Positions 1 through 64,000 of a DNA stretch of 64,000 bases are shown piece by piece. Numbering within the stretch: position 1 is the first letter of the stretch; the number at the start of each line of letters is the position of its first letter. Position numbers and translations under genes: made by a program. This DNA comes from Pseudomonadota bacterium (GTDB taxonomy: Bacteria; Pseudomonadota; Alphaproteobacteria; Rhizobiales; Xanthobacteraceae), in assembly GCA_018240595.1 (NCBI GenBank), contig JAFEFL010000025.1:62001-126000 (forward strand), given 5' to 3'. The notes beneath the pieces are model-generated. The model saw only the letters and a program-made list of their open reading frames with translations. It did no database searches and was not told where the DNA came from.

Positions 1-2966
<2,966 letters not shown>

Positions 2967-2977
2967 TCCGGGAACGC

Positions 2978-3014
2978 CCGGCGCGCCAGAACGGCGCGCC
3001 GGTTTTGGTTTTTG
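2978..3014 (+). terminator. Rho-independent terminator between the two IDH genes
   Basis: A perfect 10-bp stem (CCGGCGCGCC / GGCGCGCCGG) with a 5-nt loop is followed by TTTTGGTTTTT. It lies directly after the stop of the monomeric IDH gene and before the dimeric-type gene, so the two are probably transcribed separately. Confidence 0.8.
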
Positions 3015-3058
3015 CTATCCGATGCTGCTGCCGGCTCTCCAGTGATGGTTTCGTGACT

Positions 3059-4273
3059 ATGGCCAAGATCAAAGTGAAGAACCCCGTCGTCGAAATGGAC
3101 GGCGATGAGATGACCCGCATCATCTGGCAGCTCATCAAGGACAAGCTGATCCACCCCTATCTCGACATCGGCCTGCTCTACTACGACCTGTCGGTGCAGA
3201 AGCGCGACGAGACCAGCGATCAGATCACCATCGACGCCGCGAACAAGACCAAGGAAGTCGGCGTCGCCGTCAAATGCGCCACCATCACGCCGGACGAAGG
3301 CCGCGTGAAGGAGTTCAATCTCAAGGAAATGTGGCGCTCGCCGAACGGCACCATCCGCAACATCCTCGGCGGCACCATCTTCCGCGAGCCGATCATCTGC
3401 AAGAACGTGCCGCGTCTCGTGCCCGGCTGGACGCAGCCGATCATCATCGGCCGCCATGCCTATGGCGACCAGTACCGCGCCACGGATTTCAGGTTCCCCG
3501 GCAAGGGCACGCTGACGCTCAAATTCGTCGGCGACGACGGCCAGATAATCGAGAAGGAAGTGTTCAAGACGCCCGGCTCCGGCGTCACCATGGCGATGTA
3601 CAATCTCGACGACTCGATTGTCGATTTTGCCCGCGCCTCGATGAACTATGCGCTGAACCGCGGCTATCCGCTCTACCTGTCGACCAAGAACACCATCCTG
3701 AAGCAGTACGACGGCCGCTTCATGGAGCTGTTCCAGAAGGTGTTCGACGAGGAGTTCAAGGACAAGTTCGAGGCGAAGAAGCTGACCTATCAGCACCGCC
3801 TGATCGACGACATGGTTGCCTCGGCGCTGAAGTGGTCGGGCGGCTATGTCTGGGCCTGCAAGAACTACGACGGCGACGTGCAGTCCGACACGGTGGCGCA
3901 AGGCTTTGGCTCGCTCGGCCTGATGACCTCGGTGCTGATGACGCCGGACGGCAAGGTGGTGGAAGCGGAAGCCGCGCACGGCACCGTGACGCGTCATTAC
4001 CGTCAGCATCAACAGGGCCAGGAAACCTCGACCAACTCGATCGCCTCGATCTTCGCCTGGAGTCGCGGCCTGGCGCATCGCGCCAAGCTCGACGGCAACG
4101 ACGCGCTGATGAAGTTCTCGACGACCCTGGAAAAGGTCTGCATCGATACCGTCGAAAGCGGTTTCATGACCAAGGATCTCGCCCTGCTCGTCGGTCCCGA
4201 CCAGCGATGGCTGTCGACCGCGGGCTTCCTCGACAAGATCGACGACAACATGAAGAAGGCCATGGCCGCGTAG
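3059..4273 (+). CDS. icd: NADP-dependent isocitrate dehydrogenase, dimeric type
   Basis: The product (404 aa from the ATG at 3059) is a classical isocitrate/isopropylmalate dehydrogenase-fold enzyme of the eukaryote-like NADP-IDH subfamily common in alphaproteobacteria. Visible hallmarks are [19 protein letters not shown] at the N terminus, RSPNGTIRN (substrate-binding Ser/Asn/Arg), [14 protein letters not shown], the [18 protein letters not shown] segment that carries catalytic Asp residues, and [11 protein letters not shown] for NADP binding. The start was chosen because [20 protein letters not shown] is the family N terminus; an in-frame extension back to 3005 runs through the terminator. 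It catalyses the same reaction as the gene immediately upstream. Confidence 0.96.
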
Positions 4274-4420
4274 GCGGCCCTAAGAAAGGGCCGGCGTGAG
4301 CTGCCGCCCGCTGCGATCCCGGACGGCGCGGCACATCGCCGCGCCGTTGCCGTATGCGGGCCACGCCGTCTTTCCGCCGCAGATGCGATTCATTGAGAGC
4401 ATCCCGAGCAAGGGCGAGCC

Positions 4421-5395
4421 ATGATGCGTCTTCTTCGCTGGGCGGCCCTGGTGGTTCTGCTGTTCGCCGCCTTCTGCTTCTTCAACAACACCAACATGCT
4501 GGCGACCCCGTCGGGCGCGCCGCCGACGCTGCTGGCGCACCGCGGCCTGGCGCAGACCTTTCATCGCGAGGCTCTGACCAATTCGACCTGCACCGCGACG
4601 CGGATCGATCCGCCCGAGCATCCTTATCTCGAGAACACCATCGCCTCGATGCAGGCGGCCTTCGCCGACGGCGCCGGTATCGTCGAGTTCGACGTGCAGC
4701 CGACCACCGATGGCGGCTTTGCCATCTTCCACGACTGGACGCTGGACTGCCGCACCGACGGCCATGGTCCAACACGCGAGCATTCGCTCGCCGAACTCAA
4801 GAAACTCGACATCGGCTATGGCTACACCGCCGATAACGGCAGGACCTTCCCGTTCCGCGGCAAGGGCGTTGGGCTGATGCCGTCGCTCGACGAGGTGCTC
4901 GCTGCCTTTCCCGACAAGCGCTTTCTGATCGACGTAAAAAGCAACGATCCGACCGAAGGCGAGCGGCTGGCAGCGCGCCTCGCCGCACTCACGCCGCAGG
5001 CGCGCGCCCGGCTGATGATCTATGGCGGCGACAAGCCGATCGAGGCGATACACGACAAGCTGCCGGATGTCGCGGCGATGTCGAAGCACACGCTGAAGGA
5101 ATGCGCCGTGCGCTACACGCTGTTCGGCTGGTCCGGCTTCGTGCCGAAGGAATGCCGGCACACGCTGATCATCCTGCCGTCGAATTTCGCGCCGTTCGCC
5201 TGGGGCTGGCCGCACAAGCTCGTGGCGCGCCTGCGCCACGCCGGCTCGATCGTGCTGGTCGCCGGCCCTTATGACGGCGGCAACGGCACCAGCGGCATCG
5301 ACGACGCCGCGCAATTCAAGGCGCTGCCGCAAGGCTACGACGGCGGCATCTGGACCAACCGCGTCGATCGCATCGCGCCGCTGGTACGGCGCTGA
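4421..5395 (+). CDS. Glycerophosphodiester phosphodiesterase family protein, membrane-anchored
   Basis: This 324-aa protein has an N-terminal hydrophobic segment (about residues 5-22) that should act as a signal anchor or signal peptide. It is followed by a GDPD TIM-barrel domain: LLAHRG near 40, then VEFDVQPTTDGGFAIFHD near 90-107, which supply the catalytic His, Glu-x-Asp metal ligands and second His of the family. GDPD enzymes hydrolyse glycerophosphodiesters to glycerol-3-phosphate and an alcohol. The ATG at 4421 follows AGGGCGAG; a second ATG follows at once. The C-terminal half (KECAVRYTLFGWSGFVPKEC) is less typical, so the exact substrate is uncertain. It is convergent with the K+ channel gene. 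Confidence 0.85.
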   Translation: MMRLLRWAALVVLLFAAFCFFNNTNMLATPSGAPPTLLAHRGLAQTFHREALTNSTCTATRIDPPEHPYLENTIASMQAAFADGAGIVEFDVQPTTDGGFAIFHDWTLDCRTDGHGPTREHSLAELKKLDIGYGYTADNGRTFPFRGKGVGLMPSLDEVLAAFPDKRFLIDVKSNDPTEGERLAARLAALTPQARARLMIYGGDKPIEAIHDKLPDVAAMSKHTLKECAVRYTLFGWSGFVPKECRHTLIILPSNFAPFAWGWPHKLVARLRHAGSIVLVAGPYDGGNGTSGIDDAAQFKALPQGYDGGIWTNRVDRIAPLVRR

Positions 5396-5407
5396 TCCGC
5401 CCCGTGC

Positions 5408-6598
5408 TCAGACGTCGTCGCCGTCCGCCGGCGGCACTTCCTCGCCGACGCGATTCTTGACGGTGTCCTGGATGCGCGCGGCGATGTGGTCGTCGCGGCG
5501 CATCAGCGCGTGCAGGTCCTGCGCCGAGAGCACCAGCAAGCTGACGCGCGTCAGCGCGACTGCGGTCGCCGAGCGGCGGCCCCGCTTGAGCACGGCAACC
5601 TCGCCGAAGAACTGGCCCGGGCCGAGCACGGCGTTCTCCCGCTTCTTCAGCGCCACCTCGACCTTGCCATCGGCGATGAAGTAGATGGCGTGCGCCACTT
5701 CGCCTTCGCGGATGATCGCCTCGCCGGGCTCGGCCACCTGCGCGCGCAGCAGCTCCATGACGTTGGCGATCTCGCTGGCGTCGAGTTCGGAGAACAGCGG
5801 CACCTTGGCGACCATGCCCCAGGTGACGATGAAATCGCGGCGGTGGATCTGTTCGGAGAAGGCGGTGGCGATGATGCCGACCGGCAAGGCCAGGAACACG
5901 ACGCCGGTGAAGATGCCGACCGTGGCGATGATCTTGCCGAGCGGTGTGATCGGCACGACGTCACCGTAGCCGATGGTGCCGATGGTCACGATCGCCCACC
6001 ACATCGCGTCGGGAATGGTACCGAGCTTATCGGGCTGCGCGCTCGCCTCGGCAAGGTGCATCATCGACGCCAGCACCAGGGTCGCGCCCGCGGTCATCAC
6101 CACGCAGCCGAACAGCGCGCGGCGCTCGCGATAGAGCACGTCGATCAGCGAACGCATGGCCGGCGAATAGCGCGCGAACTTGAAGAAGCGCACCATGCGG
6201 AACACCAGCACGAAGCGAAGGTCGATCGGCGACACGATGGCGAACCAGAACGGCAGCACCGACACCAGGTCGACGAAACCGGCGGCGCTGAAGATGTATT
6301 TGGCCCGCGCTCGCCACGCCGACAGGTGCCGGTGCGGCGGATGTTCAACCGACGACCAGATGCGCGCGATGTATTCGATGCTGAACACGGTCAGCGATAA
6401 ATACTCGATGACCGCGAACAGTCGGCCATGGCGCGCCTCGATCGCCGGCACGGATTCGAGCGCCACCGCGATCAGGTTGACGAGCAGCAGCACCACGAGG
6501 AAGCGATCGACGACGACGCTGACCGGATCGCCGACCTGCCCCTGCTCGAGGATGAGGTGCACCCGCTGACGGAAATCCCTGGACTTGCGGCGCGCCAT
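5408..6598 (-). CDS. Cyclic-nucleotide-gated voltage-sensor-type K+ channel
   Basis: This 396-aa inner-membrane protein has six predicted helices. S4 (residues near 125-145, with Arg/Lys about every third position: RFVLVFRMVRFFKFAR) is followed by a pore loop with the K+ selectivity filter TIGYGD near 217. The C-terminal 130 residues form a cyclic-nucleotide-binding domain with the phosphate-binding cassette FFGEVAVLKRGRRSAT. The architecture matches the MlotiK1-like bacterial CNG channels described in rhizobia, which open on cAMP. The start at 6598 (MARRKSRDF) was preferred over an in-frame ATG 33 nt upstream because the extension has no family similarity; this choice is tentative. Confidence 0.9.
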   Translation of the reverse strand: MARRKSRDFRQRVHLILEQGQVGDPVSVVVDRFLVVLLLVNLIAVALESVPAIEARHGRLFAVIEYLSLTVFSIEYIARIWSSVEHPPHRHLSAWRARAKYIFSAAGFVDLVSVLPFWFAIVSPIDLRFVLVFRMVRFFKFARYSPAMRSLIDVLYRERRALFGCVVMTAGATLVLASMMHLAEASAQPDKLGTIPDAMWWAIVTIGTIGYGDVVPITPLGKIIATVGIFTGVVFLALPVGIIATAFSEQIHRRDFIVTWGMVAKVPLFSELDASEIANVMELLRAQVAEPGEAIIREGEVAHAIYFIADGKVEVALKKRENAVLGPGQFFGEVAVLKRGRRSATAVALTRVSLLVLSAQDLHALMRRDDHIAARIQDTVKNRVGEEVPPADGDDV

Positions 6599-6670
6599 TG
6601 CCTGCCCCGAATCGACCGTCACAGAATACACGAGCCGGATCGGGGGCGGGCCGGTATCGGCGATCCCGGG

Positions 6671-7294
6671 CTAGAGCCGTGCCGACAGGATCTTGTAGCC
6701 GGCGTAGCCGAAGGCGACGGCGAACACGCCGTCGAACCAGCGTCGCAGCTTCAGATAGCCCGTGACCACCGTCGGGTTGGAGAACAGCACGGCGTAGCCG
6801 TGCAGCACGATGGCGCTTTGCAGGCCGACGGCGGCGACGATGAGCGCCAGGTCGGCCAAAGTCGCGTCGGCCGGCACGCCGAACGAATAGAGCGAGCCGA
6901 AAAATAGGATCGCCTTCGGGTTGGTGAGATGCAGCGTCAGACCGCGAACGAAGGCGCGGCGCGGCGACGGCGCGGCGAGGCCCTGCAGCGCGGCCACGCC
7001 CGGCGTCAGCGCCGAGCGCGCCGACTTGAAGGCGAGGAACAGCAGATAGGCGGCGCCGAAATAGCGGATCAGCTCGATCAGCCAGGCATTGGCCAGCATC
7101 ACCGCCGACAGGCCCGCTGCGGCGCCGACCGACCAGGTCAGCGAGCCGGTGGTGACGCCCGAGGCGAACACCAGGCCGCTGCGGCGCCCGGCTTTCATCG
7201 AGGTACCGGCGATCGCCAGCACGGCGGGCCCGGGACTGGCCACGGCAATGAGCGCGGCGATCATGATGAGGGAAAGGTGGATGTGGCCGATCAT
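6671..7294 (-). CDS. LysE/RhtB family amino-acid exporter
   Basis: The 207-aa protein is almost entirely hydrophobic, with about six transmembrane helices, and is a LysE-superfamily efflux permease. The N terminus carries the family signature around ASPGPAVLAIAGTSMKAGRRSG (residues 19-40), and the central NPKAILFFGSLYSF (near 130) is typical of the RhtB branch. Members export amino acids such as lysine, threonine or homoserine lactones; the substrate cannot be read from the sequence. It is preceded by a dispersed inverted repeat and otherwise stands alone. Confidence 0.88.
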   Translation of the reverse strand: MIGHIHLSLIMIAALIAVASPGPAVLAIAGTSMKAGRRSGLVFASGVTTGSLTWSVGAAAGLSAVMLANAWLIELIRYFGAAYLLFLAFKSARSALTPGVAALQGLAAPSPRRAFVRGLTLHLTNPKAILFFGSLYSFGVPADATLADLALIVAAVGLQSAIVLHGYAVLFSNPTVVTGYLKLRRWFDGVFAVAFGYAGYKILSARL

Positions 7295-7345
7295 GGATTG
7301 CTTACACTCGTTGAGATCGTGTCATTGTCCGGCCGCCGCAGTCTC

Positions 7346-7432
7346 CGTTCGTCCCCGCGCAGGCGGGGACCCAGTACGGCATTGCCGAACTTCAACGCTT
7401 TTCTGGTTTCCCGCTTTCGCGGGGATGAACGG
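7346..7432. repeat. BIME-like dispersed inverted repeat
   Basis: Two roughly 30-bp arms in inverted orientation (7346-7376 containing TCCCCGCGCAGGCGGGGACC, and 7402-7432 containing TTCCCGCTTTCGCGGGGATG) surround a short spacer. The same kind of unit recurs at 10781-10856 and 40057-40160 in this window. This is the signature of a rhizobial REP/BIME-type palindromic family. Confidence 0.75.
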
Positions 7433-7461
7433 AGTTTGGTTGAACTCCCGGGAGCGATCAA

Positions 7462-7937
7462 CTACCCCGCCAGCATCAGTTCCATCGCGTACTGGGTCGG
7501 CCCCGGATAGCCGGCATGGGTATCCTCGGCCACAATCGCAAAGCCGTGCCGCTGAAACAGCGCGACATTGTCCGCCAAGGAGATCCGCACCCGCAGCGTC
7601 ACACGTTTGGCGCCGAGCCGGCGCGCCTCACGCTTGGCGGCATCGACCAGCGCGCCGGCCAGACCGCGCCGCCGCTGGTCAGGCGCCACCGCCAACCGGC
7701 CGATATAGAGCGCGTCGCCCTGCGGGATGCAGAAAACGCTGGCGACGATACGGCCGCCCTGCTCGATGACGAAACAGGTTTCGGATTGCAGCCGCGCGGC
7801 GAAATCCGCCGCCGTCTCCTTGAGCACGCCGGACGGCGGATCGATGTCGAGCGCGCCGAAGGTGGCCTGAACCAGCGCGAGGAGTTCTTCGGCCCGGGCC
7901 GGGTCGGTCAGCCGCGTAACGGCGACAGCCTCGCGCA

Positions 7938-7938
<1 letters not shown>
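7462..7938 (-). CDS. GNAT family N-acetyltransferase
   Basis: This 158-aa protein is a single GNAT domain that should transfer acetyl from acetyl-CoA to an unknown amine. The acetyl-CoA pyrophosphate-binding motif A is clear: YIGRLAVAPDQRRRGLAGAL (near residues 79-98). A motif B-like FQRHGFAIV segment lies near 130 and an aromatic-rich C terminus follows. Its start codon overlaps the stop of alaS by one base (ATGA-type junction), so it is translationally coupled to alaS and probably co-transcribed. Nothing indicates the acceptor substrate. Confidence 0.85.
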
Positions 7939-10601
<2,663 letters not shown>

Positions 10602-10780
10602 GTCCGAACGCCCAAATACCCCTTGCGGGGAACCCTGTTGTTGCGGAGCGCCGCGGGCCCCCGGCTCCGCGCCCCGGCCGGAGGCATAAAGGCCCGTCCG
10701 GCTTTGATTTTTCCGGGTTCTATTTAGCGACGGGGGGCGGAGGAGTCGAGGGAGGGGGCCTATCGCCGGGGGGCCCCCGC

Positions 10781-10856
10781 GTCATGCCCCGCGACAGCGG
10801 GCCATCCAGCCATTCAGCTCCAGCGCTAGGTCGCCCGCCTTCGCGGGCGACGACGG
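10781..10856. repeat. BIME-like dispersed inverted repeat between htpX and alaS
   Basis: GTCATGCCCCGCGACAGCGG and, in opposite orientation, TCGCCCGCCTTCGCGGGCGA flank a short spacer. It belongs to the same palindromic family as 7346-7432 and 40057-40160. The rest of the 262-bp gap (10602-10780) is GC-rich with a G9/C5 run and holds no recognisable gene. Confidence 0.65.
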
Positions 10857-10863
10857 CGTCTTA

Positions 10864-11826
10864 CTACCCCCACGGGCCGCGGCGGCTGCCGCCACCGCTA
10901 CCCCAGGGTCCGCCGTCCGGGCCGCCCTGCCCGCCACCCCAGACGCCGTGCCGCGGCGGCGCAGCCGGGCGCATGCCGAAGGCGGCGGCCAGTTGCTGAA
11001 GCGCCGCGATGCGGTTCTCGGTCGCCGGATGGGTCGAGAACAGGTTGTCCATGCGCTCGCCGGACAAAGGATTGATGATGAACATGTGCGCCGTCGCCGG
11101 CTGATGCTCCGCGGTGTCGTTCGGCACCAGGTGCGCGATGCTGGCGATCTTGCCGAGCGCCGAGGCCAGCGCCAGCGGCTCGCCGGAAATCCGCGCGCCG
11201 AGATTGTCGGCGGCGTATTCGCGCGTCCGGCTGATGGCCATCTGCACCAGCAGCGCCGCGATCGGCGCCAGGATCACCATCGCCATGGTGCCGATCAGGC
11301 CGAAGCCGTTGTTGTTGTCGCGGTTGCCGGTCAGCCCGGAGAACATCGCGAAATTGCCGAGCATCGATATGGCGCCGGCAATGGTCGCGGTGACCGTCAT
11401 GATCAGCGTGTCGCGATTGGCGATGTGCGCCAGCTCATGAGCGACGACGCCGGCGATTTCGCTCTGGTCCAGCGAGCGCAAGAGGCCGGTCGTCACCGCG
11501 ATCGCGGCGTTCTGCGGATTGCGTCCGGTGGCGAAGGCGTTGGGCTGCGGATTGTCCATGACGTAGAGACGCGGCATTGGCAGATCGGCGCGGCGGGCAA
11601 GTTCGGCAACCATGGCATAAAGATCGGGCGCCGTGCGCGGATCGATCTCCTGCGCGCCGTGCATCGACAAGACCATCTTGTCGGAATTCCAGTAGGCGAA
11701 CAGATTCATGCCGGCGGCCACGACAAGAGCGATCATAGCGCCGCCGGCGCCGCCGATGAGAAAGCCGACGCCCATGAACAGCGCGGTCAGACCCGCGAGC
11801 AGCAGCGCCGTGCGAAAATAGTTCAT
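10864..11826 (-). CDS. htpX: Membrane zinc metalloprotease HtpX (M48B)
   Basis: This 320-aa inner-membrane protease degrades misfolded membrane proteins alongside FtsH. Two N-terminal helices (residues about 5-50) precede the cytoplasmic catalytic site [10 protein letters not shown] near 127-136 (HExxH), and a second hydrophobic pair with [16 protein letters not shown] near 198-213 supplies the third zinc ligand (Glu). The start ATG at 11826 ([19 protein letters not shown]) is the family N terminus; the longer in-frame extension to 12072 has no similarity to HtpX. The C-terminal tail is Gly/Pro-rich and about 30 residues longer than in E. coli. Confidence 0.95.
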
Positions 11827-12203
11827 TGCGATCCTCGTAGCGGACGCGCGGGGGCCGTCCACGCGCGGCAACGCCGGTGCCGCTGCACGGCGCGCCGGCA
11901 CGTCCTGTGTTCCGCGAAAAATGTCGGTACGGCGGCGTTTTAGCGCAAGTGAACGCAGCGCCGCAGGGCGATGACAGGATGACGCAGGCGGAACCGCAGC
12001 GCGCCAGGGTGCCCGGTAGCGGTACACGACGCCGCGACCCGTCCGCGCGGCGCGAGACGCCTTTTCGGGCACGCCGACGCCCCCGTCCTCGGTGGCGGCC
12101 GCTTTATGCAGCCGGGTGCCGACGGGGGCGACAAACGTTTACGCACAACCTGAACCTGACGGACCCTCGAGCCCGCGACATCAGCCTCTCTTCGGCGGCC
12201 GGT
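11827..12203. other. 377-bp intergenic stretch, no gene recognised
   Basis: The region between htpX and the upstream Lys/Ala-rich gene contains only short arginine-rich reading frames on both strands with no start-site or family support. It should hold the htpX promoter; no convincing heat-shock or vegetative promoter could be picked out by eye. Confidence 0.5.
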
Positions 12204-12764
12204 CTAGCGGCCGCCTGCTTTCTTCTTCGCCGCGCCCTTGCCGGTTTTCGTCTTCGGCTCGGGCTTGGAATCGGCCTTGGCTTTGGCTTTGCCCTTCGCC
12301 TTGGCTTTGTCCGCCGCTTTACGCGCCTTGCGCGCTTCGTTGGCGGCCAGCACCTCGGCCGATTTGGCACCCGAACCGGCGCCCGTTTTGGCACCCGCAT
12401 CGGACTTTGCCGTTGCCGTCGTATCCGGCGTGGTCTCGTCCTCGGCGGGCTTGGACTTCAGTTTGCCCTGCGAACGCTCCTTGGCGTTCTTGCGCTTCTC
12501 CGGTTTGGCCAGTGGCGTCACCTGCTCCTCGGCTTTCGCCGGGTTCGCAGGCTTGCGCTGCGCCAGCACGATGATCTCGCCGGGCAAAGGTTCAACATTG
12601 CCGGGCTCGATCATCTCGATCGCGGCCGCAGCCTCGACCGCCGGTTTCTCTTCATGGGCCGGCTTGTCATGGGTCGGCCTGTCATGGGTCGGCTTGGGCG
12701 CTGCAAGCGAAGACAGAGTCTCCGCCTGTGCCGGCTCCGCGGCGGCTGCCGCCTCTCCCGTCAC
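12204..12764 (-). CDS. Lys/Ala/Pro-rich low-complexity hypothetical protein
   Basis: This 186-aa reading frame follows recA on the same strand, 75 bp after the recA stop, and begins with GTG. The N-terminal 60 residues contain a short repeat (THDRPTHDKPAHEEKP). The C-terminal half is dominated by Ala/Lys runs such as KAKAKGKAKAKADSKPEPK, resembling basic tails of nucleoid-associated proteins. No structured domain is visible and no function is assigned. Low complexity and the non-ATG start make the gene model uncertain; it could also be a basic tail read by chance from GC-rich DNA. Confidence 0.5.
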   Translation of the reverse strand: MTGEAAAAAEPAQAETLSSLAAPKPTHDRPTHDKPAHEEKPAVEAAAAIEMIEPGNVEPLPGEIIVLAQRKPANPAKAEEQVTPLAKPEKRKNAKERSQGKLKSKPAEDETTPDTTATAKSDAGAKTGAGSGAKSAEVLAANEARKARKAADKAKAKGKAKAKADSKPEPKTKTGKGAAKKKAGGR

Positions 12765-12839
12765 GGAGAGGCTTTCACCGTCGGGACCGGCGCCGGACCG
12801 TAGCGTATCGCTATCCTGGTCCGGCGTGCCCGGAGCTTT

Positions 12840-13925
<1,086 letters not shown>

Positions 13926-14041
13926 GATGGCGCTCCTATATGGCCTCAGATTCGACCCCCGACAACGAAGGGTTCGGGGCTGTCCCCCTCCCCCGGCAGG
14001 CCGTGATCGACGTTGAATCAACCGTACACTATTTGTTCTCT

Positions 14042-14056
14042 GTTCGCAATATGTTC
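14042..14056 (-). promoter_or_regulatory. LexA (SOS) box of recA
   Basis: GTTC-GCAATAT-GTTC is an exact match to the alphaproteobacterial LexA operator GTTC-N7-GTTC (read as GAAC-N7-GAAC towards recA). A further GTTC half-site lies at 14035-14038. It is placed 117 bp upstream of the recA start and should repress recA until DNA damage. Confidence 0.85.
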
Positions 14057-14207
14057 TTATCCGGTTCGGCAGAGAAATACCCCGTTCGCCCCGGCTCAGC
14101 CCGGCCGGATCCCGGCCAAGAATCTGATTTCCGAACGAAATTGTTCCGTCGGCGTTCATCTTCACGGCTGTTCAATGGTCCGAACTGGGGCGAACGGAGT
14201 AGAGGAC

Positions 14208-14519
14208 ATGAAGACGTTAATTGCTGCGATCATCGGCCTGGCCGCGCTTTCGGCGCTGCCGGCCCCGAGCCAGGCGGCCGACGGGTGCGGCCGCGGCTGG
14301 TACAATAATGGCTATCGCTGCGTGCCGATGCGCGGCCCGCGCTATGGCTATTACGACGAGCGGCCGCGCTATTACTATCGGGAGCGCGAGTACTACCGGC
14401 CGCGTTATGGCGACGAGGCTCACCCTTACGGCTACCGGCACAATTACGGCGATCCGCGCTGCGGCCGGCCGAACTACACGATCCAGGACGGCGTCTGCAA
14501 GCCGTACACCGGCCGCTGA
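14208..14519 (+). CDS. Small exported Tyr/Arg-rich protein
   Basis: This 103-aa protein begins with a clear Sec signal peptide (MKTLIAAIIGLAALSALPAP, cleavage probably after SQA near 24). The mature part is unusually rich in Tyr, Arg and Gly. It has two short Cys motifs, GCGRGWYNNGYRC near 27-39 and CGRPNYTIQDGVCKPY near the C terminus, which could form disulfides in the periplasm. An AGAGGA ribosome-binding site precedes the ATG at 14208; a longer in-frame start at 14013 would read through the SOS box region. Similar tyrosine-rich exported proteins of unknown function are common in rhizobia. Confidence 0.75.
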   Translation: MKTLIAAIIGLAALSALPAPSQAADGCGRGWYNNGYRCVPMRGPRYGYYDERPRYYYREREYYRPRYGDEAHPYGYRHNYGDPRCGRPNYTIQDGVCKPYTGR

Positions 14520-14540
14520 TCGCCCCACCGTCTTGATCGA

Positions 14541-14570
14541 GAGGCCGCCTGTTCATGGCGGCCTCTTTCG
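14541..14570 (+). terminator. Rho-independent terminator
   Basis: GAGGCCGCC / GGCGGCCTC stem with a 7-nt loop, followed by TTTCG, 21 bp after the stop of the small exported protein gene. Confidence 0.65.
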
Positions 14571-14807
14571 ATTCCGATCAACCGCAGCGGCTCCTCGAAT
14601 GCCGGATGCACTTCGCGCGCGAACAAACAGCCGCTGAATTCGCTCGGCAATTCGCGCTGGCAATCGACAGCCGGGATTGCCGAATATTACGCCTCGACTC
14701 GACGGGAATTACGGCCCACGCTTGATGATCGCCGGCATCCGAGACAGGCACGCCCGGCGCCCGTGAGACCGGTCGCGCTCGCGCCTGAAAGAGCGGAGAC
14801 CGACGTC

Positions 14808-15005
14808 ATGATCATCGACCATCCGGCGAGTTACGGCGCCAGCGACCGGCTCCTCTGTCAGCAGTGCGGCGGCGATCGCATTCTGACACGGCGCTCGCCG
14901 CATCCCGACTTTGGCGGCAATTACGAAATTCAAATCTTCCGCTGCGTACAATGCGGCGACGAGACGACCCGCAGCGTCGACGACACCGGACGGCCGCGCG
15001 GCTGA
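14808..15005 (+). CDS. Small double-CxxC zinc-ribbon protein (copy a)
   Basis: This 65-aa protein has two knuckles, C17QQC20 and C46VQC49, each flanked by short beta-like segments (LLCQQCGGD and IFRCVQCGDET), the pattern of a four-Cys zinc ribbon. The ATG at 14808 was preferred over an in-frame one at 14763 because the extension is arginine-rich and unlike the related copies. It is one of six such small proteins between 14.8 and 26.6 kb. No function is known; binding of nucleic acid or a partner protein is possible but unproven. Confidence 0.65.
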   Translation: MIIDHPASYGASDRLLCQQCGGDRILTRRSPHPDFGGNYEIQIFRCVQCGDETTRSVDDTGRPRG

Positions 15006-15133
15006 CACATCAGCGCCATCTAGCGCCGCGAGTTTCGGTTAAATCAAACCGCTTCGTGTCTTTTGACACTTCTATCCAACACCGCGCCACCTACATTAGG
15101 TGCATCGCCGGCAACGCAGATTCCTGGGCGCCG

Positions 15134-15180
15134 GTGGCAGAGAGACAGCGTGTGCTCCCGCCTGGCCGAACCGGCAGGAG
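15134..15180 (+). repeat. Conserved leader before zinc-ribbon gene (copy 1)
   Basis: The 47 bp ending just before the start at 15188 match 17555-17604 closely, including GAGAGACAGnGTGTnCTCCC. The surrounding frame differs between the copies, so the conservation is not due to coding. It may be an untranslated leader with a regulatory role or simply the edge of an old gene duplication. Confidence 0.6.
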
Positions 15181-15187
15181 ACATGCG

Positions 15188-15388
15188 ATGCCGACGACAC
15201 GGATCAATCCCACGCATCTTTCGGATATCGATCGCCCGACGTGCCGCGATTGCGGTTCGCGCATGTGGCTGTCGCGCGTATCGGCACCGGTCCAGGGCCG
15301 CGAGCTGCGCACCTTCGAATGTCCGGTGTGCGAGGTATCGACCGGCAACGGCCGCAGCGACAGCGATCGCACCGCGCCGCCGATCTGA
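15188..15388 (+). CDS. Small double-CxxC zinc-ribbon protein (copy b)
   Basis: This 66-aa protein is closely paralogous to the one at 17611. Both have a polar N terminus of 18 residues, then C19xxC22-GS-x-MWL, and FECPVCEVST with C45 and C48 at identical positions. The start is fixed by the shared leader and by the match of the first residues to the paralogue. The four cysteines should bind one zinc ion. The sequence TFECPVCEVST is typical of short rhizobial zinc-ribbon proteins of unknown role. Confidence 0.75.
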   Translation: MPTTRINPTHLSDIDRPTCRDCGSRMWLSRVSAPVQGRELRTFECPVCEVSTGNGRSDSDRTAPPI

Positions 15389-15515
15389 CCGGTCAAACTC
15401 GGCGCCGCCCCGGCTTCTTCCACGGCGCCGCGGCTCCGGATGACGCCCATCGGGCGTATTGTCGCAGCGCCAATAAACAAATGATCATGCAAAGCGCGTT
15501 GCCCGCGGCGCGGCC

Positions 15516-15540
15516 GGAACTGCGGCGAAAACATTGCGTT
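15516..15540 (+). promoter_or_regulatory. Probable EcfG (general stress response) promoter
   Basis: GGAAC at 15516-15520 and CGTT at 15537-15540 are separated by exactly 16 bp, matching the EcfG/RpoE2 consensus GGAAC-N16/17-CGTT of alphaproteobacteria. It lies 34 bp upstream of the ferritin-like gene, a family often under general stress control. Confidence 0.75.
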
Positions 15541-15573
15541 GGCGTGGGACGCAAAACAAACAGGGAGTTTCCC

Positions 15574-16068
15574 ATGCCAGGTCAGAACAAATCGCTGGAA
15601 GATCTCTTCCACGAAAACCTGAAAGATATTTATTACGCCGAACGCAAGATCCTCGTCGCGCTGCCGAAGATGGCCAAGGCCGTCAATTCGGATCAGCTCC
15701 GCGCCGCGTTCGAAAAGCATGTCGAGGAGACGAAAGGTCAAGTCGAACGCCTCAAGCAGGTGTTCAAGATGATCGAGCAGGCGCCGAAGGGCAAAACCTG
15801 TCCCGCCATTCTCGGTCTGGTCGAGGAAGGCGAAGAGGTCATGGAAGACTTCGAGGATTCGCCGGCGCTGGATGCCGGCCTGTTGTCCGGCGCGCAGGCC
15901 GTCGAGCATTACGAGATGGCGCGCTACGGCACTTTGGTCGCCTGGGCCGAACAGCTCGGCATGAAGGAAGCCGCGAAGCTCCTCCAGCAGACTCTCGAGG
16001 AAGAAAAGAAGACGGATGCGCTGCTGAACAAGCTCGCCGAGTCCGCGATCAACCAGAAGGCCGCCTGA
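15574..16068 (+). CDS. Ferritin-like YciE/YciF (DUF892) family protein
   Basis: This 164-aa, all-helical protein belongs to the YciE/YciF (DUF892) ferritin-like family. It begins SLEDLFHENLKDIYYAERKI and has regularly spaced Glu and His residues (EKHVEET near 50, AVEHYEMARY near 110, EEEKKTDALLNKLAE near 145) that could form a di-metal site in a four-helix bundle. Members are induced by stress; the biochemical role is not established. A GGGAG ribosome-binding site precedes the ATG, an EcfG-type promoter lies just upstream and a strong terminator follows, so it is probably a single-gene stress unit. Confidence 0.88.
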   Translation: MPGQNKSLEDLFHENLKDIYYAERKILVALPKMAKAVNSDQLRAAFEKHVEETKGQVERLKQVFKMIEQAPKGKTCPAILGLVEEGEEVMEDFEDSPALDAGLLSGAQAVEHYEMARYGTLVAWAEQLGMKEAAKLLQQTLEEEKKTDALLNKLAESAINQKAA

Positions 16069-16074
16069 CGGAGC

Positions 16075-16109
16075 GGCGCTCCGGCGACGGAGCGCCCTCC
16101 TCTTTTTTT
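16075..16109 (+). terminator. Rho-independent terminator of the DUF892 gene
   Basis: GGCGCTCCG-GCGA-CGGAGCGCC stem-loop followed by CTCCTCTTTTTTT, immediately after the stop codon. Confidence 0.85.
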
Positions 16110-16130
16110 ACGTCAAACCCCGTCGCCGCC

Positions 16131-16171
16131 AAAAAAAAGGAGAGCCCGGGCCTTGCCAGTCCGGGCTCTCC
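16131..16171 (-). terminator. Rho-independent terminator for the minus-strand pair
   Basis: On the minus strand an 11-bp perfect stem (GGAGAGCCCGG / CCGGGCTCTCC) is followed by eight T residues. It ends the DUF2171-Myb-like pair encoded at 16790-16262. Confidence 0.85.
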
Positions 16172-16261
16172 GTTCCTCGGCCTTGCTCATCGACGCGGAC
16201 ATCTCCTTGTCGCGAGAGGCCGAGGCCTTTGGTCAATTAACGCGGCCGCACGCGAAAGGTT

Positions 16262-16534
16262 CTAACCGCGGCGCCGCCGGTTATACGGCGAGCGGTTGGC
16301 CGGCTTGAGCGAGATGCCTTCGCGCTGCGCCTTGCTGCGGATCGCGGCCGGCGGCCGTCCGAGCTTGAGGCTGAGCACGCCGGTCGGCGTGTTGGCCCGC
16401 GCCAGCGAGCGCAGCTGACGCAGCTCCTGCGGCGTCCAGCGTTCGCCGAGCCGGCGCTTATACTTCGGGTGGGCCTTGCGCGGTCCCTTCTTGCCGATCG
16501 GCGAGCCGGGCCGCTTCCATGCGGGTTGCGCCAT
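16262..16534 (-). CDS. Small basic Myb/SANT-like DNA-binding protein
   Basis: This 90-aa protein is very basic (pI well above neutral by eye). It contains a helix-turn-helix-like segment ERWTPQELRQLRSLARAN, followed by LGRPPAAIRSKAQREG, the pattern of a SANT/Myb-type or homeodomain-like fold with a conserved Trp. DNA binding is inferred, not shown. It starts 16 bp after the DUF2171 gene stop and shares its terminator, so the two form an operon. An in-frame upstream start at 16597 would overlap the DUF2171 gene. Confidence 0.7.
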   Translation of the reverse strand: MAQPAWKRPGSPIGKKGPRKAHPKYKRRLGERWTPQELRQLRSLARANTPTGVLSLKLGRPPAAIRSKAQREGISLKPANRSPYNRRRRG

Positions 16535-16550
16535 TGCCGTATCCTCCCGC

Positions 16551-16790
16551 TCAGACCTTGGCGCCGGAGGCTTCGGTCTCCGGCACCGCCGAGGCATTGA
16601 CCGACAGTTTCACGGTGTCGCCTTCGACCGAGCCGACCAGCTTGCGATCGATATAGTGATGATGGCCCTGGTGGCCGGCGCCGCTGTCCTTCTTGGTCAG
16701 CTTGATGCGATCGCCCTCGATGCGATCGACGGTGCCGACCGGCGCGCCGTCCTTGCCGATTACCTTCATGTGCTCCTTGATGTCAGCCAT
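16551..16790 (-). CDS. DUF2171 family protein
   Basis: This 79-aa protein matches the DUF2171 pattern: MADIKEHMKVIGKDGAPVG, GTVDRIEGDRIKLTKKDS, then a HHHYID segment and DRKLVGSVEGDTVKLSVNA. The fold is probably a small beta-barrel related to PRC-barrel proteins. The function is unknown; the family is often found among stress-related genes in rhizobia. GGAGGAAC directly upstream of the ATG at 16790 supports the start. It is the first gene of a two-gene operon with the Myb-like gene. Confidence 0.8.
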   Translation of the reverse strand: MADIKEHMKVIGKDGAPVGTVDRIEGDRIKLTKKDSGAGHQGHHHYIDRKLVGSVEGDTVKLSVNASAVPETEASGAKV

Positions 16791-16945
16791 GGGTTCCTCC
16801 AAATGTGCAACTCCGGGCTAACGCCGAATGCAGAGGATCGTTCAACGGCTTAATCGCAACCGCGCGCGGCGAGGAAGCGCGGCACTTGATTCGGCCGCCG
16901 CGCCGGCGTCTGGTGTGGCACTTGCCAGCCAACCGCGATCGCCTC

Positions 16946-17116
16946 ATGCCCGAACAATATCGTCGCCCGCATCATCATGAGCGTGTGCAGCTCGCCGAAC
17001 GCATGAAGCGTGCGTCCGAGACCGAAGCCGACGCGCTCGCCGCAATCCGCGACTTCAACGATCGGCTCCGTGCGGGCCGCGCCATATGGGCGTGGCGACG
17101 ATCGCCGCCGCGCTGA
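16946..17116 (+). CDS. Small basic hypothetical protein
   Basis: A 56-aa reading frame starting MPEQYRRPHHHERVQLAERM has helix-forming composition (AERMKRASETEADALAAIRD) and ends RAGRAIWAWRRSPPR. It overlaps the start of the zinc-ribbon gene at 17086 by 31 bp on the same strand, which could mean translational coupling. The family is not recognised and the model rests only on composition and position. Confidence 0.4.
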   Translation: MPEQYRRPHHHERVQLAERMKRASETEADALAAIRDFNDRLRAGRAIWAWRRSPPR

Positions 17117-17301
17117 CGGCGAAGCGACCGTGGCTGTCGATCCTGTGCGAAAGCTGCGACGGCGTCACCGATCTCGATCTGCGAATGAAGCCGCGCCCCC
17201 CGGACGCCTCGATTCGCATCGCGCTGCGCGAAGTGAGATGTCCGCGTTGCAACGGCCACGGCCGGCCGCGCATCGTCGGCCTCTCGGGCGGCATCAAGTA
17301 A
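17086..17301 (+). CDS. Small zinc-ribbon protein (copy e, rhizobial CxxC...CxxC family)
   Basis: This 71-aa protein has C21ESC24 and C52PRC55, separated by a strongly patterned linker (DGVTDLDLRMKPRPPDASIR). The arrangement W-x(4)-C-x-x-C ... VDLR ... DAS ... L-x(3)-CPRC is a recurring small rhizobial family. The spacing between the Cys pairs is a few residues longer than in copies a to d, so it belongs to a separate branch. Function unknown. Confidence 0.65.
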   Translation: MGVATIAAALTAKRPWLSILCESCDGVTDLDLRMKPRPPDASIRIALREVRCPRCNGHGRPRIVGLSGGIK

Positions 17302-17554
17302 GTGAATGCGCGCCGCGCGCGTGCATCGCTCGCAATGTCACGACATCGTCATGCGGCGCGACACATCGGCCCTTGCAGCGCCGCCGGCGCATCGCAGTTG
17401 CGGCATATCGATGAAATTGAAGATAAAATAATCGATGCGTCGCGACGCGCGCGAACGCGCAACATAAAACCGTCACCTTTGCCGTGCTATTGAGTGACGA
17501 GCATTACGATTGTTCGTCGGTCCGACGATCGTTCTTGTCCGGACCGAATGATCC
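17302..17554. other. Intergenic stretch before copy c, no gene recognised
   Basis: About 250 bp with locally AT-rich sequence (near 17415-17445) and a short palindrome, CGTCGGTCCGACG, near 17515-17527. Short arginine-rich frames are present but unconvincing. Confidence 0.4.
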
Positions 17555-17604
17555 GTTGGCTGAGAGACAGAGTGTACTCCCGCCCTCGCGAACAGCAGGA
17601 AGGG
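17555..17604 (+). repeat. Conserved leader before zinc-ribbon gene (copy 2)
   Basis: It matches 15134-15180 over its whole length, with the core GAGAGACAGAGTGTACTCCC, and ends in a purine-rich ribosome-binding site (AGGAAGGGAAG) before the ATG at 17611. Confidence 0.6.
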
Positions 17605-17610
17605 AAGTCG

Positions 17611-17814
17611 ATGTCGAAAACCCAGACAAATTCCACCAACGCTCCCGAAATCGATCGCCCGGTTTGCGCGCGCTGCGGCTCGCAAATGTGGCTCGCCCGC
17701 ATTTCGCCGGACGTCAAAGGCCGCGAGTGGCGGACCTTCGAATGTCCCGTTTGCGAGGTCTCGACCGATTCCGAGGCCGAAAGCCGCGGCAGTCCGCTGG
17801 AAGCCGGGCGTTGA
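17611..17814 (+). CDS. Small double-CxxC zinc-ribbon protein (copy c)
   Basis: This 67-aa protein is the close paralogue of the gene at 15188: C19ARC22-GSQMWLARI and TFECPVCEVST with C45 and C48. The N terminus (MSKTQTNSTNAPEIDRP) is polar and the C terminus is acidic. AGGAAGGGAAG supports the ATG at 17611. The pair clearly arose by duplication, leader included, with about 2.4 kb now separating the copies. Confidence 0.78.
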   Translation: MSKTQTNSTNAPEIDRPVCARCGSQMWLARISPDVKGREWRTFECPVCEVSTDSEAESRGSPLEAGR

Positions 17815-17959
17815 CCGCCGGACGCCGTCAATTCCACAGCGCTCCGCTGGTAGCGGGCAACCCTCCCTTCTGATTAGAGATTTCTGTGCCGGAGTATTGT
17901 AGTACACCGGACATTGCCGATATCCTGATACCGTAATATTGCAGCCATGGAGACACCCC

Positions 17960-18109
17960 ATGGAAAGATTCGTTCACCGCGCCAATCTCGAACATTTCCG
18001 ACGTCTGCTGGCCCAGACCACGGACGAGGCGCAGCGTCGCAAGCTTGAAAAGCTCATCGCCGAGGAAGAGGCGAAAGACACTCCGCCGCCGCCGAAGCAG
18101 GACGACTGA
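17960..18109 (+). CDS. 49-aa conserved-looking hypothetical protein
   Basis: This short gene encodes MERFVHRANLEHFRRLLAQT, then TDEAQRRKLEKLIAEEEAKD and a proline/aspartate tail. It is predicted to be a single amphipathic helical hairpin. The pattern (ERF-x-H-x-x-NLEHFRRLL ... R-x-x-L-x-KL-x-AEEEAK) is one I associate with tiny rhizobial proteins often found near stress genes, but no function is known. Confidence 0.6.
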   Translation: MERFVHRANLEHFRRLLAQTTDEAQRRKLEKLIAEEEAKDTPPPPKQDD

Positions 18110-18200
18110 GCGCGCACATCCAAGGGTTGGTTTTTGCCGGTTCAACGCCGGTTGCGGGTGAGCCAGCCCCACCCTGGACTCAATGTGGTTGGGGCCCGCG

Positions 18201-18530
18201 ATGATGTCTCCGGACAAGCAACTTCGCTACGAGATCGCCGCCGCGCTCGCCATCGCGCTGCTGATCTATGGGGCGTCTCGGTTGGCCGGTTCACTTGGCG
18301 TCGGCCTCCTCGGCCTGCTGATCCTGTTCATCGCCGTGCAGGCCGACCTCGACAAGAGCGCGACGTCGGACGTCTGGGCGATGCGGGCGGCACCGTCGCA
18401 TCCCATGGACCGCGCCGAAAACGCCGCGCGCCATGCCGACAGCAATTCGATGAACCAGCCGATCCTGATCGGCAAATGGCTCGGCGCCGGTCTTGCCCTG
18501 ATCGGCCTCGGCCTGTTCTTCTTCGCGTAA
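18201..18530 (+). CDS. Small inner-membrane hypothetical protein
   Basis: This 109-aa protein has two or three hydrophobic stretches: AAALAIALLIYGASRLAG (about 10-28), LGVGLLGLLILFIAV (about 31-45) and LGAGLALIGLGLFFFA at the extreme C terminus. The loop between is polar. No family is recognised. Start codons at 18183, 18201 and 18204 are all possible; the tandem ATGs at 18201/18204 were chosen because MMSPDKQLRYEI gives a short polar N terminus before the first helix. Confidence 0.55.
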   Translation: MMSPDKQLRYEIAAALAIALLIYGASRLAGSLGVGLLGLLILFIAVQADLDKSATSDVWAMRAAPSHPMDRAENAARHADSNSMNQPILIGKWLGAGLALIGLGLFFFA

Positions 18531-18546
18531 CCCCGTCAGGCGCGCG

Positions 18547-18620
18547 GCTCCGGACTTGCCATGCCCTGTCCCGCATCCAGCACAGTCTTGCCAAACAAGA
18601 GCCAATGAACACGCCCGGCG
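18547..18620 (+). pseudogene. Decayed duplicate of the 5' end of the PaaI thioesterase gene
   Basis: This segment aligns with 19166-19240, the upstream edge and first codons of the intact thioesterase gene, at roughly 75 percent identity by eye with a one-base indel. In one frame it still reads LSRIQHSLAKQEPMNT, against LSRIQPSFAKQGLMNT in the intact gene. The remainder of the thioesterase is absent; a minus-strand gene begins its 3' end exactly where the similarity stops. Confidence 0.7.
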
Positions 18621-19001
18621 TCAGCGCCGGGCCCGGCTCCGCAGCGGCACCCGGCACCGGTTGCTGCGCTCGTTGAACGCCATGCCGAGGAACGGCAGCG
18701 CCAGCGAGGTCATGGCCTCGCGCAAGGTCAGTTCGCGGCACTGGGTGCGGCCGACCACCGTGGCATTGACCATGATGCTGATGACGCCGATGCCGACCGC
18801 GATCACCGGCCACGGCGACACCGATGACGCAGACGATGACGGCGACGCGATGGTCTCCGCCACGCATATCCCCGGCGGGATCATGTGCGTGCCGGCAGGA
18901 CAAAAGACGATCAGGGCATGCGCCTTCGGCGCGGGAATCGTGAACGCCGCCGCCAACACTGCCGCAAGCAGCGCCTGCCGTTTCCAACCGCGATGCGCCA
19001 T
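18621..19001 (-). CDS. Exported/membrane hypothetical protein
   Basis: This 126-aa protein starts with a signal peptide (MAHRGWKRQALLAAVLAAAF, then TIPAPKAHA). It has a Cys pair in FCPAGTHMIPPGICVAE, and a second hydrophobic segment WPVIAVGIGVISIMVNATVV near 64-83. The C terminus (LPFLGMAFNERSNRCR) carries two more cysteines. No family is recognised. It is divergent from the intact thioesterase gene and lies between that gene and its decayed copy, so it may mark the insertion or duplication that separated them. Confidence 0.55.
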   Translation of the reverse strand: MAHRGWKRQALLAAVLAAAFTIPAPKAHALIVFCPAGTHMIPPGICVAETIASPSSSASSVSPWPVIAVGIGVISIMVNATVVGRTQCRELTLREAMTSLALPFLGMAFNERSNRCRVPLRSRARR

Positions 19002-19180
19002 CGCCGCTTCCCTGTGCGAGACTCAGCGTTCATGCCTAGCAGGCCGGCAAGTTTGCCCCTTGATCTAGAGCAAGCGCGAGCGGTCCGAGAGCCCGGGCGC
19101 CCTGGCGAACGCGCTTCTGGATCAAGGGCGTTCCGGTCTAGTCTCGCCGCAGTTCTTCCCTCGCCGCTCCGGACCCCGCC

Positions 19181-19609
19181 ATGCCGTTATCCCGCATTCA
19201 ACCGAGCTTCGCCAAACAAGGGCTGATGAACACGCTCGGCGCGCGGCTCGAGACCGTCGAGCCCGGCTTCGTCGAGATCGTCATGACGCCCTCGCCGGCG
19301 ATCTCGCAGCAGCACGGCTTTGTCCATGCCGGTGCAGTGAGCGCGATCGCCGACAGCGCCGCCGGCTATGCCGCGTTGAGCGTGATGCCGGCGGGCTCCG
19401 GCGTGCTCACCGCCGAGTTCAAGATCAACCTTCTGGCGCCGGCGGCCGGCGACAAGATCATCGCCCGCGGCCGCGTCGTCAAAGCCGGCCGCACGCTCAC
19501 GCTGTCGCAGGCCGAAGTCTTCGCCGTGAAGGATGGCGCCGAGAAGCTGATCGCGCTGCTGACCGCGACGATGATGACGATCCACAGCCGCGACGGCATC
19601 GTCGACTAG
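19181..19609 (+). CDS. PaaI-family (hotdog-fold) acyl-CoA thioesterase
   Basis: This 142-aa protein is a hotdog-fold thioesterase of the PaaI/YdiI type. The core motif HGFVHAGAVSAIADSAAGYA (residues about 45-64) contains the HGG-like catalytic loop and the acidic residue (Asp) on the hotdog helix. EFKINLLAPAAGDKIIARG (about 85-103) forms the following strand. Such enzymes hydrolyse aryl- or acyl-CoA thioesters; the substrate is not evident. A partial decayed copy lies 600 bp upstream. Confidence 0.85.
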   Translation: MPLSRIQPSFAKQGLMNTLGARLETVEPGFVEIVMTPSPAISQQHGFVHAGAVSAIADSAAGYAALSVMPAGSGVLTAEFKINLLAPAAGDKIIARGRVVKAGRTLTLSQAEVFAVKDGAEKLIALLTATMMTIHSRDGIVD

Positions 19610-19817
19610 CGCGGTGCGGGGCGCCCTGTGCGGTATTTCCGGCGCGCACGGTAGCCAATTAACGTCTCATTCACCGTGCCGCTCTATTGCCGCACGTCTG
19701 TCCTGAAGCGGCCCGGTTTCGAATTTACGCCTCGTCGCATCGGGACTCGGAGGGAAGTCCCGCGCGGCGCCTGGGGACCGGCGCTGCCGTGACGATCGCG
19801 GTCGAAGGGGACGATCC

Positions 19818-19958
19818 ATGCTGACCAACGTGACCGAGCAGTGTGTGCGCCTCGGACTGGCGCTCGCCCTGATCGCGGTGATTTCTTTCTCGCTCTACCA
19901 GTTCTCCGGCCATGCCCGGCCCGACGGCATGACGCCGGTGTTCACGCCGCTGAACTGA
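19818..19958 (+). CDS. 46-aa single-helix membrane peptide
   Basis: This tiny gene encodes a peptide with one hydrophobic helix (RLGLALALIAVISFSLYQF, about 11-29) and a short C-terminal tail rich in Pro. It resembles the many rhizobial single-pass mini-proteins of unknown role. The only support is the TM profile and an in-frame ATG-to-TGA frame; no strong ribosome-binding site is seen. Confidence 0.4.
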   Translation: MLTNVTEQCVRLGLALALIAVISFSLYQFSGHARPDGMTPVFTPLN

Positions 19959-20163
19959 CAGCCGCAGGCGATACCGCCCTCGATCCGGCCTGACCTCGTC
20001 CGCGCGTTGTCCGGCGACCACGCCGCCATCCTGGCGTGCCGAATTCTCGTTGCATTTAACTCCAGCTGGCAAAGGATTGGCCGGCTTTTGACATTTATCA
20101 ATTCAGCCGCGCGGCGCGTCGCGATTATGGCCAACCGCCGTCTCTCACGTCATTTGAATTGGC

Positions 20164-20334
20164 ATGCCCCAACGTCCGCCGCTGCGCCATTGCCCGATCT
20201 GCGGCATCGCCATGCAAGCCCGGAAGTCGTTACCCGAGGCGGAGCATTTCGATCGCTTCGAATGCCTGAACTGCCACACGACGATCGTGGCGACGCCGGT
20301 ACCGGACGGCGAAGCGCAGGACGACGACGCCTGA
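20164..20334 (+). CDS. Small double-CxxC zinc-ribbon protein (copy d)
   Basis: This 56-aa protein has C10PIC13 and C34LNC37, in the contexts RHCPICGIAM and FDRFECLNCHTTIV, followed by an acidic tail. It is a four-Cys zinc ribbon of the same general type as copies a to c, with the second knuckle again preceded by an aromatic residue and Glu. A TTTTGACA element lies 71 bp upstream of the ATG, as it does for two neighbouring genes. Confidence 0.65.
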   Translation: MPQRPPLRHCPICGIAMQARKSLPEAEHFDRFECLNCHTTIVATPVPDGEAQDDDA

Positions 20335-20470
20335 ATCACGCCGCCGTGAATTATGTGTCCGGTTTTTGACATCGCTCAATATTCCACACCGCGAACGCGC
20401 CTATCGAATTGACATGAGCTGGGCCGCTCGAGTGCCCAGCGATAGCCGCGCCACCGAGGAGACCGTCGCG

Positions 20471-20797
20471 ATGTCGGAAGCTTCAGAGACCCCGCAAGTC
20501 ATGCCTGCGCAGAAGCGCCCGCGGCAGGATCCGGAATTGAGCCACAAGTCCGCGATCATCAAGCGCTCGATCGAACTGCACGGCCACAAGACCAGCGTAT
20601 CGCTCGAGGACCAGTTCTGGGACGGCCTGCGTTTCATCGCCGAGGTCAAACGCACGCCGCTGCCGGCGCTGTTGCAGACCATCGATGGCCAGCGCGGCAA
20701 TGCCAACATGTCGTCGGCGATCCGCGTCTTCGTGCTCGAATATTACCGCAGCCTCAGCACCGCCCAGGCCACCCAGGCCGGCCGGCCGGCGGCGTGA
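20471..20797 (+). CDS. Ribbon-helix-helix domain protein
   Basis: This 108-aa protein has a basic linker (KRPRQDPELSHKSAIIKRSI) followed by an RHH-type domain: HGHKTSVSLEDQFWDGLRFI, then AEVKRTPLPALLQTIDGQRG and SSAIRVFVLEYYR. The beta strand KTSVSLE and the two helices fit the RHH_4 family of predicted DNA-binding proteins. It probably regulates transcription as a dimer; targets are unknown. GAGGAGA upstream of the ATG at 20471 supports the start over an in-frame codon at 20366. Confidence 0.8.
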   Translation: MSEASETPQVMPAQKRPRQDPELSHKSAIIKRSIELHGHKTSVSLEDQFWDGLRFIAEVKRTPLPALLQTIDGQRGNANMSSAIRVFVLEYYRSLSTAQATQAGRPAA

Positions 20798-20863
20798 ACG
20801 GCGCGGGGCGAAAGCGCCCCGCCCGCCCGGCACAACGGCGCGGCGCCGCTCCGGCGCCCGCCA

Positions 20864-20950
20864 ACCGGCTTCAGCGCCGGTTGCGCTCCATGATCGGCTC
20901 CAGCGCCGATCGCGCTCCATGATCGGCGTCAGCGCCGATCGCGCTCCATG
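20864..20950. repeat. Three tandem 29-bp units, each with a hairpin
   Basis: Units 20864-20892, 20893-20921 and 20922-20950 are almost identical (core CAGCGCCGATCGCGCTCCATG). Each contains an inverted repeat around TCAGCGCC or CCAGCGCC. The last unit includes the stop and final codons (MERDRR) of the PYP-like gene, so the array appears to be a repeated duplication of that gene's 3' end. Confidence 0.85.
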
Positions 20951-21309
20951 AACAGCCAGACCCCGCCGTTGCGCGCCGACAAAACGCGGATGCGCACTTC
21001 GCGATCGGGATTGGCCAGATCGCCCGGCAGCGCCAGCTCGAAATCCACATGGCCCTCTTCCATCGCCCGCGTCAGCCGGGCGCGGAAATCGCGCTTGCTG
21101 TCGCAATGCGACACGTCGAAGAAATCGCGGCCGAGCGGCGCCATGCCGTAACCGCTCTCGCGCGCTTCGGTCGCGCTGTAGAACTGCACGACGCAGCGGC
21201 GGTCGAGCAGCACGACGCCGAACGGCAATTGATCCAGTTGATGCTGGCTGAGTTGCTCGATGCGCGCGACGAGGTCGGGCGCATCGAAATCGACGCTGTC
21301 GTCCGCCAT
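20929..21309 (-). CDS. Photoactive yellow protein-like PAS domain protein
   Basis: This 126-aa single PAS domain aligns along its length with photoactive yellow protein (125 aa). The N-terminal cap reads LSQHQLDQLPFGVVLLD. The chromophore-site motif is Y44SATE48 (PYP Y42NAAE46). FFDVSHC69 places a cysteine where PYP C69 binds p-coumarate. The C terminus GGVWLFMERD matches GDSYWVFVKRV. PYP Thr50 and Arg52 are replaced by Ser52 and Tyr54. A blue-light or redox sensor role is therefore possible. The ATG at 21309 gives the PYP length; an upstream in-frame extension is not PYP-like. No lyase or ligase for p-coumarate lies in the window. Confidence 0.7.
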   Translation of the reverse strand: MADDSVDFDAPDLVARIEQLSQHQLDQLPFGVVLLDRRCVVQFYSATEARESGYGMAPLGRDFFDVSHCDSKRDFRARLTRAMEEGHVDFELALPGDLANPDREVRIRVLSARNGGVWLFMERDRR

Positions 21310-21528
21310 CCGGCGCGGGCCCCTTCTGCAGTGTATTAGGCGCGTTTCTTGTACGGTATCAGGCAACCGTAGCGTGGCACGGGAACCCGCGAGTCCACAA
21401 GCGCCATTCGTGGCTTTGCCCACGGGCGGTTAACGGGCCGGCGCACGGGCCGGCATGCCGACAGTCCGGGCGCGCGACAGCGGCACGGTGAATCGCGCGC
21501 GCGGACACCTGACGCGCGCGCACGGCCG

Positions 21529-21702
21529 CTAGTGCTGCGCCGCCCACATATTGTCGATGAGGTTCGGATAAGGCCGGCCGGCCTTTTTGGCGCGCGCCTC
21601 GGCCTTTTCGCGCTGCGCCGGCGTCAGCTTGCCGTGCGTCTTGCGCGGGTTTTTCTTCTTCCAGGGCGGGGTTTTCGCCTGCCTGGTCTTGATGCCGTCC
21701 AT
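21529..21702 (-). CDS. Small basic hypothetical protein
   Basis: This 57-aa protein is highly basic at its N terminus (MDGIKTRQAKTPPWKKKNPR), then KTHGKLTPAQREKAEARAKK and a hydrophobic-aromatic end (GRPYPNLIDNMWAAQH). It has the look of a conserved rhizobial mini-protein that may bind nucleic acid. It stands alone between the PYP-like and fumarase genes. A GAGGAG purine stretch precedes the ATG. Confidence 0.6.
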   Translation of the reverse strand: MDGIKTRQAKTPPWKKKNPRKTHGKLTPAQREKAEARAKKAGRPYPNLIDNMWAAQH

Positions 21703-21788
21703 GATGCGCGCTCCTCTTGAGCCATAACGCAGGACGGCGCCGGATGGATCACCCGGCGCCGCCGCTTACGCATCGCGTTTCGTGAATA

Positions 21789-23432
21789 TCAACCCAAGTT
21801 CAGTTCCTTGAAGAAGTCGTTGCCCTTGTCGTCGATGACGATGAAGGCCGGGAAATCGACGACCTCGATCTTCCAGATCGCTTCCATGCCGAGCTCGGGG
21901 AATTCCTGCACTTCCACCTTCTTGATGCAGTGCTCGGCAAGATTCGCGGCCGAGCCGCCGATGGAGGCGAGATAGAAGCCGCCATGCTTCGTGCAGGCGT
22001 CGCGCACGGCCGAGGAACGGTTGCCCTTGGCAACCGAAATCATCGAACCGCCCGCAGCCTGGAAGGCATCGACATAACTATCCATGCGCCCCGCGGTGGT
22101 CGGGCCGAAGGCGCCGGAGGCATAGCCGTCCGGCGTCTTGGCCGGACCGGCGTAATACACCGGATGGTTCTTGAAGTAGTCCGGCAGGCCCTGCCCGCTC
22201 TCCAGCCGCTCGCGCAATTTGGCGTGCGCCAGATCGCGCGCGACGATCATGGTGCCGGTCAGCGACAGCCGCGTCTTCACCGGATACTGCGACAGCTGCG
22301 CCAGGATCTCCTTCATCGGCTTGCCGAGATCGACCTTCACGACCTCGCCGCCGAGCTTCTCCTGATCGACCTCCGGCAGATACTGCGCCGGGTGATGCTC
22401 GAGCTCCTCGAGGAAGACGCCGTCCTTGGTGATCTTGCCGAGCGCCTGGCGATCGGCCGAGCACGACACGCCGAGACCAATGGGAAGCGACGCGCCGTGA
22501 CGCGGCAGCCGGATGACGCGCACGTCATGGCAGAAATACTTGCCGCCGAACTGCGCGCCGACGCCGAGCGACTGCGTGAGCTTGTGGATCTCCTGCTCCA
22601 TCGCGACGTCGCGGAAGGCGTGGCCGTCCTCCGAGCCTTGCGTCGGCAGGTTGTCGAGATACTTGGTCGAGGCGAGCTTCACCGTCTTCAAGGTCAGCTC
22701 GGCCGAAGTGCCGCCGATGACGATGGCGAGATGGTAAGGCGGGCACGCCGCGGTGCCGAGCGTCAGGATCTTCTCTTTAAGGAACGCCACCAGCCGGTCA
22801 TGCGTCAGGATCGACGGCGTCGCCTGGAACAGGAACGTCTTGTTGGCCGAGCCGCCGCCCTTGGCGACGAACAGGAACTTGTAGGCGTCCTCGCCCTCCG
22901 CATAGATCTCGACCTGCGCCGGCATGTTCGAGCGGGTGTTCTTCTCCTCGAACATCGAGATCGGCGCCAGCTGCGAATAGCGCAGGTTCTTCTTGAGGTA
23001 CGCATCGCGCGCGCCCTCGGCGAGCGCCGCCTCGTCGGAGCCGTCGGTGAACACCAGCCGGCCCTTCTTGCCCATGATGATGGCGGTGCCGGTGTCCTGG
23101 CACATCGGCAGCACGCCGCCGGCGGCGATGTTGGCGTTTTTCAAAAGGTCATAGGCGACGAACTTGTCGTTCGCGGTGGATTCCGGATCGTCCAGCACCT
23201 TGCGCAGCTGCGCGAGATGCGCGGGGCGCAGCAGATGGTTGATGTCCTCGAACGCCGCCTCCGACAGCGCCTTGATGGCCGAGCCCTCGACCACCAGCAT
23301 GTCGCGGCCCATCACCTTCTCGACCCGCACGCCCTCGGACGTGATCTTGCGGTACTTCGTGGTGTCCGGCCCCAGCGGAAACAGGGGCGAATGGTGGTAG
23401 GCGGGCAAGGGCGATGGGATGGGGGCGTTCAT
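21789..23432 (-). CDS. fumA: Fumarate hydratase, class I ([4Fe-4S])
   Basis: The 547-aa product interconverts fumarate and malate in the TCA cycle using an oxygen-sensitive [4Fe-4S] cluster. Likely cluster ligands are the cysteines in [12 protein letters not shown] (near 112), [10 protein letters not shown] (near 235) and [12 protein letters not shown] (near 325). The C-terminal part ([32 protein letters not shown]) is the beta domain of the fused single-chain enzyme. The ATG at 23432 follows GGAGCCACCAAG and was preferred over an in-frame codon 30 nt upstream. It stands alone. Confidence 0.95.
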
Positions 23433-23567
23433 CTTGGTGGCTCCGAATGCTAGTTCGGGCACCTTTTAGACGGTCTCAAGTGGGTCGTCATCAAGTAGTG
23501 CCCGACCGCCATAAGATCATATTCTGCGCGAACGGATAAAGCGACCGGAGCACTAACCACCAACCCC

Positions 23568-24446
23568 TCAGAAATCTCGGTAATAGCTACGAGATCGACC
23601 GTCAGTCTCGCCTAATAAATAGAGGTATTTATGTCGCCAAAACTCATCTGAGAACTCAAAATTTGCAGATGCGTCCGGCCATAGCCGAAGATGTCTCTCA
23701 GCATCGCAATACTTAGCCCTTTCGCCGGGAATACTGATGGGCAAATCCTCGCCATACCCGCGGCGACGCCCTGAAAGAACTCCATCCACCTTCCGAATAT
23801 CCTTTTCGTAGAGATGGAATGAGGTCGCCAAGTGCGTATAGCGTCCTATTGGCCGACCAATCTCAACCGCCATAAGCTCTTGCAAGACCGTGTAAAGATA
23901 TACGTCGTATGGAAATCCAAAATAAGCATCGTTACTGCGCATAAGCACGGTTAAATCCAAATTGCCATCTCGAATATTGAACTGAACGCTCATTGCGCAA
24001 CTTACGTCGGGCGAGCCTACATAATTTTGATCGGGGTCATACAGCTGTATTACAGCCCGACGCGTGTCTGGGTCCGCAACCAAAAGCTCGCGACAAATCT
24101 CCCACTGACTACGTCCTTGCGACATAGGAGAAAACATTCGGTAGCCATAGCAGCTTCCATGAATCTCCTGCCCAACGGCAAACCGGCGCCATACCCGAGC
24201 ATATGCGGCCAAACCCTCCACGTCCCGCGAGCCTGACAAGTGCCAAGCCAATTCTCCGAACGCCAGACCAATGTTCCAACGACGCGTAGCGTTTGTGATT
24301 AAGCGATTGCGAGGATTCTCAATTCTACAGACCAGGTGGTCAATCTCACGGGTTTCAAGTCCACGCGGACTTGACCTAACGGAACTACTTGCCGCAGCGC
24401 CAAGCAACTCAACATAAGCCTCATCGGCGCTTGAAAATGTCAACAA
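23568..24446 (-). CDS. Thymidylate-synthase-fold enzyme with Asn-to-Asp switch; predicted (d)CMP hydroxymethylase
   Basis: This 292-aa protein aligns with thymidylate synthase over its catalytic core. E65 and W86 correspond to E. coli ThyA E58/W80; R129/R130 (PDTRRAVIQ) bind phosphate; C150 (DVSCAMSVQFN) is the nucleophile; R170-S-x-D173 and H211-L-Y213 are in place. The Asn that reads dUMP (N177) is D181 here (FGFPYDVYLY). That is the change found in phage dCMP hydroxymethylases and nucleoside-antibiotic CMP hydroxymethylases, so a cytosine nucleotide substrate is predicted. The start is TTG at 24446, one base after the stop of the upstream membrane gene, implying coupling. Its sequence is far more AT-rich than its neighbours, which suggests recent transfer. 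Confidence 0.75.
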   Translation of the reverse strand: MLTFSSADEAYVELLGAAASSSVRSSPRGLETREIDHLVCRIENPRNRLITNATRRWNIGLAFGELAWHLSGSRDVEGLAAYARVWRRFAVGQEIHGSCYGYRMFSPMSQGRSQWEICRELLVADPDTRRAVIQLYDPDQNYVGSPDVSCAMSVQFNIRDGNLDLTVLMRSNDAYFGFPYDVYLYTVLQELMAVEIGRPIGRYTHLATSFHLYEKDIRKVDGVLSGRRRGYGEDLPISIPGERAKYCDAERHLRLWPDASANFEFSDEFWRHKYLYLLGETDGRSRSYYRDF

Positions 24447-24447
24447 A

Positions 24448-25188
24448 TCAGCGATTCTCCATTGCGCTCAGCCTATCATCGAGTTTGCGCAACCTTTTCT
24501 CAAGAGCATCCTTCTCTGCCTTGATACCGGGCGCATGATAGTCATTATAATAGCTCTGTGCGAAATATGCATTTGAGTTTATTATGATAGCACCTAGCGT
24601 AAGAACAGCCGCCACCACCGCTACAAAAATCGCCGACGCAATGCCAATTGCCCCCGCGAACTTTATGAGATTTGCATTCAAAGCCTCCTTCAGAATTTCA
24701 TTTGCGTCGAGAAACTTGTCGCCAAAATTTTGAATGGCCTGCGTTCGCTTCTCAGATACATACTTTTCCATTCCAAAGACGATTGGACTCACTGCTTCCG
24801 AAGCGTGCGAATGAAATGTTAATCTGAGGAACTGATCACCCGCCTTGAGCAAATGGGTAGACTTACCAAAGTTAAGGAGCGGGGTTGATAGTGGCCCGCT
24901 CCACAAGGGATCGACCATACCTGTATTGAGAGCAAGTATGCCTTCATTGCAAAGGCCAGTTTTTATGTGCGCCATCGCCGTAACATCGCTAGGAAGCGAC
25001 ACTATTTCGCTAGATACGATCCACGCAACTTCTTGCGGCTTGAGCTTGTATTCTTCGCGATGAACTGTCCCTTTCGAATCGATGACACATCCTATTCGGA
25101 GGTCATATGTACTCGCGCGGGCTGAAGACTCGGCATAGCCAGCTATTATATCCTTTAGCGAGATCTGACTTCGGCTAAGTATCGGCAT
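24448..25188 (-). CDS. dCTP-deaminase/dUTPase-fold protein fused to a transmembrane helix and coiled coil
   Basis: This 246-aa protein begins like dCTP deaminases (MPILSRSQISLKDIIAG) and keeps ASTYDLRIG near 25-33 and ALNTGMVDPLWSG near 86-98, with D93. The deaminase catalytic Glu (in VLEFYN of Dcd) is replaced by Pro103 (STPLLN), and the RSS motif is replaced by KTG (77-79). It is therefore probably not a deaminase; nucleotide binding or sensing is likelier. Residues about 176-203 form one TM helix, and the C terminus (KDALEKRLRKLDDRLSAMEN) is a coiled coil. GGGGGAG supports the ATG at 25188. It forms an operon with the downstream TS-like gene and is equally AT-rich. Confidence 0.7.
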   Translation of the reverse strand: MPILSRSQISLKDIIAGYAESSARASTYDLRIGCVIDSKGTVHREEYKLKPQEVAWIVSSEIVSLPSDVTAMAHIKTGLCNEGILALNTGMVDPLWSGPLSTPLLNFGKSTHLLKAGDQFLRLTFHSHASEAVSPIVFGMEKYVSEKRTQAIQNFGDKFLDANEILKEALNANLIKFAGAIGIASAIFVAVVAAVLTLGAIIINSNAYFAQSYYNDYHAPGIKAEKDALEKRLRKLDDRLSAMENR

Positions 25189-25259
25189 CACCCACTCCCC
25201 CAAATCCCAGCGGCACATTCGTCGGACCGAACTTCTATCCAAGCAGGGATTCGTTCAAG

Positions 25260-25468
25260 CTAGTAGCCCGCAGGCCTGGCTTAGCGCAGCGCAATCCGCC
25301 TTCCCCCACAATCCGGCGCGTTACGCCTGCGGCTAACGCGCCCTACGCACGACCTCTCCCGGCCTCATCCCGAGGAGCATTGCGAAGCAATGCGTCTCGG
25401 AGGATCGAGGCCGCCCCATCCTTCGAGACGCGGCCTGCGGCCGCTCCTCATGATGAGGCGGAAGAGTC
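25260..25468. repeat. Mosaic of rhizobial dispersed intergenic repeats
   Basis: The region contains GGCTTAGCGCAGCGCAATCC, a GCGTTACGCCTGCGGCTAAC palindrome, and a pair of inverted segments around CCTCATCCCGAGGAGC and CCTCATGATGAGG with TGCGAAGCAATGCGTCTCG between them. Such units are scattered in Bradyrhizobium-type genomes. Here they bound one side of the AT-rich two-gene island. Confidence 0.6.
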
Positions 25469-25469
25469 C

Positions 25470-25688
25470 TCACCCCTCGACAACCTCCAACTCCCCTACC
25501 GCTTTCTTCGTCGGCTTCACCGTCACCGTTACGTCCTGTCCGAGCGCGGTCAGAAACTCCAGCAAGCGCCCGACCGAGAACGGACCGCCGCGATTGCGCA
25601 GCAGCGCCGAGACATTCGGCTGCTTGATGCCGAGCGCGGCGGCGGCCTGCGCCAGTTTGCGCGCCTTGACGATCCGGTAGATTTGCAA
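25470..25688 (-). pseudogene. Truncated XRE/HigA-type HTH protein
   Basis: The visible 72 codons (TTG start) match the C-terminal two thirds of HigA-like XRE antitoxins: KLAQAAAALGIKQPNVSALL is the helix-turn-helix, followed by FSVGRLLEFLTALGQDVTVTV. The usual 30 to 40 residue N-terminal segment is missing and an in-frame stop lies ten codons upstream. No toxin gene is adjacent. It is probably a remnant of a toxin-antitoxin locus. Confidence 0.6.
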
Positions 25689-25809
25689 AGCGCATGGTCC
25701 GAAATTATGGGTCAGCCCTTATGCCCCATCAAAGGCGCGCATGGCCGGGCGCCCGCGCCAGATTTCTATCCCACCGCCCTTGACCCGCCTTTCTTCCTAT
25801 GCTTTTATC

Positions 25810-26330
25810 CCTTTTGCCGGGCTCATGAGAGGGCGTCGTCGCGAGACGTTCCGATGATGGAGCCGCCTCCCCGCAAGGGAAGGCCGTGACGAGGGCAACC
25901 TCGGAATGGCGGTGCGGCGCCTGCGCGCCAGGCTCGTAACCTGGCGTCCGGGAGTCCGCGGGCAGCCGTCCGGGGCTACTACGAGCCCCCGCCCTTCAGT
26001 GGGCTGGACGCGGTGCCGGTGAAGGCGGGCGAAAGCCTGCCGGAGGTCGTCGCTCCGCGAGGGGCGCCGATCGTGACCGTCGCCCGGAAGCTACGGCCCC
26101 GCGGACTTAAGGAAGAACGCCGCCGTGGCGCGCCGCTGGGCGCGAGGCGCATCCGGCAACGGATGCGCAAATGGCAGCGCCTTTCGGCGCGCCACACCCT
26201 CTCGTTCGAGAGGTTCAGGAATTCAAAGGCAAAGACAGGCGAACCCGGCGCCTCGACAAACAACACGGGCGACGACGCGCGACTTCGCGCAGGCGGGGCC
26301 GCACGCCAAGCTGTTTGACAACTGAATCGG
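25810..26330 (+). ncRNA. Candidate large structured non-coding RNA (strand uncertain)
   Basis: This stretch of about 500 bp lacks a convincing gene but is dense with well-formed hairpins, many with short or GNRA-like loops. Examples are GGCGGGC-GAAA-GCCTGCC (26025-26042), GCGCATCC-GGCAAC-GGATGCGC (about 26146-26167), GCGCC-TTTC-GGCGC (about 26176-26190), CTCTCG-TT-CGAGAG (about 26199-26212) and GCGCG-ACTT-CGCGC (about 26278-26291). I could not match it to tmRNA, RNase P or SRP RNA. Reading frames across it are Arg/Gly-rich and unlike proteins. The class, ends and strand are inference. Confidence 0.4.
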
Positions 26331-26350
26331 AACGCCGCCGCTCGCCGCGC

Positions 26351-26587
26351 TCAGGCGCTGCGCTTGACGCCGAAATTGACGGGCCCGCGCCGCGGCGCGG
26401 GCGGCGGCTCGGCGGCGCCGGCTCCCTCGAGCGGCTTGAGGTCCTTCGCCCGGTAGATGGCGCGCCGGTCGCAGCTTCGGCATTTCACCGAGAACTCGTC
26501 GGTGACGACATGCCAGTCCTTGATGACGTTGGGCGCGCCGCAGCGCGCGCAACAGACGACCCTCGGCGAGGGCTGCCGGCCGATCAT
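26351..26587 (-). CDS. Small double-CxxC zinc-ribbon protein (copy f)
   Basis: This 78-aa protein has C13-x-x-C16 in VVCCARCGAPN and C36RSC39 in FSVKCRSCDRRAIY, followed by a Pro/Ala-rich and basic tail. It should bind one zinc ion. It differs from copies a to d by its long C-terminal tail and an extra Cys at position 12. GGAGGCGGTC directly before the ATG at 26587 fixes the start. Confidence 0.7.
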   Translation of the reverse strand: MIGRQPSPRVVCCARCGAPNVIKDWHVVTDEFSVKCRSCDRRAIYRAKDLKPLEGAGAAEPPPAPRRGPVNFGVKRSA

Positions 26588-26630
26588 GACCGCCTCCATC
26601 CAAAGCAACTCGCTGGAGCGACAACGCCGC

Positions 26631-26795
26631 TCAGCGCAGTTGGGTCGAGATCGACGTCAATTTTGTGTTCAGCTTGGTGCCGATGCCGTTCACCGTGGCG
26701 ATGATGACGAGCGAAATGCCGGCGGCGATCAGGCCGTATTCGATGGCGGTGGCGCCGCTCTGGTCGGCGATGAAACGCGCGATGAGATTACGCAT
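26631..26795 (-). CDS. Flp-family type IVb pilin subunit
   Basis: This 54-aa prepilin has a short basic leader (MRNLIARFIADQSG) and then ATAIEYGLIAAGISLVIIAT, the hydrophobic N-terminal helix of Flp pilins. The G/A-T-A-I-E-Y-G motif contains the prepilin-peptidase cleavage site and Glu5. Flp pilins polymerise into Tad pili used for surface attachment. No tad/cpa assembly genes are in the window, so this is an orphan pilin gene or depends on a locus elsewhere. Confidence 0.9.
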   Translation of the reverse strand: MRNLIARFIADQSGATAIEYGLIAAGISLVIIATVNGIGTKLNTKLTSISTQLR

Positions 26796-27130
26796 GTGTA
26801 CGAGCTCCGTTTCCAACGGTGAGGTTGGAGTTCGTACCCTTCTGGGATGTCGGGAAAGGCGCGAAATACTTTCGCGCCGGTGCCTAAGGTGTAACGGCAA
26901 TCGATTGCGAAGCCGCTAAAAATGATCGTTAATTTTAGCCGTTGCGTTGGGCAATATTTGCCGGGTCGCGCTTTCAACCGCCTGTTCCGCAAAGCCAGGG
27001 CCCATCGCGCGATTGCACGGCGCGGCCGGGAATTCACCGCGCCGATACCCGGCATATCGACTTTGGATTGGGCCGCGCGCGGCCGCGGCGCTAGCGTTGC
27101 GGCAAGCAACAAACGCCGGGATGAAACGCC
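26796..27130. other. Divergent promoter region with two inverted repeats
   Basis: The 335-bp gap between the Flp pilin gene and the solute-binding protein gene holds a perfect hairpin GGCGCGAAA-TAC-TTTCGCGCC at 26858-26878 and an AT-rich palindrome (GCTAAAA ... TTTTAGC) at about 26914-26938. These may be operators or a terminator-like element in the pilin leader. No gene is seen. Confidence 0.45.
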
Positions 27131-27946
27131 ATGATGACGAGGCTCCAAGCGCTCCGTTTCGCTTTCCTCGGTTTTGCCGCGCTGATGCTGGCGCCGTACG
27201 CGGCGCTGGCGGCGCCGCCGGACGCGGCGGTTCAGCATGCGCTGGCGCCGTCCGGCGCGCTCAAGGTCGGCGTCTATCGCGGCAGCCCCTCCTCGATCAT
27301 CGAGGGCAAGACGCCGGAAGAGAACCGCGGCGTCGGCTACGACCTCGGCAAGGCGCTGGCCGCCGCGCTCGGCGTCAAGTTCGAGCCGGTGATCTATCCG
27401 GCCAATGCGCCGCTCCTCAAGGCGGTCCATGCCGGCGAGGTCGATATCGTCTTCACCAACGCCACCAAGGCGCGGGCGAGGACCATGGATTTCTCGCAGC
27501 CCTTCATGGGCGTCGAGAAGAGCTTCCTGGTGCCGGCGGGCTCGAAGCTGAAGACGCAGGACGACGCCACGCAGAAGGGCCTCAGGATCGGCGTCAGCAA
27601 GGGCAGCAGCACGGCCCGGGAGCTGACCGAGCAGTTCCCGCAGATGACGCTGACCGAGGTCGATACGCTCAAGCATGCCGGCGAGATGCTGGCCGCCCAC
27701 GAGATCGATGCCTTCGCCACCAACAACGCCATTCTCTACGAGCTGTCCGACCATGTGCCGGGCTCGGCGGTGCTGCCCGGCCATTGGGGCATGGAGCATT
27801 TCGGCGCCGGCATTCCGCAGGGCCGCCAGGCGGGCATGCCGTTCCTGCGCGATTTCATGGCCAAGGCGATGGCCGACGGCACGGTCGACCGGGCGATCAA
27901 GCGGGCCAACCTGCGCGGCACGGTGCCGGAAACCATCAAGAACTGA
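27131..27946 (+). CDS. Periplasmic solute-binding protein, family 3 (amino-acid type)
   Basis: This 271-aa protein has a signal peptide (hydrophobic residues 8-27, cleavage near ALA-APP). The mature part is a type II periplasmic binding protein: GALKVGVYRGSPSS (about 42-55), VGYDLGKALAAALGVKFEPV (about 68-87) and AGEVDIVFTNATKARARTMD, followed by FSQPF. GISKGSS-like IGVSKGSSTA marks the second lobe. Family members deliver amino acids to ABC importers. No permease or ATPase gene is adjacent, so the gene is an orphan and the ligand is unknown. Confidence 0.85.
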   Translation: MMTRLQALRFAFLGFAALMLAPYAALAAPPDAAVQHALAPSGALKVGVYRGSPSSIIEGKTPEENRGVGYDLGKALAAALGVKFEPVIYPANAPLLKAVHAGEVDIVFTNATKARARTMDFSQPFMGVEKSFLVPAGSKLKTQDDATQKGLRIGVSKGSSTARELTEQFPQMTLTEVDTLKHAGEMLAAHEIDAFATNNAILYELSDHVPGSAVLPGHWGMEHFGAGIPQGRQAGMPFLRDFMAKAMADGTVDRAIKRANLRGTVPETIKN

Positions 27947-28074
27947 GGAAGAATTGAGGCCGCCGTTTCAAGTTCCGTGCATCCTCACCATGATCCCCAA
28001 CATGGGCATTATTTAATTTCCGCTCCGGCAACCCCGCTGTTAAATCGTCGGCCTGCATTCGGAGGGTTTGGGTG

Positions 28075-28617
28075 ATGACGGTGACGACGTCGCAGATGGC
28101 GGTGGCCGGGCTGCTGTGCCTCGGTCTCACGGCATGCGCCGCGACCGGGCCTGCCGCGCCATCGTTCGCGGTGATGCCGGGCAAGGGCAAGTCCTACGAA
28201 AGCTTCCAGCGCGAGGACCAGTACTGCCAGGCGCAGGCGCAGGCGGCGATCGGCTACAAGTCGCCCGGCGAGGAAGCCAACCAGAGCGCCATCGGCGGCG
28301 CCGCCGTCGGCACCGCGCTCGGCGCGCTGGGCGGCGCGGCCATCGGCTCGCTGTCCGGCAATATGGGCGCCGGCGCGGCGATCGGCGCCGGCACCGGCCT
28401 GGTCGCGGGCAGCGTCGTCGGCGCCAACAACGCCAATGCCACCGGCGGCTCGCTGCAACAGCGCTTCGACACCACCTATGCGCAGTGCATGACCGCCAAG
28501 GGCAACGTCATCCCACCGCCGCCCACGACCTATGTCGTGACGCCGCCGCCGCCGACGGTCGTCTACGAGGACGATGGCCCCTATTATCATCGCGGCTGGG
28601 GCTGGCACCGCTGGTGA
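28075..28617 (+). CDS. Glycine-zipper lipoprotein
   Basis: This 180-aa protein has a lipoprotein signal (LLCLGLTACAATG, lipobox LTAC, lipidated Cys near 21). A Gly/Ala-rich glycine-zipper segment follows (AIGGAAVGTALGALGGAAIG and AGAAIGAGTGLVAGSVVGA, about 70-118) that could insert in or associate with the outer membrane. The C terminus is Pro/Tyr/Trp-rich. GGAGGG lies 9 bp before the ATG at 28075. Function unknown. Confidence 0.75.
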   Translation: MTVTTSQMAVAGLLCLGLTACAATGPAAPSFAVMPGKGKSYESFQREDQYCQAQAQAAIGYKSPGEEANQSAIGGAAVGTALGALGGAAIGSLSGNMGAGAAIGAGTGLVAGSVVGANNANATGGSLQQRFDTTYAQCMTAKGNVIPPPPTTYVVTPPPPTVVYEDDGPYYHRGWGWHRW

Positions 28618-28748
28618 GCGCGGGCGGCCTCGCCGTCCACAGACACGGAGCCGGGTCGCCGCGCCGGCCGGAGCGGCATTGACGTGCCGCGCCTCATCTG
28701 CAATCTCGCTGATCGCCGTCACCCGTTGGAATCAGCAAGAACAACAAT

Positions 28749-29288
28749 ATGGCTCCCCGTCCCTTCCGCCTCGGCCGGTCCCGCACGGGCCTCGGCATCT
28801 TCGCCACCCGCCCCATCAAGAAGCGCACCACCATTGCCGAATACCGCGGCAAGATGCTCGGCATCGACGCGGCGCTGAAGGCGGAGAAGAGCGGCAACCG
28901 CTATCTCTACGAAGTCAATTCGAAGTGGACCATCGACGGAGCCAAGCGCGGCAACATCGCCCGCTACTTCAACCACTCCTGCAATCCCAACGCCGACACC
29001 TTCATCCGCGACCGCCGCGTCTTCATCCGCACCATCAAGAACGTCGAGCCGGGTGACGAGATCTGCTACGATTACGGCCGCGATTATCTCAAGAACGTCA
29101 TCGGCCTGGAGAACTGCCAGTGCTCGCGCTGCCGCAAGCGCCGGGCCAGGGAGCGCGCCGAAGCGCGCGAGCGCAATGCGCGCAGGAAGAAGCGGCTTGC
29201 CGCCAAGGGCCCGACCCAGGGCAAGGCCGTGAAGAAGACTGCGGCGAAGAAGAAAAAGACCGTCAAGTCGCGCAAGACGAAACGCTAG
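28749..29288 (+). CDS. SET-domain protein-lysine methyltransferase with histone-like basic tail
   Basis: The N-terminal 125 residues of this 179-aa protein are a SET domain: RSRTGLGIFATRPIKKRTTI at the start, RYFNHSCNPNADTF (the SAM and lysine-channel NHSCxPN motif, about 76-89), and EICYDYGRDY with the catalytic Tyr (about 101-110). A post-SET CQCSRC motif follows. The tail is Lys/Arg/Ala-rich (KKTAAKKKKTVKSRK), like a histone H1 C terminus. SET enzymes transfer methyl groups from SAM to protein lysines; bacterial targets here are unknown. A second SET gene starts 5 bp downstream, so the two form an operon. Confidence 0.88.
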   Translation: MAPRPFRLGRSRTGLGIFATRPIKKRTTIAEYRGKMLGIDAALKAEKSGNRYLYEVNSKWTIDGAKRGNIARYFNHSCNPNADTFIRDRRVFIRTIKNVEPGDEICYDYGRDYLKNVIGLENCQCSRCRKRRARERAEARERNARRKKRLAAKGPTQGKAVKKTAAKKKKTVKSRKTKR

Positions 29289-29293
29289 GGCCG

Positions 29294-29746
29294 ATGGCGA
29301 AGGCGAAAGCCCCGGCGCGCAAGGACAAGGACAAGCCGAAGCTTTATCGCGTCGGCCGCGCCCGCACCGGTCTCGGGCTGTTCGCCGCCGCCGATATCCC
29401 GTCGGGCAAGTTGCTGATCGAATATACCGGCACCCGCATCCCGACCCGGCAGGCGCGCGAAATCGACAAGCGCCGCGCCAATAAATACCTGTTCGAGATC
29501 GACAACCGTTTCACCATCGACGGCTCGCCGCGCACCAATCTCGCGCGCTATGTCAATCACTCCTGCGATCCGAACACCGAAGCGGAATCGAACCGCGGCC
29601 GGCTGATGTTCCGTACCGTGCGCAAAATCGCCAAGGACGAGGAGATCACCCTCGACTATGGCGAGGAGCACATGGAACTGTATTTCGGCCCCGGCGGCTG
29701 CTTGTGCGACGTCTGCGCGGCCGCGAATAAAAAGAAGAAGCGCTAG
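29294..29746 (+). CDS. Second SET-domain protein-lysine methyltransferase
   Basis: This 150-aa protein is a paralogue of the upstream gene. It has RARTGLGLFAAADIPSGKLL, LARYVNHSCDPNTEAE, and EITLDYGEEHMELYFGPGGC with a post-SET-like CLCDVC. It lacks the long basic tail but begins and ends with Lys-rich stretches (MAKAKAPARKDKDKPK, KKKKR). The ATG at 29294 lies 5 bp after the upstream stop; longer in-frame starts fall inside the first gene. Its stop overlaps the convergent GST gene by 4 bp. Confidence 0.87.
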   Translation: MAKAKAPARKDKDKPKLYRVGRARTGLGLFAAADIPSGKLLIEYTGTRIPTRQAREIDKRRANKYLFEIDNRFTIDGSPRTNLARYVNHSCDPNTEAESNRGRLMFRTVRKIAKDEEITLDYGEEHMELYFGPGGCLCDVCAAANKKKKR

Positions 29747-30447
29747 GTGTCGAGCTCCGGATAGTGCCGGAAGATGCCGTCCTCGTTGAACGGGATGCGG
29801 CGATCGGATGCGACATAGGCCTTGATGCCCTCGCGCTCGCCGACGCGCTCGCGCACCTCGATCACCCGCGGCACCTTGCGCTCCGCCTTGGCCATGGCTT
29901 TCGGGAACGCATAGCGCAGGCCCTCGACGAGTTGGAACAGCGACAGGTCGGTGTAACTAATGCGCCGGCCCATCAGATACGGCCCGCCGCTGTGCGCGAT
30001 GACGCCGTCGAAATAGCTCAGATATTTCGGCACGCGCTCCTTGAGGAAATACTCGGCGTAGGTTTTCGCCTCGGCCTTCTGGTCTTCGTAATAAAGCCCG
30101 GTCGCAATCGGATGGTGCGTGTCGTGCACTTCCTTGACGAAGTCGGTCACGGTGAGTTGCAGGGCGTTCAGCCACAGCCTCGCGTTCTCGTCCTTGGGCG
30201 CGAGGCCAAGGCGCGGCCCGAGATAGAACAGGATATTGGCGACCTGGGCGATCACAAGTTTGCCGTTCTTCAGGAACGGCGGGGCGAAGGGCGGGCGTTT
30301 TTCGCCCTGCATCATCGCCATCATGCGGTTCATGCCGCCCTTCCCGCGGGCGACATCCGTGTACTTGGCGCCGGCGTCCTCGAGCGCGAGGCGGACGAAT
30401 TCGCCGCGGCCCTGAATGCCCGGCCAGTAATAGAGTTCGTAAGCCAT
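29743..30447 (-). CDS. Glutathione S-transferase family protein
   Basis: This 234-aa protein has an N-terminal thioredoxin-like GST domain (YELYYWPGIQGRGEFVRLAL, PPFLKNGKLVIAQVANILFY with the cis-Pro and glutathione-binding region) and a C-terminal helical domain (GGPYLMGRRISYTDLSLFQL). Tyr at the start of the first strand suggests an alpha/mu/pi/sigma-like class. Substrate unknown. The start at 30447 (MAYELYYWPG) is family-like; an in-frame ATG at 30465 adds a basic hexapeptide and overlaps the stop of the diguanylate cyclase gene upstream. Confidence 0.85.
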   Translation of the reverse strand: MAYELYYWPGIQGRGEFVRLALEDAGAKYTDVARGKGGMNRMMAMMQGEKRPPFAPPFLKNGKLVIAQVANILFYLGPRLGLAPKDENARLWLNALQLTVTDFVKEVHDTHHPIATGLYYEDQKAEAKTYAEYFLKERVPKYLSYFDGVIAHSGGPYLMGRRISYTDLSLFQLVEGLRYAFPKAMAKAERKVPRVIEVRERVGEREGIKAYVASDRRIPFNEDGIFRHYPELDT

Positions 30448-30461
30448 GGCTTTCTTCTGCT

Positions 30462-31721
30462 TCACTTGGTCAGCGGACCGATAACGCGGTTGCGGCCGCT
30501 CTGCTTGGCCTCATAGAGCCGCCGATCGGCGACCGCGAACAAGTCATCGTAGTCCGTCGCGTCGCGGCCGCAACTAGCCACCCCGATCGACACCGTGATT
30601 TGGCCGCCGGCCGGATCACGCGCGGCGGCGACGGCGGCGCGGATGTGTTCGGCGTGCTCGGTGGCGTCGGCGCCGCCGACGCCGTCGGCGATGACGACGA
30701 ATTCCTCGCCGCCGAACCGGTAGGTGAAATCCGACAGCCGGCTCGCGGCCATGATGTCGTGCGCGACCTGGCGCAGCAGGCGGTCGCCGGCCGCGTGGCC
30801 GAAGCGGTCGTTAAAGCCTTTGAAGTGATCAAGGTCGATCAGCAGCAGCGACAAAGGCCGCCCGGCGGCCGCGGCGCTGTCGACGGCGCGGCGGCCATAG
30901 GCCTCCAGCGAATGCCGGTCGAGCGCCCCGGTCAGCGCATCGCAGCCGGTGCGCGCCAAGAGACTCTCATAACGCTCGCGATAGGTCAGCGTATCGAACA
31001 CGTCGCGGAGGCGCGGCACCGCCCGGCGACCGAGCGGCCGGTCGTAGCGTGTGAGATACAGCGTGCCCAGAACGCTATAGAGAGCCACCGCGCCCATCTT
31101 GGCGATCCAGCCGCCGATCAGCACCGGCAGACCGGCCCCGGTCAGGAAATTCAGCCCCGCGAAGAACGCCGCCTGATCGAAGGTCAGCACCGCGGCGCTC
31201 GACAACAGCAACCGCACGAAGACATGGCCGCCGAACCAGGCGCGCGTGCGCTCGTAGAGCAGGATGATGATGATGCAGTCGAGAAACAGGATCGCGGTGC
31301 CCCACACCATGAGCCCGCCCATTTCGTCGAGGAACACGAAGTCGGCCGAACGGCCCTCGGCGATCGGCAGCACGTTGTGATGGCGCAGGATGAAGCCGAG
31401 CGCGAACACCAGCACGTTGCCGAACAGCAATCCGTAGATCGGCTGGCGAACGACGACGGCGTCTTCGCGGATGTACAGCAGCAGGAGCAGCATCAGTTTG
31501 CCGGCGAACAGCACGGTCGAGCCTGGCGACGCGACGATGCCGAATGGCAACGTCACGTAGAAGATGCTTGCAAGATAAGTCTCGAGGAAGTGCAGCACGC
31601 CAAGCGCGCAGAAGAACGGGCCGAGGCCAATGCGATCACGCGCGCCCAGCAGCGCCGCCAATGCTGCGAAATAGAGCAGCGCGTCTCCCGCCAGAAGCAG
31701 GACGTTCTCGATCTCAGCCAT
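30462..31721 (-). CDS. Membrane diguanylate cyclase (GGDEF)
   Basis: This 419-aa protein has about seven hydrophobic helices in residues 5-225 (a MASE-like sensory membrane region with no clear family). A cytoplasmic GGDEF domain follows: DALTGALDRHSLEAYGRRAV, LIDLDHFKGFNDRFGHAAGD, and RLSDFTYRFGGEEFVV. The active-site signature is GGEEF and the RLSD five residues before it is a product-inhibition I-site. It should make cyclic di-GMP from two GTP. A PilZ receptor gene and the flagellar locus lie downstream on the map. It reads towards and nearly overlaps the GST gene. Confidence 0.9.
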   Translation of the reverse strand: MAEIENVLLLAGDALLYFAALAALLGARDRIGLGPFFCALGVLHFLETYLASIFYVTLPFGIVASPGSTVLFAGKLMLLLLLYIREDAVVVRQPIYGLLFGNVLVFALGFILRHHNVLPIAEGRSADFVFLDEMGGLMVWGTAILFLDCIIIILLYERTRAWFGGHVFVRLLLSSAAVLTFDQAAFFAGLNFLTGAGLPVLIGGWIAKMGAVALYSVLGTLYLTRYDRPLGRRAVPRLRDVFDTLTYRERYESLLARTGCDALTGALDRHSLEAYGRRAVDSAAAAGRPLSLLLIDLDHFKGFNDRFGHAAGDRLLRQVAHDIMAASRLSDFTYRFGGEEFVVIADGVGGADATEHAEHIRAAVAAARDPAGGQITVSIGVASCGRDATDYDDLFAVADRRLYEAKQSGRNRVIGPLTK

Positions 31722-31827
31722 TGCCGTTGCGCGCCATTTGCGGCGCAGCCCCGCATTCCCCAAGGATTTGATATAGCGGTGCAGCCGTTAAAAGGACAGC
31801 GTCACGTTGGCGCGGTACCCAAATGCA

Positions 31828-31855
31828 GAACGGGCGGCCGCGCGGCCGCCCGTTC
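31828..31855 (-). terminator. Palindromic probable terminator
   Basis: AACGGGCGGCCGCGCGGCCGCCCGTT is nearly perfectly self-complementary in both directions. It lies 25 bp after the stop of the lectin-like gene. The U-run on the minus strand is weak (TTCTGCATTT), so efficiency is uncertain. Confidence 0.5.
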
Positions 31856-31879
31856 GATTTGTCGATCTCGGCACGTGGT

Positions 31880-32554
31880 TCAGTTGACGGCGAAGCAGTA
31901 CAGCAAGCCGTCACCGCCGGTCGAACGCAAATCGGCCTGCGTGCAGCCGCCGCCCGGACCGCGCGAGGGATGCGACGAGTTCCACGATTTCGCCGGCGCG
32001 CTTTCGTCGAGACCGGTGCGGTCGGAATGGCCGACCATGGCCGAGCCGTCGGTCGCGCTCGTCCAGTTCTTGCAGGTCATGTCCTTGTCAGCAGGGAAGG
32101 CGGTACCGTCCGGCTGCGAACCGGTCAGCACGTCGTGGCGGTTCGGCTGATCGCCGCGGCCATTGATGACGTCACCTTTCTCCGACAGCGCGGTCTGCTT
32201 GGTCAGGTTGTTGGTGCCGTGCAAATCGGCGACGTCCTTGGCAATGGTCGCCCCCTTGGCATTGACCCACGGTCCCTTGCCGATGCGGTCGCGGGCGTTC
32301 ACCGCGCCCTGCCCTTGGGTCGACAGATAGGCGCGCCAGGTCTTGCCGCCGGCGCCGGCCGACGCGGCCAGCGTCTGGCAGTGCTTGTCGGCGCCATCGA
32401 GGCCGCCGAGATTGGCACCGTTGCCGACACCGGTGCTTGTGACGAAGAAGCTCATGGACGCCTGCTGCGCCATGGCAGGCGAAGTTAGGGCTGGGGTAGC
32501 GAGGGCGAAGGCGAGCGCTGCCGTCATTACGACAGCGGTACGACGTTGCGACAT
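31880..32554 (-). CDS. Exported lectin-like (endostatin/NC10-like) protein
   Basis: This 224-aa protein has a signal peptide (residues 1-29, ending PAMAQQ). The mature domain begins MSFFVTSTGVGNGANLGGLD, then GADKHCQTLAASAGAGGKTW and RAYLST, and contains four cysteines (in HCQTL, MTCKNW, GGCTQ and LYCFA). This pattern is annotated as lectin in Bradyrhizobium and resembles the C-type-lectin-like fold of endostatin. Periplasmic or secreted; ligand unknown. The gene stands alone between two terminators. Confidence 0.7.
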   Translation of the reverse strand: MSQRRTAVVMTAALAFALATPALTSPAMAQQASMSFFVTSTGVGNGANLGGLDGADKHCQTLAASAGAGGKTWRAYLSTQGQGAVNARDRIGKGPWVNAKGATIAKDVADLHGTNNLTKQTALSEKGDVINGRGDQPNRHDVLTGSQPDGTAFPADKDMTCKNWTSATDGSAMVGHSDRTGLDESAPAKSWNSSHPSRGPGGGCTQADLRSTGGDGLLYCFAVN

Positions 32555-32680
32555 AGAGGTGACCTCCCGACGTTATCGGCGCGGGCTCGATTGGCCCCGC
32601 GCCTTGCCGGTAGCTAACACCGATGTGCCTTCCCTATTCCGCGTGCGTTTTGTCGCAGGCACGGCGGTACCTGCCTCCAA

Positions 32681-32710
32681 TAAAAAAGCCCGGCGCTCGC
32701 GCCGGGCTTC
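32681..32710 (-). terminator. Rho-independent terminator of the cold-shock gene
   Basis: On the minus strand AAGCCCGGCGC / GCGCCGGGCTT form an 11-bp stem followed by TTTTTTATT, 23 bp after the cspA stop. Confidence 0.9.
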
Positions 32711-32732
32711 GTATTCAATCCGCTCGGACCGA

Positions 32733-32936
32733 TCAGGCCGGCTGCAGATTTCCGGCAGCCTGCTTGCCGCGCTCGGTGACGATCTCGTACGAGATCTTCT
32801 GGCCTTCGACGAGCGAACGCATGCCGGCCTTTTCAACGGCGGTGATGTGGACGAACACGTCCTTCGAGCCGTCGTCCGGCTGAATGAAGCCGTAGCCTTT
32901 TTGGGTGTTGAAGAACTTCACAGTTCCGGTAGCCAT
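32733..32936 (-). CDS. cspA: Cold-shock protein (CspA family)
   Basis: This 67-aa protein is a single cold-shock domain: [20 protein letters not shown] carries RNP1 (KGYGFI) and VFVHITAV is RNP2. It binds single-stranded RNA/DNA and acts as an RNA chaperone. It ends in NLQPA and is about 85 percent identical by eye to the second copy at 56701. At least 140 bp of non-coding sequence precede the start, consistent with the long leader typical of cold-shock genes. Confidence 0.96.
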   Translation of the reverse strand: MATGTVKFFNTQKGYGFIQPDDGSKDVFVHITAVEKAGMRSLVEGQKISYEIVTERGKQAAGNLQPA

Positions 32937-33266
32937 CGTAGTTCCTTTCGCGCTCCGCGTTGATCGCCTGCGCCCCTCGCGCTGGCGGCAACTATCCGAG
33001 TTTTGGGGGATCACTTGAAGCGCAGCCCAAAGCCGGGAGCGAACGAAGATGAGGCCGAAAACTAAGTTGCGGCGGGCCAAATAGACGTTATTCGCGGAAA
33101 CGTCAACGCCGAACGGTATTTCGGGTCGACCGGCTGCAGGCGCTGGCTACCGCAGCGCAGCAGACCTTCGCCCGCGATGGCAGCCTGGTTTAGCAATTTG
33201 TAACCATAAGGTTCCTATAGTCGCCCAGTATCGAACGGTGCCCTTCTCGACCCAGAGGCCACCCTC

Positions 33267-33563
33267 GTGCCGGACCAGACGCCCACCGTCCGCACTGAAA
33301 AGCGCAGGGCAAAGCGCCAGTCACTCTATATTGCCGCCACGATCTCGCTCGGGGCCGATCAGGGGCTGGCCTGCTCGATCCACGACGTCTCGGAGACCGG
33401 AGCGCGAATCGCCACCGCCCGGCCGGAGTCGGTTCCAGACCGCTTCACCCTCCTCCTCACCCGTCACGGCTTCCCCCGCCGAGAGTGCCGGGTGGTGTGG
33501 CGGCGGGAGGGGCTTCTCGGCGTGGCCTTCGAAAAATGCCCGGCTGTTTCCGAACAGACCTGA
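33267..33563 (+). CDS. PilZ-domain cyclic di-GMP receptor
   Basis: This 98-aa protein is a stand-alone PilZ domain. The c-di-GMP-binding motifs are RRAKRQ near 13-18 (RxxxR) and DVSETGARI near 40-48 (DxSxxGA). It should bind cyclic di-GMP and pass the signal to a partner such as a motor or polysaccharide system. The frame opens with GTG at 33267. It lies 1.5 kb from the diguanylate cyclase and close to the flagellar locus; a functional link is plausible but unproven. Confidence 0.85.
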   Translation: MPDQTPTVRTEKRRAKRQSLYIAATISLGADQGLACSIHDVSETGARIATARPESVPDRFTLLLTRHGFPRRECRVVWRREGLLGVAFEKCPAVSEQT

Positions 33564-33600
33564 CGACCCTTGCCCCGACAACCCTTGTCCTAAAGGAAAG

Positions 33601-33628
33601 CGCGCGCCGGGTTCCGGGCGCGCGTTTC
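33601..33628. terminator. Hairpin between convergent genes
   Basis: CGCGCGCC-GGGTTCC-GGGCGCGCG followed by TTTCATC lies between the convergent PilZ and Tim44-domain genes and could serve both. Confidence 0.6.
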
Positions 33629-33649
33629 ATCATTCACTCAGCTCGAAGG

Positions 33650-34621
33650 TCAGGCTTGCTGGATCGCCGACAGCATCCACGGCGCACCGCGGCTGCGGCG
33701 GAACGTCCACAGCTCGGTCGTCTCGCTCGGCGTGCCGCCATCGACGACCCGGCCGCTCGCGCGCTCGATCATGCTGTCGGTCAGCGCGAAGCGCATGGCC
33801 ACCGTCGCGTATTCGTCGCCGCCTTCACGCCAGGCTTCCGCGAGGTCGCCCTGTAACAACTTGACGTCGGTCACTTGATTGACGAGGCCGCGGCCCGAAT
33901 TCTCGGCGAGGTCCTCAGCGAAATACGAGACCATTTCCGGCGTCGCCTTGCTGCGCAGCGCATTGAGATCCTCGGCCGAATAAGCAGCCTGGACGTCGGA
34001 CAGCAGGCGCTCGAAATCGTCGTAGTCCTGCTTGTCGATAGTGATCGGTTCGCCTGCCGAAGCCGACGCGCCGCCGCCGAACAGGCCACCGAAGCCGCTG
34101 CCAAGTCCGTTGCCGAGTCCGCCGGCCGCGGCACGGCCCGCGCCCGCATCAGGCGACGCGCCCTGCATGGCGTAAGCCGGCTGATTGCGGCGCTGCCACC
34201 AGGCAAATGCCAGCCGCGCCACGACGATCACGAGCACGACCTGAAGGATCAGGCCGAGGAACGAGGCAAAGCCGCCCATGCCGCCGAGGAAGCCGTGGCC
34301 GAACAGCATGCCGAACAGGCCTGCACCGAGGAAGCCGGCGGCGAGGCCGCCGAGCAAGCCGCCGCCGAACAGACCCGGACGCGCCGCCTGACCGGCAGCG
34401 GCCGCGCCGGTCGCCGCGGTCGAGGGTTGCGTTGTCGAACGCTGCAGCGGCTGTGCCGCGCGCGGCGCGGTCGGCGTCGCGGCCGGCGCCGAGAAGGTGC
34501 GCGTGCCGCGGCTGCCGGACGAGATGCCGCGACCCGCACGGGCGTCGGCGTAGTCGGCAGCAGTCAGCGTGAAAATGGTCGCGATCGCGGCAAAGGCGAT
34601 CAGCCAGCGATACCGCTTCAT
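33650..34621 (-). CDS. Tim44-like domain membrane protein
   Basis: This 323-aa protein has a signal peptide or anchor (about 7-25), a Ser/Thr/Ala-rich linker, a Gly-rich hydrophobic segment (FGGGLLGGLAAGFLGAGLFG) and a TM helix (LGLILQVVLVIVVARLAFAW, about 126-145). A C-terminal Tim44-like domain follows (residues about 200-323: DFERLLSDVQAAYSAEDLNA ... WTFRRSRGAPWMLSAIQ). Related bacterial proteins associate with the inner membrane and may bind lipids; the precise role is not established. Confidence 0.82.
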   Translation of the reverse strand: MKRYRWLIAFAAIATIFTLTAADYADARAGRGISSGSRGTRTFSAPAATPTAPRAAQPLQRSTTQPSTAATGAAAAGQAARPGLFGGGLLGGLAAGFLGAGLFGMLFGHGFLGGMGGFASFLGLILQVVLVIVVARLAFAWWQRRNQPAYAMQGASPDAGAGRAAAGGLGNGLGSGFGGLFGGGASASAGEPITIDKQDYDDFERLLSDVQAAYSAEDLNALRSKATPEMVSYFAEDLAENSGRGLVNQVTDVKLLQGDLAEAWREGGDEYATVAMRFALTDSMIERASGRVVDGGTPSETTELWTFRRSRGAPWMLSAIQQA

Positions 34622-34803
34622 CGTCGTCTATTCCTCCCGGCCCGAAATGGGCGTGTCGAGCCGGGAGAATAGGTATGCGGCTAGGCGATTGTAAGAGGCA
34701 GGGCGCCGCTGCGCCTCAAAGCCGCAGGCTGTCGGTAACCCCGTGCTTGCCCTTGATTTTACGAAAGGTTTTCGCGCTCACGGCTTGTTCAACGGCGTGT
34801 ACG

Positions 34804-34829
34804 GGAACCGTGTCGCACCCGGTTTCGTT
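34804..34829 (+). promoter_or_regulatory. Probable EcfG (general stress response) promoter
   Basis: GGAAC (34804-34808) and CGTT (34826-34829) are 17 bp apart and lie 34 bp upstream of the small exported protein gene at 34864. Same consensus as the promoter at 15516. Confidence 0.65.
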
Positions 34830-34863
34830 TTACGCCTGACAGACGGCATCCGGAGTTGGTGCG

Positions 34864-35136
34864 ATGAAATATGCGATTCCCGTTATTGCCTTGCTGCTGG
34901 CGGCCGGTGGCACCGCGCAGGCCAAGCTGACACCATTCGACGGCGCGCGCGAAAGCAACGTGCCGGTGGCAAGCGTAACGTCCGCAAGCGTGACGTCGAA
35001 CGAGACATCCACGGCTTCGACCGCGGAGCAAAATTACTTCCGCGCGCCGCAGGCTGACGAATCCGCGCGGCCGGGCCGCTGCTCGGTGTCGACCTTCGTC
35101 TTCACCAAGATCCGCCTGGCGCAAGCCTGTTACTGA
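34864..35136 (+). CDS. Small exported Ser/Thr-rich hypothetical protein
   Basis: This 90-aa protein has a Sec signal peptide (MKYAIPVIALLLAAGGTAQA, cleavage after AQA near 20). The mature part is Ser/Thr/Val-rich (VPVASVTSASVTSNETSTAS) and ends with two cysteines (GRCSVSTF, LAQACY) that may pair. No family is recognised. The upstream EcfG-type promoter suggests induction in the general stress response. It is convergent with cckA, 8 bp apart. Confidence 0.6.
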   Translation: MKYAIPVIALLLAAGGTAQAKLTPFDGARESNVPVASVTSASVTSNETSTASTAEQNYFRAPQADESARPGRCSVSTFVFTKIRLAQACY

Positions 35137-35144
35137 TCGATCGG

Positions 35145-37781
35145 CTATTCGCCGCCGGACAGCGTTCGCTTTACTTCGGCGACGAGCTGCTTGAGCGTGA
35201 ACGGCTTGGCCAGAAAGTTGTACTGCTGATCGCTCGGCAGGTTCTTGGCGAAAGCTTCTTCGGCGTAACCCGACACGAAGATGAATTTCACGTTCGGATT
35301 GCGACTGCGCAATTCGCGCAGCAGGGTCGGACCGTCCATCTCCGGCATGACGACGTCGGAAACGACCAGATCCACCGGCCCCTCTCCTTCGAACACCTCG
35401 AGCGCTTCGACGCCATTGCCGGCCACCAGAACCGTGTAGCCGCGCGATGACAGGCCGCGAGCGTTGAGCGCGCGCAGACCTTCCTCGTCCTCCACCAGAA
35501 GGATCGTGCCCTGCCCGGTCAGATCGGCGCTGGCCTGGCTTGCCGCCTGCTTGGCCAGACCCTCGGCCGCCGTCTTGGTGGCATCGAGCGCAGGCGCGAT
35601 CGAGGGCGCCGTCACCGCCGCCGTCTTCTCCTCGACGCCCGGCACATGGCGCGGCAGGAAGATGCGGAACGTGGTGCGCCCCGGCTGTGAATCGACATAG
35701 ACGTAACCGCCGGTCTGCTTGACGATGCCGTACACCGTCGAGAGGCCAAGGCCGGTGCCCTTACCGACTTCCTTGGTCGAGAAGAACGGCTCGAAGATCT
35801 TGTCGATGATGTCCTGCGGAATGCCGGTGCCGGTGTCGCTGACTTCGACGAGCACGTAATCGGCCGCCGGCATGCCCTTGTGATTGAATTTGCCGCATTC
35901 GGCCGCCGGCACATTTGACGTCGAAATGCTCAGGACGCCGCCGTCCGGCATGGCGTCGCGCGCGTTGACGGCGAGATTGACGACGACCTGCTCGAATTGC
36001 GACAGGTCGGCCTTGACCGGCCACAGGTCGCGACCGTGCTTGACGCCGCCGAACGTGACCTTCTCGCCGATCAGCCGCTTGAGCAGCATGCCGAGATCGC
36101 CGAGCACCTCGCCGAGATCGAGCACCTGCGGCCGCAAGGTCTGCTTGCGCGAGAAGGCGAGCAGTTGCCGCACCAGCGCCGCGGCGCGGTTGGCGTTCTG
36201 CTTGATCTGGATGATGTCCTGGAACGATGGGTCGGTCGGCTTGTGAGCGTTGAGCAGAAAGTCGGTCGCCATCATGATGGCCGACAGCACGTTGTTGAAG
36301 TCGTGAGCGATGCCGCCGGCGAGCTGCCCGACCGACTCCATCTTCTGCTGCTGATAGACCTTGTTCTCCAGCGTGCGCTGCGCCGTCGTCTCCAGCGCGT
36401 AGACGATGGCCGCCTCGCCGTCGCCGTCCTTGTCGTCCACCGCAGAGACGAAGAAGCTCGCCCAGCGCTCGCTCGAGCCGGCGAGCTGCGCCTCGACCGG
36501 CGGAATGTCGCCCTGCCCGCCGGCGGCGAGCTTGATCGCCGCCTCGAGCGTGCCGCGGTCGCGTTCGTTGACCACCGACAGGATCGAGCGATTGTCGCCG
36601 ATCATGCCTTCGAACGACGCGGCAAAGCGCGCATTGCTGCGCGCGACGCGGGCGGTCTTGTCCACGGTGGCAATGGCCATCGGCGTGTTCTGGAAGAAGC
36701 GCATGAAGCGCACTTCGGCATCGCGCTGCGCGTCCTTGCCGCCGTCCTTGCCGCGGTTCAGCACCAAGGTGCGCGACACGCCCGGCGTGCCGTCGGCGCC
36801 ATAGGCGACCTTGTGGAACAGGCGCACCGGGACGGGCCGTCCGGTGCGGGTCTTGAGGTCGAGGTCGAGCACTTCGGTGCGCACTTCGCCCGGCGCGGCA
36901 TTGAGCGTGGTCAGCAGCGCCGCGCCCTCGCCGGCGACGATATCGTTGAGTGTCAGCGAGCCGGCGCGGGCTCCTACGCCGATCTGCGCCAGATCCTGGT
37001 CGAGCCAGGTGGCGAGGGTGGCGTTGAGATAGACGATGGCGCCCTTGGCATCGACCGAGAAGAAGCCGGCCGGCGCGTGATCGAGATAGTCGATGGCGTG
37101 CTGCAGTTCCTGGAACACGTTTTCGTGGCGCTCGCGTTCGCGCGTCACGTCGGCGATCGACCACACCGCGAGCCTCGAATCGCGGCGGCCCTCGCCGAGC
37201 GGACGCACGCGCAGGCGCAGCCAGCGCGCCGCTTCGCCCGGCGTCCCGGCGGCGATCCGCACTTCCTCCTGCAGCCGCCTGCCCTCGCGCGCCGCCTTGA
37301 GCAGCCGGTAGATCGCTTCGGAGACGTCGGGGTCGCCCATGAACACGCGCTCGATCGGCCGCACGTCGTCCGCGGTCGCAGCGCCGGTCAGGTCGAGATA
37401 GGTGGCGTTGGCATAGAAGACGCGCCCGGCCTGATCGGTGACGACGATGCCGTCGAAGCCGTAATCGACCACCTGCTTGATCAGCGGGTTGCTCTGTTCC
37501 CGGCTCGACAGCCGCATGATGCCGGAGGCGAGCGCGAACAGCGCGAAGACGCCGAAGGTGCCGAGCACCGCCAGCATGATCAGGATGTAGGTCTCGGCAT
37601 AGGCCGGGCCGATATAGATGAGCCCGCCGGCGGCGGCGATCAGCAGCAGCGCGACGAGAAGCACGAGGCCGACCGAGCCCGAGCGCGGCGCGCTTTGGCT
37701 CTTGTCGAAAGCCTGCCGCTTGCCCCGGCCGTCATTCGGCGCGGGCGCCGGCCGCGGGTCGCTCACGTGCTCGGATGCCAT
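35145..37781 (-). CDS. cckA: Hybrid sensor histidine kinase CckA
   Basis: This 878-aa inner-membrane kinase controls CtrA in alphaproteobacteria. Order: two TM helices (about 35-85), two or three PAS domains (about 105-420), HisKA with the phospho-accepting His in GGIAHDFNNVLSAIMMATDF, HATPase with NLAVNARDAMPDGG and EVGKGTGLGLSTVYGIVKQT, and a C-terminal receiver with TILLVEDEEGLRAL, phospho-acceptor Asp in LVVSDVVMPEMDGP, and Lys in FLAKPF. In Caulobacter and rhizobia it phosphorylates ChpT, which feeds CtrA and CpdR. The start at 37781 (MASEHVSDP) was preferred over an ATG 36 nt upstream. It neighbours the flagellar locus that CtrA is expected to control. Confidence 0.92.
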   Translation of the reverse strand: MASEHVSDPRPAPAPNDGRGKRQAFDKSQSAPRSGSVGLVLLVALLLIAAAGGLIYIGPAYAETYILIMLAVLGTFGVFALFALASGIMRLSSREQSNPLIKQVVDYGFDGIVVTDQAGRVFYANATYLDLTGAATADDVRPIERVFMGDPDVSEAIYRLLKAAREGRRLQEEVRIAAGTPGEAARWLRLRVRPLGEGRRDSRLAVWSIADVTRERERHENVFQELQHAIDYLDHAPAGFFSVDAKGAIVYLNATLATWLDQDLAQIGVGARAGSLTLNDIVAGEGAALLTTLNAAPGEVRTEVLDLDLKTRTGRPVPVRLFHKVAYGADGTPGVSRTLVLNRGKDGGKDAQRDAEVRFMRFFQNTPMAIATVDKTARVARSNARFAASFEGMIGDNRSILSVVNERDRGTLEAAIKLAAGGQGDIPPVEAQLAGSSERWASFFVSAVDDKDGDGEAAIVYALETTAQRTLENKVYQQQKMESVGQLAGGIAHDFNNVLSAIMMATDFLLNAHKPTDPSFQDIIQIKQNANRAAALVRQLLAFSRKQTLRPQVLDLGEVLGDLGMLLKRLIGEKVTFGGVKHGRDLWPVKADLSQFEQVVVNLAVNARDAMPDGGVLSISTSNVPAAECGKFNHKGMPAADYVLVEVSDTGTGIPQDIIDKIFEPFFSTKEVGKGTGLGLSTVYGIVKQTGGYVYVDSQPGRTTFRIFLPRHVPGVEEKTAAVTAPSIAPALDATKTAAEGLAKQAASQASADLTGQGTILLVEDEEGLRALNARGLSSRGYTVLVAGNGVEALEVFEGEGPVDLVVSDVVMPEMDGPTLLRELRSRNPNVKFIFVSGYAEEAFAKNLPSDQQYNFLAKPFTLKQLVAEVKRTLSGGE

Positions 37782-37886
37782 GTCTTTCAGTTGCCTTAAG
37801 CCGCCCCACCCGCGCAAGGGCCGGGCGCCGGAAATCCCTGCTTTTGATGGGCCTTAACCGCGATTTTTCGCCCCCGGCCACGGCCC

Positions 37887-38957
37887 TTAATGCCGGATCG
37901 CCCGCCGCAGCTTCATGACATAGCTGATGACCTCGGCCACCGCCTTGTAGTGCTCCGGCGGGATGGCCTGATCGACCTCGACGGTGGCGTGCAGCGCGCG
38001 GGCGAGCGGCGGGTTTTCCACGATCGGAACGTCGTGCTCGGTGGCGATCTTGCGGATCTGCAGCGCCATGGCGTCGACGCCCTTGGCGACGCAGAGCGGC
38101 GCGTCCATGCCGCGCTCGTATTGCAGCGCCACCGCGTAATGCGTCGGGTTGGTGATGATGACGGAGGCCTTCGGCACCGCCGCCGACATGCGCTGCTTGG
38201 AGCGCATGGCGCGGATCTGCTTGAGCTTGCCCTTGATGAAGGGATCGCCCTGGGTCTGCTTGATTTCGTCCTTCAGTTCCTGAAGCGACATCTTCAATTT
38301 GCCGTACCAGGTCCGGTACTGGAAGAAGTAGTCGGCGGCGGCGACGGCGGCGAGCAGCGCCACCACCGCGCCCATCATCTTCAGCGCCTCGTTCTGGGTG
38401 AAGGGCAGCAGCGCCGCCGGGTCCATCGTGACCAGGCCCTCCATGCGGTCGCGCTCGGGCCACATCAGCGCCGTCATGACGCTGCCGAGCAACACCAGCT
38501 TGACGATGCCCTTGGCGAGATTGGCGAGCGCCTGCTTGGAGAACAGCCGCTTCAGGCCGGCGAGCGGCGAAACCTTCGATAGTTTCGGCGCCAGCGCTTC
38601 GGTGGACCACACCAGCCGGTGCTGGATGAGGTTGCCGGCGAGAGCCGCCAGCATCAGCAGCAGGAACGGCACGCCGACCGCCGCCAGCATTTCGAGGCCG
38701 ATCTCGCGGAACAGGCCCGGCATTGCCGGTCCATCGACATTGATGTCGTAGGAATTGGCGATCAGCCCGCGCATCGTGGTGGTGAGGCCCTGCCCCATGC
38801 CGCCCGAAAAGGACAGCAGCACCAGGGTCGCGCCGGCGATGACGAACCAGGTGTTGACCTCCTGGCTCTTGACGACGTTGCCCCGTTCGAGCGCGTCGTC
38901 CAATCGTTTTTGCGAAGGATCTTCTGTTTTGTCTTCAAGGTCTGCTTCTTCTGCCAT
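37887..38957 (-). CDS. flhB: Flagellar export-gate protein FlhB
   Basis: This 356-aa inner-membrane protein of the flagellar type III export apparatus switches substrate class from rod/hook to filament. The N terminus MAEEADLEDKTEDPSQKRLD is followed by four TM helices (about 32-210). The cytoplasmic domain contains the autocleavage site NPTH (in ASVIITNPTHYAVALQYERG, near 267). It is the third-from-last event in the order flgB-flgC-fliE-fliQ-fliR-flhB on the minus strand, 9 bp after fliR, and ends the operon. Confidence 0.97.
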   Translation of the reverse strand: MAEEADLEDKTEDPSQKRLDDALERGNVVKSQEVNTWFVIAGATLVLLSFSGGMGQGLTTTMRGLIANSYDINVDGPAMPGLFREIGLEMLAAVGVPFLLLMLAALAGNLIQHRLVWSTEALAPKLSKVSPLAGLKRLFSKQALANLAKGIVKLVLLGSVMTALMWPERDRMEGLVTMDPAALLPFTQNEALKMMGAVVALLAAVAAADYFFQYRTWYGKLKMSLQELKDEIKQTQGDPFIKGKLKQIRAMRSKQRMSAAVPKASVIITNPTHYAVALQYERGMDAPLCVAKGVDAMALQIRKIATEHDVPIVENPPLARALHATVEVDQAIPPEHYKAVAEVISYVMKLRRAIRH

Positions 38958-38966
38958 GCGCGTCCC

Positions 38967-39737
38967 CTATTGGCTCGGCGCAAGTTCGAGAAGGACATTC
39001 CCGATATAGCCGGTGAACACGCCCATCATGGCGGCGATCACCAAGGCCAGCATGAACAGACCCAGCAGGATCGACAGCGGCATGCCGATGAAGAAGACCT
39101 GCATCTGCGGCATCAGGCGCGACAACACGCCGAGGCCGAGATTGAAGACCAGTCCGAACACCAGAAACGGCGCCGAAAGCTGGATACCGATCTTGAACGA
39201 CGTAGCGATCACATTGGTGATGTGCTTGGCCACGTCACCCGACAGCGGTATCTCGCCGGGCGCGAAAATTACATAACTATCGTTGAGCGCCTTGATCACC
39301 AGATGGTGCATGTCGGTGGCGAAGATCATCGCCACGCCGAGCACGGTGAGGAAGTTGCCGACCAGCAGGCCTTGTTGATTCTGTGTCGGGTCCACCGCGG
39401 TGACGAAGCCGAGGCCCATTTGCTGGGCGATGACGGCGCCGGCCACCTGGAGCGCGGACAGCGCCAGCCGCGCGGTGAGACCGAGCACGGCGCCGATGAC
39501 GATTTCCTGGATCAGCATGACCAGAACCGGCGCTAGCGTATCGAGCGTCACCGTATAGGCCTGCTGATGAAGCGGCAGCAGCACCGCGGTCAGCGCCAGC
39601 GCGATGGTCAGCCGCACGCGCGAAGGCATATTGCTCTCGCCCACTCCCGGCATCACCATCATCATGGTGCCGACGCGGGCGAAGGTCAGAAGAAAGGCCG
39701 CCGCCAGCGCCGGAAGGAAGGAGATATTGATCTGCAT
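38967..39737 (-). CDS. fliR: Flagellar export-gate protein FliR
   Basis: This 256-aa protein has about six TM helices and is a core component of the FliPQR export gate. The N terminus INISFLPALAAAFLLTFARV, internal ALQVAGAVIAQQMGLGFVTA followed by VDPTQNQQG, and C-terminal VFFIGMPLSILLGLFMLA are typical. It sits 43 bp after fliQ and 9 bp before flhB. Confidence 0.96.
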   Translation of the reverse strand: MQINISFLPALAAAFLLTFARVGTMMMVMPGVGESNMPSRVRLTIALALTAVLLPLHQQAYTVTLDTLAPVLVMLIQEIVIGAVLGLTARLALSALQVAGAVIAQQMGLGFVTAVDPTQNQQGLLVGNFLTVLGVAMIFATDMHHLVIKALNDSYVIFAPGEIPLSGDVAKHITNVIATSFKIGIQLSAPFLVFGLVFNLGLGVLSRLMPQMQVFFIGMPLSILLGLFMLALVIAAMMGVFTGYIGNVLLELAPSQ

Positions 39738-39780
39738 CGGCGGCGACGTCCGAATCGGTGAGGCAGCTTGCGCCTTCCTC

Positions 39781-40044
39781 TTAGCCGGTCACGATGCGTT
39801 GGGCGATACGCAGCATTTCCATGTGCAGCTTCTCGGCCATGAACGGCAGGGCAATCAGCAAGGATATGAAGATCGCCAGAATCTTGGGCACGAAGGCCAG
39901 CGTCATTTCCTGGATCTGGGTCAGCGCCTGCAGCAGCGAGATGACGACGCCGACAATGAGGCCGACCAGCATGACCGGCGCGGAGACGATGATCAGCGTA
40001 TAAATCGCGTCGCGCGCGACATCGAGAACTTCGGGACCGGTCAT
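39781..40044 (-). CDS. fliQ: Flagellar export-gate protein FliQ
   Basis: This 87-aa protein with two TM helices (IYTLIIVSAPVMLVGLIVGV and FVPKILAIFISLLIALPFMA) is a FliQ subunit of the export gate. VVISLLQALTQIQEMTLAFV between the helices is the family signature. It is separated from fliE by a dispersed repeat. Confidence 0.96.
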   Translation of the reverse strand: MTGPEVLDVARDAIYTLIIVSAPVMLVGLIVGVVISLLQALTQIQEMTLAFVPKILAIFISLLIALPFMAEKLHMEMLRIAQRIVTG

Positions 40045-40056
40045 TCCACTCTCCGT

Positions 40057-40160
40057 GTCATCCCCGCGAAGGCGGGGATCCAGTAGGCGCAGGCTATTGT
40101 CAGCGCCCGCAAGACATTCAACGCACTCGGTTACTGGATGCCCGCCTGCGCGGGCATGAC
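40057..40160. repeat. BIME-like inverted repeat inside the flagellar operon
   Basis: Arms 40057-40085 (ATCCCCGCGAAGGCGGGGAT) and 40132-40160 (TGCCCGCCTGCGCGGGCATG) are inverted copies of about 29 bp, both ending in the conserved CCAGTA. It lies between fliE and fliQ, where it could attenuate or stabilise the operon mRNA. Same family as 7346-7432 and 10781-10856. Confidence 0.8.
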
Positions 40161-40169
40161 GCCTCGGAG

Positions 40170-40493
40170 TTAGATCGGCATCCGCATGATTTCTTCGTAG
40201 GCCGCGATCACCTTGTCGCGCACCGCGACCACGGCATCGATCGCCACTTCGGTCTCGGCGACCGCGGTGACGACGTCGACCATGTTGCCCTGCCCCTTGA
40301 CCATGGCCTGCGACTGCACGTCGGATTTGTGCCCCGTCTCGTGCACGGCGCCGATCGCGTCCTTGAGCACCGAAGCAAAGCTGGTTTCACCTTTCGGCTG
40401 CGCGCCGCCGACCGCGCCCAGACCGGCGGACGGGTCGGTGGTCAGGCGGGCGATGTTGGCATAGGCGCCGGCGGCGGAAAGCGGGCTGGCCAT
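40170..40493 (-). CDS. fliE: Flagellar basal-body protein FliE
   Basis: This 107-aa protein connects the MS-ring to the rod and is the first exported subunit. The C-terminal half (DVQSQAMVKGQGNMVDVVTA, then VAETEVAIDAVVAVRDKVIA and AYEEIMRMPI) is the FliE domain, ending in the conserved I/L-M-R-M-x-I. It lies 14 bp after flgC. Confidence 0.94.
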   Translation of the reverse strand: MASPLSAAGAYANIARLTTDPSAGLGAVGGAQPKGETSFASVLKDAIGAVHETGHKSDVQSQAMVKGQGNMVDVVTAVAETEVAIDAVVAVRDKVIAAYEEIMRMPI

Positions 40494-40507
40494 GTTTCTG
40501 ATCCCTG

Positions 40508-40918
40508 TCAGGCCTTGAGGATGTCGATGGTGCGCTGGATCATGCGGCGCGTCGCGCTGATCACATTGATGTTGGCCTCGTAGGAGCGCTGCGCATCGCG
40601 CATGTCGGTCATTTCGACCAGCGAATTGACGTTCGGATATTTGACGTTGCCGTCGGCGTCCGCCGAGGGATTGCCCGGCTCGTACTTGATGCGGAAATCG
40701 CTCTTGTCGTTGGCGACGCGGCCGAGCGAGACGACGCGCGCATCGAGCGAGCGGTCGAGCTCGGTGTTAAAGGTGGCGATCTTGCGCCGGTACGGATCGG
40801 CGCCGGGCGACTGTGCGACCGAATCGGCGTTGGCGATGTTTTCCGAGATGATGCGCATGCGGCCGGCCTGCGCCTTGAGGCCGGACGCGGCGATCGTCAT
40901 GGTCTTCATGAAGTCCAT
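40508..40918 (-). CDS. flgC: Flagellar proximal rod protein FlgC
   Basis: This 136-aa rod protein starts MDFMKTMTIAASGLKAQAGR and IISENIANADSV, the flagellar rod N-terminal motif, and ends SYEANINVISATRRMIQRTI, the coiled-coil C terminus. The central YRRKIATFN segment is typical of FlgC. It lies 45 bp after flgB. Confidence 0.95.
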   Translation of the reverse strand: MDFMKTMTIAASGLKAQAGRMRIISENIANADSVAQSPGADPYRRKIATFNTELDRSLDARVVSLGRVANDKSDFRIKYEPGNPSADADGNVKYPNVNSLVEMTDMRDAQRSYEANINVISATRRMIQRTIDILKA

Positions 40919-40963
40919 CGGTCATCTCCCTGGTCGCGCCGCGCGTGAGCCGCGGCGCCGGCG

Positions 40964-41371
40964 TTACTTCTTGCCGAGCGCCACTTTCAGCAGGTCGAGG
41001 CTGCGCGTGTAGAGCGCTGTCGCGGCCTGGTATTCCATCTGGTTGGAGGCGACCTTCATCATCTCGTCCTCGAGATTGACGGCATTGCCGGTTGGCCGGA
41101 TCTCGTAGCCGCCCTTGGTCGTGCCATAGGTTGTGTTGCCGCCCATCGAGCCGCTGATATGCCCCGGCTCGGTCGCCGCCAGCACCACCGGGTTGACGGG
41201 GGATGTCGCCACCGCGACCGAATCCTTGAATTTCGGGGCAACCAATTCGCGGCCCCGGTAGTTGGGTGTGTCGGCATTGGCGACGTTCTGGGCGAGCACC
41301 TTCTGGCGCTCCTGATTCCAGGACATCCTGGTCCGCAACATCGACAGGATCGGAACATCGGTGATCGCCAT
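40964..41371 (-). CDS. flgB: Flagellar proximal rod protein FlgB
   Basis: This 135-aa rod protein begins MAITDVPILSMLRTRMSWNQ, with QKVLAQNVANADTPNYRGRE as the rod signature, and ends AATALYTRSLDLLKVALGKK. It is the first gene of the flgB-flgC-fliE-fliQ-fliR-flhB operon and is divergent from fliO. Confidence 0.95.
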   Translation of the reverse strand: MAITDVPILSMLRTRMSWNQERQKVLAQNVANADTPNYRGRELVAPKFKDSVAVATSPVNPVVLAATEPGHISGSMGGNTTYGTTKGGYEIRPTGNAVNLEDEMMKVASNQMEYQAATALYTRSLDLLKVALGKK

Positions 41372-41452
41372 GCCGGCCTCGGTTCGTTAAGGAATCGCCT
41401 GGTTTGCCTCGCAACACGGAGGCCACTAGGCAGACTTTGCCGGGGGTATGGT

Positions 41453-41582
41453 TAATGAAGGGTAAAGAACGGATTCGGGCCCCCGGATCGAGCCCAGATG
41501 AGAGGCCGGGTTAACCATGCTTAATGTTTGGAAATACGATGCCAGATGCCAAGCCGGCCAAAATTTGTTAAGATTTCATTAG
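41453..41582. promoter_or_regulatory. Divergent flgB/fliO promoter region with CtrA-like half-sites
   Basis: The 301-bp gap between flgB and fliO contains TTAA-N7-TAAA (41453-41467), TTAA-CCATGC-TTAA (41511-41524) and TTAA-GATTTCA-TTAG (41568-41582), all near the CtrA consensus TTAA-N7-TTAA. None is perfect. Clustering in a divergent flagellar promoter supports CtrA control. Confidence 0.5.
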
Positions 41583-41672
41583 CTTTCGGGTCGGCAAATG
41601 ATGCCGACTTGCGTTAACTATTCACGTGATTCCTGGTCCGGGGTCGCGGGCTAACAGTCACGGAGCGCAACG

Positions 41673-42770
41673 ATGTTCGACATTTTCGGCTCGGAAATGC
41701 CGCTCCCGGCGAAGTTCTTCATCGCTTTTGCCGCGGTGCTGGCTCTTATCGCAGTCACGGCGTGGCTGGTGCGGAAGTTCGCCGCCGACCGTCTCGGCGG
41801 TGGCAGTGCGCGCGGCCGGCAACCGCGGCTTGCGGTGATCGACGCCGCGACCGTGGATGGCCGACGCCGCCTGGTGCTGATCCGCCGCGACAATGTCGAG
41901 CACCTTATGATGATCGGCGGACCGACCGACGTCGTCGTCGAGCAGAATATTGTACGTGCCGCACCCGCGGCGCCGCGCGCCCCCGAGACACCGGCTCGCG
42001 CCGCTGAACCGGCGCTGCGCCAGACGCCGGCCGTCGATTCCGGGTTTCCGCTGCAGCCGGTCACCGAAACCGCGCCATTGCCGCCGCCACGTCCCTATCG
42101 CGCGCCGGCAACGGAAGAGCCGTGGCATGCGCCCGAGCCGGGCGCCCGTCCACGTCCAGCCTCGACCGAGAACAGCCTGTCGGGCCTCGCCGCTGAATTG
42201 TCCGGGCGACTTGCCCCGCCGGATGTCGCGCCGCCGGTCGCTCCGGTAGCGCCGCCGGTTGCCCCGCCCGCCGCCCGCCACGAAGCGCCGCGCATGGCGG
42301 CACCGCAAGTGTCCCCGCAAGTGGCGCCGCCGGCCGAATTCGAGCCCGGCACCGCGCCGCAGACGGATCACAACCTCGCCGAGATGGCGCAGCAACTTGA
42401 AGCGGCGTTGCGCCGCGCGCCCGCTGCCGAAGGCCGCGCGCCGGTGACCGATCCCCTGGCCACGCAGCCGGCGATGCCGATGCCGCCGAAGCCGGTCGAG
42501 GTGCCGCGCCGCGAATACAAGCTGCGCGTCGATCCGCGCTTCGAAGGCGCTGCGCCCGAGAAGATCGAAACCAAGGCCGAGCCGAAGCTCGACGCGAAGT
42601 TCGAGCCGCGCATTGAGCCGACCTTGGCGCCGGCGCGGCCCGACATGCCGCGCGCCAACCCGACGGCCAAACCGGCCCCCGCCGGCAAGCCCGCCGCCGA
42701 GAAGTCTGTCTATGACAGTCTCGAAGAGGAGATGGCCTCGTTGCTCGGCCGTCCTCCGGGGAAGACTTGA
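41673..42770 (+). CDS. fliO: FliO-like flagellar biosynthesis protein with long Pro/Ala tail
   Basis: This 365-aa protein has one N-terminal TM helix (PLPAKFFIAFAAVLALIAVT) and a small FliO-like domain (LAVIDAATVDGRRRLVLIRR, DNVEHLMMIGGPTDVVVEQN). A long Pro/Ala-rich region follows, ending SVYDSLEEEMASLLGRP. FliO assists assembly of the FliPQR gate. The call rests on the TM plus the beta domain and the overlap with fliP; the tail of about 270 residues is far longer than in enterics but usual in rhizobia. Its stop overlaps the fliP start. Confidence 0.85.
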   Translation: MFDIFGSEMPLPAKFFIAFAAVLALIAVTAWLVRKFAADRLGGGSARGRQPRLAVIDAATVDGRRRLVLIRRDNVEHLMMIGGPTDVVVEQNIVRAAPAAPRAPETPARAAEPALRQTPAVDSGFPLQPVTETAPLPPPRPYRAPATEEPWHAPEPGARPRPASTENSLSGLAAELSGRLAPPDVAPPVAPVAPPVAPPAARHEAPRMAAPQVSPQVAPPAEFEPGTAPQTDHNLAEMAQQLEAALRRAPAAEGRAPVTDPLATQPAMPMPPKPVEVPRREYKLRVDPRFEGAAPEKIETKAEPKLDAKFEPRIEPTLAPARPDMPRANPTAKPAPAGKPAAEKSVYDSLEEEMASLLGRPPGKT

Positions 42771-43534
42771 TAGCAGGGTCCGACCGCCGAGTTCGTCAAC
42801 TTGTGACGGTGGCGGTTGGGGTAGCAGGGTTTCTCCTCATCCTCGCGGCGCCGGCCGCCGCGCAGGACGTCAGCATCAATTTCGGCGGTCCGCAGAACAA
42901 CGGCCTGACCGAGCGCGTCCTGCAGATGATCGCGCTCCTGACGGTGCTGTCGCTGGCGCCGTCGATCCTCGTGATGATGACGTCGTTCACGCGCATCGTC
43001 GTCGTGCTGTCGCTGCTGCGCACCGCACTCGGCACCGCGACCGCGCCGCCGAACGCCGTGATCATGTCGCTCGCCCTCTTCCTCACCGCCTTCGTGATGG
43101 GGCCGACGCTGCAGCAGGCCTATGACACCGCGATCCAGCCGCTGGTCGCCAACCAGATCACGGCGGAACAGGCGCTCGAGCGCGGGTCCATACCGCTGCG
43201 CGCCTTCATGCAGAAGAACGTGCGCGAGAAGGATCTCAAGCTCTTCATCGACATGACCAAGCAGCCGCCGCCGGCAACGCCCGATCAACTGTCGCTGCGC
43301 GTGCTGATCCCGGCCTTCATGATCTCGGAGCTCAAGCGCGCCTTCGAGATCGGCTTCCTGCTCTTCCTGCCCTTCCTCATCATCGACCTCGTCGTGGCGT
43401 CGGTGCTGATGTCGATGGGCATGATGATGCTGCCGCCGGTCGTGGTGTCGCTGCCGTTCAAGCTGATCTTCTTTGTGCTGGTCGACGGCTGGAGCCTGGT
43501 CGCCGGCTCGCTGATCCAAAGCTATGGATCGTAG
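42767..43534 (+). CDS. fliP: Flagellar export-gate protein FliP
   Basis: This 255-aa protein has a cleavable signal peptide (about 10-28, ending AAAQ) and four TM helices. ILVMMTSFTRIVVVLSLLRT, then FLTAFVMGPTLQQAYDTAIQP, and ELKRAFEIGFLLFLPFLIID are FliP signatures. It starts with TTG at 42767, overlapping the fliO stop (TTGA), which implies coupling. It is convergent with the large TPR gene, 3 bp apart. Confidence 0.96.
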   Translation: MIAGSDRRVRQLVTVAVGVAGFLLILAAPAAAQDVSINFGGPQNNGLTERVLQMIALLTVLSLAPSILVMMTSFTRIVVVLSLLRTALGTATAPPNAVIMSLALFLTAFVMGPTLQQAYDTAIQPLVANQITAEQALERGSIPLRAFMQKNVREKDLKLFIDMTKQPPPATPDQLSLRVLIPAFMISELKRAFEIGFLLFLPFLIIDLVVASVLMSMGMMMLPPVVVSLPFKLIFFVLVDGWSLVAGSLIQSYGS

Positions 43535-43537
43535 AAA

Positions 43538-46500
43538 CTAATTGCGCGCCTGACGCCGGATCGAACCGGTCGGCGCCGGATCGGCCTTGGCCAGATTGGG
43601 CGCGGCCGGCTTGGTCAGCGACGATTGCGCATCGCCCGGCGCCGGCTTCTTGGGTTCGGGCAGCTTCTCCGTGCCGGCACCGAAGCGCTTGTTCAGATCG
43701 CTGAGGAACGCATCGAGCGTATCGATCGAGGCGACCTTGCCGGCAACCGAACGAAACTCATCGGACGCCGCGCCGATCGGCGCGCTGACGACGTCGAAGG
43801 CTCGTGCGTCCGGCGTGCTGGCCATCTTGGCCGCGTATTTCTCGCGCATGCGGATGAGCCCGATCGATTCATCGCTGAGCGCGTAGCCGATGGCGGCGCG
43901 CAGCACGTCGCCGCGCTCCGCCTCGTCGAGCGGGCGGAAATCCTTCCAGCGGTCGCCCAGCATCAGTTCGAGCTGCTCGGCGGCGGCGCGCCAATGCTTG
44001 GCCGACCATTCGATGTCGGCGCGCAGGCGCAAGGCCTCGCGGCCCTTGATGCCGCCGACGATTTCCAGCGCCACCTCGTTGCGGCCGACATCCGACAGCG
44101 CGCGCGCTTCCAGCAACAGGCGCTGATCGCGCAATTCGTTCGACAATTCCGCCGAGCGCGTTTTCTGCAGGACCGTCAGCGCGTAATCGGGCTTGTGGTT
44201 CATCAGGTAGATCGTCGCCAGCCTCGTCGCCACCTGCGCGCGCGCTGCGCCCTGCAGGCGGTGATCGACCTGATGCTGCAGCAGTTCGGCGGCCTGATCG
44301 AGCAGATCGACGCCGACCAGCCGCTCGGCCAGCTTGCGGATCATTTCGTCGCCGCGCCGGCCGATCGGCGTCAGCTCGCGGTAGTCGTAAAACAGCGCCA
44401 GCGCTTCCACCGGCGGCAGGCTGTCGCCCTTGCCACCGAGGAACAGGCTGTCGAAGGTCGCCGCGGCCTCGTCCTGGATCTTGCGCGTCTGCGATGAGTT
44501 GGGATGGGCGAGCAACGCGGTGCGCATGACGTGGAAGGCGTCGCGATAGCGGCCGTCCTGAGTGTAGAGATGCGCCAGCATGCGCAGGCCGTGCGTCTCG
44601 GTCTCGTCGCCACGCCACACGGTGGTCAATGTCTCGAGCTCGTGCACGACCTCGTTGTGCGGCATGGCGCCGCTCTTCGACATCAGGTCGATCTCGCGCA
44701 GCCGCGCCTGGGCCGCGGCGCGGCGGTTCGGCGACATCACGGCGCTGCGGTACTGGGCCAGCGCGTCTTCCTTGCGGCCGAAACCTTCGGCAAGGCGGCC
44801 CTTGAGCACGGCGAGCGCCGGCGCCATGTCTTCAGGAACGTCGATGGTCTCGAAATCATTGGCAATGCGGCTGGCGCCATCGAAGTCGCGCACTTCGATA
44901 TCGGTGCGCAACCGGTCGAGCATCACCATGCGCTGCAGATCCATCGGCAGCGCAGCGATGGCGCGATCGAGCGGCTTGAATTCGCTGTGCGCCAGCGACC
45001 ATTGCTCGAGGCGCGCATGCGCCACGGCGCGCCAGATCGGCGCGGTCTGCTGATTGGCGACGTCGGGATCGGCGATCGCCTTCAGCGCGTCCTCGGGCCG
45101 GTGCATCATGACATTGGCGAGCGCCTTGAGCGTCGACCCCGTAATGTCGTCGCCGGCATTGGTTTTGTCCGCCAGCGCGACGGACAGCACGCCCTGCGCT
45201 TCCGAGCCCATGTCGTTGGCGATGTAGAAGCGCGCGAGATTGTAACGCGCCGCGCGCTTGGTGCCCTCGCCGGCGGCGGCCGCCGCCGCGACCAGCACCG
45301 ATTGCCGCTTCTCGAACGGCTGCGTCTTGTCCAGCTGCCAGACGTCCGGATCGAACGAACCCTCGCGGAAGCTCGGCGACATTTGCTGCTGCTGGACGAC
45401 GCTGTCCGGCGACAGCGACAAGCCGCCCGGGCGCGTGATGTTGATCTGTTCGGCCGTGACGTCGACCGATACGTCGTCGGCGATCGGCGCCAGCGCCACA
45501 CCCTGCGTCGATTGCAGGACGTGCAGCTCGACGAAATCCTGCGGCTGCATGACGCCGCGCGCCGGCGCCAGCGCCGTCACGACCAACAACCGCGTGCCAA
45601 GATCGGGATCGGTGAGCTGATGCAGCGTGCCGGCGCGATCGAGCGCGATCACGATGCCGCGCTTGTTGCCGTTGATGACCCGCGACATTGTCAGCGGCGC
45701 CGGAGGCAATGCAACCGTATCGCCGATCTTCAGCACCCAGCCATTGTCGTCGGCCTCGAGGCTCGCCATTTGCGGACGGGCCAGGCGCAGCCGTACGATG
45801 CCCTCGCCGCTGCCGCCGCGTTCGAAGCTGGCCTGGCGCACGATATTGCCGTAGTCGGCCGGCAGCTTCGACACATCGATCTTCTTGCCGCTGTCGAACA
45901 CCAGCCACAGCGTATCGCCGCGGCGGAACATCGCCGCCGGCGTCGGTTGCGCGAAAGGCAGGCTGACCCGGAGAATGTCGTTCGACCCCGTTGCGAGCGC
46001 TGGCATGGCGCCGCCTGTTTCGGCCTTCGCCGCCGGGGCGTGCTCCGCCGCCTTGACTGCCGGCGGCGACTGAGGTTTCGCCTCGGCGGCCGCGGCCGGA
46101 GCGACTTCAGGATGAGCCGGCGCCGGCGGCGGCTCGGTTGGCTTTGTCTGCGGCGCGCTCGCCACCTTGGTCTCGGCGGCATGTTCGACCTCGGCCTTCG
46201 GCCCCGGCGGCTTCGGCGGAGCCGGCGCCGGATGCGCAGCCTCGGACGGCGCGGCTTCCTTCGGCACCGGCGCGCCTTTCGGGGCCGGCTCCTGCGCAGC
46301 CGCTTCCTTGGCGCCAGCGTCCTTCGCCGGCACCGTCTGCGGCGGCGCGATCTGCGCCGCGACCGGCGCCGCCACGAGTTGCTCCGGCGATTGCTGCGTC
46401 AGGCCGGCATTGAGATCGCGGCCAACGTCGACAACGAAGCTATTGTCCTCGCGGAACGCACGCGTCTCCGGCGAGCCATTCAGCCCGAAAACCACCGCCA

Positions 46501-47242
46501 CGGAATCGAATTCGGCTTCCGGCCGCACCGACTTGAGCGTCGCCGGCAAGGTCGCTGCGACATCGGCCAAATCCCACTTCAGCGCCTGATTGAAGTGGAG
46601 CTTGTATTTGCCGTCAGCGAGCTCGGGCGTGACATTGGCGCCGGGCGGCAGATCGAACACGTACCGCATGAAGGTCGGCAACTTGACGACCTTGACGCGG
46701 ATCGGCGGCATTTCCGCCGCCTTGGCCGTGGCGCGAGCCTTGCGCGCGGCGAGTTCGGCGGCGCGCGCGCGGGTCGCGAGCTCATCGACCACGTCCTGCG
46801 GCAGGCCGGGCATCAGGCCCGCCCAGTTCTCCGGCAGCAGATCGACGAACAGCCGCTCGGCCGCCGGGATCACGTTGACGCGGAAACGGCCGGCGAGCGC
46901 GATGCGCACCGCCTTGCCATCGGGATCGGTGCGCGCGGCGCTGATGTAATCGGAGGCGCTGCTGTTGAGCCGCTCCACCGCCACGGCAACGGGCTTCTTG
47001 AAATCGATCACCAGGATAGCGCCGGCAACGCGCACCTTGGCATCCACCGGCTCGTCGAACTTGAACACCAGTCGGCCGTAACCGCCGATGATCGACGACT
47101 TGACCTCGCCCTTCACCGCCTCGTCGGCGCGCGCCACCGACAGCCCGGCGACCGCGACCACGGCGAGCACCATGCCGATGCGCCCCGCGGCGGCGAGCGC
47201 GCGCAGGCAGGCCGTTTTCGCGCTGGCGGGACGAGGCTTCAT
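43538..47242 (-). CDS. Large exported TPR protein of the flagellar locus
   Basis: This 1234-aa protein has a signal peptide (hydrophobic 20-38, ending SVARA). Two or three AMIN-like beta domains follow (GYGRLVFKFDEPVDAKVRVA about 50; TFMRYVFDLPPGANVTPELA about 195; ILRVSLPFAQPTPAAMFRRG about 415). The first two are separated from the third by a Pro/Ala/Lys-rich linker (about 295-410). The C-terminal half is helical with TPR-like repeats (RYNLARFYIAND, KGRLAEGFGRKEDALAQYRS, ARAQVATRLATIYLMNHKPD). It should be periplasmic. AMIN domains bind peptidoglycan, so a role around the motor or cell wall is possible. A perfect CtrA box lies 51 bp upstream. The start at 47242 follows GGAAGACGGC. Confidence 0.8.
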   Translation of the reverse strand: MKPRPASAKTACLRALAAAGRIGMVLAVVAVAGLSVARADEAVKGEVKSSIIGGYGRLVFKFDEPVDAKVRVAGAILVIDFKKPVAVAVERLNSSASDYISAARTDPDGKAVRIALAGRFRVNVIPAAERLFVDLLPENWAGLMPGLPQDVVDELATRARAAELAARKARATAKAAEMPPIRVKVVKLPTFMRYVFDLPPGANVTPELADGKYKLHFNQALKWDLADVAATLPATLKSVRPEAEFDSVAVVFGLNGSPETRAFREDNSFVVDVGRDLNAGLTQQSPEQLVAAPVAAQIAPPQTVPAKDAGAKEAAAQEPAPKGAPVPKEAAPSEAAHPAPAPPKPPGPKAEVEHAAETKVASAPQTKPTEPPPAPAHPEVAPAAAAEAKPQSPPAVKAAEHAPAAKAETGGAMPALATGSNDILRVSLPFAQPTPAAMFRRGDTLWLVFDSGKKIDVSKLPADYGNIVRQASFERGGSGEGIVRLRLARPQMASLEADDNGWVLKIGDTVALPPAPLTMSRVINGNKRGIVIALDRAGTLHQLTDPDLGTRLLVVTALAPARGVMQPQDFVELHVLQSTQGVALAPIADDVSVDVTAEQINITRPGGLSLSPDSVVQQQQMSPSFREGSFDPDVWQLDKTQPFEKRQSVLVAAAAAAGEGTKRAARYNLARFYIANDMGSEAQGVLSVALADKTNAGDDITGSTLKALANVMMHRPEDALKAIADPDVANQQTAPIWRAVAHARLEQWSLAHSEFKPLDRAIAALPMDLQRMVMLDRLRTDIEVRDFDGASRIANDFETIDVPEDMAPALAVLKGRLAEGFGRKEDALAQYRSAVMSPNRRAAAQARLREIDLMSKSGAMPHNEVVHELETLTTVWRGDETETHGLRMLAHLYTQDGRYRDAFHVMRTALLAHPNSSQTRKIQDEAAATFDSLFLGGKGDSLPPVEALALFYDYRELTPIGRRGDEMIRKLAERLVGVDLLDQAAELLQHQVDHRLQGAARAQVATRLATIYLMNHKPDYALTVLQKTRSAELSNELRDQRLLLEARALSDVGRNEVALEIVGGIKGREALRLRADIEWSAKHWRAAAEQLELMLGDRWKDFRPLDEAERGDVLRAAIGYALSDESIGLIRMREKYAAKMASTPDARAFDVVSAPIGAASDEFRSVAGKVASIDTLDAFLSDLNKRFGAGTEKLPEPKKPAPGDAQSSLTKPAAPNLAKADPAPTGSIRRQARN

Positions 47243-47292
47243 GCCGTCTTCCATGGGGCGGATTTGCCAGGTCCAAACCTAAGGAAGGGCGT

Positions 47293-47308
47293 TTAACGCG
47301 GGCTTAAC
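47293..47308 (-). promoter_or_regulatory. CtrA box upstream of the TPR gene
   Basis: TTAA-CGCGGGC-TTAAC is an exact match to the CtrA consensus TTAA-N7-TTAAC (plus-strand reading). It lies in the 116-bp gap between motE and the TPR gene, 51 bp upstream of the chosen TPR start. Confidence 0.7.
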
Positions 47309-47358
47309 CGTTCCGCCAAAAGGCGGCCCATTCGGTCAACCGGTACCGCCGCGTCAGC

Positions 47359-48372
47359 CTAATTCTTGCTGGCGGTGCCTTCGATTTTCGGCAGGTTGTC
47401 CGCCTCCTGGCCGCGCTGGGCGCTGGCCCGGGTGGCGAGCTCCACTGTCAGCCGCTCAGCCGCCTCGGGCGTCATCTGCGCCAGAACCGCGGACATGGCC
47501 ACCGGCTTCATCGCGGTCGACAGATCGACGAGGATCTTCAGATCGAGCCGGTCGAAGATGCGCGCCGCATCCTTCGGCTTCATGTTCTCGTACATGGTGA
47601 CGAGACCCTTGAGCCGCTCCTGCTCCGCCTTGTCGCGGGTATTCGTCTCGGTCTTGATCCGCGACTCGATATCCTTCAGTTCGCCGACCTTGGCCTCGAG
47701 CCGCTTCTCCGCCGCCTTGATCAGGCTCTCGCGCATGTCGAGTTGCTTGTCGCGATTGTCGAGCGTTTCGCGGCGGTCCTGGAGACGGTTGAGAATGGCG
47801 CGCTCGCCAGGTGAATTGATCTTGCCCGGCGTCAGCGGAACGGGTTCGTTGCCGACTTCGAGCTTCGTGCCCGCCGGCGGTTTGTCGCTGGCCTTCAGCG
47901 GCTCCGCGGGCGCCTGGCCCGTCGCTGGCGGCGGACTGGCACCATGGCCGCCGCCGGACGAACCGGTGACGATGTTATCGGCATTCTTGTCGGCGGACTT
48001 GTCACCGATCTTGTTACCTATCTTGGGCAACGGCGCGGCCTTGTCGGTATCGATCGAGCCGGTGACCTCGGCGTCCTTCGCGCTTTTGCCAGCACCGCCG
48101 AAATTGAACATCGCCGGCGCCCACTGGCCGCGCGCAATGGCGGTTGCCGTATCGGGCATCTTCGGCTCTTCGGCAACGACGATACGCGGATATTCGGGGA
48201 TGCTGTCGCGATTGGTGACGGTCAGCCCATCGGGATTGGCACGCGCGCGCAAGCGATCGCCGAGCGTATAGCCGCCGTCGAAAACCAGGCCCGCAACCTT
48301 CAGCACAAACAGCGCGATCGTCGCCAGAATGACGATCGGAATGAGCCGAAAATCACGGGCGAACTTGATCAT
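47359..48372 (-). CDS. motE: MotE-family motility protein
   Basis: This 337-aa protein has one N-terminal TM helix (IPIVILATIALFVLKVAG), a long polar linker and a coiled coil (RLQDRRETLDNRDKQLDMRE, LEAKVGELKDIESRIKTETN). A C-terminal MgtE_N-like helical domain follows (YENMKPKDAARIFDRLDLKI, STAMKPVAMSAVLAQMTPEA). In Sinorhizobium MotE is a periplasmic chaperone that stabilises MotC. It overlaps the DUF6468 gene by 4 bp (ATGA) and is the last gene of the fliL-fliM-DUF6468-motE operon. Confidence 0.85.
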   Translation of the reverse strand: MIKFARDFRLIPIVILATIALFVLKVAGLVFDGGYTLGDRLRARANPDGLTVTNRDSIPEYPRIVVAEEPKMPDTATAIARGQWAPAMFNFGGAGKSAKDAEVTGSIDTDKAAPLPKIGNKIGDKSADKNADNIVTGSSGGGHGASPPPATGQAPAEPLKASDKPPAGTKLEVGNEPVPLTPGKINSPGERAILNRLQDRRETLDNRDKQLDMRESLIKAAEKRLEAKVGELKDIESRIKTETNTRDKAEQERLKGLVTMYENMKPKDAARIFDRLDLKILVDLSTAMKPVAMSAVLAQMTPEAAERLTVELATRASAQRGQEADNLPKIEGTASKN

Positions 48373-48821
48373 GCCGCCAATCCGTCACCGTGCAGGCGAG
48401 CGCGCGAGCGTTCGGCAAAGGCTTGTGCCGCCGCGGCCACGGCGAAGGCGCTCGGCACGGCCGGCTGCACGGGCTGCGCCATTGCGGCGTCCGCGGGACG
48501 TCCGGCCTCGGTGATGCGGACCAGGCGGCCGAGGAGCTGTTCGCCGGCGACGAGCTGACGCTGCAGATCGCCTGACAGCGCTTCGGTGCGCTTGACGCGT
48601 TCGCCGAGAGTCTGCTCGCCCTCGCGCATCGTGGCTTTGAGCCCGCCAATGGCGCGCTCGGCAATTTCGGTCGCGGTGATGAGTTCGCCGATGGTCGCGC
48701 GCAGCGACTGCTCGTCCGCCTTGAGCAGGCGGATCTGCCGGTTGAGGCGCACGCAGTAGAGGATCGTCATCAGAAGCAGCACCGACACCATGCTTTCGAT
48801 GAGGTAGCCATATTGAAACAT
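48369..48821 (-). CDS. DUF6468 domain membrane protein
   Basis: This 150-aa protein has an N-terminal TM helix (YLIESMVSVLLLMTILYCVR) and a coiled-coil segment (RQIRLLKADEQSLRATIGEL, GERVKRTEALSGDLQRQLVA). The C terminus is Ala-rich. The domain is found in alphaproteobacterial flagellar loci between fliM and motE; its function is not known. Its ATG overlaps the fliM stop (TGATG) and its stop overlaps the motE start, so the three are tightly coupled. A longer frame that runs into fliM is a shadow. Confidence 0.8.
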   Translation of the reverse strand: MFQYGYLIESMVSVLLLMTILYCVRLNRQIRLLKADEQSLRATIGELITATEIAERAIGGLKATMREGEQTLGERVKRTEALSGDLQRQLVAGEQLLGRLVRITEAGRPADAAMAQPVQPAVPSAFAVAAAAQAFAERSRARLHGDGLAA

Positions 48822-50023
48822 CACTGCGTCTCCATGCGGATTTTCGACTCGTCCGCCTTCTCGAACATCGCGAAGGTCGTGCGCGGCTTGCGCAGGTTCT
48901 TGGTGACGCGCACCGCGATGCGGTCGCCGACCTTGCCCATGCGACCTTCGGTGAGCGTGACGTCGCCGCAGCGCAGCTTCACCGTGGCGTCGGGCTTCAA
49001 TTCGAGCATCAGCGTGTCGCCGACCTTGAGCTTCATCATACGGCGCAGCGGCAGGTTCTCTTCGTAGAGCACGGCGTCGACGCCGACCTCCGCCTGGCCG
49101 ATTTCCGTGGCGAGATGGCCTTCCCAGATCTGGTCGCGACCGAACTTCTCGCCCATGAACATCTGGAGCAGCGTGGCGCGGATCGGTTCGATCGTCGCGT
49201 AGGGCAGCAGCAATTCGATATTGCCGCCGCGGTCTTCCATGTCGATGCGCAGGCGCACCAGGATCGCGGCATTGGCCGGTCGCGAGATGGCGGCGAAGCG
49301 GGGATTGGTCTCGAGGCGATCGATGTTGAACTTGACCGGCGACAGCGGCTTGAAGGCGAGCTCGGCGTCGGCGAGCACGACCTCGATCATGCGCTTGACG
49401 AGGCTGGTCTCGATGGTCGTATAGGGCCGCCCCTCGATACGCACGGTCGAGGCGCCGCGGCGCCCGCCGAGCAGCACGTCGATGATCGAATAGATCAGGC
49501 TCGAATTGACGGTGGCGAGGCCGAAATTGTCCCACTCTTCCGCCTTGAACACGGCGAGGATCGCCGGCAGCGGGATCGAATTGAGATAGTCGCCGAAGCG
49601 CACCGAGGTGATGCGGTCGAGCGAGACTTCGACGTTGTCCGAGGTGAAATTGCGCAAGGATGTCGTCATCAGCCGCACCAGGCGGTCGAAGACGATTTCG
49701 AGCATCGGCAGACGCTCGTAGGACACCATCGCCGAGTCGATGATGGCGCGGATGCCGGAATTATCGTTGAGATTCACATCCGCCAGGCTGAAGCCGAGCA
49801 GATTGTCGATTTCCTCCTGATTGAGGATGCGCTCGGCGCCGCCCTTGGTGTTGGACTGGAAGCCGGCGGTGTCGTCGACCATCGCCGCCCACTGCGCGGC
49901 CGCGGCGTCGGCGGCGCTGGACGGTTGCGCCGGTGCGGCACCGGTCGCGTCCTGCTCGGCCTCCAGCGCCTGGCCCCATTCGGCCTTCAGCGCTTCCTGG
50001 TCGATCTGATCGTTGCCCGCCAT
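48821..50023 (-). CDS. fliM: Flagellar motor switch protein FliM
   Basis: This 400-aa switch-complex protein has the CheY-binding and middle domains (NQEEIDNLLGFSLADVNLND near 68-87; DNVEVSLDRITSVRFGDYLN; VRIEGRPYTTIETSLVKRMI) and a C-terminal surface-presentation-of-antigens domain (TLMLELKPDATVKLRCGDVT). The conserved EIDNLL motif sits about 70 residues in, behind an acidic Ala-rich extension that itself has a DQEALKAEWGQALE helix. In most bacteria it is at the very N terminus. It lies 60 bp after fliL. Confidence 0.95.
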   Translation of the reverse strand: MAGNDQIDQEALKAEWGQALEAEQDATGAAPAQPSSAADAAAAQWAAMVDDTAGFQSNTKGGAERILNQEEIDNLLGFSLADVNLNDNSGIRAIIDSAMVSYERLPMLEIVFDRLVRLMTTSLRNFTSDNVEVSLDRITSVRFGDYLNSIPLPAILAVFKAEEWDNFGLATVNSSLIYSIIDVLLGGRRGASTVRIEGRPYTTIETSLVKRMIEVVLADAELAFKPLSPVKFNIDRLETNPRFAAISRPANAAILVRLRIDMEDRGGNIELLLPYATIEPIRATLLQMFMGEKFGRDQIWEGHLATEIGQAEVGVDAVLYEENLPLRRMMKLKVGDTLMLELKPDATVKLRCGDVTLTEGRMGKVGDRIAVRVTKNLRKPRTTFAMFEKADESKIRMETQ

Positions 50024-50083
50024 CTTCGTCTGACTTTGCCGTCTTGCGTGAAATCGAAACCGTCGCCGTGTCCGCGCCGTGCG

Positions 50084-50593
50084 CTACTGGACGACGATCT
50101 CCTTGAAAAGAACCGCCGTCACCTTGTTCGGCGCCACCGCGACGTTGACGCGGCGGGTCAGCTCTTCCTTGAGCCGGTAGAGACCGGCCGAGCCGTCGAG
50201 GTCGGTCGGGCGCAGTTCGCGCAAATAGGTCTGGAAGGCGTCCATCACCCGCGGCATCAGCGGCTGGATCTTCGGCACCAGCTCGGCGTCGGGCAGTTCC
50301 AGAACAACCTTCACCTTCAGATATTGCGTCCGGTCGGAGCCGGCGCTCGACAGATTGACCAGGACATCCGGCAGGTCGACGAAGGTCGCGGGTTTGACCA
50401 CTTCCTTCTTGGCCTCTTCTTTCTTTTCATGGCCATGACCGAGAAACATGTATCCGGCGGCCCCGCCGCCACCGAGCACGACAATCGCCGCCGCGGCGAT
50501 GATCATCACCTTCTTCGACGGCAGCTTGCTCTTCTTGGGGGCTTCTTCGGCTTCGGCTTCCGGTTCCGCTTCCTTCTTTGCCGCCTTAGCCAT
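50084..50593 (-). CDS. fliL: Flagellar basal-body-associated protein FliL
   Basis: This 169-aa protein has a Lys/Glu-rich cytoplasmic N terminus, one TM helix (KVMIIAAAAIVVLGGGGAAG) and a periplasmic FliL domain (FVDLPDVLVNLSSAGSDRTQ, YLKVKVVLELPDAELVPKIQ). FliL forms rings around stators. The ATG at 50593 was preferred; a preceding in-frame ATG adds one residue. It opens the fliL-fliM-DUF6468-motE operon and is divergent from flgF. Confidence 0.95.
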   Translation of the reverse strand: MAKAAKKEAEPEAEAEEAPKKSKLPSKKVMIIAAAAIVVLGGGGAAGYMFLGHGHEKKEEAKKEVVKPATFVDLPDVLVNLSSAGSDRTQYLKVKVVLELPDAELVPKIQPLMPRVMDAFQTYLRELRPTDLDGSAGLYRLKEELTRRVNVAVAPNKVTAVLFKEIVVQ

Positions 50594-50977
50594 CACCGAT
50601 TCCCCTGAGTCCCGAAAATTCGGACATTGCGCGCATCACGCCGGCTGACGCCGTCTCCACGCCGGCAAGCCGCCCCCTTGCCGCCACCATTCGTGCCGGC
50701 CGCGCCACGTTAGTGGCGGTATGGTTAACAGAACCTTTCCCCGGTTCCCGAAGCGGCAAGAATTGCCGGGTCATATCGTCCATTATGGTGTTTTTTGCCT
50801 TGCGATTTATGGCTGACATAAAGTTAAGATACTGAAATACCTGTATTTTTCGAGTTGGCACGGCGTCTGCAATCCATCTCGCCAGAAGCGTCAGGCTTGG
50901 GAGAGCCAAAACGTTTCGACACGCGGCGCGGCCGGCCTCGGGAGGGCAGGCAGCGTCGGGACAAGGGGAGATGACCG
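50594..50977. other. Divergent fliL/flgF promoter region
   Basis: The 384-bp gap holds a sigma-54 promoter for flgF at 50855-50870, an AT-rich tract (50795-50850) and a single TTAAC half-site near 50725. No gene is seen. The fliL promoter could not be identified by eye. Confidence 0.5.
50855..50870 (+). promoter_or_regulatory. Sigma-54 promoter upstream of flgF
   Basis: TTGGCACGGCGTCTGC has the invariant GG-N10-GC core and nearly matches the consensus TTGGCACG-N4-TTGC. The 16-mer differs at only two or three positions from the one upstream of flgI. It lies about 107 bp before the flgF start. Confidence 0.85.
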
Positions 50978-51748
50978 ATGCAGAATTCCCTGCTGGTCGG
51001 ACTATCGCGTCAGGTCGCGCTCGGGCGCGAACTCGACGTCGTGGCGAACAATATCGCCAACGTGAACACGCCCGGCTTCAAGGCCGATGGCACCGTGTTC
51101 GAGGAATTCATCGGCAAAGTCGCGCGCTCCGACATTGATGACCTGTCGCGCCGCGACAGCCGCGTCAGCTTCGTGCGCGACCGCGCGACCTGGATCGATC
51201 TTGGCCAGGGCAGCATGGAACGCACCGGCAACCCGACCGATGTCGCCATCCAGGGCCAGGGCTTCTTCGCGGTGCAGACGCCGCAAGGCGAGCGCTACAC
51301 CCGCAACGGTTCCTTCCAGATCAATTCGCAGGGCCAGCTCGTCACCGGCGACGGCAATCCCGTGCTCGGCGACAACGGCCCGATCGTGTTCCAGCCGAAT
51401 GACCGCGAGATTCAGATCAGCGGTGACGGCACCATCAGCGTGACGGTGCCCGGCGCCACCGGTGAATCGCAGCGCGGCAAGCTGCGCATGGTCGGCTTCG
51501 ACAATCCGGGCGCCCTGCGCAAGGCCGGCGCCGGCACTTTCGCTCTCGCCAGCGGCGTCAACATCGTGCCGGACACCACCTCGCGCTTCCAGCAGGGAAC
51601 GGTCGAGAAGTCGAACGTGCGCTCGGTCGTCGAGATGACGCGCATGATCGAGATCACGCGGACCTACACCCAGGTCGCCAACATGATCCAGTCGCAAGCC
51701 GATTTGTCGCGCAGCGCCGTCGACAAGCTGGCCGAAGTGCCGAACTGA
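50978..51748 (+). CDS. flgF: Flagellar proximal rod protein FlgF
   Basis: This 256-aa rod protein starts SLLVGLSRQVALGRELDVVA, NNIANVNTPGFKAD, and ends with the coiled coil RMIEITRTYTQVANMIQSQA. Length and the internal GNPTDVAIQGQGFFAVQTPQ motif fit FlgF. It is the first gene of flgF-flgG-flgA-flgH behind a sigma-54 promoter. Confidence 0.96.
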   Translation: MQNSLLVGLSRQVALGRELDVVANNIANVNTPGFKADGTVFEEFIGKVARSDIDDLSRRDSRVSFVRDRATWIDLGQGSMERTGNPTDVAIQGQGFFAVQTPQGERYTRNGSFQINSQGQLVTGDGNPVLGDNGPIVFQPNDREIQISGDGTISVTVPGATGESQRGKLRMVGFDNPGALRKAGAGTFALASGVNIVPDTTSRFQQGTVEKSNVRSVVEMTRMIEITRTYTQVANMIQSQADLSRSAVDKLAEVPN

Positions 51749-51767
51749 CGCGGACGGAGAATAGACC

Positions 51768-52556
51768 ATGCGAGCTTTACACACCGCCGCAACCGGCATG
51801 ATGGCCCAGGAACTCAACGTTCAGGTCATCTCCAACAATATCGCCAACATGCGCACCACCGCCTACAAGCGGCAGCGCGCCGAATTCCAGGATCTGCTCT
51901 ACGAACACGTCAGCCGCGTCGGCTCGCAGACCTCGTCGCAGGGCAACATCCTGCCCGCCGGCATCGAACTCGGCTCCGGCGTCAAGACCGTCGGCACGCC
52001 GCGCCTGATGACGCAAGGCACGCTGCTGCAGACCGGCAAGGACTACGACGTCGCCATCCGCGGCGAAGGCTTCTTCAAGATCACCATGCCGGACAGCACG
52101 ACGGCCTATACCCGCGACGGTTCGTTCGAGCTCGATGCGCAGGGCCGCCTCGTTACCGCCTCGGGCAATCTGGTGCAGCCCGGCATCACCATTCCGCAGA
52201 ACGCCACGTCGGTGACGATCAACCCGCAGGGCCAGGTCTCGGTGACATTGCCGGGACAAACCACGCAGACGAATGTCGGCCAGATCGAACTGGCGATGTT
52301 CATCAACAAGGCCGGCCTCAAGGGCATCGGCGACAACCTGTATCTCGAGACCCCCGCCTCCGGCACGCCGCAGTCCGGTACGCCGCAGCTCAACGGCTTC
52401 GGCGACCTGCAGCAAGGCAACCTCGAGCAGGCCAATGTCGAGGCGGTGAGCGAAATCTCCGACCTGATCGCGGCACAGCGCGCCTACGAGATGAACGCCA
52501 AGGTGATCTCGGCGGCCGACCAGATGCTGCAATCGACTTCGAACCTGATGCGCTGA
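51768..52556 (+). CDS. flgG: Flagellar distal rod protein FlgG
   Basis: This 262-aa distal rod protein starts MRALHTAATGMMAQELNVQV, ISNNIANMRTTAYKRQRAEF, contains DYDVAIRGEGFFKITMPDST, and ends LIAAQRAYEMNAKVISAADQ. All are FlgG signatures. It lies 19 bp after flgF and 9 bp before flgA. Confidence 0.97.
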   Translation: MRALHTAATGMMAQELNVQVISNNIANMRTTAYKRQRAEFQDLLYEHVSRVGSQTSSQGNILPAGIELGSGVKTVGTPRLMTQGTLLQTGKDYDVAIRGEGFFKITMPDSTTAYTRDGSFELDAQGRLVTASGNLVQPGITIPQNATSVTINPQGQVSVTLPGQTTQTNVGQIELAMFINKAGLKGIGDNLYLETPASGTPQSGTPQLNGFGDLQQGNLEQANVEAVSEISDLIAAQRAYEMNAKVISAADQMLQSTSNLMR

Positions 52557-52565
52557 GGCACAGCC

Positions 52566-53576
52566 ATGATCAAGACCATGATCCGGACCTTGACCACCGC
52601 CGCCCTCTTCGCCGCCACCGCCAACCTGGCGCTGGCGCAAAGCGCGGAGCCGGCGCGGCCCTACCTCAAGCACGACGTCACCGTCACCTCGAACGTCGTG
52701 CGCATCGGCGATCTGATCGAGAATGCCGGCATCGTCGCCAACATCCCGATCTTCCGCGCTCCCGATCTCGGCACCACCGGCACCGTGCCGGTCGAGACCG
52801 TGATCGCCGCCGTGCGCCCGCACGCCCTCGTCGGCTTCGACACCGGCGGCGTCGCCGATGTCGTGGTGACGCGCGCGGCCCGCGAGATTCCAGTCACCGA
52901 TATCGAGCAGACACTGGCGCGCGCCATTGCAGGCCGCTTCAATGTCGGCGCGGCGGCCGACATCAAGGTCTATTTCGACCGCGATCCGCGCACCATCCAG
53001 GTCGATACCTCGGCAACGGGCGACATTCAGGTCGGACGCCTGAGCTACGACAGCCGCACCGGCCGCTTCGACACCACGCTCGAGGTGCCGACCGGCGCCG
53101 GCCAGCGCGGCATGCTGCGCCTCACCGGCCGCGCCTTTGCCACCGTGGAAATCGTGATGGTTTCCCGCACGGTCGAGCGCGGTGCGGTGCTGAAAGCCGC
53201 CGACCTCGTCGTCGAACGCCGCCCCCGCAGCGACATTAGTCGCGATGCCATCACCGGCCTCGACCAGGCGGTCGGCCAGGCCGCGCGCAACACGCTGCGC
53301 CCCGGTCAGGCGATCCGCTCGGCCGATCTGACCAAGCCCGAGATCGTGCTGCGCAACGAAATGGTGATGCTGGTGTTCGAAACGCCGGGCCTGACGCTGA
53401 CCATGCGCGGCAAGGCGCTCGGCTCCGGTGCCGAGGGCGACACCGTGTCGGTGCTCAACGAGCAGTCCAAGCGCACCGTGCAGGGCGTCGTCGCCGGTCC
53501 CGGCCAGGTCGTCGTGATCTCGGGCGCGCCGCGGCTCGCCGCCAATATTCCGGCCGCCGCCGACAACGGCCAGTGA
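52566..53576 (+). CDS. flgA: Flagellar P-ring assembly chaperone FlgA
   Basis: This 336-aa periplasmic protein has a signal peptide (MIRTLTTAALFAATANLALA, cleavage before QSAEP). The FlgA/SAF region includes VTVTSNVVRIGDLIENAGIV and, near the C terminus, RGAVLKAADLVVERRPRSDI and NTLRPGQAIRSADL. The second half is a canonical SAF domain. FlgA chaperones FlgI during P-ring assembly. It is about 100 residues longer than in enterics at its N-terminal side, as in other rhizobia. Confidence 0.92.
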   Translation: MIKTMIRTLTTAALFAATANLALAQSAEPARPYLKHDVTVTSNVVRIGDLIENAGIVANIPIFRAPDLGTTGTVPVETVIAAVRPHALVGFDTGGVADVVVTRAAREIPVTDIEQTLARAIAGRFNVGAAADIKVYFDRDPRTIQVDTSATGDIQVGRLSYDSRTGRFDTTLEVPTGAGQRGMLRLTGRAFATVEIVMVSRTVERGAVLKAADLVVERRPRSDISRDAITGLDQAVGQAARNTLRPGQAIRSADLTKPEIVLRNEMVMLVFETPGLTLTMRGKALGSGAEGDTVSVLNEQSKRTVQGVVAGPGQVVVISGAPRLAANIPAAADNGQ

Positions 53577-53658
53577 CTTGGGACGTGAGATGGCGACGGC
53601 CGCTGCAACCGCCTGTCGTCAAGAGATTGATCGATAACGCCAGTGAAAGTCAGTTGAG

Positions 53659-54405
53659 ATGAAGATGACCAGGTTCATGCGGCATGTGGCCTTCGCGGCG
53701 CTCGCGACCACGATGTTGAGCGGCTGTTCGGCCCTCGACCGCCTGAAGAACATCGGCGAGCAGCCGAAGCTCTCGGCGATCGACAATCCGACCGCGGCGC
53801 CCGGCTACAAGCCGGTGCAGATGCCGATGCCGGCGGCGCAGCCTGCGTCCTACAATCCGAATTCGCTGTGGCGCAACGGCTCGCGCGCCTTCTTCAAGGA
53901 TCAACGCGCGCACCAGGTCGGCGACATCCTCACGGTGAAGGTCAACATCACCGACAAGGCCAACATCGCCAACGACACCAAGCGCAGCCGCACCAACGCC
54001 GAGGATTCCGGCATCGACAATTTCTTCGGCAAGAGCAAATTGCCGATCGCCAACTCGGCGCTGCCGACCCGGCTGTTCACCGCCGACTCCACGGCCTCGA
54101 GCGAGGGCAAGGGCTCGGTCGACCGCTCCGAAGCGCTGTCGACCAACGTCGCCGGCGTCGTCACCCAGGTGCTGCCGAACGGCAACCTCGTCATCGAGGG
54201 CCGCCAGGAGATCCGCGTCAACTTCGAGATCCGCGAACTGATCGTCGGCGGCGTGGTGCGGCCGGAAGACATCGAAAGCGACAACACCATCGACTCCACC
54301 AAGATCGCCCAGGCGCGCATCGCCTATGGCGGCCGCGGCCAGATCACCGACGTGCAGCAGCCGCGCTACGGCCAGCAGGTGATGGACGTGATCCTGCCCT
54401 TCTAG
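53659..54405 (+). CDS. flgH: Flagellar L-ring protein FlgH (lipoprotein)
   Basis: This 248-aa outer-membrane lipoprotein forms the L-ring. The lipobox is LSGC near residue 22 (ATTMLSGCSALDRLKNIG). FFKDQRAHQVGDILTVKVNI (about 75), STNVAGVVTQVLPNGNLVIE and GQEIRVN-like GRQEIRVNFEIRELIVGGVV are FlgH motifs, and the C terminus GQQVMDVILPF is typical. It ends the flgF-flgG-flgA-flgH operon. Confidence 0.96.
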   Translation: MKMTRFMRHVAFAALATTMLSGCSALDRLKNIGEQPKLSAIDNPTAAPGYKPVQMPMPAAQPASYNPNSLWRNGSRAFFKDQRAHQVGDILTVKVNITDKANIANDTKRSRTNAEDSGIDNFFGKSKLPIANSALPTRLFTADSTASSEGKGSVDRSEALSTNVAGVVTQVLPNGNLVIEGRQEIRVNFEIRELIVGGVVRPEDIESDNTIDSTKIAQARIAYGGRGQITDVQQPRYGQQVMDVILPF

Positions 54406-54538
54406 TTCCCGTGCGGTGAGGGGGCGTTGCGTCAGTCCCGAGACGTAAGCCCCGTGGCGTAGAGAAGCCCCTCACCTGTTCAGTGCTCCCGCGTTGTCCT
54501 TGTCGTCTCGCGAGCGGTTGAGGACAACGATCACGACG

Positions 54539-54575
54539 CGGCCTCCGGTAGCTCCCCTGCCGGAGGCCGTGTTCG
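54539..54575 (+). terminator. Probable terminator after flgH
   Basis: CGGCCTCCGG / CCGGAGGCCG stem with an 11-nt loop followed by TGTTCGTTTCG, 134 bp after the flgH stop. Between them lies a second inverted repeat, GGTGAGGGG ... CCCCTCACC. Confidence 0.5.
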
Positions 54576-54598
54576 TTTCGAGGGAGACGTCGGACGCG

Positions 54599-55774
54599 CT
54601 AGCTTCGCAATCGAAAAAATCTTTGGCCGGGCCAGTATCGCGGCGAAGCGCCCGGCGCCGGCAGGAGGACATGGCGAATGAATCGCCGCGCGGGCCATTC
54701 CAGGTATCGATAGACACCGAGCGAAAACAAGCCGATCGCAATGAATGTCACGAGCGCCTTGAATTCGATGAAGGGCGCCCCTTTTTGCGTGCCCTGCCAG
54801 GCAAACATCCAGATGACCGTCGGATGCAAGAGATAGATGCTGTAAGACGCATCGCCGAGCGCCAGAACCGGCTTGCTTTCGAGGAACAGCGAGTGGATGT
54901 CGAAGCGCGCCAGCGCGTAGATGGCGACGGCGAAGAACGGCGCCACGAACCAGTTCTGCGATATCGCCTCGGCCCAAAGCGGCAGCGACCGCATCGTATA
55001 GCCGTCCGCCACTGCGACGAGGCCCAGCACCGTGACGGCGGCCAACAGGGCAACGCCGCGCCGCTCCAGAGCGGCGACCGGCGTCGCCATCCGCCGCATG
55101 AAGATTTCCGCTGCAACCATGCCGACGAGGAACTCGGGCAACCGCGCCGCCACCGATCAATACCAAAGCCAGCTCGGCGCGGCGCCGATGCCCGTGATCG
55201 CGCGCGCCCCGTGGAAGATGAACAGCCCCAGCCCCGCGATCAGCGCGACGGAGAGAATGTCGCGCTGCGAACGAAGCTGCGAACGCATGATCATCGCCAG
55301 CGGAATGAACATGATATAGAGCAGCACCTCGACGCTGACCGACCACGACCCGGGCGTCATCGCATCGCCCGGGAAACGGCCCCCGATGCTGATCGGCAGC
55401 CAGCCATGCGTCATCGTTAGCCAATACGGCAAGGCGCTCCATTGATACGACTGCATGGCCGGCGCGGTAGCGATGCTGATCGCGGTTGCGAAAATGAAGA
55501 GCGGATAAAGCCGCGCAAATCGTGCGACTGCGAAGCGATATATTTCGCCGCGCCGCCTGCGCGCGACATCATCGCCGTAATTGTAGTGAATCACGAAGCC
55601 ACTGAGTACGAAGAACATCGACATGCCGATGCTTCCGAACACCGTCATGTTTTCCGACCATGCATATCCGGCCGCGGCCAGATGCGTGTTGCAGAAGTGC
55701 GTAACGACCACGAGAAGCGCCGCGTAAAAGCGGAATCCGGTCAAGGCCGGGATTTCCGCGCGGCGCTGAGTCAT
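54599..55774 (-). pseudogene. OafA-like acyltransferase 3 interrupted by an in-frame TGA
   Basis: The intact gene would encode about 390 residues with ten TM helices. The first half reads IPALTGFRFYAALLVVVTHF (catalytic His in VTHF) and MSMFFVLSGFVIHYNYGDD, and ends WLWY before TGA at 55157-55159. The second half continues in the same frame (SVAARLPEFLVGMVAAEIFM) with SYSIYLLHPTVIWMFAW to 54599. The single TGA may be a nonsense mutation (for example from TGG) or a sequencing error. These enzymes O-acylate surface polysaccharides. The gene overlaps the upstream membrane-protein gene by 4 bp. Confidence 0.8.
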
Positions 55775-56274
55775 CGGACCGCCCGCGCGGACAGCGTGAT
55801 GCCGAACGAAACCACCGCGCCCGGCGCGCACGACACCTCTTCGTGAATGCGATCGCTCCGATTGAGCCGGACCGGCGCGGCCTCCAGATCATCCCGCGCC
55901 GCCAACAATGTCCCAAGATGATGCGGCTGACTGATAAACGACCAGTCGCTGCTCCGTTGCAGAATGATGAAGGATGCGTCGTCAGGCTTGGTATCCGATG
56001 CGTAGAACATCACCTGCACCAGATCGACATCACGGCCAAACGGGTTGTCGAAATACCGATGTTGCGCACCGCCGTCGCAGATCACCGCAGGCGCCGGTGT
56101 TTCGATTGTCTTGTGATTGACGCGAGTAAGGACCGCGCGGTCGATCCGGGAATAATAGAACGAGAGCACTTCGGAGCGACGGGAGGACCAGAGCCCGTGA
56201 ACGACGAGCAGCACAAGGCCGATCACACAAAAACCGACGATCAGTTTTGGTGAAATGCGCGACAATTGCTGCAC
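55771..56274 (-). CDS. Membrane-anchored hypothetical protein upstream of the acyltransferase
   Basis: This 167-aa protein has one N-terminal TM helix (ISPKLIVGFCVIGLVLLVVH) and a probable periplasmic domain with DNPFGRDVDLVQVMFYASDT, WSFISQPHHLG and APGAVVSFGITLSARA. No family is recognised. Its stop overlaps the acyltransferase start by 4 bp (ATGA), so the two were an operon and probably served the same surface-modification pathway. Confidence 0.65.
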   Translation of the reverse strand: MQQLSRISPKLIVGFCVIGLVLLVVHGLWSSRRSEVLSFYYSRIDRAVLTRVNHKTIETPAPAVICDGGAQHRYFDNPFGRDVDLVQVMFYASDTKPDDASFIILQRSSDWSFISQPHHLGTLLAARDDLEAAPVRLNRSDRIHEEVSCAPGAVVSFGITLSARAVR

Positions 56275-56700
56275 ACGACACTTCCTGGTGTTGAAGGAAT
56301 GTGCGTGTAAACTCTACGTTGTGCAACCGATTTCGTCAGTATTGATCGTCGTTGGAACTTGGAACTCGCGATTCCAAATTGATCGCAGCATTAAGTTCCA
56401 ATTCACACTCCGTAGCCGTGTCACATGAACCTCGGCCCGTTAAGGTGCGGCGGACACTGGCGTTCGCGTCGCAACGCCCAGCCGGACTCGCAGGCCGCCT
56501 GAGGTGCCTTATCCAATGCGCATTGACACAATGCAGAATTGCGCGTAGGGCTAGCGGCGTTGGAACAAATCCTTTTTGATTTTGTCGCCGTAGACATTGA
56601 TCGCGGCCGCCACCCTCAAAAACATGAAATGTTTCGATCGCCGCTGCGACGTCGTCGCTCGGCGCGATAAACTATGTAGATAACCAAAGGAACTTGCCTG
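56275..56700. other. 426-bp gap with the cspA leader; no gene recognised
   Basis: The stretch holds inverted repeats around TTGGAACT/TTCCAA (56354-56400) and CAATGCGCATTG (about 56514-56525). A possible promoter (TTGACA at 56523-56528, TAGGGC 17 bp on) would give the second cold-shock gene an mRNA leader of about 145 nt. The composition is more AT-rich than the flanks. Confidence 0.4.
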
Positions 56701-56904
56701 ATGGCAACCGGTACCGTGAAATTCTTCAACACCCAAAAGGGCTTTGGCTTCATTACCCCGAATGACGGCTCGCGCGATGTGTTCGTTCACATCTCGGCGG
56801 TCGAGCGCGCGGGCATGGGCACCCTGATGGAAGGCCAGAAGGTGTCGTACGAAATCGTCACCGAGCGCGGCAAGCAGGCCGCCGGCAACCTGCAGAACGC
56901 GTAA
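56701..56904 (+). CDS. cspA: Cold-shock protein (CspA family), second copy
   Basis: This 67-aa cold-shock domain has RNP1 KGFGFI and RNP2 VFVHIS. It is nearly identical to the product of 32733-32936, differing mainly in the middle ([16 protein letters not shown] against KAGMRSLVEGQKISYE) and ending NLQNA. A long leader precedes it and a strong large-loop terminator follows. Confidence 0.96.
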
Positions 56905-56956
56905 TCGCGTTCTCATAAATTCTGCGCCGGCGCGCTCGCGCGACGGCGCGTTTTGA

Positions 56957-57018
56957 AAACCTGAGACGTATCGCGACGCCGGATGTACGCGCGCGATGGT
57001 GTCTCGGGTTTTTTTTGT
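56957..57018 (+). terminator. Rho-independent terminator of the second cold-shock gene
   Basis: ACCTGAGAC and GTCTCGGGT form the base of a long two-part stem whose inner part pairs ATCGCG with CGCGAT; eight T residues follow. Confidence 0.85.
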
Positions 57019-57267
57019 ATTTGGATGACCTGCAACGAGACGGCTCGCCGGGCCAAGACGCAACGAGCGCCGGGCTGCGCCAACTGAATTGACCTGGCGG
57101 CCATCCTGAAGCCAGCGATATTTCAAAGGCTCGGCGAATGGACGCAGACAAACGCGCCAGCGGCCGCGCTTCCCTCCTTGATCCCTATCAATGCCGCGCG
57201 CCGCCGCCGGCTGAGTATTCCCTGGCAACCCAGACATCGGGATATGCGCCACAGGGAGTATTCAGCT

Positions 57268-57726
57268 ATGGCGACTGCTTTGTTCGTCCGCGTCACGGCC
57301 GCGCTCGGCTTGGCCGCGCTTCTTGCCGGCACGGCCGCGCCGGCCGGCGCCGCGCCGGTGCCGTCGAGCGTTGCGGCACTCAAGACCGCGACCACGGGCG
57401 ATGTCATAGACGTCCGTTATCGCGGTCGCGGTGGCGCCGGTATCGCCGCCGGCATTGCCGGCGGCCTCATCCTCGGCGGCATCATCGCCTCGCAACCGCG
57501 CTATTACGGCTACGGCCCGGGTTATTACGGCTATTACTATGGCGGCCCGCCGCCGTTGTTCTACGGCCCGCGGGTGTTCTATCCGCCAGGCCATTACGGC
57601 CCGCTGATCGGACCCGGTTATGGCGGCGGCGACTGGATGTCGTATTGCTTCTCGAGATACCGCTCGTTCGATCCGGCGACCGGCACCTATATGGGCTACG
57701 ACGGCCGCCGGCACGTCTGCCGCTAG
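57268..57726 (+). CDS. BA14K-like exported protein
   Basis: This 152-aa protein has a signal peptide (MATALFVRVTAALGLAALLA, cleavage near AGA-APV). A Gly-rich hydrophobic segment follows (GAGIAAGIAGGLILGGIIA), then a Tyr/Gly/Pro-rich linker. The C-terminal motif MSYCFSRYRSFDPATGTYMG, then YDGRRHVC, is that of the Brucella BA14K immunoreactive family (two Cys). It is probably surface or periplasmic. AGGGAG upstream supports the ATG at 57268 over one at 57244. Confidence 0.75.
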   Translation: MATALFVRVTAALGLAALLAGTAAPAGAAPVPSSVAALKTATTGDVIDVRYRGRGGAGIAAGIAGGLILGGIIASQPRYYGYGPGYYGYYYGGPPPLFYGPRVFYPPGHYGPLIGPGYGGGDWMSYCFSRYRSFDPATGTYMGYDGRRHVCR

Positions 57727-57735
57727 ACGCCACGG

Positions 57736-57768
57736 CAAAAAATTGCCCGGCGCGATGGCCGGGCAATA
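57736..57768 (-). terminator. Rho-independent terminator of dksA
   Basis: On the minus strand ATTGCCCGGC / GCCGGGCAAT is followed by TTTTTTG. It also could serve the convergent BA14K-like gene. Confidence 0.8.
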
Positions 57769-57795
57769 TCCTGTTGATGTGCAGCAGGACGAAGA

Positions 57796-58209
57796 TCAAT
57801 CGTCGCGGTACACCCGCTCGCGGCGCTCGTGGCGCTCCTGCGCCTCGACCGACAGGGTCGCGATCGGGCGCGCCTCGAGGCGGCGCAGCGAAATCGGTTC
57901 GCCGGTCTCTTCGCAGTAGCCGTAAGTACCGTCCTCGATCCGGCCAAGCGCTTCGTCGATCTTGGCAATCAGCTTGCGCTGGCGGTCACGGGCCCGAAGC
58001 TCGATGGAGCGGTCGGTTTCCGATGAGGCCCGGTCCGCAAGGTCCGGATGATTCTGGTTCTCTTCCTGGAGGTGCTGAAGGGTTTCCTTCGCCTCCTTCA
58101 GGATATCTTCGCGCCATTGCAGCAGCTTGGCGCGGAAGTATTCGCGCTGCCGCTCATTCATGAACGGTTCCTTATCAGACGGCCGATAAGGCTTAACTTT
58201 CGCCAACAT
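57796..58209 (-). CDS. dksA: RNA polymerase-binding transcription factor DksA
   Basis: This 137-aa protein binds the RNA polymerase secondary channel and, with ppGpp, adjusts rRNA and other promoters. The coiled coil spans about 25-95 (ERQREYFRAKLLQWREDILK), with the DRASSETDRSIELR tip. Of the four zinc-ligand cysteines in E. coli DksA only the first remains (YGYCEETGEP); the others are Thr or Ala (LEARPIATL), as in other alphaproteobacterial and DksA2-type proteins. Zinc is therefore unlikely to be bound. GGGAG supports the ATG at 58209. It sits in the flagellar locus next to fliX. Confidence 0.93.
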   Translation of the reverse strand: MLAKVKPYRPSDKEPFMNERQREYFRAKLLQWREDILKEAKETLQHLQEENQNHPDLADRASSETDRSIELRARDRQRKLIAKIDEALGRIEDGTYGYCEETGEPISLRRLEARPIATLSVEAQERHERRERVYRDD

Positions 58210-58387
58210 CCCACCGACTCCCATCGTCTTTTTATTGTGCCGCGTGAAAGTCCCCTCCCGAGGTGGCAGGCTTATATACTGGCCACGGGCACGCCACAAC
58301 ATTGTTGCGGCCTCGCCCCACTGCCTGATTTTTACGAAAGTTCAATGACTTGGCGGATTGACCGTCCGCCGAGCCGTCGCGCGCGGA

Positions 58388-58801
58388 CTAGCGGCGGGCT
58401 GCTTTCGCGAGTTCCACGGCGACGCGCAGATCGATTTCCGCCAGTACACCGTCTAGGCCGGCGTCGCCGGTGCTCTCGGTCAGGCCTTCGGCCGCCACCC
58501 TGAGGCGGGCGACCGTTGCCGTGTCGAGCGAGCCATCGATCATGCCGAGCTTGAGCTCGTCGAGAACGTCAAGGGCCCGGCGGCCCTTGGCCGCGCCGCG
58601 CTTCTTGCGCTCGAGGAGATCGTCGATGCCCTGCAGCGCCAGCAAGCCGTCGAGATTGGCGATCGAGCGTAGGCCAGTGGCCGACGACGTGCCGGACGGC
58701 GTCTCGCTGTCCGACAGGCTGAAGGTACCGCCGCCGCCCGCGCGTCGCGCGGCGCTGGGTGTGGCCGACAGCGAGGTCGCGTTCGTTCCGGTGATGCGCA
58801 T
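58388..58801 (-). CDS. fliX: Flagellar assembly regulator FliX
   Basis: This 137-aa protein matches FliX of Caulobacter and rhizobia: a short N-terminal MRITGTN, a Gly/Ser-rich stretch, then LDGLLALQGIDDLLERKKRG and ALDVLDELKLGMIDGSLD. In Caulobacter FliX links early basal-body assembly to the activity of FlbD, the sigma-54 activator of late flagellar genes. It is divergent from flgI, which has a sigma-54 promoter. FlbD itself is outside the window. Confidence 0.85.
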   Translation of the reverse strand: MRITGTNATSLSATPSAARRAGGGGTFSLSDSETPSGTSSATGLRSIANLDGLLALQGIDDLLERKKRGAAKGRRALDVLDELKLGMIDGSLDTATVARLRVAAEGLTESTGDAGLDGVLAEIDLRVAVELAKAARR

Positions 58802-59027
58802 GGCGCTTTGCTGATCCCGATGGTGACGCGAGCGCTCCCCGCTCGCGCTACGACGCACGACGCCCCGCTACATCACCGGAACCTGCGCCGATCATGGTTA
58901 ATGCCTCGTAAACGCCCCGGCAGTTTTTGCCGACCGGTACGGTTACTGCCGGGTTAAGCCCGGCCCCCGCCGCCATCTCCCAGATGGAAAATGTTGCCGC
59001 ATCAGCAACTTAGCGCATCGAACATTC

Positions 59028-59043
59028 TTGGCACGGCGTTCGC
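59028..59043 (+). promoter_or_regulatory. Sigma-54 promoter upstream of flgI
   Basis: TTGGCACGGCGTTCGC keeps the GG-N10-GC core and is nearly the same as the flgF promoter. It lies 37 bp upstream of the flgI start, so the mRNA leader is short. Confidence 0.85.
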
Positions 59044-59079
59044 ATCAGTCACGTCAGTCAAACGTCACATTGGGGAGCA

Positions 59080-60198
59080 GTGATGACGCCGACGAAGTGG
59101 TCCGTCCTCGTGGCGGCAGCCTTGTGCCTGTTCACCTCGGCTCACGCCGGGGCGACATCGCGCATCAAGGACTTGGCGAATATCGAAGGCGTGCGTCAGA
59201 ACCAGTTGATCGGCTACGGCCTCGTGGTCGGCCTCAACGGCACCGGCGATACGCTCAACAACATCCCGTTCACCAAGCAGTCGCTGCAGGCGATGCTGGA
59301 ACGGCTCGGCGTGAACGTGCGCAATCAGACCTTGCGCACCGGCAACGTCGCCGCGGTGATGGTGACGGCCAACCTCCCCGCTTTCGCCACCCAAGGCACG
59401 CGCATCGACGTCACGGTGTCCTCGCTCGGCGACGCCAAGAGCCTGCAGGGCGGCATGCTCCTCGTCACGCCGCTGCTCGGCGCCGACGGCAATGTCTACG
59501 CCGTCGGTCAGGGTTCGCTCGCCATCGGCGGTTTCCAGGCCGAAGGCGAGGCCGCCAAGATCACGCGCGGCGTGCCAACGGTCGGCCGCATTGCCAACGG
59601 CGCGCTGATCGAGCGCGAGATCGATTTCAATCTCAATCGCCAGAGCCAGCTCCGCATGGCGCTGCGCAATCCGGATTTCACCACCGCGCGGCGCATCGCC
59701 GCTGCGATCAACGACTACATCGGCGTGCCGACCGCGGAATCGCTGGACCCCGGCACGGTCGGCATCACCGTGCCGCAGCAATATCGCGGCAACGTCATCT
59801 CGCTGCTGACCGAAATCGAACAGCTTCAGGTCGAACCAGACACCGCCGCGAAGATCGTTATCGACGAGCGCTCCGGCATCATCGTCATGGGCCGCGACGT
59901 GCGCGTGTCGATGGTCGCGGTGGCGCAAGGCAATCTCACGGTCACGATCTCCGAAACGCCACAGGTGAGTCAGCCGGGACCGTTCGCGCCGCGCGGCGCG
60001 CAGACCGTCGTCGTGCCGCGCACCCGGATCGGCGTGCAGGAAACCGGCAAGCAGCTTGCCGTGGTGCGCGAAGGCATTTCGCTGCAACAACTCGTCGACG
60101 GCCTCAACGCGCTCGGCATCGGTCCGCGCGACATGATCGCCATCCTGCAGGCGATCAAGTCGGCCGGCGCGATCCAGGCCGACATCGAGGTGATGTGA
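59080..60198 (+). CDS. flgI: Flagellar P-ring protein FlgI
   Basis: This 372-aa periplasmic protein forms the P-ring around the rod. The signal peptide is residues 1-25 (LVAAALCLFTSAHA). RIKDLANIEGVRQNQLIGYG, LVVGLNGTGDTLNNIPFTKQ and SLQAMLERLGVNV are FlgI signatures; VVPRTRIGVQETGKQLAVVR is near the C terminus. Its stop overlaps the start of the next gene (TGATG). It is the first gene of a sigma-54 operon. Confidence 0.97.
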   Translation: MMTPTKWSVLVAAALCLFTSAHAGATSRIKDLANIEGVRQNQLIGYGLVVGLNGTGDTLNNIPFTKQSLQAMLERLGVNVRNQTLRTGNVAAVMVTANLPAFATQGTRIDVTVSSLGDAKSLQGGMLLVTPLLGADGNVYAVGQGSLAIGGFQAEGEAAKITRGVPTVGRIANGALIEREIDFNLNRQSQLRMALRNPDFTTARRIAAAINDYIGVPTAESLDPGTVGITVPQQYRGNVISLLTEIEQLQVEPDTAAKIVIDERSGIIVMGRDVRVSMVAVAQGNLTVTISETPQVSQPGPFAPRGAQTVVVPRTRIGVQETGKQLAVVREGISLQQLVDGLNALGIGPRDMIAILQAIKSAGAIQADIEVM

Positions 60199-60563
60199 TG
60201 AGCGCCAGCCTCGCCACCGCGATGCCGGCGCCGGGTGGCGCCGCACTCGACGCACTCAAGGCACAGGGCGCACCGTCGTCGTCCGCCGGCGCGGCGCTGC
60301 GCCGGAACATGACGCCCGAGCAGGTCAAGGCCAAGGCGAAAGCGGCTTCGGAGGATTTCGAGGCCGTGTTCCTGAACAACATGTTCCAGCAGATGTTCAC
60401 CGCTACCGACGGCGAAGGCCCGCTCGGCGGTTCCGGCGGCACCGGCGTGTGGCGCTCGTTCCTCACCGACCAGTATGCGCGCAGCTTCGCCAAGGCCGGC
60501 GGCATCGGCATCGCCGGCGCCGTCTACAACACCTTGCTCGCCCAACAGGAGATCCGCTCGTGA
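60198..60563 (+). CDS. flgJ: FlgJ-like rod-binding protein (no muramidase domain)
   Basis: This 121-aa protein consists of the rod-binding domain only: KAKAASEDFEAVFLNNMFQQ, MFTATDGEGPLGGSGGTGVW, RSFLTDQYARSFAKAGGIGI. FlgJ in enterics adds a C-terminal muramidase; rhizobial versions lack it. It should cap rod assembly. Its start overlaps the flgI stop and its stop overlaps the next gene's GTG start, so the three are translationally coupled. Confidence 0.88.
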   Translation: MSASLATAMPAPGGAALDALKAQGAPSSSAGAALRRNMTPEQVKAKAKAASEDFEAVFLNNMFQQMFTATDGEGPLGGSGGTGVWRSFLTDQYARSFAKAGGIGIAGAVYNTLLAQQEIRS

Positions 60564-61045
60564 ACCAGCAGGCCCCGATCGCCGCGGCGACCCCCGCGCG
60601 CATCAGCACCGCCGATGAGGCGGCCTCGGCCATTGGCCGACTGAACGCCATCATGGACCGGCTCGAGACGACAGTGGCCGAGGAAACCGCGCGCGTGCGC
60701 AGTGGCCGCCTGCGGGACGCGATCGCGCTCGACAGCGACAAGCTCGATCTCGCCCGCGCCTATACGGCCGAAAGCGAGCGCGTCAGGGCGGCCCGCGCGA
60801 TCTGTTCGGCATCGCTGCCGGAGGCGCTGGAAAAACTTCAAGCGCGCCACGAGACGTTTCGTAAACTTTTGCAAACCAACCTGACCGTGCTGGCCACCGC
60901 CCATGCGGTATCTGAGGGCATCGTCCGCGGCGTTTCCGGCGAGCTCGCGCGCAAGCAATCGCCGTCCACTTACGGCGCCAATGGCCGCGCTACCCTGCCC
61001 TCGCCGAAGGCAACGCAGCCTTTGGCCGTCAGCCGATCGCTGTGA
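60560..61045 (+). CDS. flgN: FlgN-like flagellar export chaperone
   Basis: This 161-aa protein starts with GTG at 60560, overlapping the stop of the FlgJ-like gene. It is mostly helical: AIGRLNAIMDRLETTVAEET, RDAIALDSDKLDLARAYTAE, LQARHETFRKLLQTNLTVLA. This pattern fits FlgN-type chaperones, which bind hook-filament junction proteins. Similarity is modest; its place in the flgI operon is the main support. Confidence 0.7.
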   Translation: MNQQAPIAAATPARISTADEAASAIGRLNAIMDRLETTVAEETARVRSGRLRDAIALDSDKLDLARAYTAESERVRAARAICSASLPEALEKLQARHETFRKLLQTNLTVLATAHAVSEGIVRGVSGELARKQSPSTYGANGRATLPSPKATQPLAVSRSL

Positions 61046-61332
61046 GCTTGAATCGGCGCCGAAAACGCGCGATCGCGGGCGATTGACGACCGGCGCGGCA
61101 TTGCACCAATCGGTGCTCCGCGGCTGCGGAATTTCTTAACGAAAGTTAGTGCTGCGTGAATAAACACGACAGCCTGAATGGCGTTGATTTTTTCGGCAGT
61201 ATCAAGCGGTTAACCCTCGAATTTTACCTTCCGTTACACTCCCTATGCGACCTTTCGAGCTGACGTGCGGGCCCGTCGAAGGTGGGCTCGTGCTCAGTCG
61301 CCAGAATGGCAAACCAGAAAGGTTGAATAGAC

Positions 61333-63501
61333 ATGTCTAACGATATCACTCTCTCCGCAGGCGTGCGGGCGAACCTGCTCTCGCTGCAGAACACTGCCAG
61401 CTTGATGCAGACCACGCAGAACCGCCTCGCCACCGGCAAGAAGGTCAACTCCGCTCTCGACAACCCGATCAGCTTCTTCACCTCGCAGTCGCTGCACAGC
61501 CGCGCCAGCGATCTGAACGCGCTGCTCGACTCGATGTCGAACGGCATTCAGACCATCCAGGCCGCCAACAACGGTCTGACCTCGATCACGTCGACCGTGC
61601 AGTCGATGCAGTCGACCCTGAACCAGGCCCTGCAGGATTCGACCTGGAACAGCTCGTCGTACTCGATCGACTCGACCACGATCGGTACCGCCTCGGTCAA
61701 GAACCTGACCTTCTCGGGCGGCGCCGTCGGCACCACGCCGGTCAACGTCGCGGTCAACAGCATCGCCACTGCCGGTACGCAGTCGGCCATCACCGCCTCG
61801 GGCAACTTCCTGCCCGCGAGCGTTGCGGCTCCGGCCGTCGCCAACAGCGGCAAGTATGACGGTCTGCAGGGCGCGGCGACCTACACGTTCAAGGTCAACG
61901 GCCAGGACATCACCCTGGACAGCAGCACCTCGGGCAGCCAGTCGGGTGACACGCTGGCTCACGCCAAGGCGTCGATCCAGACCCAGCTCGATGCGCGCTT
62001 CGGTGCGGGCACCTTCACCGTCGGTTCGAACATCGCGGGTGACGGCTTCTCGATCACCGGCAAGGCGGACGGCACCAACGACGTCGTGATCAGCAACCAG
62101 GCCGGCACCGGCGCTGCTGCTCATCAGGCGAGCGTTGCCGGCACCGCCTATACCGGTCTGACGGGTGCGGACACCTACTCGTTCACCTTCAGCGATGGCA
62201 CGACGTCGCACACCATCTCCCTGACGCAAGCTCAGGGTGATACCGCTGCGCACGCTCGCGCCGCCATCCAGAGCCAGCTCGACGGCTTCTACGGCGCCGG
62301 CGCGTTCACGGTCGGCGGCACCACCGGCATCACCATCTCCGGTAAGGCCGACGGTTCGAACAGCGTGCAGATCTCGGCGCAGGCCGCTCCGGTCAACGCC
62401 GGCGGCGCGACCGCTGCTGGCATGGGTCTCGGCACCTCGGCTAACAACGACGCCGGTACCCTCGACCAGACCGTGACCGGCCTCGGCCTCGGCACGACCA
62501 CCACGACTGCGTCCGGCACCCCGGCCAGCCCGTACAACTTCACCGTCAACGGCACGTCGGTGACGGTCGGCGCGGGCCTCGGCCTCGCCGCTGCGGTTAC
62601 GAGCATCAACAGCCAGCTGTCGGCTGCCAACAGCAAGTTCCAGGCTGTTGCCAACGGCGGCAAGCTCGAGATCCAGGAAATCACCGCGGGCGGCACTCAG
62701 CTGACCCTCGGCGGTACGGATGCCACCACCGTGTTCGGTGCGACCCTCACCAACACCGGTACGGCCGCGGGCGTCGCGGGCGTGCAGACTGTCGATCAGC
62801 TCGTTGCCGCGATCAACGGCAACACCTCGCTGACCGGCAAGGTGAAGGCCACCAACGACAACGGCAACCTGCGTATCACCAACCTCTCGCTGACCGACCT
62901 TTCGGTCGTCGGCGCCTCGTCGACCCAGGTCAACGGCGGCACGGGCGGTGCGAACACGCAGACCATCGCCGGCAACAGCGTGCGTAAGGGCCTCGTGCAG
63001 CAGTTCAACACGCTGCGCGACCAGCTCGACAAGTACGCCGGTGACGCGTCCTACAACGGCATCAACCTGCTGTCGGGCGACAACCTGAAGCTGACCCTGA
63101 ACGAGACCGGTTCGTCGGCCGTCAACATCCAGGCCAAGGATGCGAACGGCAACACGCTGTCGATCAGCTCGACGGCGCTCGGCATCAACGCCGCGCAGAA
63201 CTCGGACTTCGACTCGGCCACCAACATCAACACGATGTTGACCGGCCTGACCAACGCGTTGTCGACGCTGCGGTCGCAGGGTTCGGCGTTCGGTTCGAAC
63301 CTGTCGACGGTGCAGAATCGCCAGGACTTCACCAAGGCGATGATCAACACCCTGCAGACCGGTGCCGACAACCTCGTCCTCGCCGATACCAACGAGGAAG
63401 GCGCCAACCTGCTCGCCCTGCAGACCCGTCAGTCGCTGTCGACCACGGCGCTGTCGATGGCCTCGCAGGCCAGCCAGGCCGTGCTGCAGCTCTTCCAGTA
63501 A
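61333..63501 (+). CDS. fliC: Large flagellin
   Basis: This 722-aa filament subunit has conserved flagellin termini: SLQNTASLMQTTQNRLATGK near 17-36 and MINTLQTGADNLVLADTNEE with ALSMASQASQAVLQLFQ at the end. The central region of about 460 residues is enlarged and contains two related modules (TYTFKVNGQDITLDSSTSG and TYSFTFSDGTTSHTISL with ADGTNDVVISNQA / ADGSNSVQISAQA) plus a third partial one. It is about twice as long as many rhizobial flagellins. A purine-rich site (GAAAGG) precedes the ATG; a terminator follows. FlbT, a flagellin regulator, is encoded next. Confidence 0.95.
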   Translation: MSNDITLSAGVRANLLSLQNTASLMQTTQNRLATGKKVNSALDNPISFFTSQSLHSRASDLNALLDSMSNGIQTIQAANNGLTSITSTVQSMQSTLNQALQDSTWNSSSYSIDSTTIGTASVKNLTFSGGAVGTTPVNVAVNSIATAGTQSAITASGNFLPASVAAPAVANSGKYDGLQGAATYTFKVNGQDITLDSSTSGSQSGDTLAHAKASIQTQLDARFGAGTFTVGSNIAGDGFSITGKADGTNDVVISNQAGTGAAAHQASVAGTAYTGLTGADTYSFTFSDGTTSHTISLTQAQGDTAAHARAAIQSQLDGFYGAGAFTVGGTTGITISGKADGSNSVQISAQAAPVNAGGATAAGMGLGTSANNDAGTLDQTVTGLGLGTTTTTASGTPASPYNFTVNGTSVTVGAGLGLAAAVTSINSQLSAANSKFQAVANGGKLEIQEITAGGTQLTLGGTDATTVFGATLTNTGTAAGVAGVQTVDQLVAAINGNTSLTGKVKATNDNGNLRITNLSLTDLSVVGASSTQVNGGTGGANTQTIAGNSVRKGLVQQFNTLRDQLDKYAGDASYNGINLLSGDNLKLTLNETGSSAVNIQAKDANGNTLSISSTALGINAAQNSDFDSATNINTMLTGLTNALSTLRSQGSAFGSNLSTVQNRQDFTKAMINTLQTGADNLVLADTNEEGANLLALQTRQSLSTTALSMASQASQAVLQLFQ
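61856..62390 (+). repeat. Internal duplication in the flagellin gene
   Basis: Segments 61856-62120 and 62149-62390 encode homologous modules of about 85 residues (TYxFxxxxxxxTLxxSxxG ... QSQLDxxxGAGxFTVG ... ITGKADGxNxVxISxQA). A third, weaker copy lies at 62515-62730. The repeats account for much of the extra length of the variable domain. Confidence 0.75.
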
Positions 63502-63525
63502 GAGCTACAGATCCACAAGCTGTCG

Positions 63526-63560
63526 GAACGGCGGGGCCTCGGCCCCGCCGTTTTTCTTTT
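63526..63560 (+). terminator. Rho-independent terminator of the flagellin gene
   Basis: AACGGCGGGGC / GCCCCGCCGTT forms an 11-bp stem followed by TTTCTTTT. Confidence 0.9.
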
Positions 63561-63631
63561 GGCAGCTACCGTGAAGCGGAGCGCGTTACGCGCTATAATG
63601 CACAGCAACACAAGCGGGATTCGGAATCGTC

Positions 63632-64000
63632 ATGGCCCTGAAAGTCGAACTCAAACCCGGCGAGCGCATCCTGATCGGGGAGTGCGTGATCACGAACTCG
63701 GATCGCCGCGCCACATTCCTGATCGACGGCAAGGTGCCGATCCTTCGCGAGAAGGACATCATGACCACCGACCAGGCCAATACGCCGGCCAAGCGGATCT
63801 ATTTATCGATCCTGCTGATGTACACGTCGCGCGATCCGCGCGAGCAGCACAGTACCTATTTCGCGCTGGTCCGCGACATTGTGCAAGCAGCGCCAAGTAC
63901 TTGGCCACAAATAGAGGTTATCAATAATCATATCTTAACGGGCGACCTCTACAAAGCTCTGAAGCAGGCTAAACAGCTGATCCAGTACGAGCAGGAGCTT
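63632..64000 (+). CDS. flbT: Flagellin mRNA regulator FlbT (3' end outside window)
   Basis: The visible 123 codons match FlbT: MALKVELKPGERILIGECVI, TNSDRRATFLIDGKVPILRE, then IMTTDQANTPAKRIYLSILL and LYKALKQAKQLIQYEQEL. In Caulobacter and rhizobia FlbT binds the flagellin mRNA leader and destabilises it until the hook is complete. Its place directly after the flagellin gene supports the call. FlaF is often next but lies beyond the edge. Confidence 0.92.
   Translation, partial: MALKVELKPGERILIGECVITNSDRRATFLIDGKVPILREKDIMTTDQANTPAKRIYLSILLMYTSRDPREQHSTYFALVRDIVQAAPSTWPQIEVINNHILTGDLYKALKQAKQLIQYEQEL

Follow-up and report, generated by a model that had tools for sequence, protein, structure and literature searches.

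A membrane-tethered dCTP deaminase-fold protein and its predicted dCMP 5-hydroxymethylase partner: a possible nucleotide-based anti-phage module in an alphaproteobacterium

In the 64,000-nucleotide stretch of alphaproteobacterial DNA analysed here (the window; bases 62001-126000 of contig 24 of its genome), two adjacent genes on the reverse strand encode a dCTP deaminase (DCD)/dUTPase-fold protein fused to a predicted transmembrane (TM) helix, termed DCD-TM, and a thymidylate synthase (TS)-superfamily enzyme predicted to be a dCMP 5-hydroxymethylase. The elements seen at the level of sequence are the gene pair, the hydroxymethylase signature of the putative enzyme, the loss of a Glu and a Gln from a pocket that is otherwise kept, a hydrophobic helix, and the repeated pairing of DCD-TM with pyrimidine enzymes. 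The pair may form an anti-phage module in which the modified nucleotide of the enzyme, phosphorylated during infection, would switch on the membrane protein, a reading that we put forward tentatively and at somewhat less than an even chance. The features discussed are the following, in window coordinates.

24448..25188, reverse strand: DCD-TM, a DCD/dUTPase-fold domain with TM helix and coiled coil; predicted membrane nucleotide receptor (Pfam, TIGRFAM, alignment, AF2)
24784..25188, reverse strand: DCD domain, about residues 1-135
24880..24882, reverse strand: codon 103 (Pro), in the catalytic-Glu column of dCTP deaminases (Glu in 0/131 family sequences)
24580..24636, reverse strand: predicted TM segment, residues 185-203, inside the AF2 helix 162-245
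24460..24504, reverse strand: coiled-coil-like C-terminal heptads, residues 229-243 (Leu/Met at 4-3-4-3 spacing)
23568..24446, reverse strand: TS-superfamily enzyme, predicted dCMP 5-hydroxymethylase (best PDB match MilA, 5.2e-38; signature residues)
21789..23462, reverse strand: class I fumarate hydratase, conserved anchor of the hotspot (PF05681/PF05683)
25470..25688, reverse strand: HTH_37 gene on the far side of the cargo (PF13744, 50.8 bits; matching stretch in the same-genus locus L035)
23470..25260, no strand assigned: low-GC cargo block beside the fumarase gene (GC of the pair 0.489 vs 0.648 for the window; synteny break)

The DCD-TM gene proposed in the earlier note is real: its open reading frame spans 24448-25242, and translation from the ATG at 25188 gives a 246-residue protein beginning MPILSRSQI. 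The Pfam DCD model (PF22769) matches it at 27.1 bits against a cut-off of 27, and TIGR02274, the curated dCTP deaminase family, gives 50 bits, under its cut-off of 92.8. The DCD fold is recovered in the AF2 model (a single run on the monomer with 73 sequences) and in its matches to known structures. ASTYDLRIG and MVDPLWSG are kept and KTG stands for the RSS motif, just as the earlier note had read them. Its placement of Pro103 at the deaminase Glu also holds, as the housekeeping dCTP deaminase L023, aligned as a control, has Glu in that column; this residue, E138 of E. coli Dcd, is found in none of the 131 aligned family members. The TM helix and the C-terminal coiled coil were likewise correctly seen. 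The TM core has a mean hydropathy of 2.75 and lies within residues 162-245, which form a single helix in the model, with pLDDT 70-78 in parts; the structure-database matches cover residues 2-153 and so stop short of this helix. Leu or Met occupies residues 229, 233, 236, 240, and 243. The topology is ambiguous, with two basic residues in the 20 positions before the segment and one in the 20 after it.

In the profile search that the earlier note had proposed together with a census of neighbouring genes, the family profile matched 237 proteins at E ≤ 1e-6, and 127 of the 131 aligned sequences carry a TM stretch; the architecture is thus more than chance. Many listed members of the family bear the name 'deoxycytidine triphosphate deaminase'. 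Two candidates were dropped, namely L023, a housekeeping dcd with Glu and no TM segment that was kept as the control, and L002, a DCD domain whose end weakly matches a Crp-type HTH. In the window's own genome (4.9 Mb), an HTH-like stretch, recognised by eye, lies in frame with a degenerate DCD-like domain on contig 67 (L063:2233-3207), a possible nucleotide-sensing transcription factor.

The partner gene starts at a TTG one base past the DCD-TM stop codon. The earlier note had called its product TS-like, and the Pfam Thymidylat_synt model does score over its cut-off, with all eight matched NCBIfam TS models under theirs. As a thymidylate synthase, this assignment gives way to that of a predicted dCMP 5-hydroxymethylase. 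The best solved match is MilA, a CMP 5-hydroxymethylase, and ThyA lies far behind (1.2e-14). Residues mapped from the literature place the nucleophile at C150, with E65 and H211/Y213. Alignment to 3qj7 puts D181, the cytosine-specific Asp, where ThyA has a uracil-type Asn, and ThyA was rejected on this position and on the curated NCBIfam scores. S98, Y100, D147, C150, and D181 agree with the hydroxymethylation and cytosine signatures of T4 dCH. A Ser-x-Tyr motif together with an Asp three residues before the Cys is given as the likely signature of hydroxymethylation in the relevant part of the T4 paper (PMC6400193), and the partner has both (S98 and Y100; D147). S171 and R129 are deoxyribose-type residues that replace the CMP-type Ala and Lys of MilA, according to the contrast drawn in a section of PMC5175136, and a MilA-like CMP hydroxymethylase was rejected on these two positions. 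The partner has in common with T4 gp42 and MilA the Cys, Glu, His/Tyr, cytosine Asp, and hydroxymethylation Ser/Tyr/Asp, and differs from MilA in its dCMP-type Ser and Arg. In setting, the partner is chromosomal, bacterial, and coupled to a DCD-TM gene, whereas gp42 belongs to a phage DNA-modification set and MilA to an antibiotic cluster.

The same ten residues occur in all 14 full-length close relatives of the partner; the other two of the closest 16 proteins are the partner itself and a short protein that lacks the first three positions. The partners in L003-L006 carry all ten, and the five-residue signature is present in 12 of the other 108 aligned sequences (a set that includes L003-L006, and a count that accepts Thr in place of Ser and Glu in place of Asp). 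For eight of the 13 closest DCD-TM proteins (P0001-P0013, the window included), the longest contig has the same size as that of a hydroxymethylase, which suggests that the two share contigs. Among the five without a size match, four have no contig over 2.2 kb, and the fifth (P0009, 52 kb) has no match among the 120 hydroxymethylase relatives listed. The window's genome encodes another, full-scoring ThyA as well as other DCD-domain proteins, and genes of these families are thus not confined to the pair.

Only DCD-TM sequences served as queries for all loci except those of E. coli, so that the search favoured no partner in the ten closest loci (the window, L003-L007, L009, L019, L024, and L046), each of which carries a dCMP-type partner. 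Five of these have a hydroxymethylase-type TS (the window and L003-L006) and seven a PF00383 deaminase-family gene (L003, L004, L007, L009, L019, L024, and L046), the two occurring together in L003 and L004. All seven deaminases match PF00383 and contain HAE and PCxxC motifs, and they are inferred from their nearest relatives to act on dCMP. Their best NCBIfam match is in each case the anti-phage dCTP deaminase NF041025, at 46-78 bits against a cut-off of 400 bits. DCD-TM is rare. Four samples, with the own genome counted in, gave 1 of 200, 2 of 198, 4 of 397, and 3 of 398 genomes, and a sample of the class gave 6 of 385, among them the housekeeping dcd L023. These figures are lower bounds; scoring stopped at six first-look candidates per genome in some samples, and neither thresholds nor models were uniform.

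Further from the window, the partner changes. A distant DCD-TM gene overlaps that of ThyX, the FAD thymidylate synthase (L020:5637-7321; PF02511, 1.1e-47). ThyX is unrelated to ThyA and would likewise act on a pyrimidine dNMP. This case comes from a distant branch, as L020, L021, and L022 are the three family members that lack the otherwise conserved Arg122. No recognised partner is present in L021 and L022, and L047 stops at a contig end. In L040, L041, and L042 the partner is a HAD phosphatase, SerB-like by its best models; a pyrimidine 5'-nucleotidase was rejected, the UMPH-1 match being weak and the SerB-like models scoring higher. The DCD-TM/HAD arrangement occurs in 5 of 5,426 E. coli genomes searched with the L042 pair; at the DNA level the HAD part alone matched, and DCD-TM was recognised afterwards. 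DCD-TM is full-length in L049, L051, and L052, and in L050 and L053 only a 429-base remnant of it is annotated. In all five the pair adjoins a primase-helicase gene, with psu annotated in L050, and the host element looks like a P4-like satellite. Duplicates were not counted again (L056 is a copy of L003, and L057 shares both its DCD-TM and its HAD with L042). The Pfam DCD model is over its cut-off in L020-L022, L040, L042-L045, and L048 and under it in L049 (25.0 bits) and L041 (21.0 bits); visual inspection was the basis for calling TM helices in L040-L045, L048, and L049.

Other, less clear neighbours accompany L043, L044, L045, and L048. On a plasmid, DCD-TM overlaps a SAM methyltransferase gene followed by a gene annotated as adenylosuccinate synthetase and DUF7002 (L043:5995-10252). 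The distant DCD-TM genes of L044, L045, and L048 occur with ImmA/IrrE (annotated in the first two, recognised by eye in the third), a C1 peptidase and UDG in two of them, and MazG/MazG_C in one; UDG lies near L044, and both UDG and MazG within 5 kb in L045. Recurrent neighbours of 166 and 194 amino acids in L044 and L048 are 64% identical to each other and match no Pfam family. With deaminase, ThyX, or HAD phosphatase elsewhere in place of the hydroxymethylase, DCD-TM is the constant part, and its partner appears to be swapped among families mostly acting on pyrimidine nucleotides. The coupling to a TS-like gene noted earlier thus holds as a conserved pairing with a partner enzyme, and not as a fixed pairing with one kind of enzyme.

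The description of DCD-TM as apparently non-catalytic is borne out in part. A functional dCTP deaminase was rejected on the absence of Glu in 131 of 131 sequences. Glu loss alone does not mean that the protein is non-catalytic, since the nearest solved structures, the DCD-type dUTPases 8y1w and 9ln0, also lack this residue. The fold and the motif-3 Asp of DCD-type and trimeric dUTPases are present. In these enzymes the motif-4 Gln has a catalytic role, and it is found in all five hydrolases whose alignments were examined; DCD-TM has Arg122 at this position, as do 128 of the 131 family members, and Gln occurs in none. The replacement of this Gln by Arg appears to be the stronger argument against catalysis. 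The pocket is otherwise well conserved, with D93 and N106 in all 131 sequences, T77 in 124, and Lys or Arg76 in 128. Compared with DCD-type dUTPases and dCTP deaminases (T. pacificus dUTPase 8y1w; E. coli Dcd), DCD-TM thus lacks both Glu and the hydrolase-type Gln, carries F107 (128 of 131), F120 (129 of 131), and R122, and adds a pre-TM FxxxFL motif, the TM helix, and the coiled coil. Since catalytic residues are lost, the pocket is intact, and a TM helix is attached, these features point to a ligand-gated membrane effector.

A catalytic alternative fits nearly as well as this sensor reading, and we consider it unlikely. Here DCD-TM would be a membrane pyrophosphatase converting dCTP or dUTP to dCMP or dUMP, and the partner would consume the monophosphate, draining or poisoning the pyrimidine pool during infection. 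The kinship to dUTPases that also lack Glu and the invariant D93 agree with it, as does the fact that hydroxymethylase, deaminase, and ThyX would use dCMP or dUMP, the product of such an enzyme. The substitution of Arg for the Gln of all five hydrolases stands against it, and it leaves the TM helix in 127 of 131 members unexplained. DCD-TM may also be a plain dNTP pyrophosphatase.

Under the preferred reading, in which DCD-TM senses a modified nucleotide, the partner enzyme would make 5hm-dCMP, which a phage or host dNMP kinase and the host NDK would raise to 5hm-dCTP. This product would take the place of dCTP in the DCD domain, which probably forms a trimer with a cytoplasmic pocket. Binding would rearrange the long TM/coiled-coil helices, depolarising or permeabilising the membrane, and the damage would stop the infection along with the cell. 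Relatives would work likewise, their deaminase, ThyX, or phosphatase either providing or clearing the ligand to which their own DCD-TM responds. The bifunctional Dcd:dut of M. tuberculosis is described, in part of PMC10742078, as digesting dCTP and not 5hm-dCTP (a statement on activity, not binding), so the activity of a DCD fold can tell the two apart. Kongming consists of KomA, KomB, and KomC, and this set is not found at the window locus: the pair belongs to the DCD and TS families, is flanked by the fumarase and HTH_37 genes, and has no PADLOC match. A section of PMC12948488 describes the Kongming alarm as dITP, made from a dNMP by KomA with phage and host kinases. It is the precedent for the logic proposed here, which runs through the same steps, from modification of a dNMP by an enzyme, through its conversion by kinases into a non-canonical dNTP, to a receptor that fires; the enzyme, base, receptor fold, and effector all differ. 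DefensePredictor (PMC13092281, in the portions concerned) places a TS domain in an experimentally validated anti-phage system and a 'dUTPase' domain in a predicted, unvalidated one; compared by description only, these portions describe no membrane DCD protein with a hydroxymethylase. Among the papers listed in literature searches, none described a membrane DCD protein paired with these enzymes; an earlier mention is possible, for example in Burroughs et al. (2015).

The deaminases of the relatives bring to mind a different division of labour, which we think quite unlikely, in which the partner is a toxic effector and DCD-TM a membrane regulator that restrains or releases it according to dCTP or dTTP levels. 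These deaminases share a superfamily with the anti-phage dCTP deaminase, six of the seven are encoded divergently from DCD-TM, and AvcD is described in part of PMC10511110 as a deoxycytidylate deaminase restrained by an RNA antitoxin. Central dC nucleotides and deaminase-family partners in seven relatives are the likeness to AvcID and the anti-phage dCTP deaminase; the differences are that the relatives' deaminases have 158-192 residues against the 437 positions of the model and that none is seen beside the window pair, with tblastn of 16501-32500 using three relatives' deaminases finding no deaminase gene. Four partner families (TS-type, deaminase, ThyX, and HAD) would also all have to need the same kind of regulator, and DCD-TM occurs without a recognised enzyme in L021 and L022.

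The HAD partner turns the question around. A SerB-like HAD would destroy nucleotides, if it acts on them, and so fits ligand removal better than signal synthesis. In a guard arrangement of this kind, which seems distinctly improbable, turnover by the partner would keep DCD-TM off until a phage upset the pyrimidine pool by host DNA breakdown or a phage dCTPase. Such a guard would suit a phosphatase as well as a dCMP consumer, and inhibitory nucleotide signalling is known from Panoptes, as passages of PMC12657218 and PMC12657230 report; no observation separates ligand making from ligand removal.

The cargo block lies upstream of the class I fumarase gene, and no other stretch of equal length in the window has so low a GC content (a value of 0.489 or less in 0 of 624 sliding windows). 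The 5' part of the fumarase gene is matched strongly in 24 of 30 same-genus genomes (own included), with a short weak match only in a 25th. In eleven same-genus loci, collinearity with the window ends at about 23400-23490; within flanks of up to 1.5 kb, it returns at about 25264 in L026 and L030, and L035 matches again at the HTH gene. Of the 12 same-genus loci returned, L025 is the own genome, L036 was left out, and L026-L035 were compared. All ten of the latter have low GC (0.40-0.55) in the first 900 bases upstream of fumarase. The DCD-TM gene is absent from the 10 other same-genus genomes listed in a genome sample. Ten ORFs, one from each, show no similarity to one another or to the window pair at E 1e-3; Pfam names four of them (NOV_C, PIN, RES, and AIPR/AbiU-like), and PADLOC matches two, one weakly. 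The stretch upstream of fumarase is a turnover hotspot. The only tRNA found in 15000-35000 lies at 20779-20870, away from the cargo edge, and a promoter and terminator scan gave one terminator-like site against 2.2 expected and five promoter-like sites against 1.6. A phage-borne origin of the pair was rejected, as tblastn with DCD-TM in 50,697 phage records found nothing at 1e-5; in viral contigs, query A2 gave one locus and query A4 three. No known defence gene lies beside the pair, by Pfam on six proteins and PADLOC on the pair alone.

Defence-type genes accompany several relatives. In 24 regions scanned by tblastn with genes from the loci, Vsr was found in three (L004, L009, and L024, with Pfam Vsr in all three) and a C5-methylase match in five (the same three, L006, and L041). 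The Vsr and Dcm-type genes lie within about 5 kb of DCD-TM in L004, L009, and L024; Vsr is otherwise uncommon, with 26 over-cut-off matches in 115 genomes of the class. PADLOC, run on ten chosen neighbours and so giving no rate, reports MzaA/MzaB next to L007, a type II restriction-modification enzyme pair next to L041, and, at a distance of 4 kb from L024, a GajA-like gene. According to part of PMC9122126, the P2/P4 hotspots of E. coli serve as known reservoirs of defence genes, and the cargo named there includes HAD proteins; the E. coli DCD-TM/HAD pair is on the primase-helicase side of the satellite, outside the published psu-int site. On the plasmids L011, L059, and L060, aGPT-Pplase3/ADDT genes and one for ImmA/IrrE come after a TS-like gene and make up a further cassette centred on nucleotides.

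Very doubtful is a role in ordinary metabolism or DNA modification, with the pair supplying 5hm-dC nucleotides or tuning dTTP synthesis apart from phage: TS-type enzymes on three other plasmids do adjoin genes of a DNA-base modification family (aGPT-Pplase3/ADDT), but the DCD-TM distribution is patchy, low-GC, and mobile, the own genome has another ThyA, and Pfam names no DNA-modifying enzyme among the six proteins examined at the pair and close by. The pair would by inference be a variant of nucleotide-based anti-phage immunity. The undescribed nucleotide-based system suggested in the earlier note is thus a fair reading, given a predicted tethered DCD fold without the deaminase residue, a conserved partner enzyme, and mobile, often defence-type neighbourhoods, with the identity of the partner corrected.

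More broadly, and with less confidence than for the module itself, DCD-TM could represent a new class of immune receptor, in which a dead dCTP-deaminase trimer joined to a membrane helix would read non-canonical pyrimidine dNTPs and kill the cell, plug-in enzymes (dCMP hydroxymethylase, dCMP deaminase, ThyX, or HAD phosphatase) would set the signal, and cytosine hydroxymethylation of the T4 type would serve as the alarm. The relatives in E. coli satellites make this reading directly testable. If true, it would explain a family of 'dCTP deaminases' that are likely misnamed in databases, would mean that bacteria possess their own dCMP hydroxymethylase, apart from those of phages and antibiotic clusters, and would add a new receptor fold and a new signal chemistry to nucleotide-based immunity.
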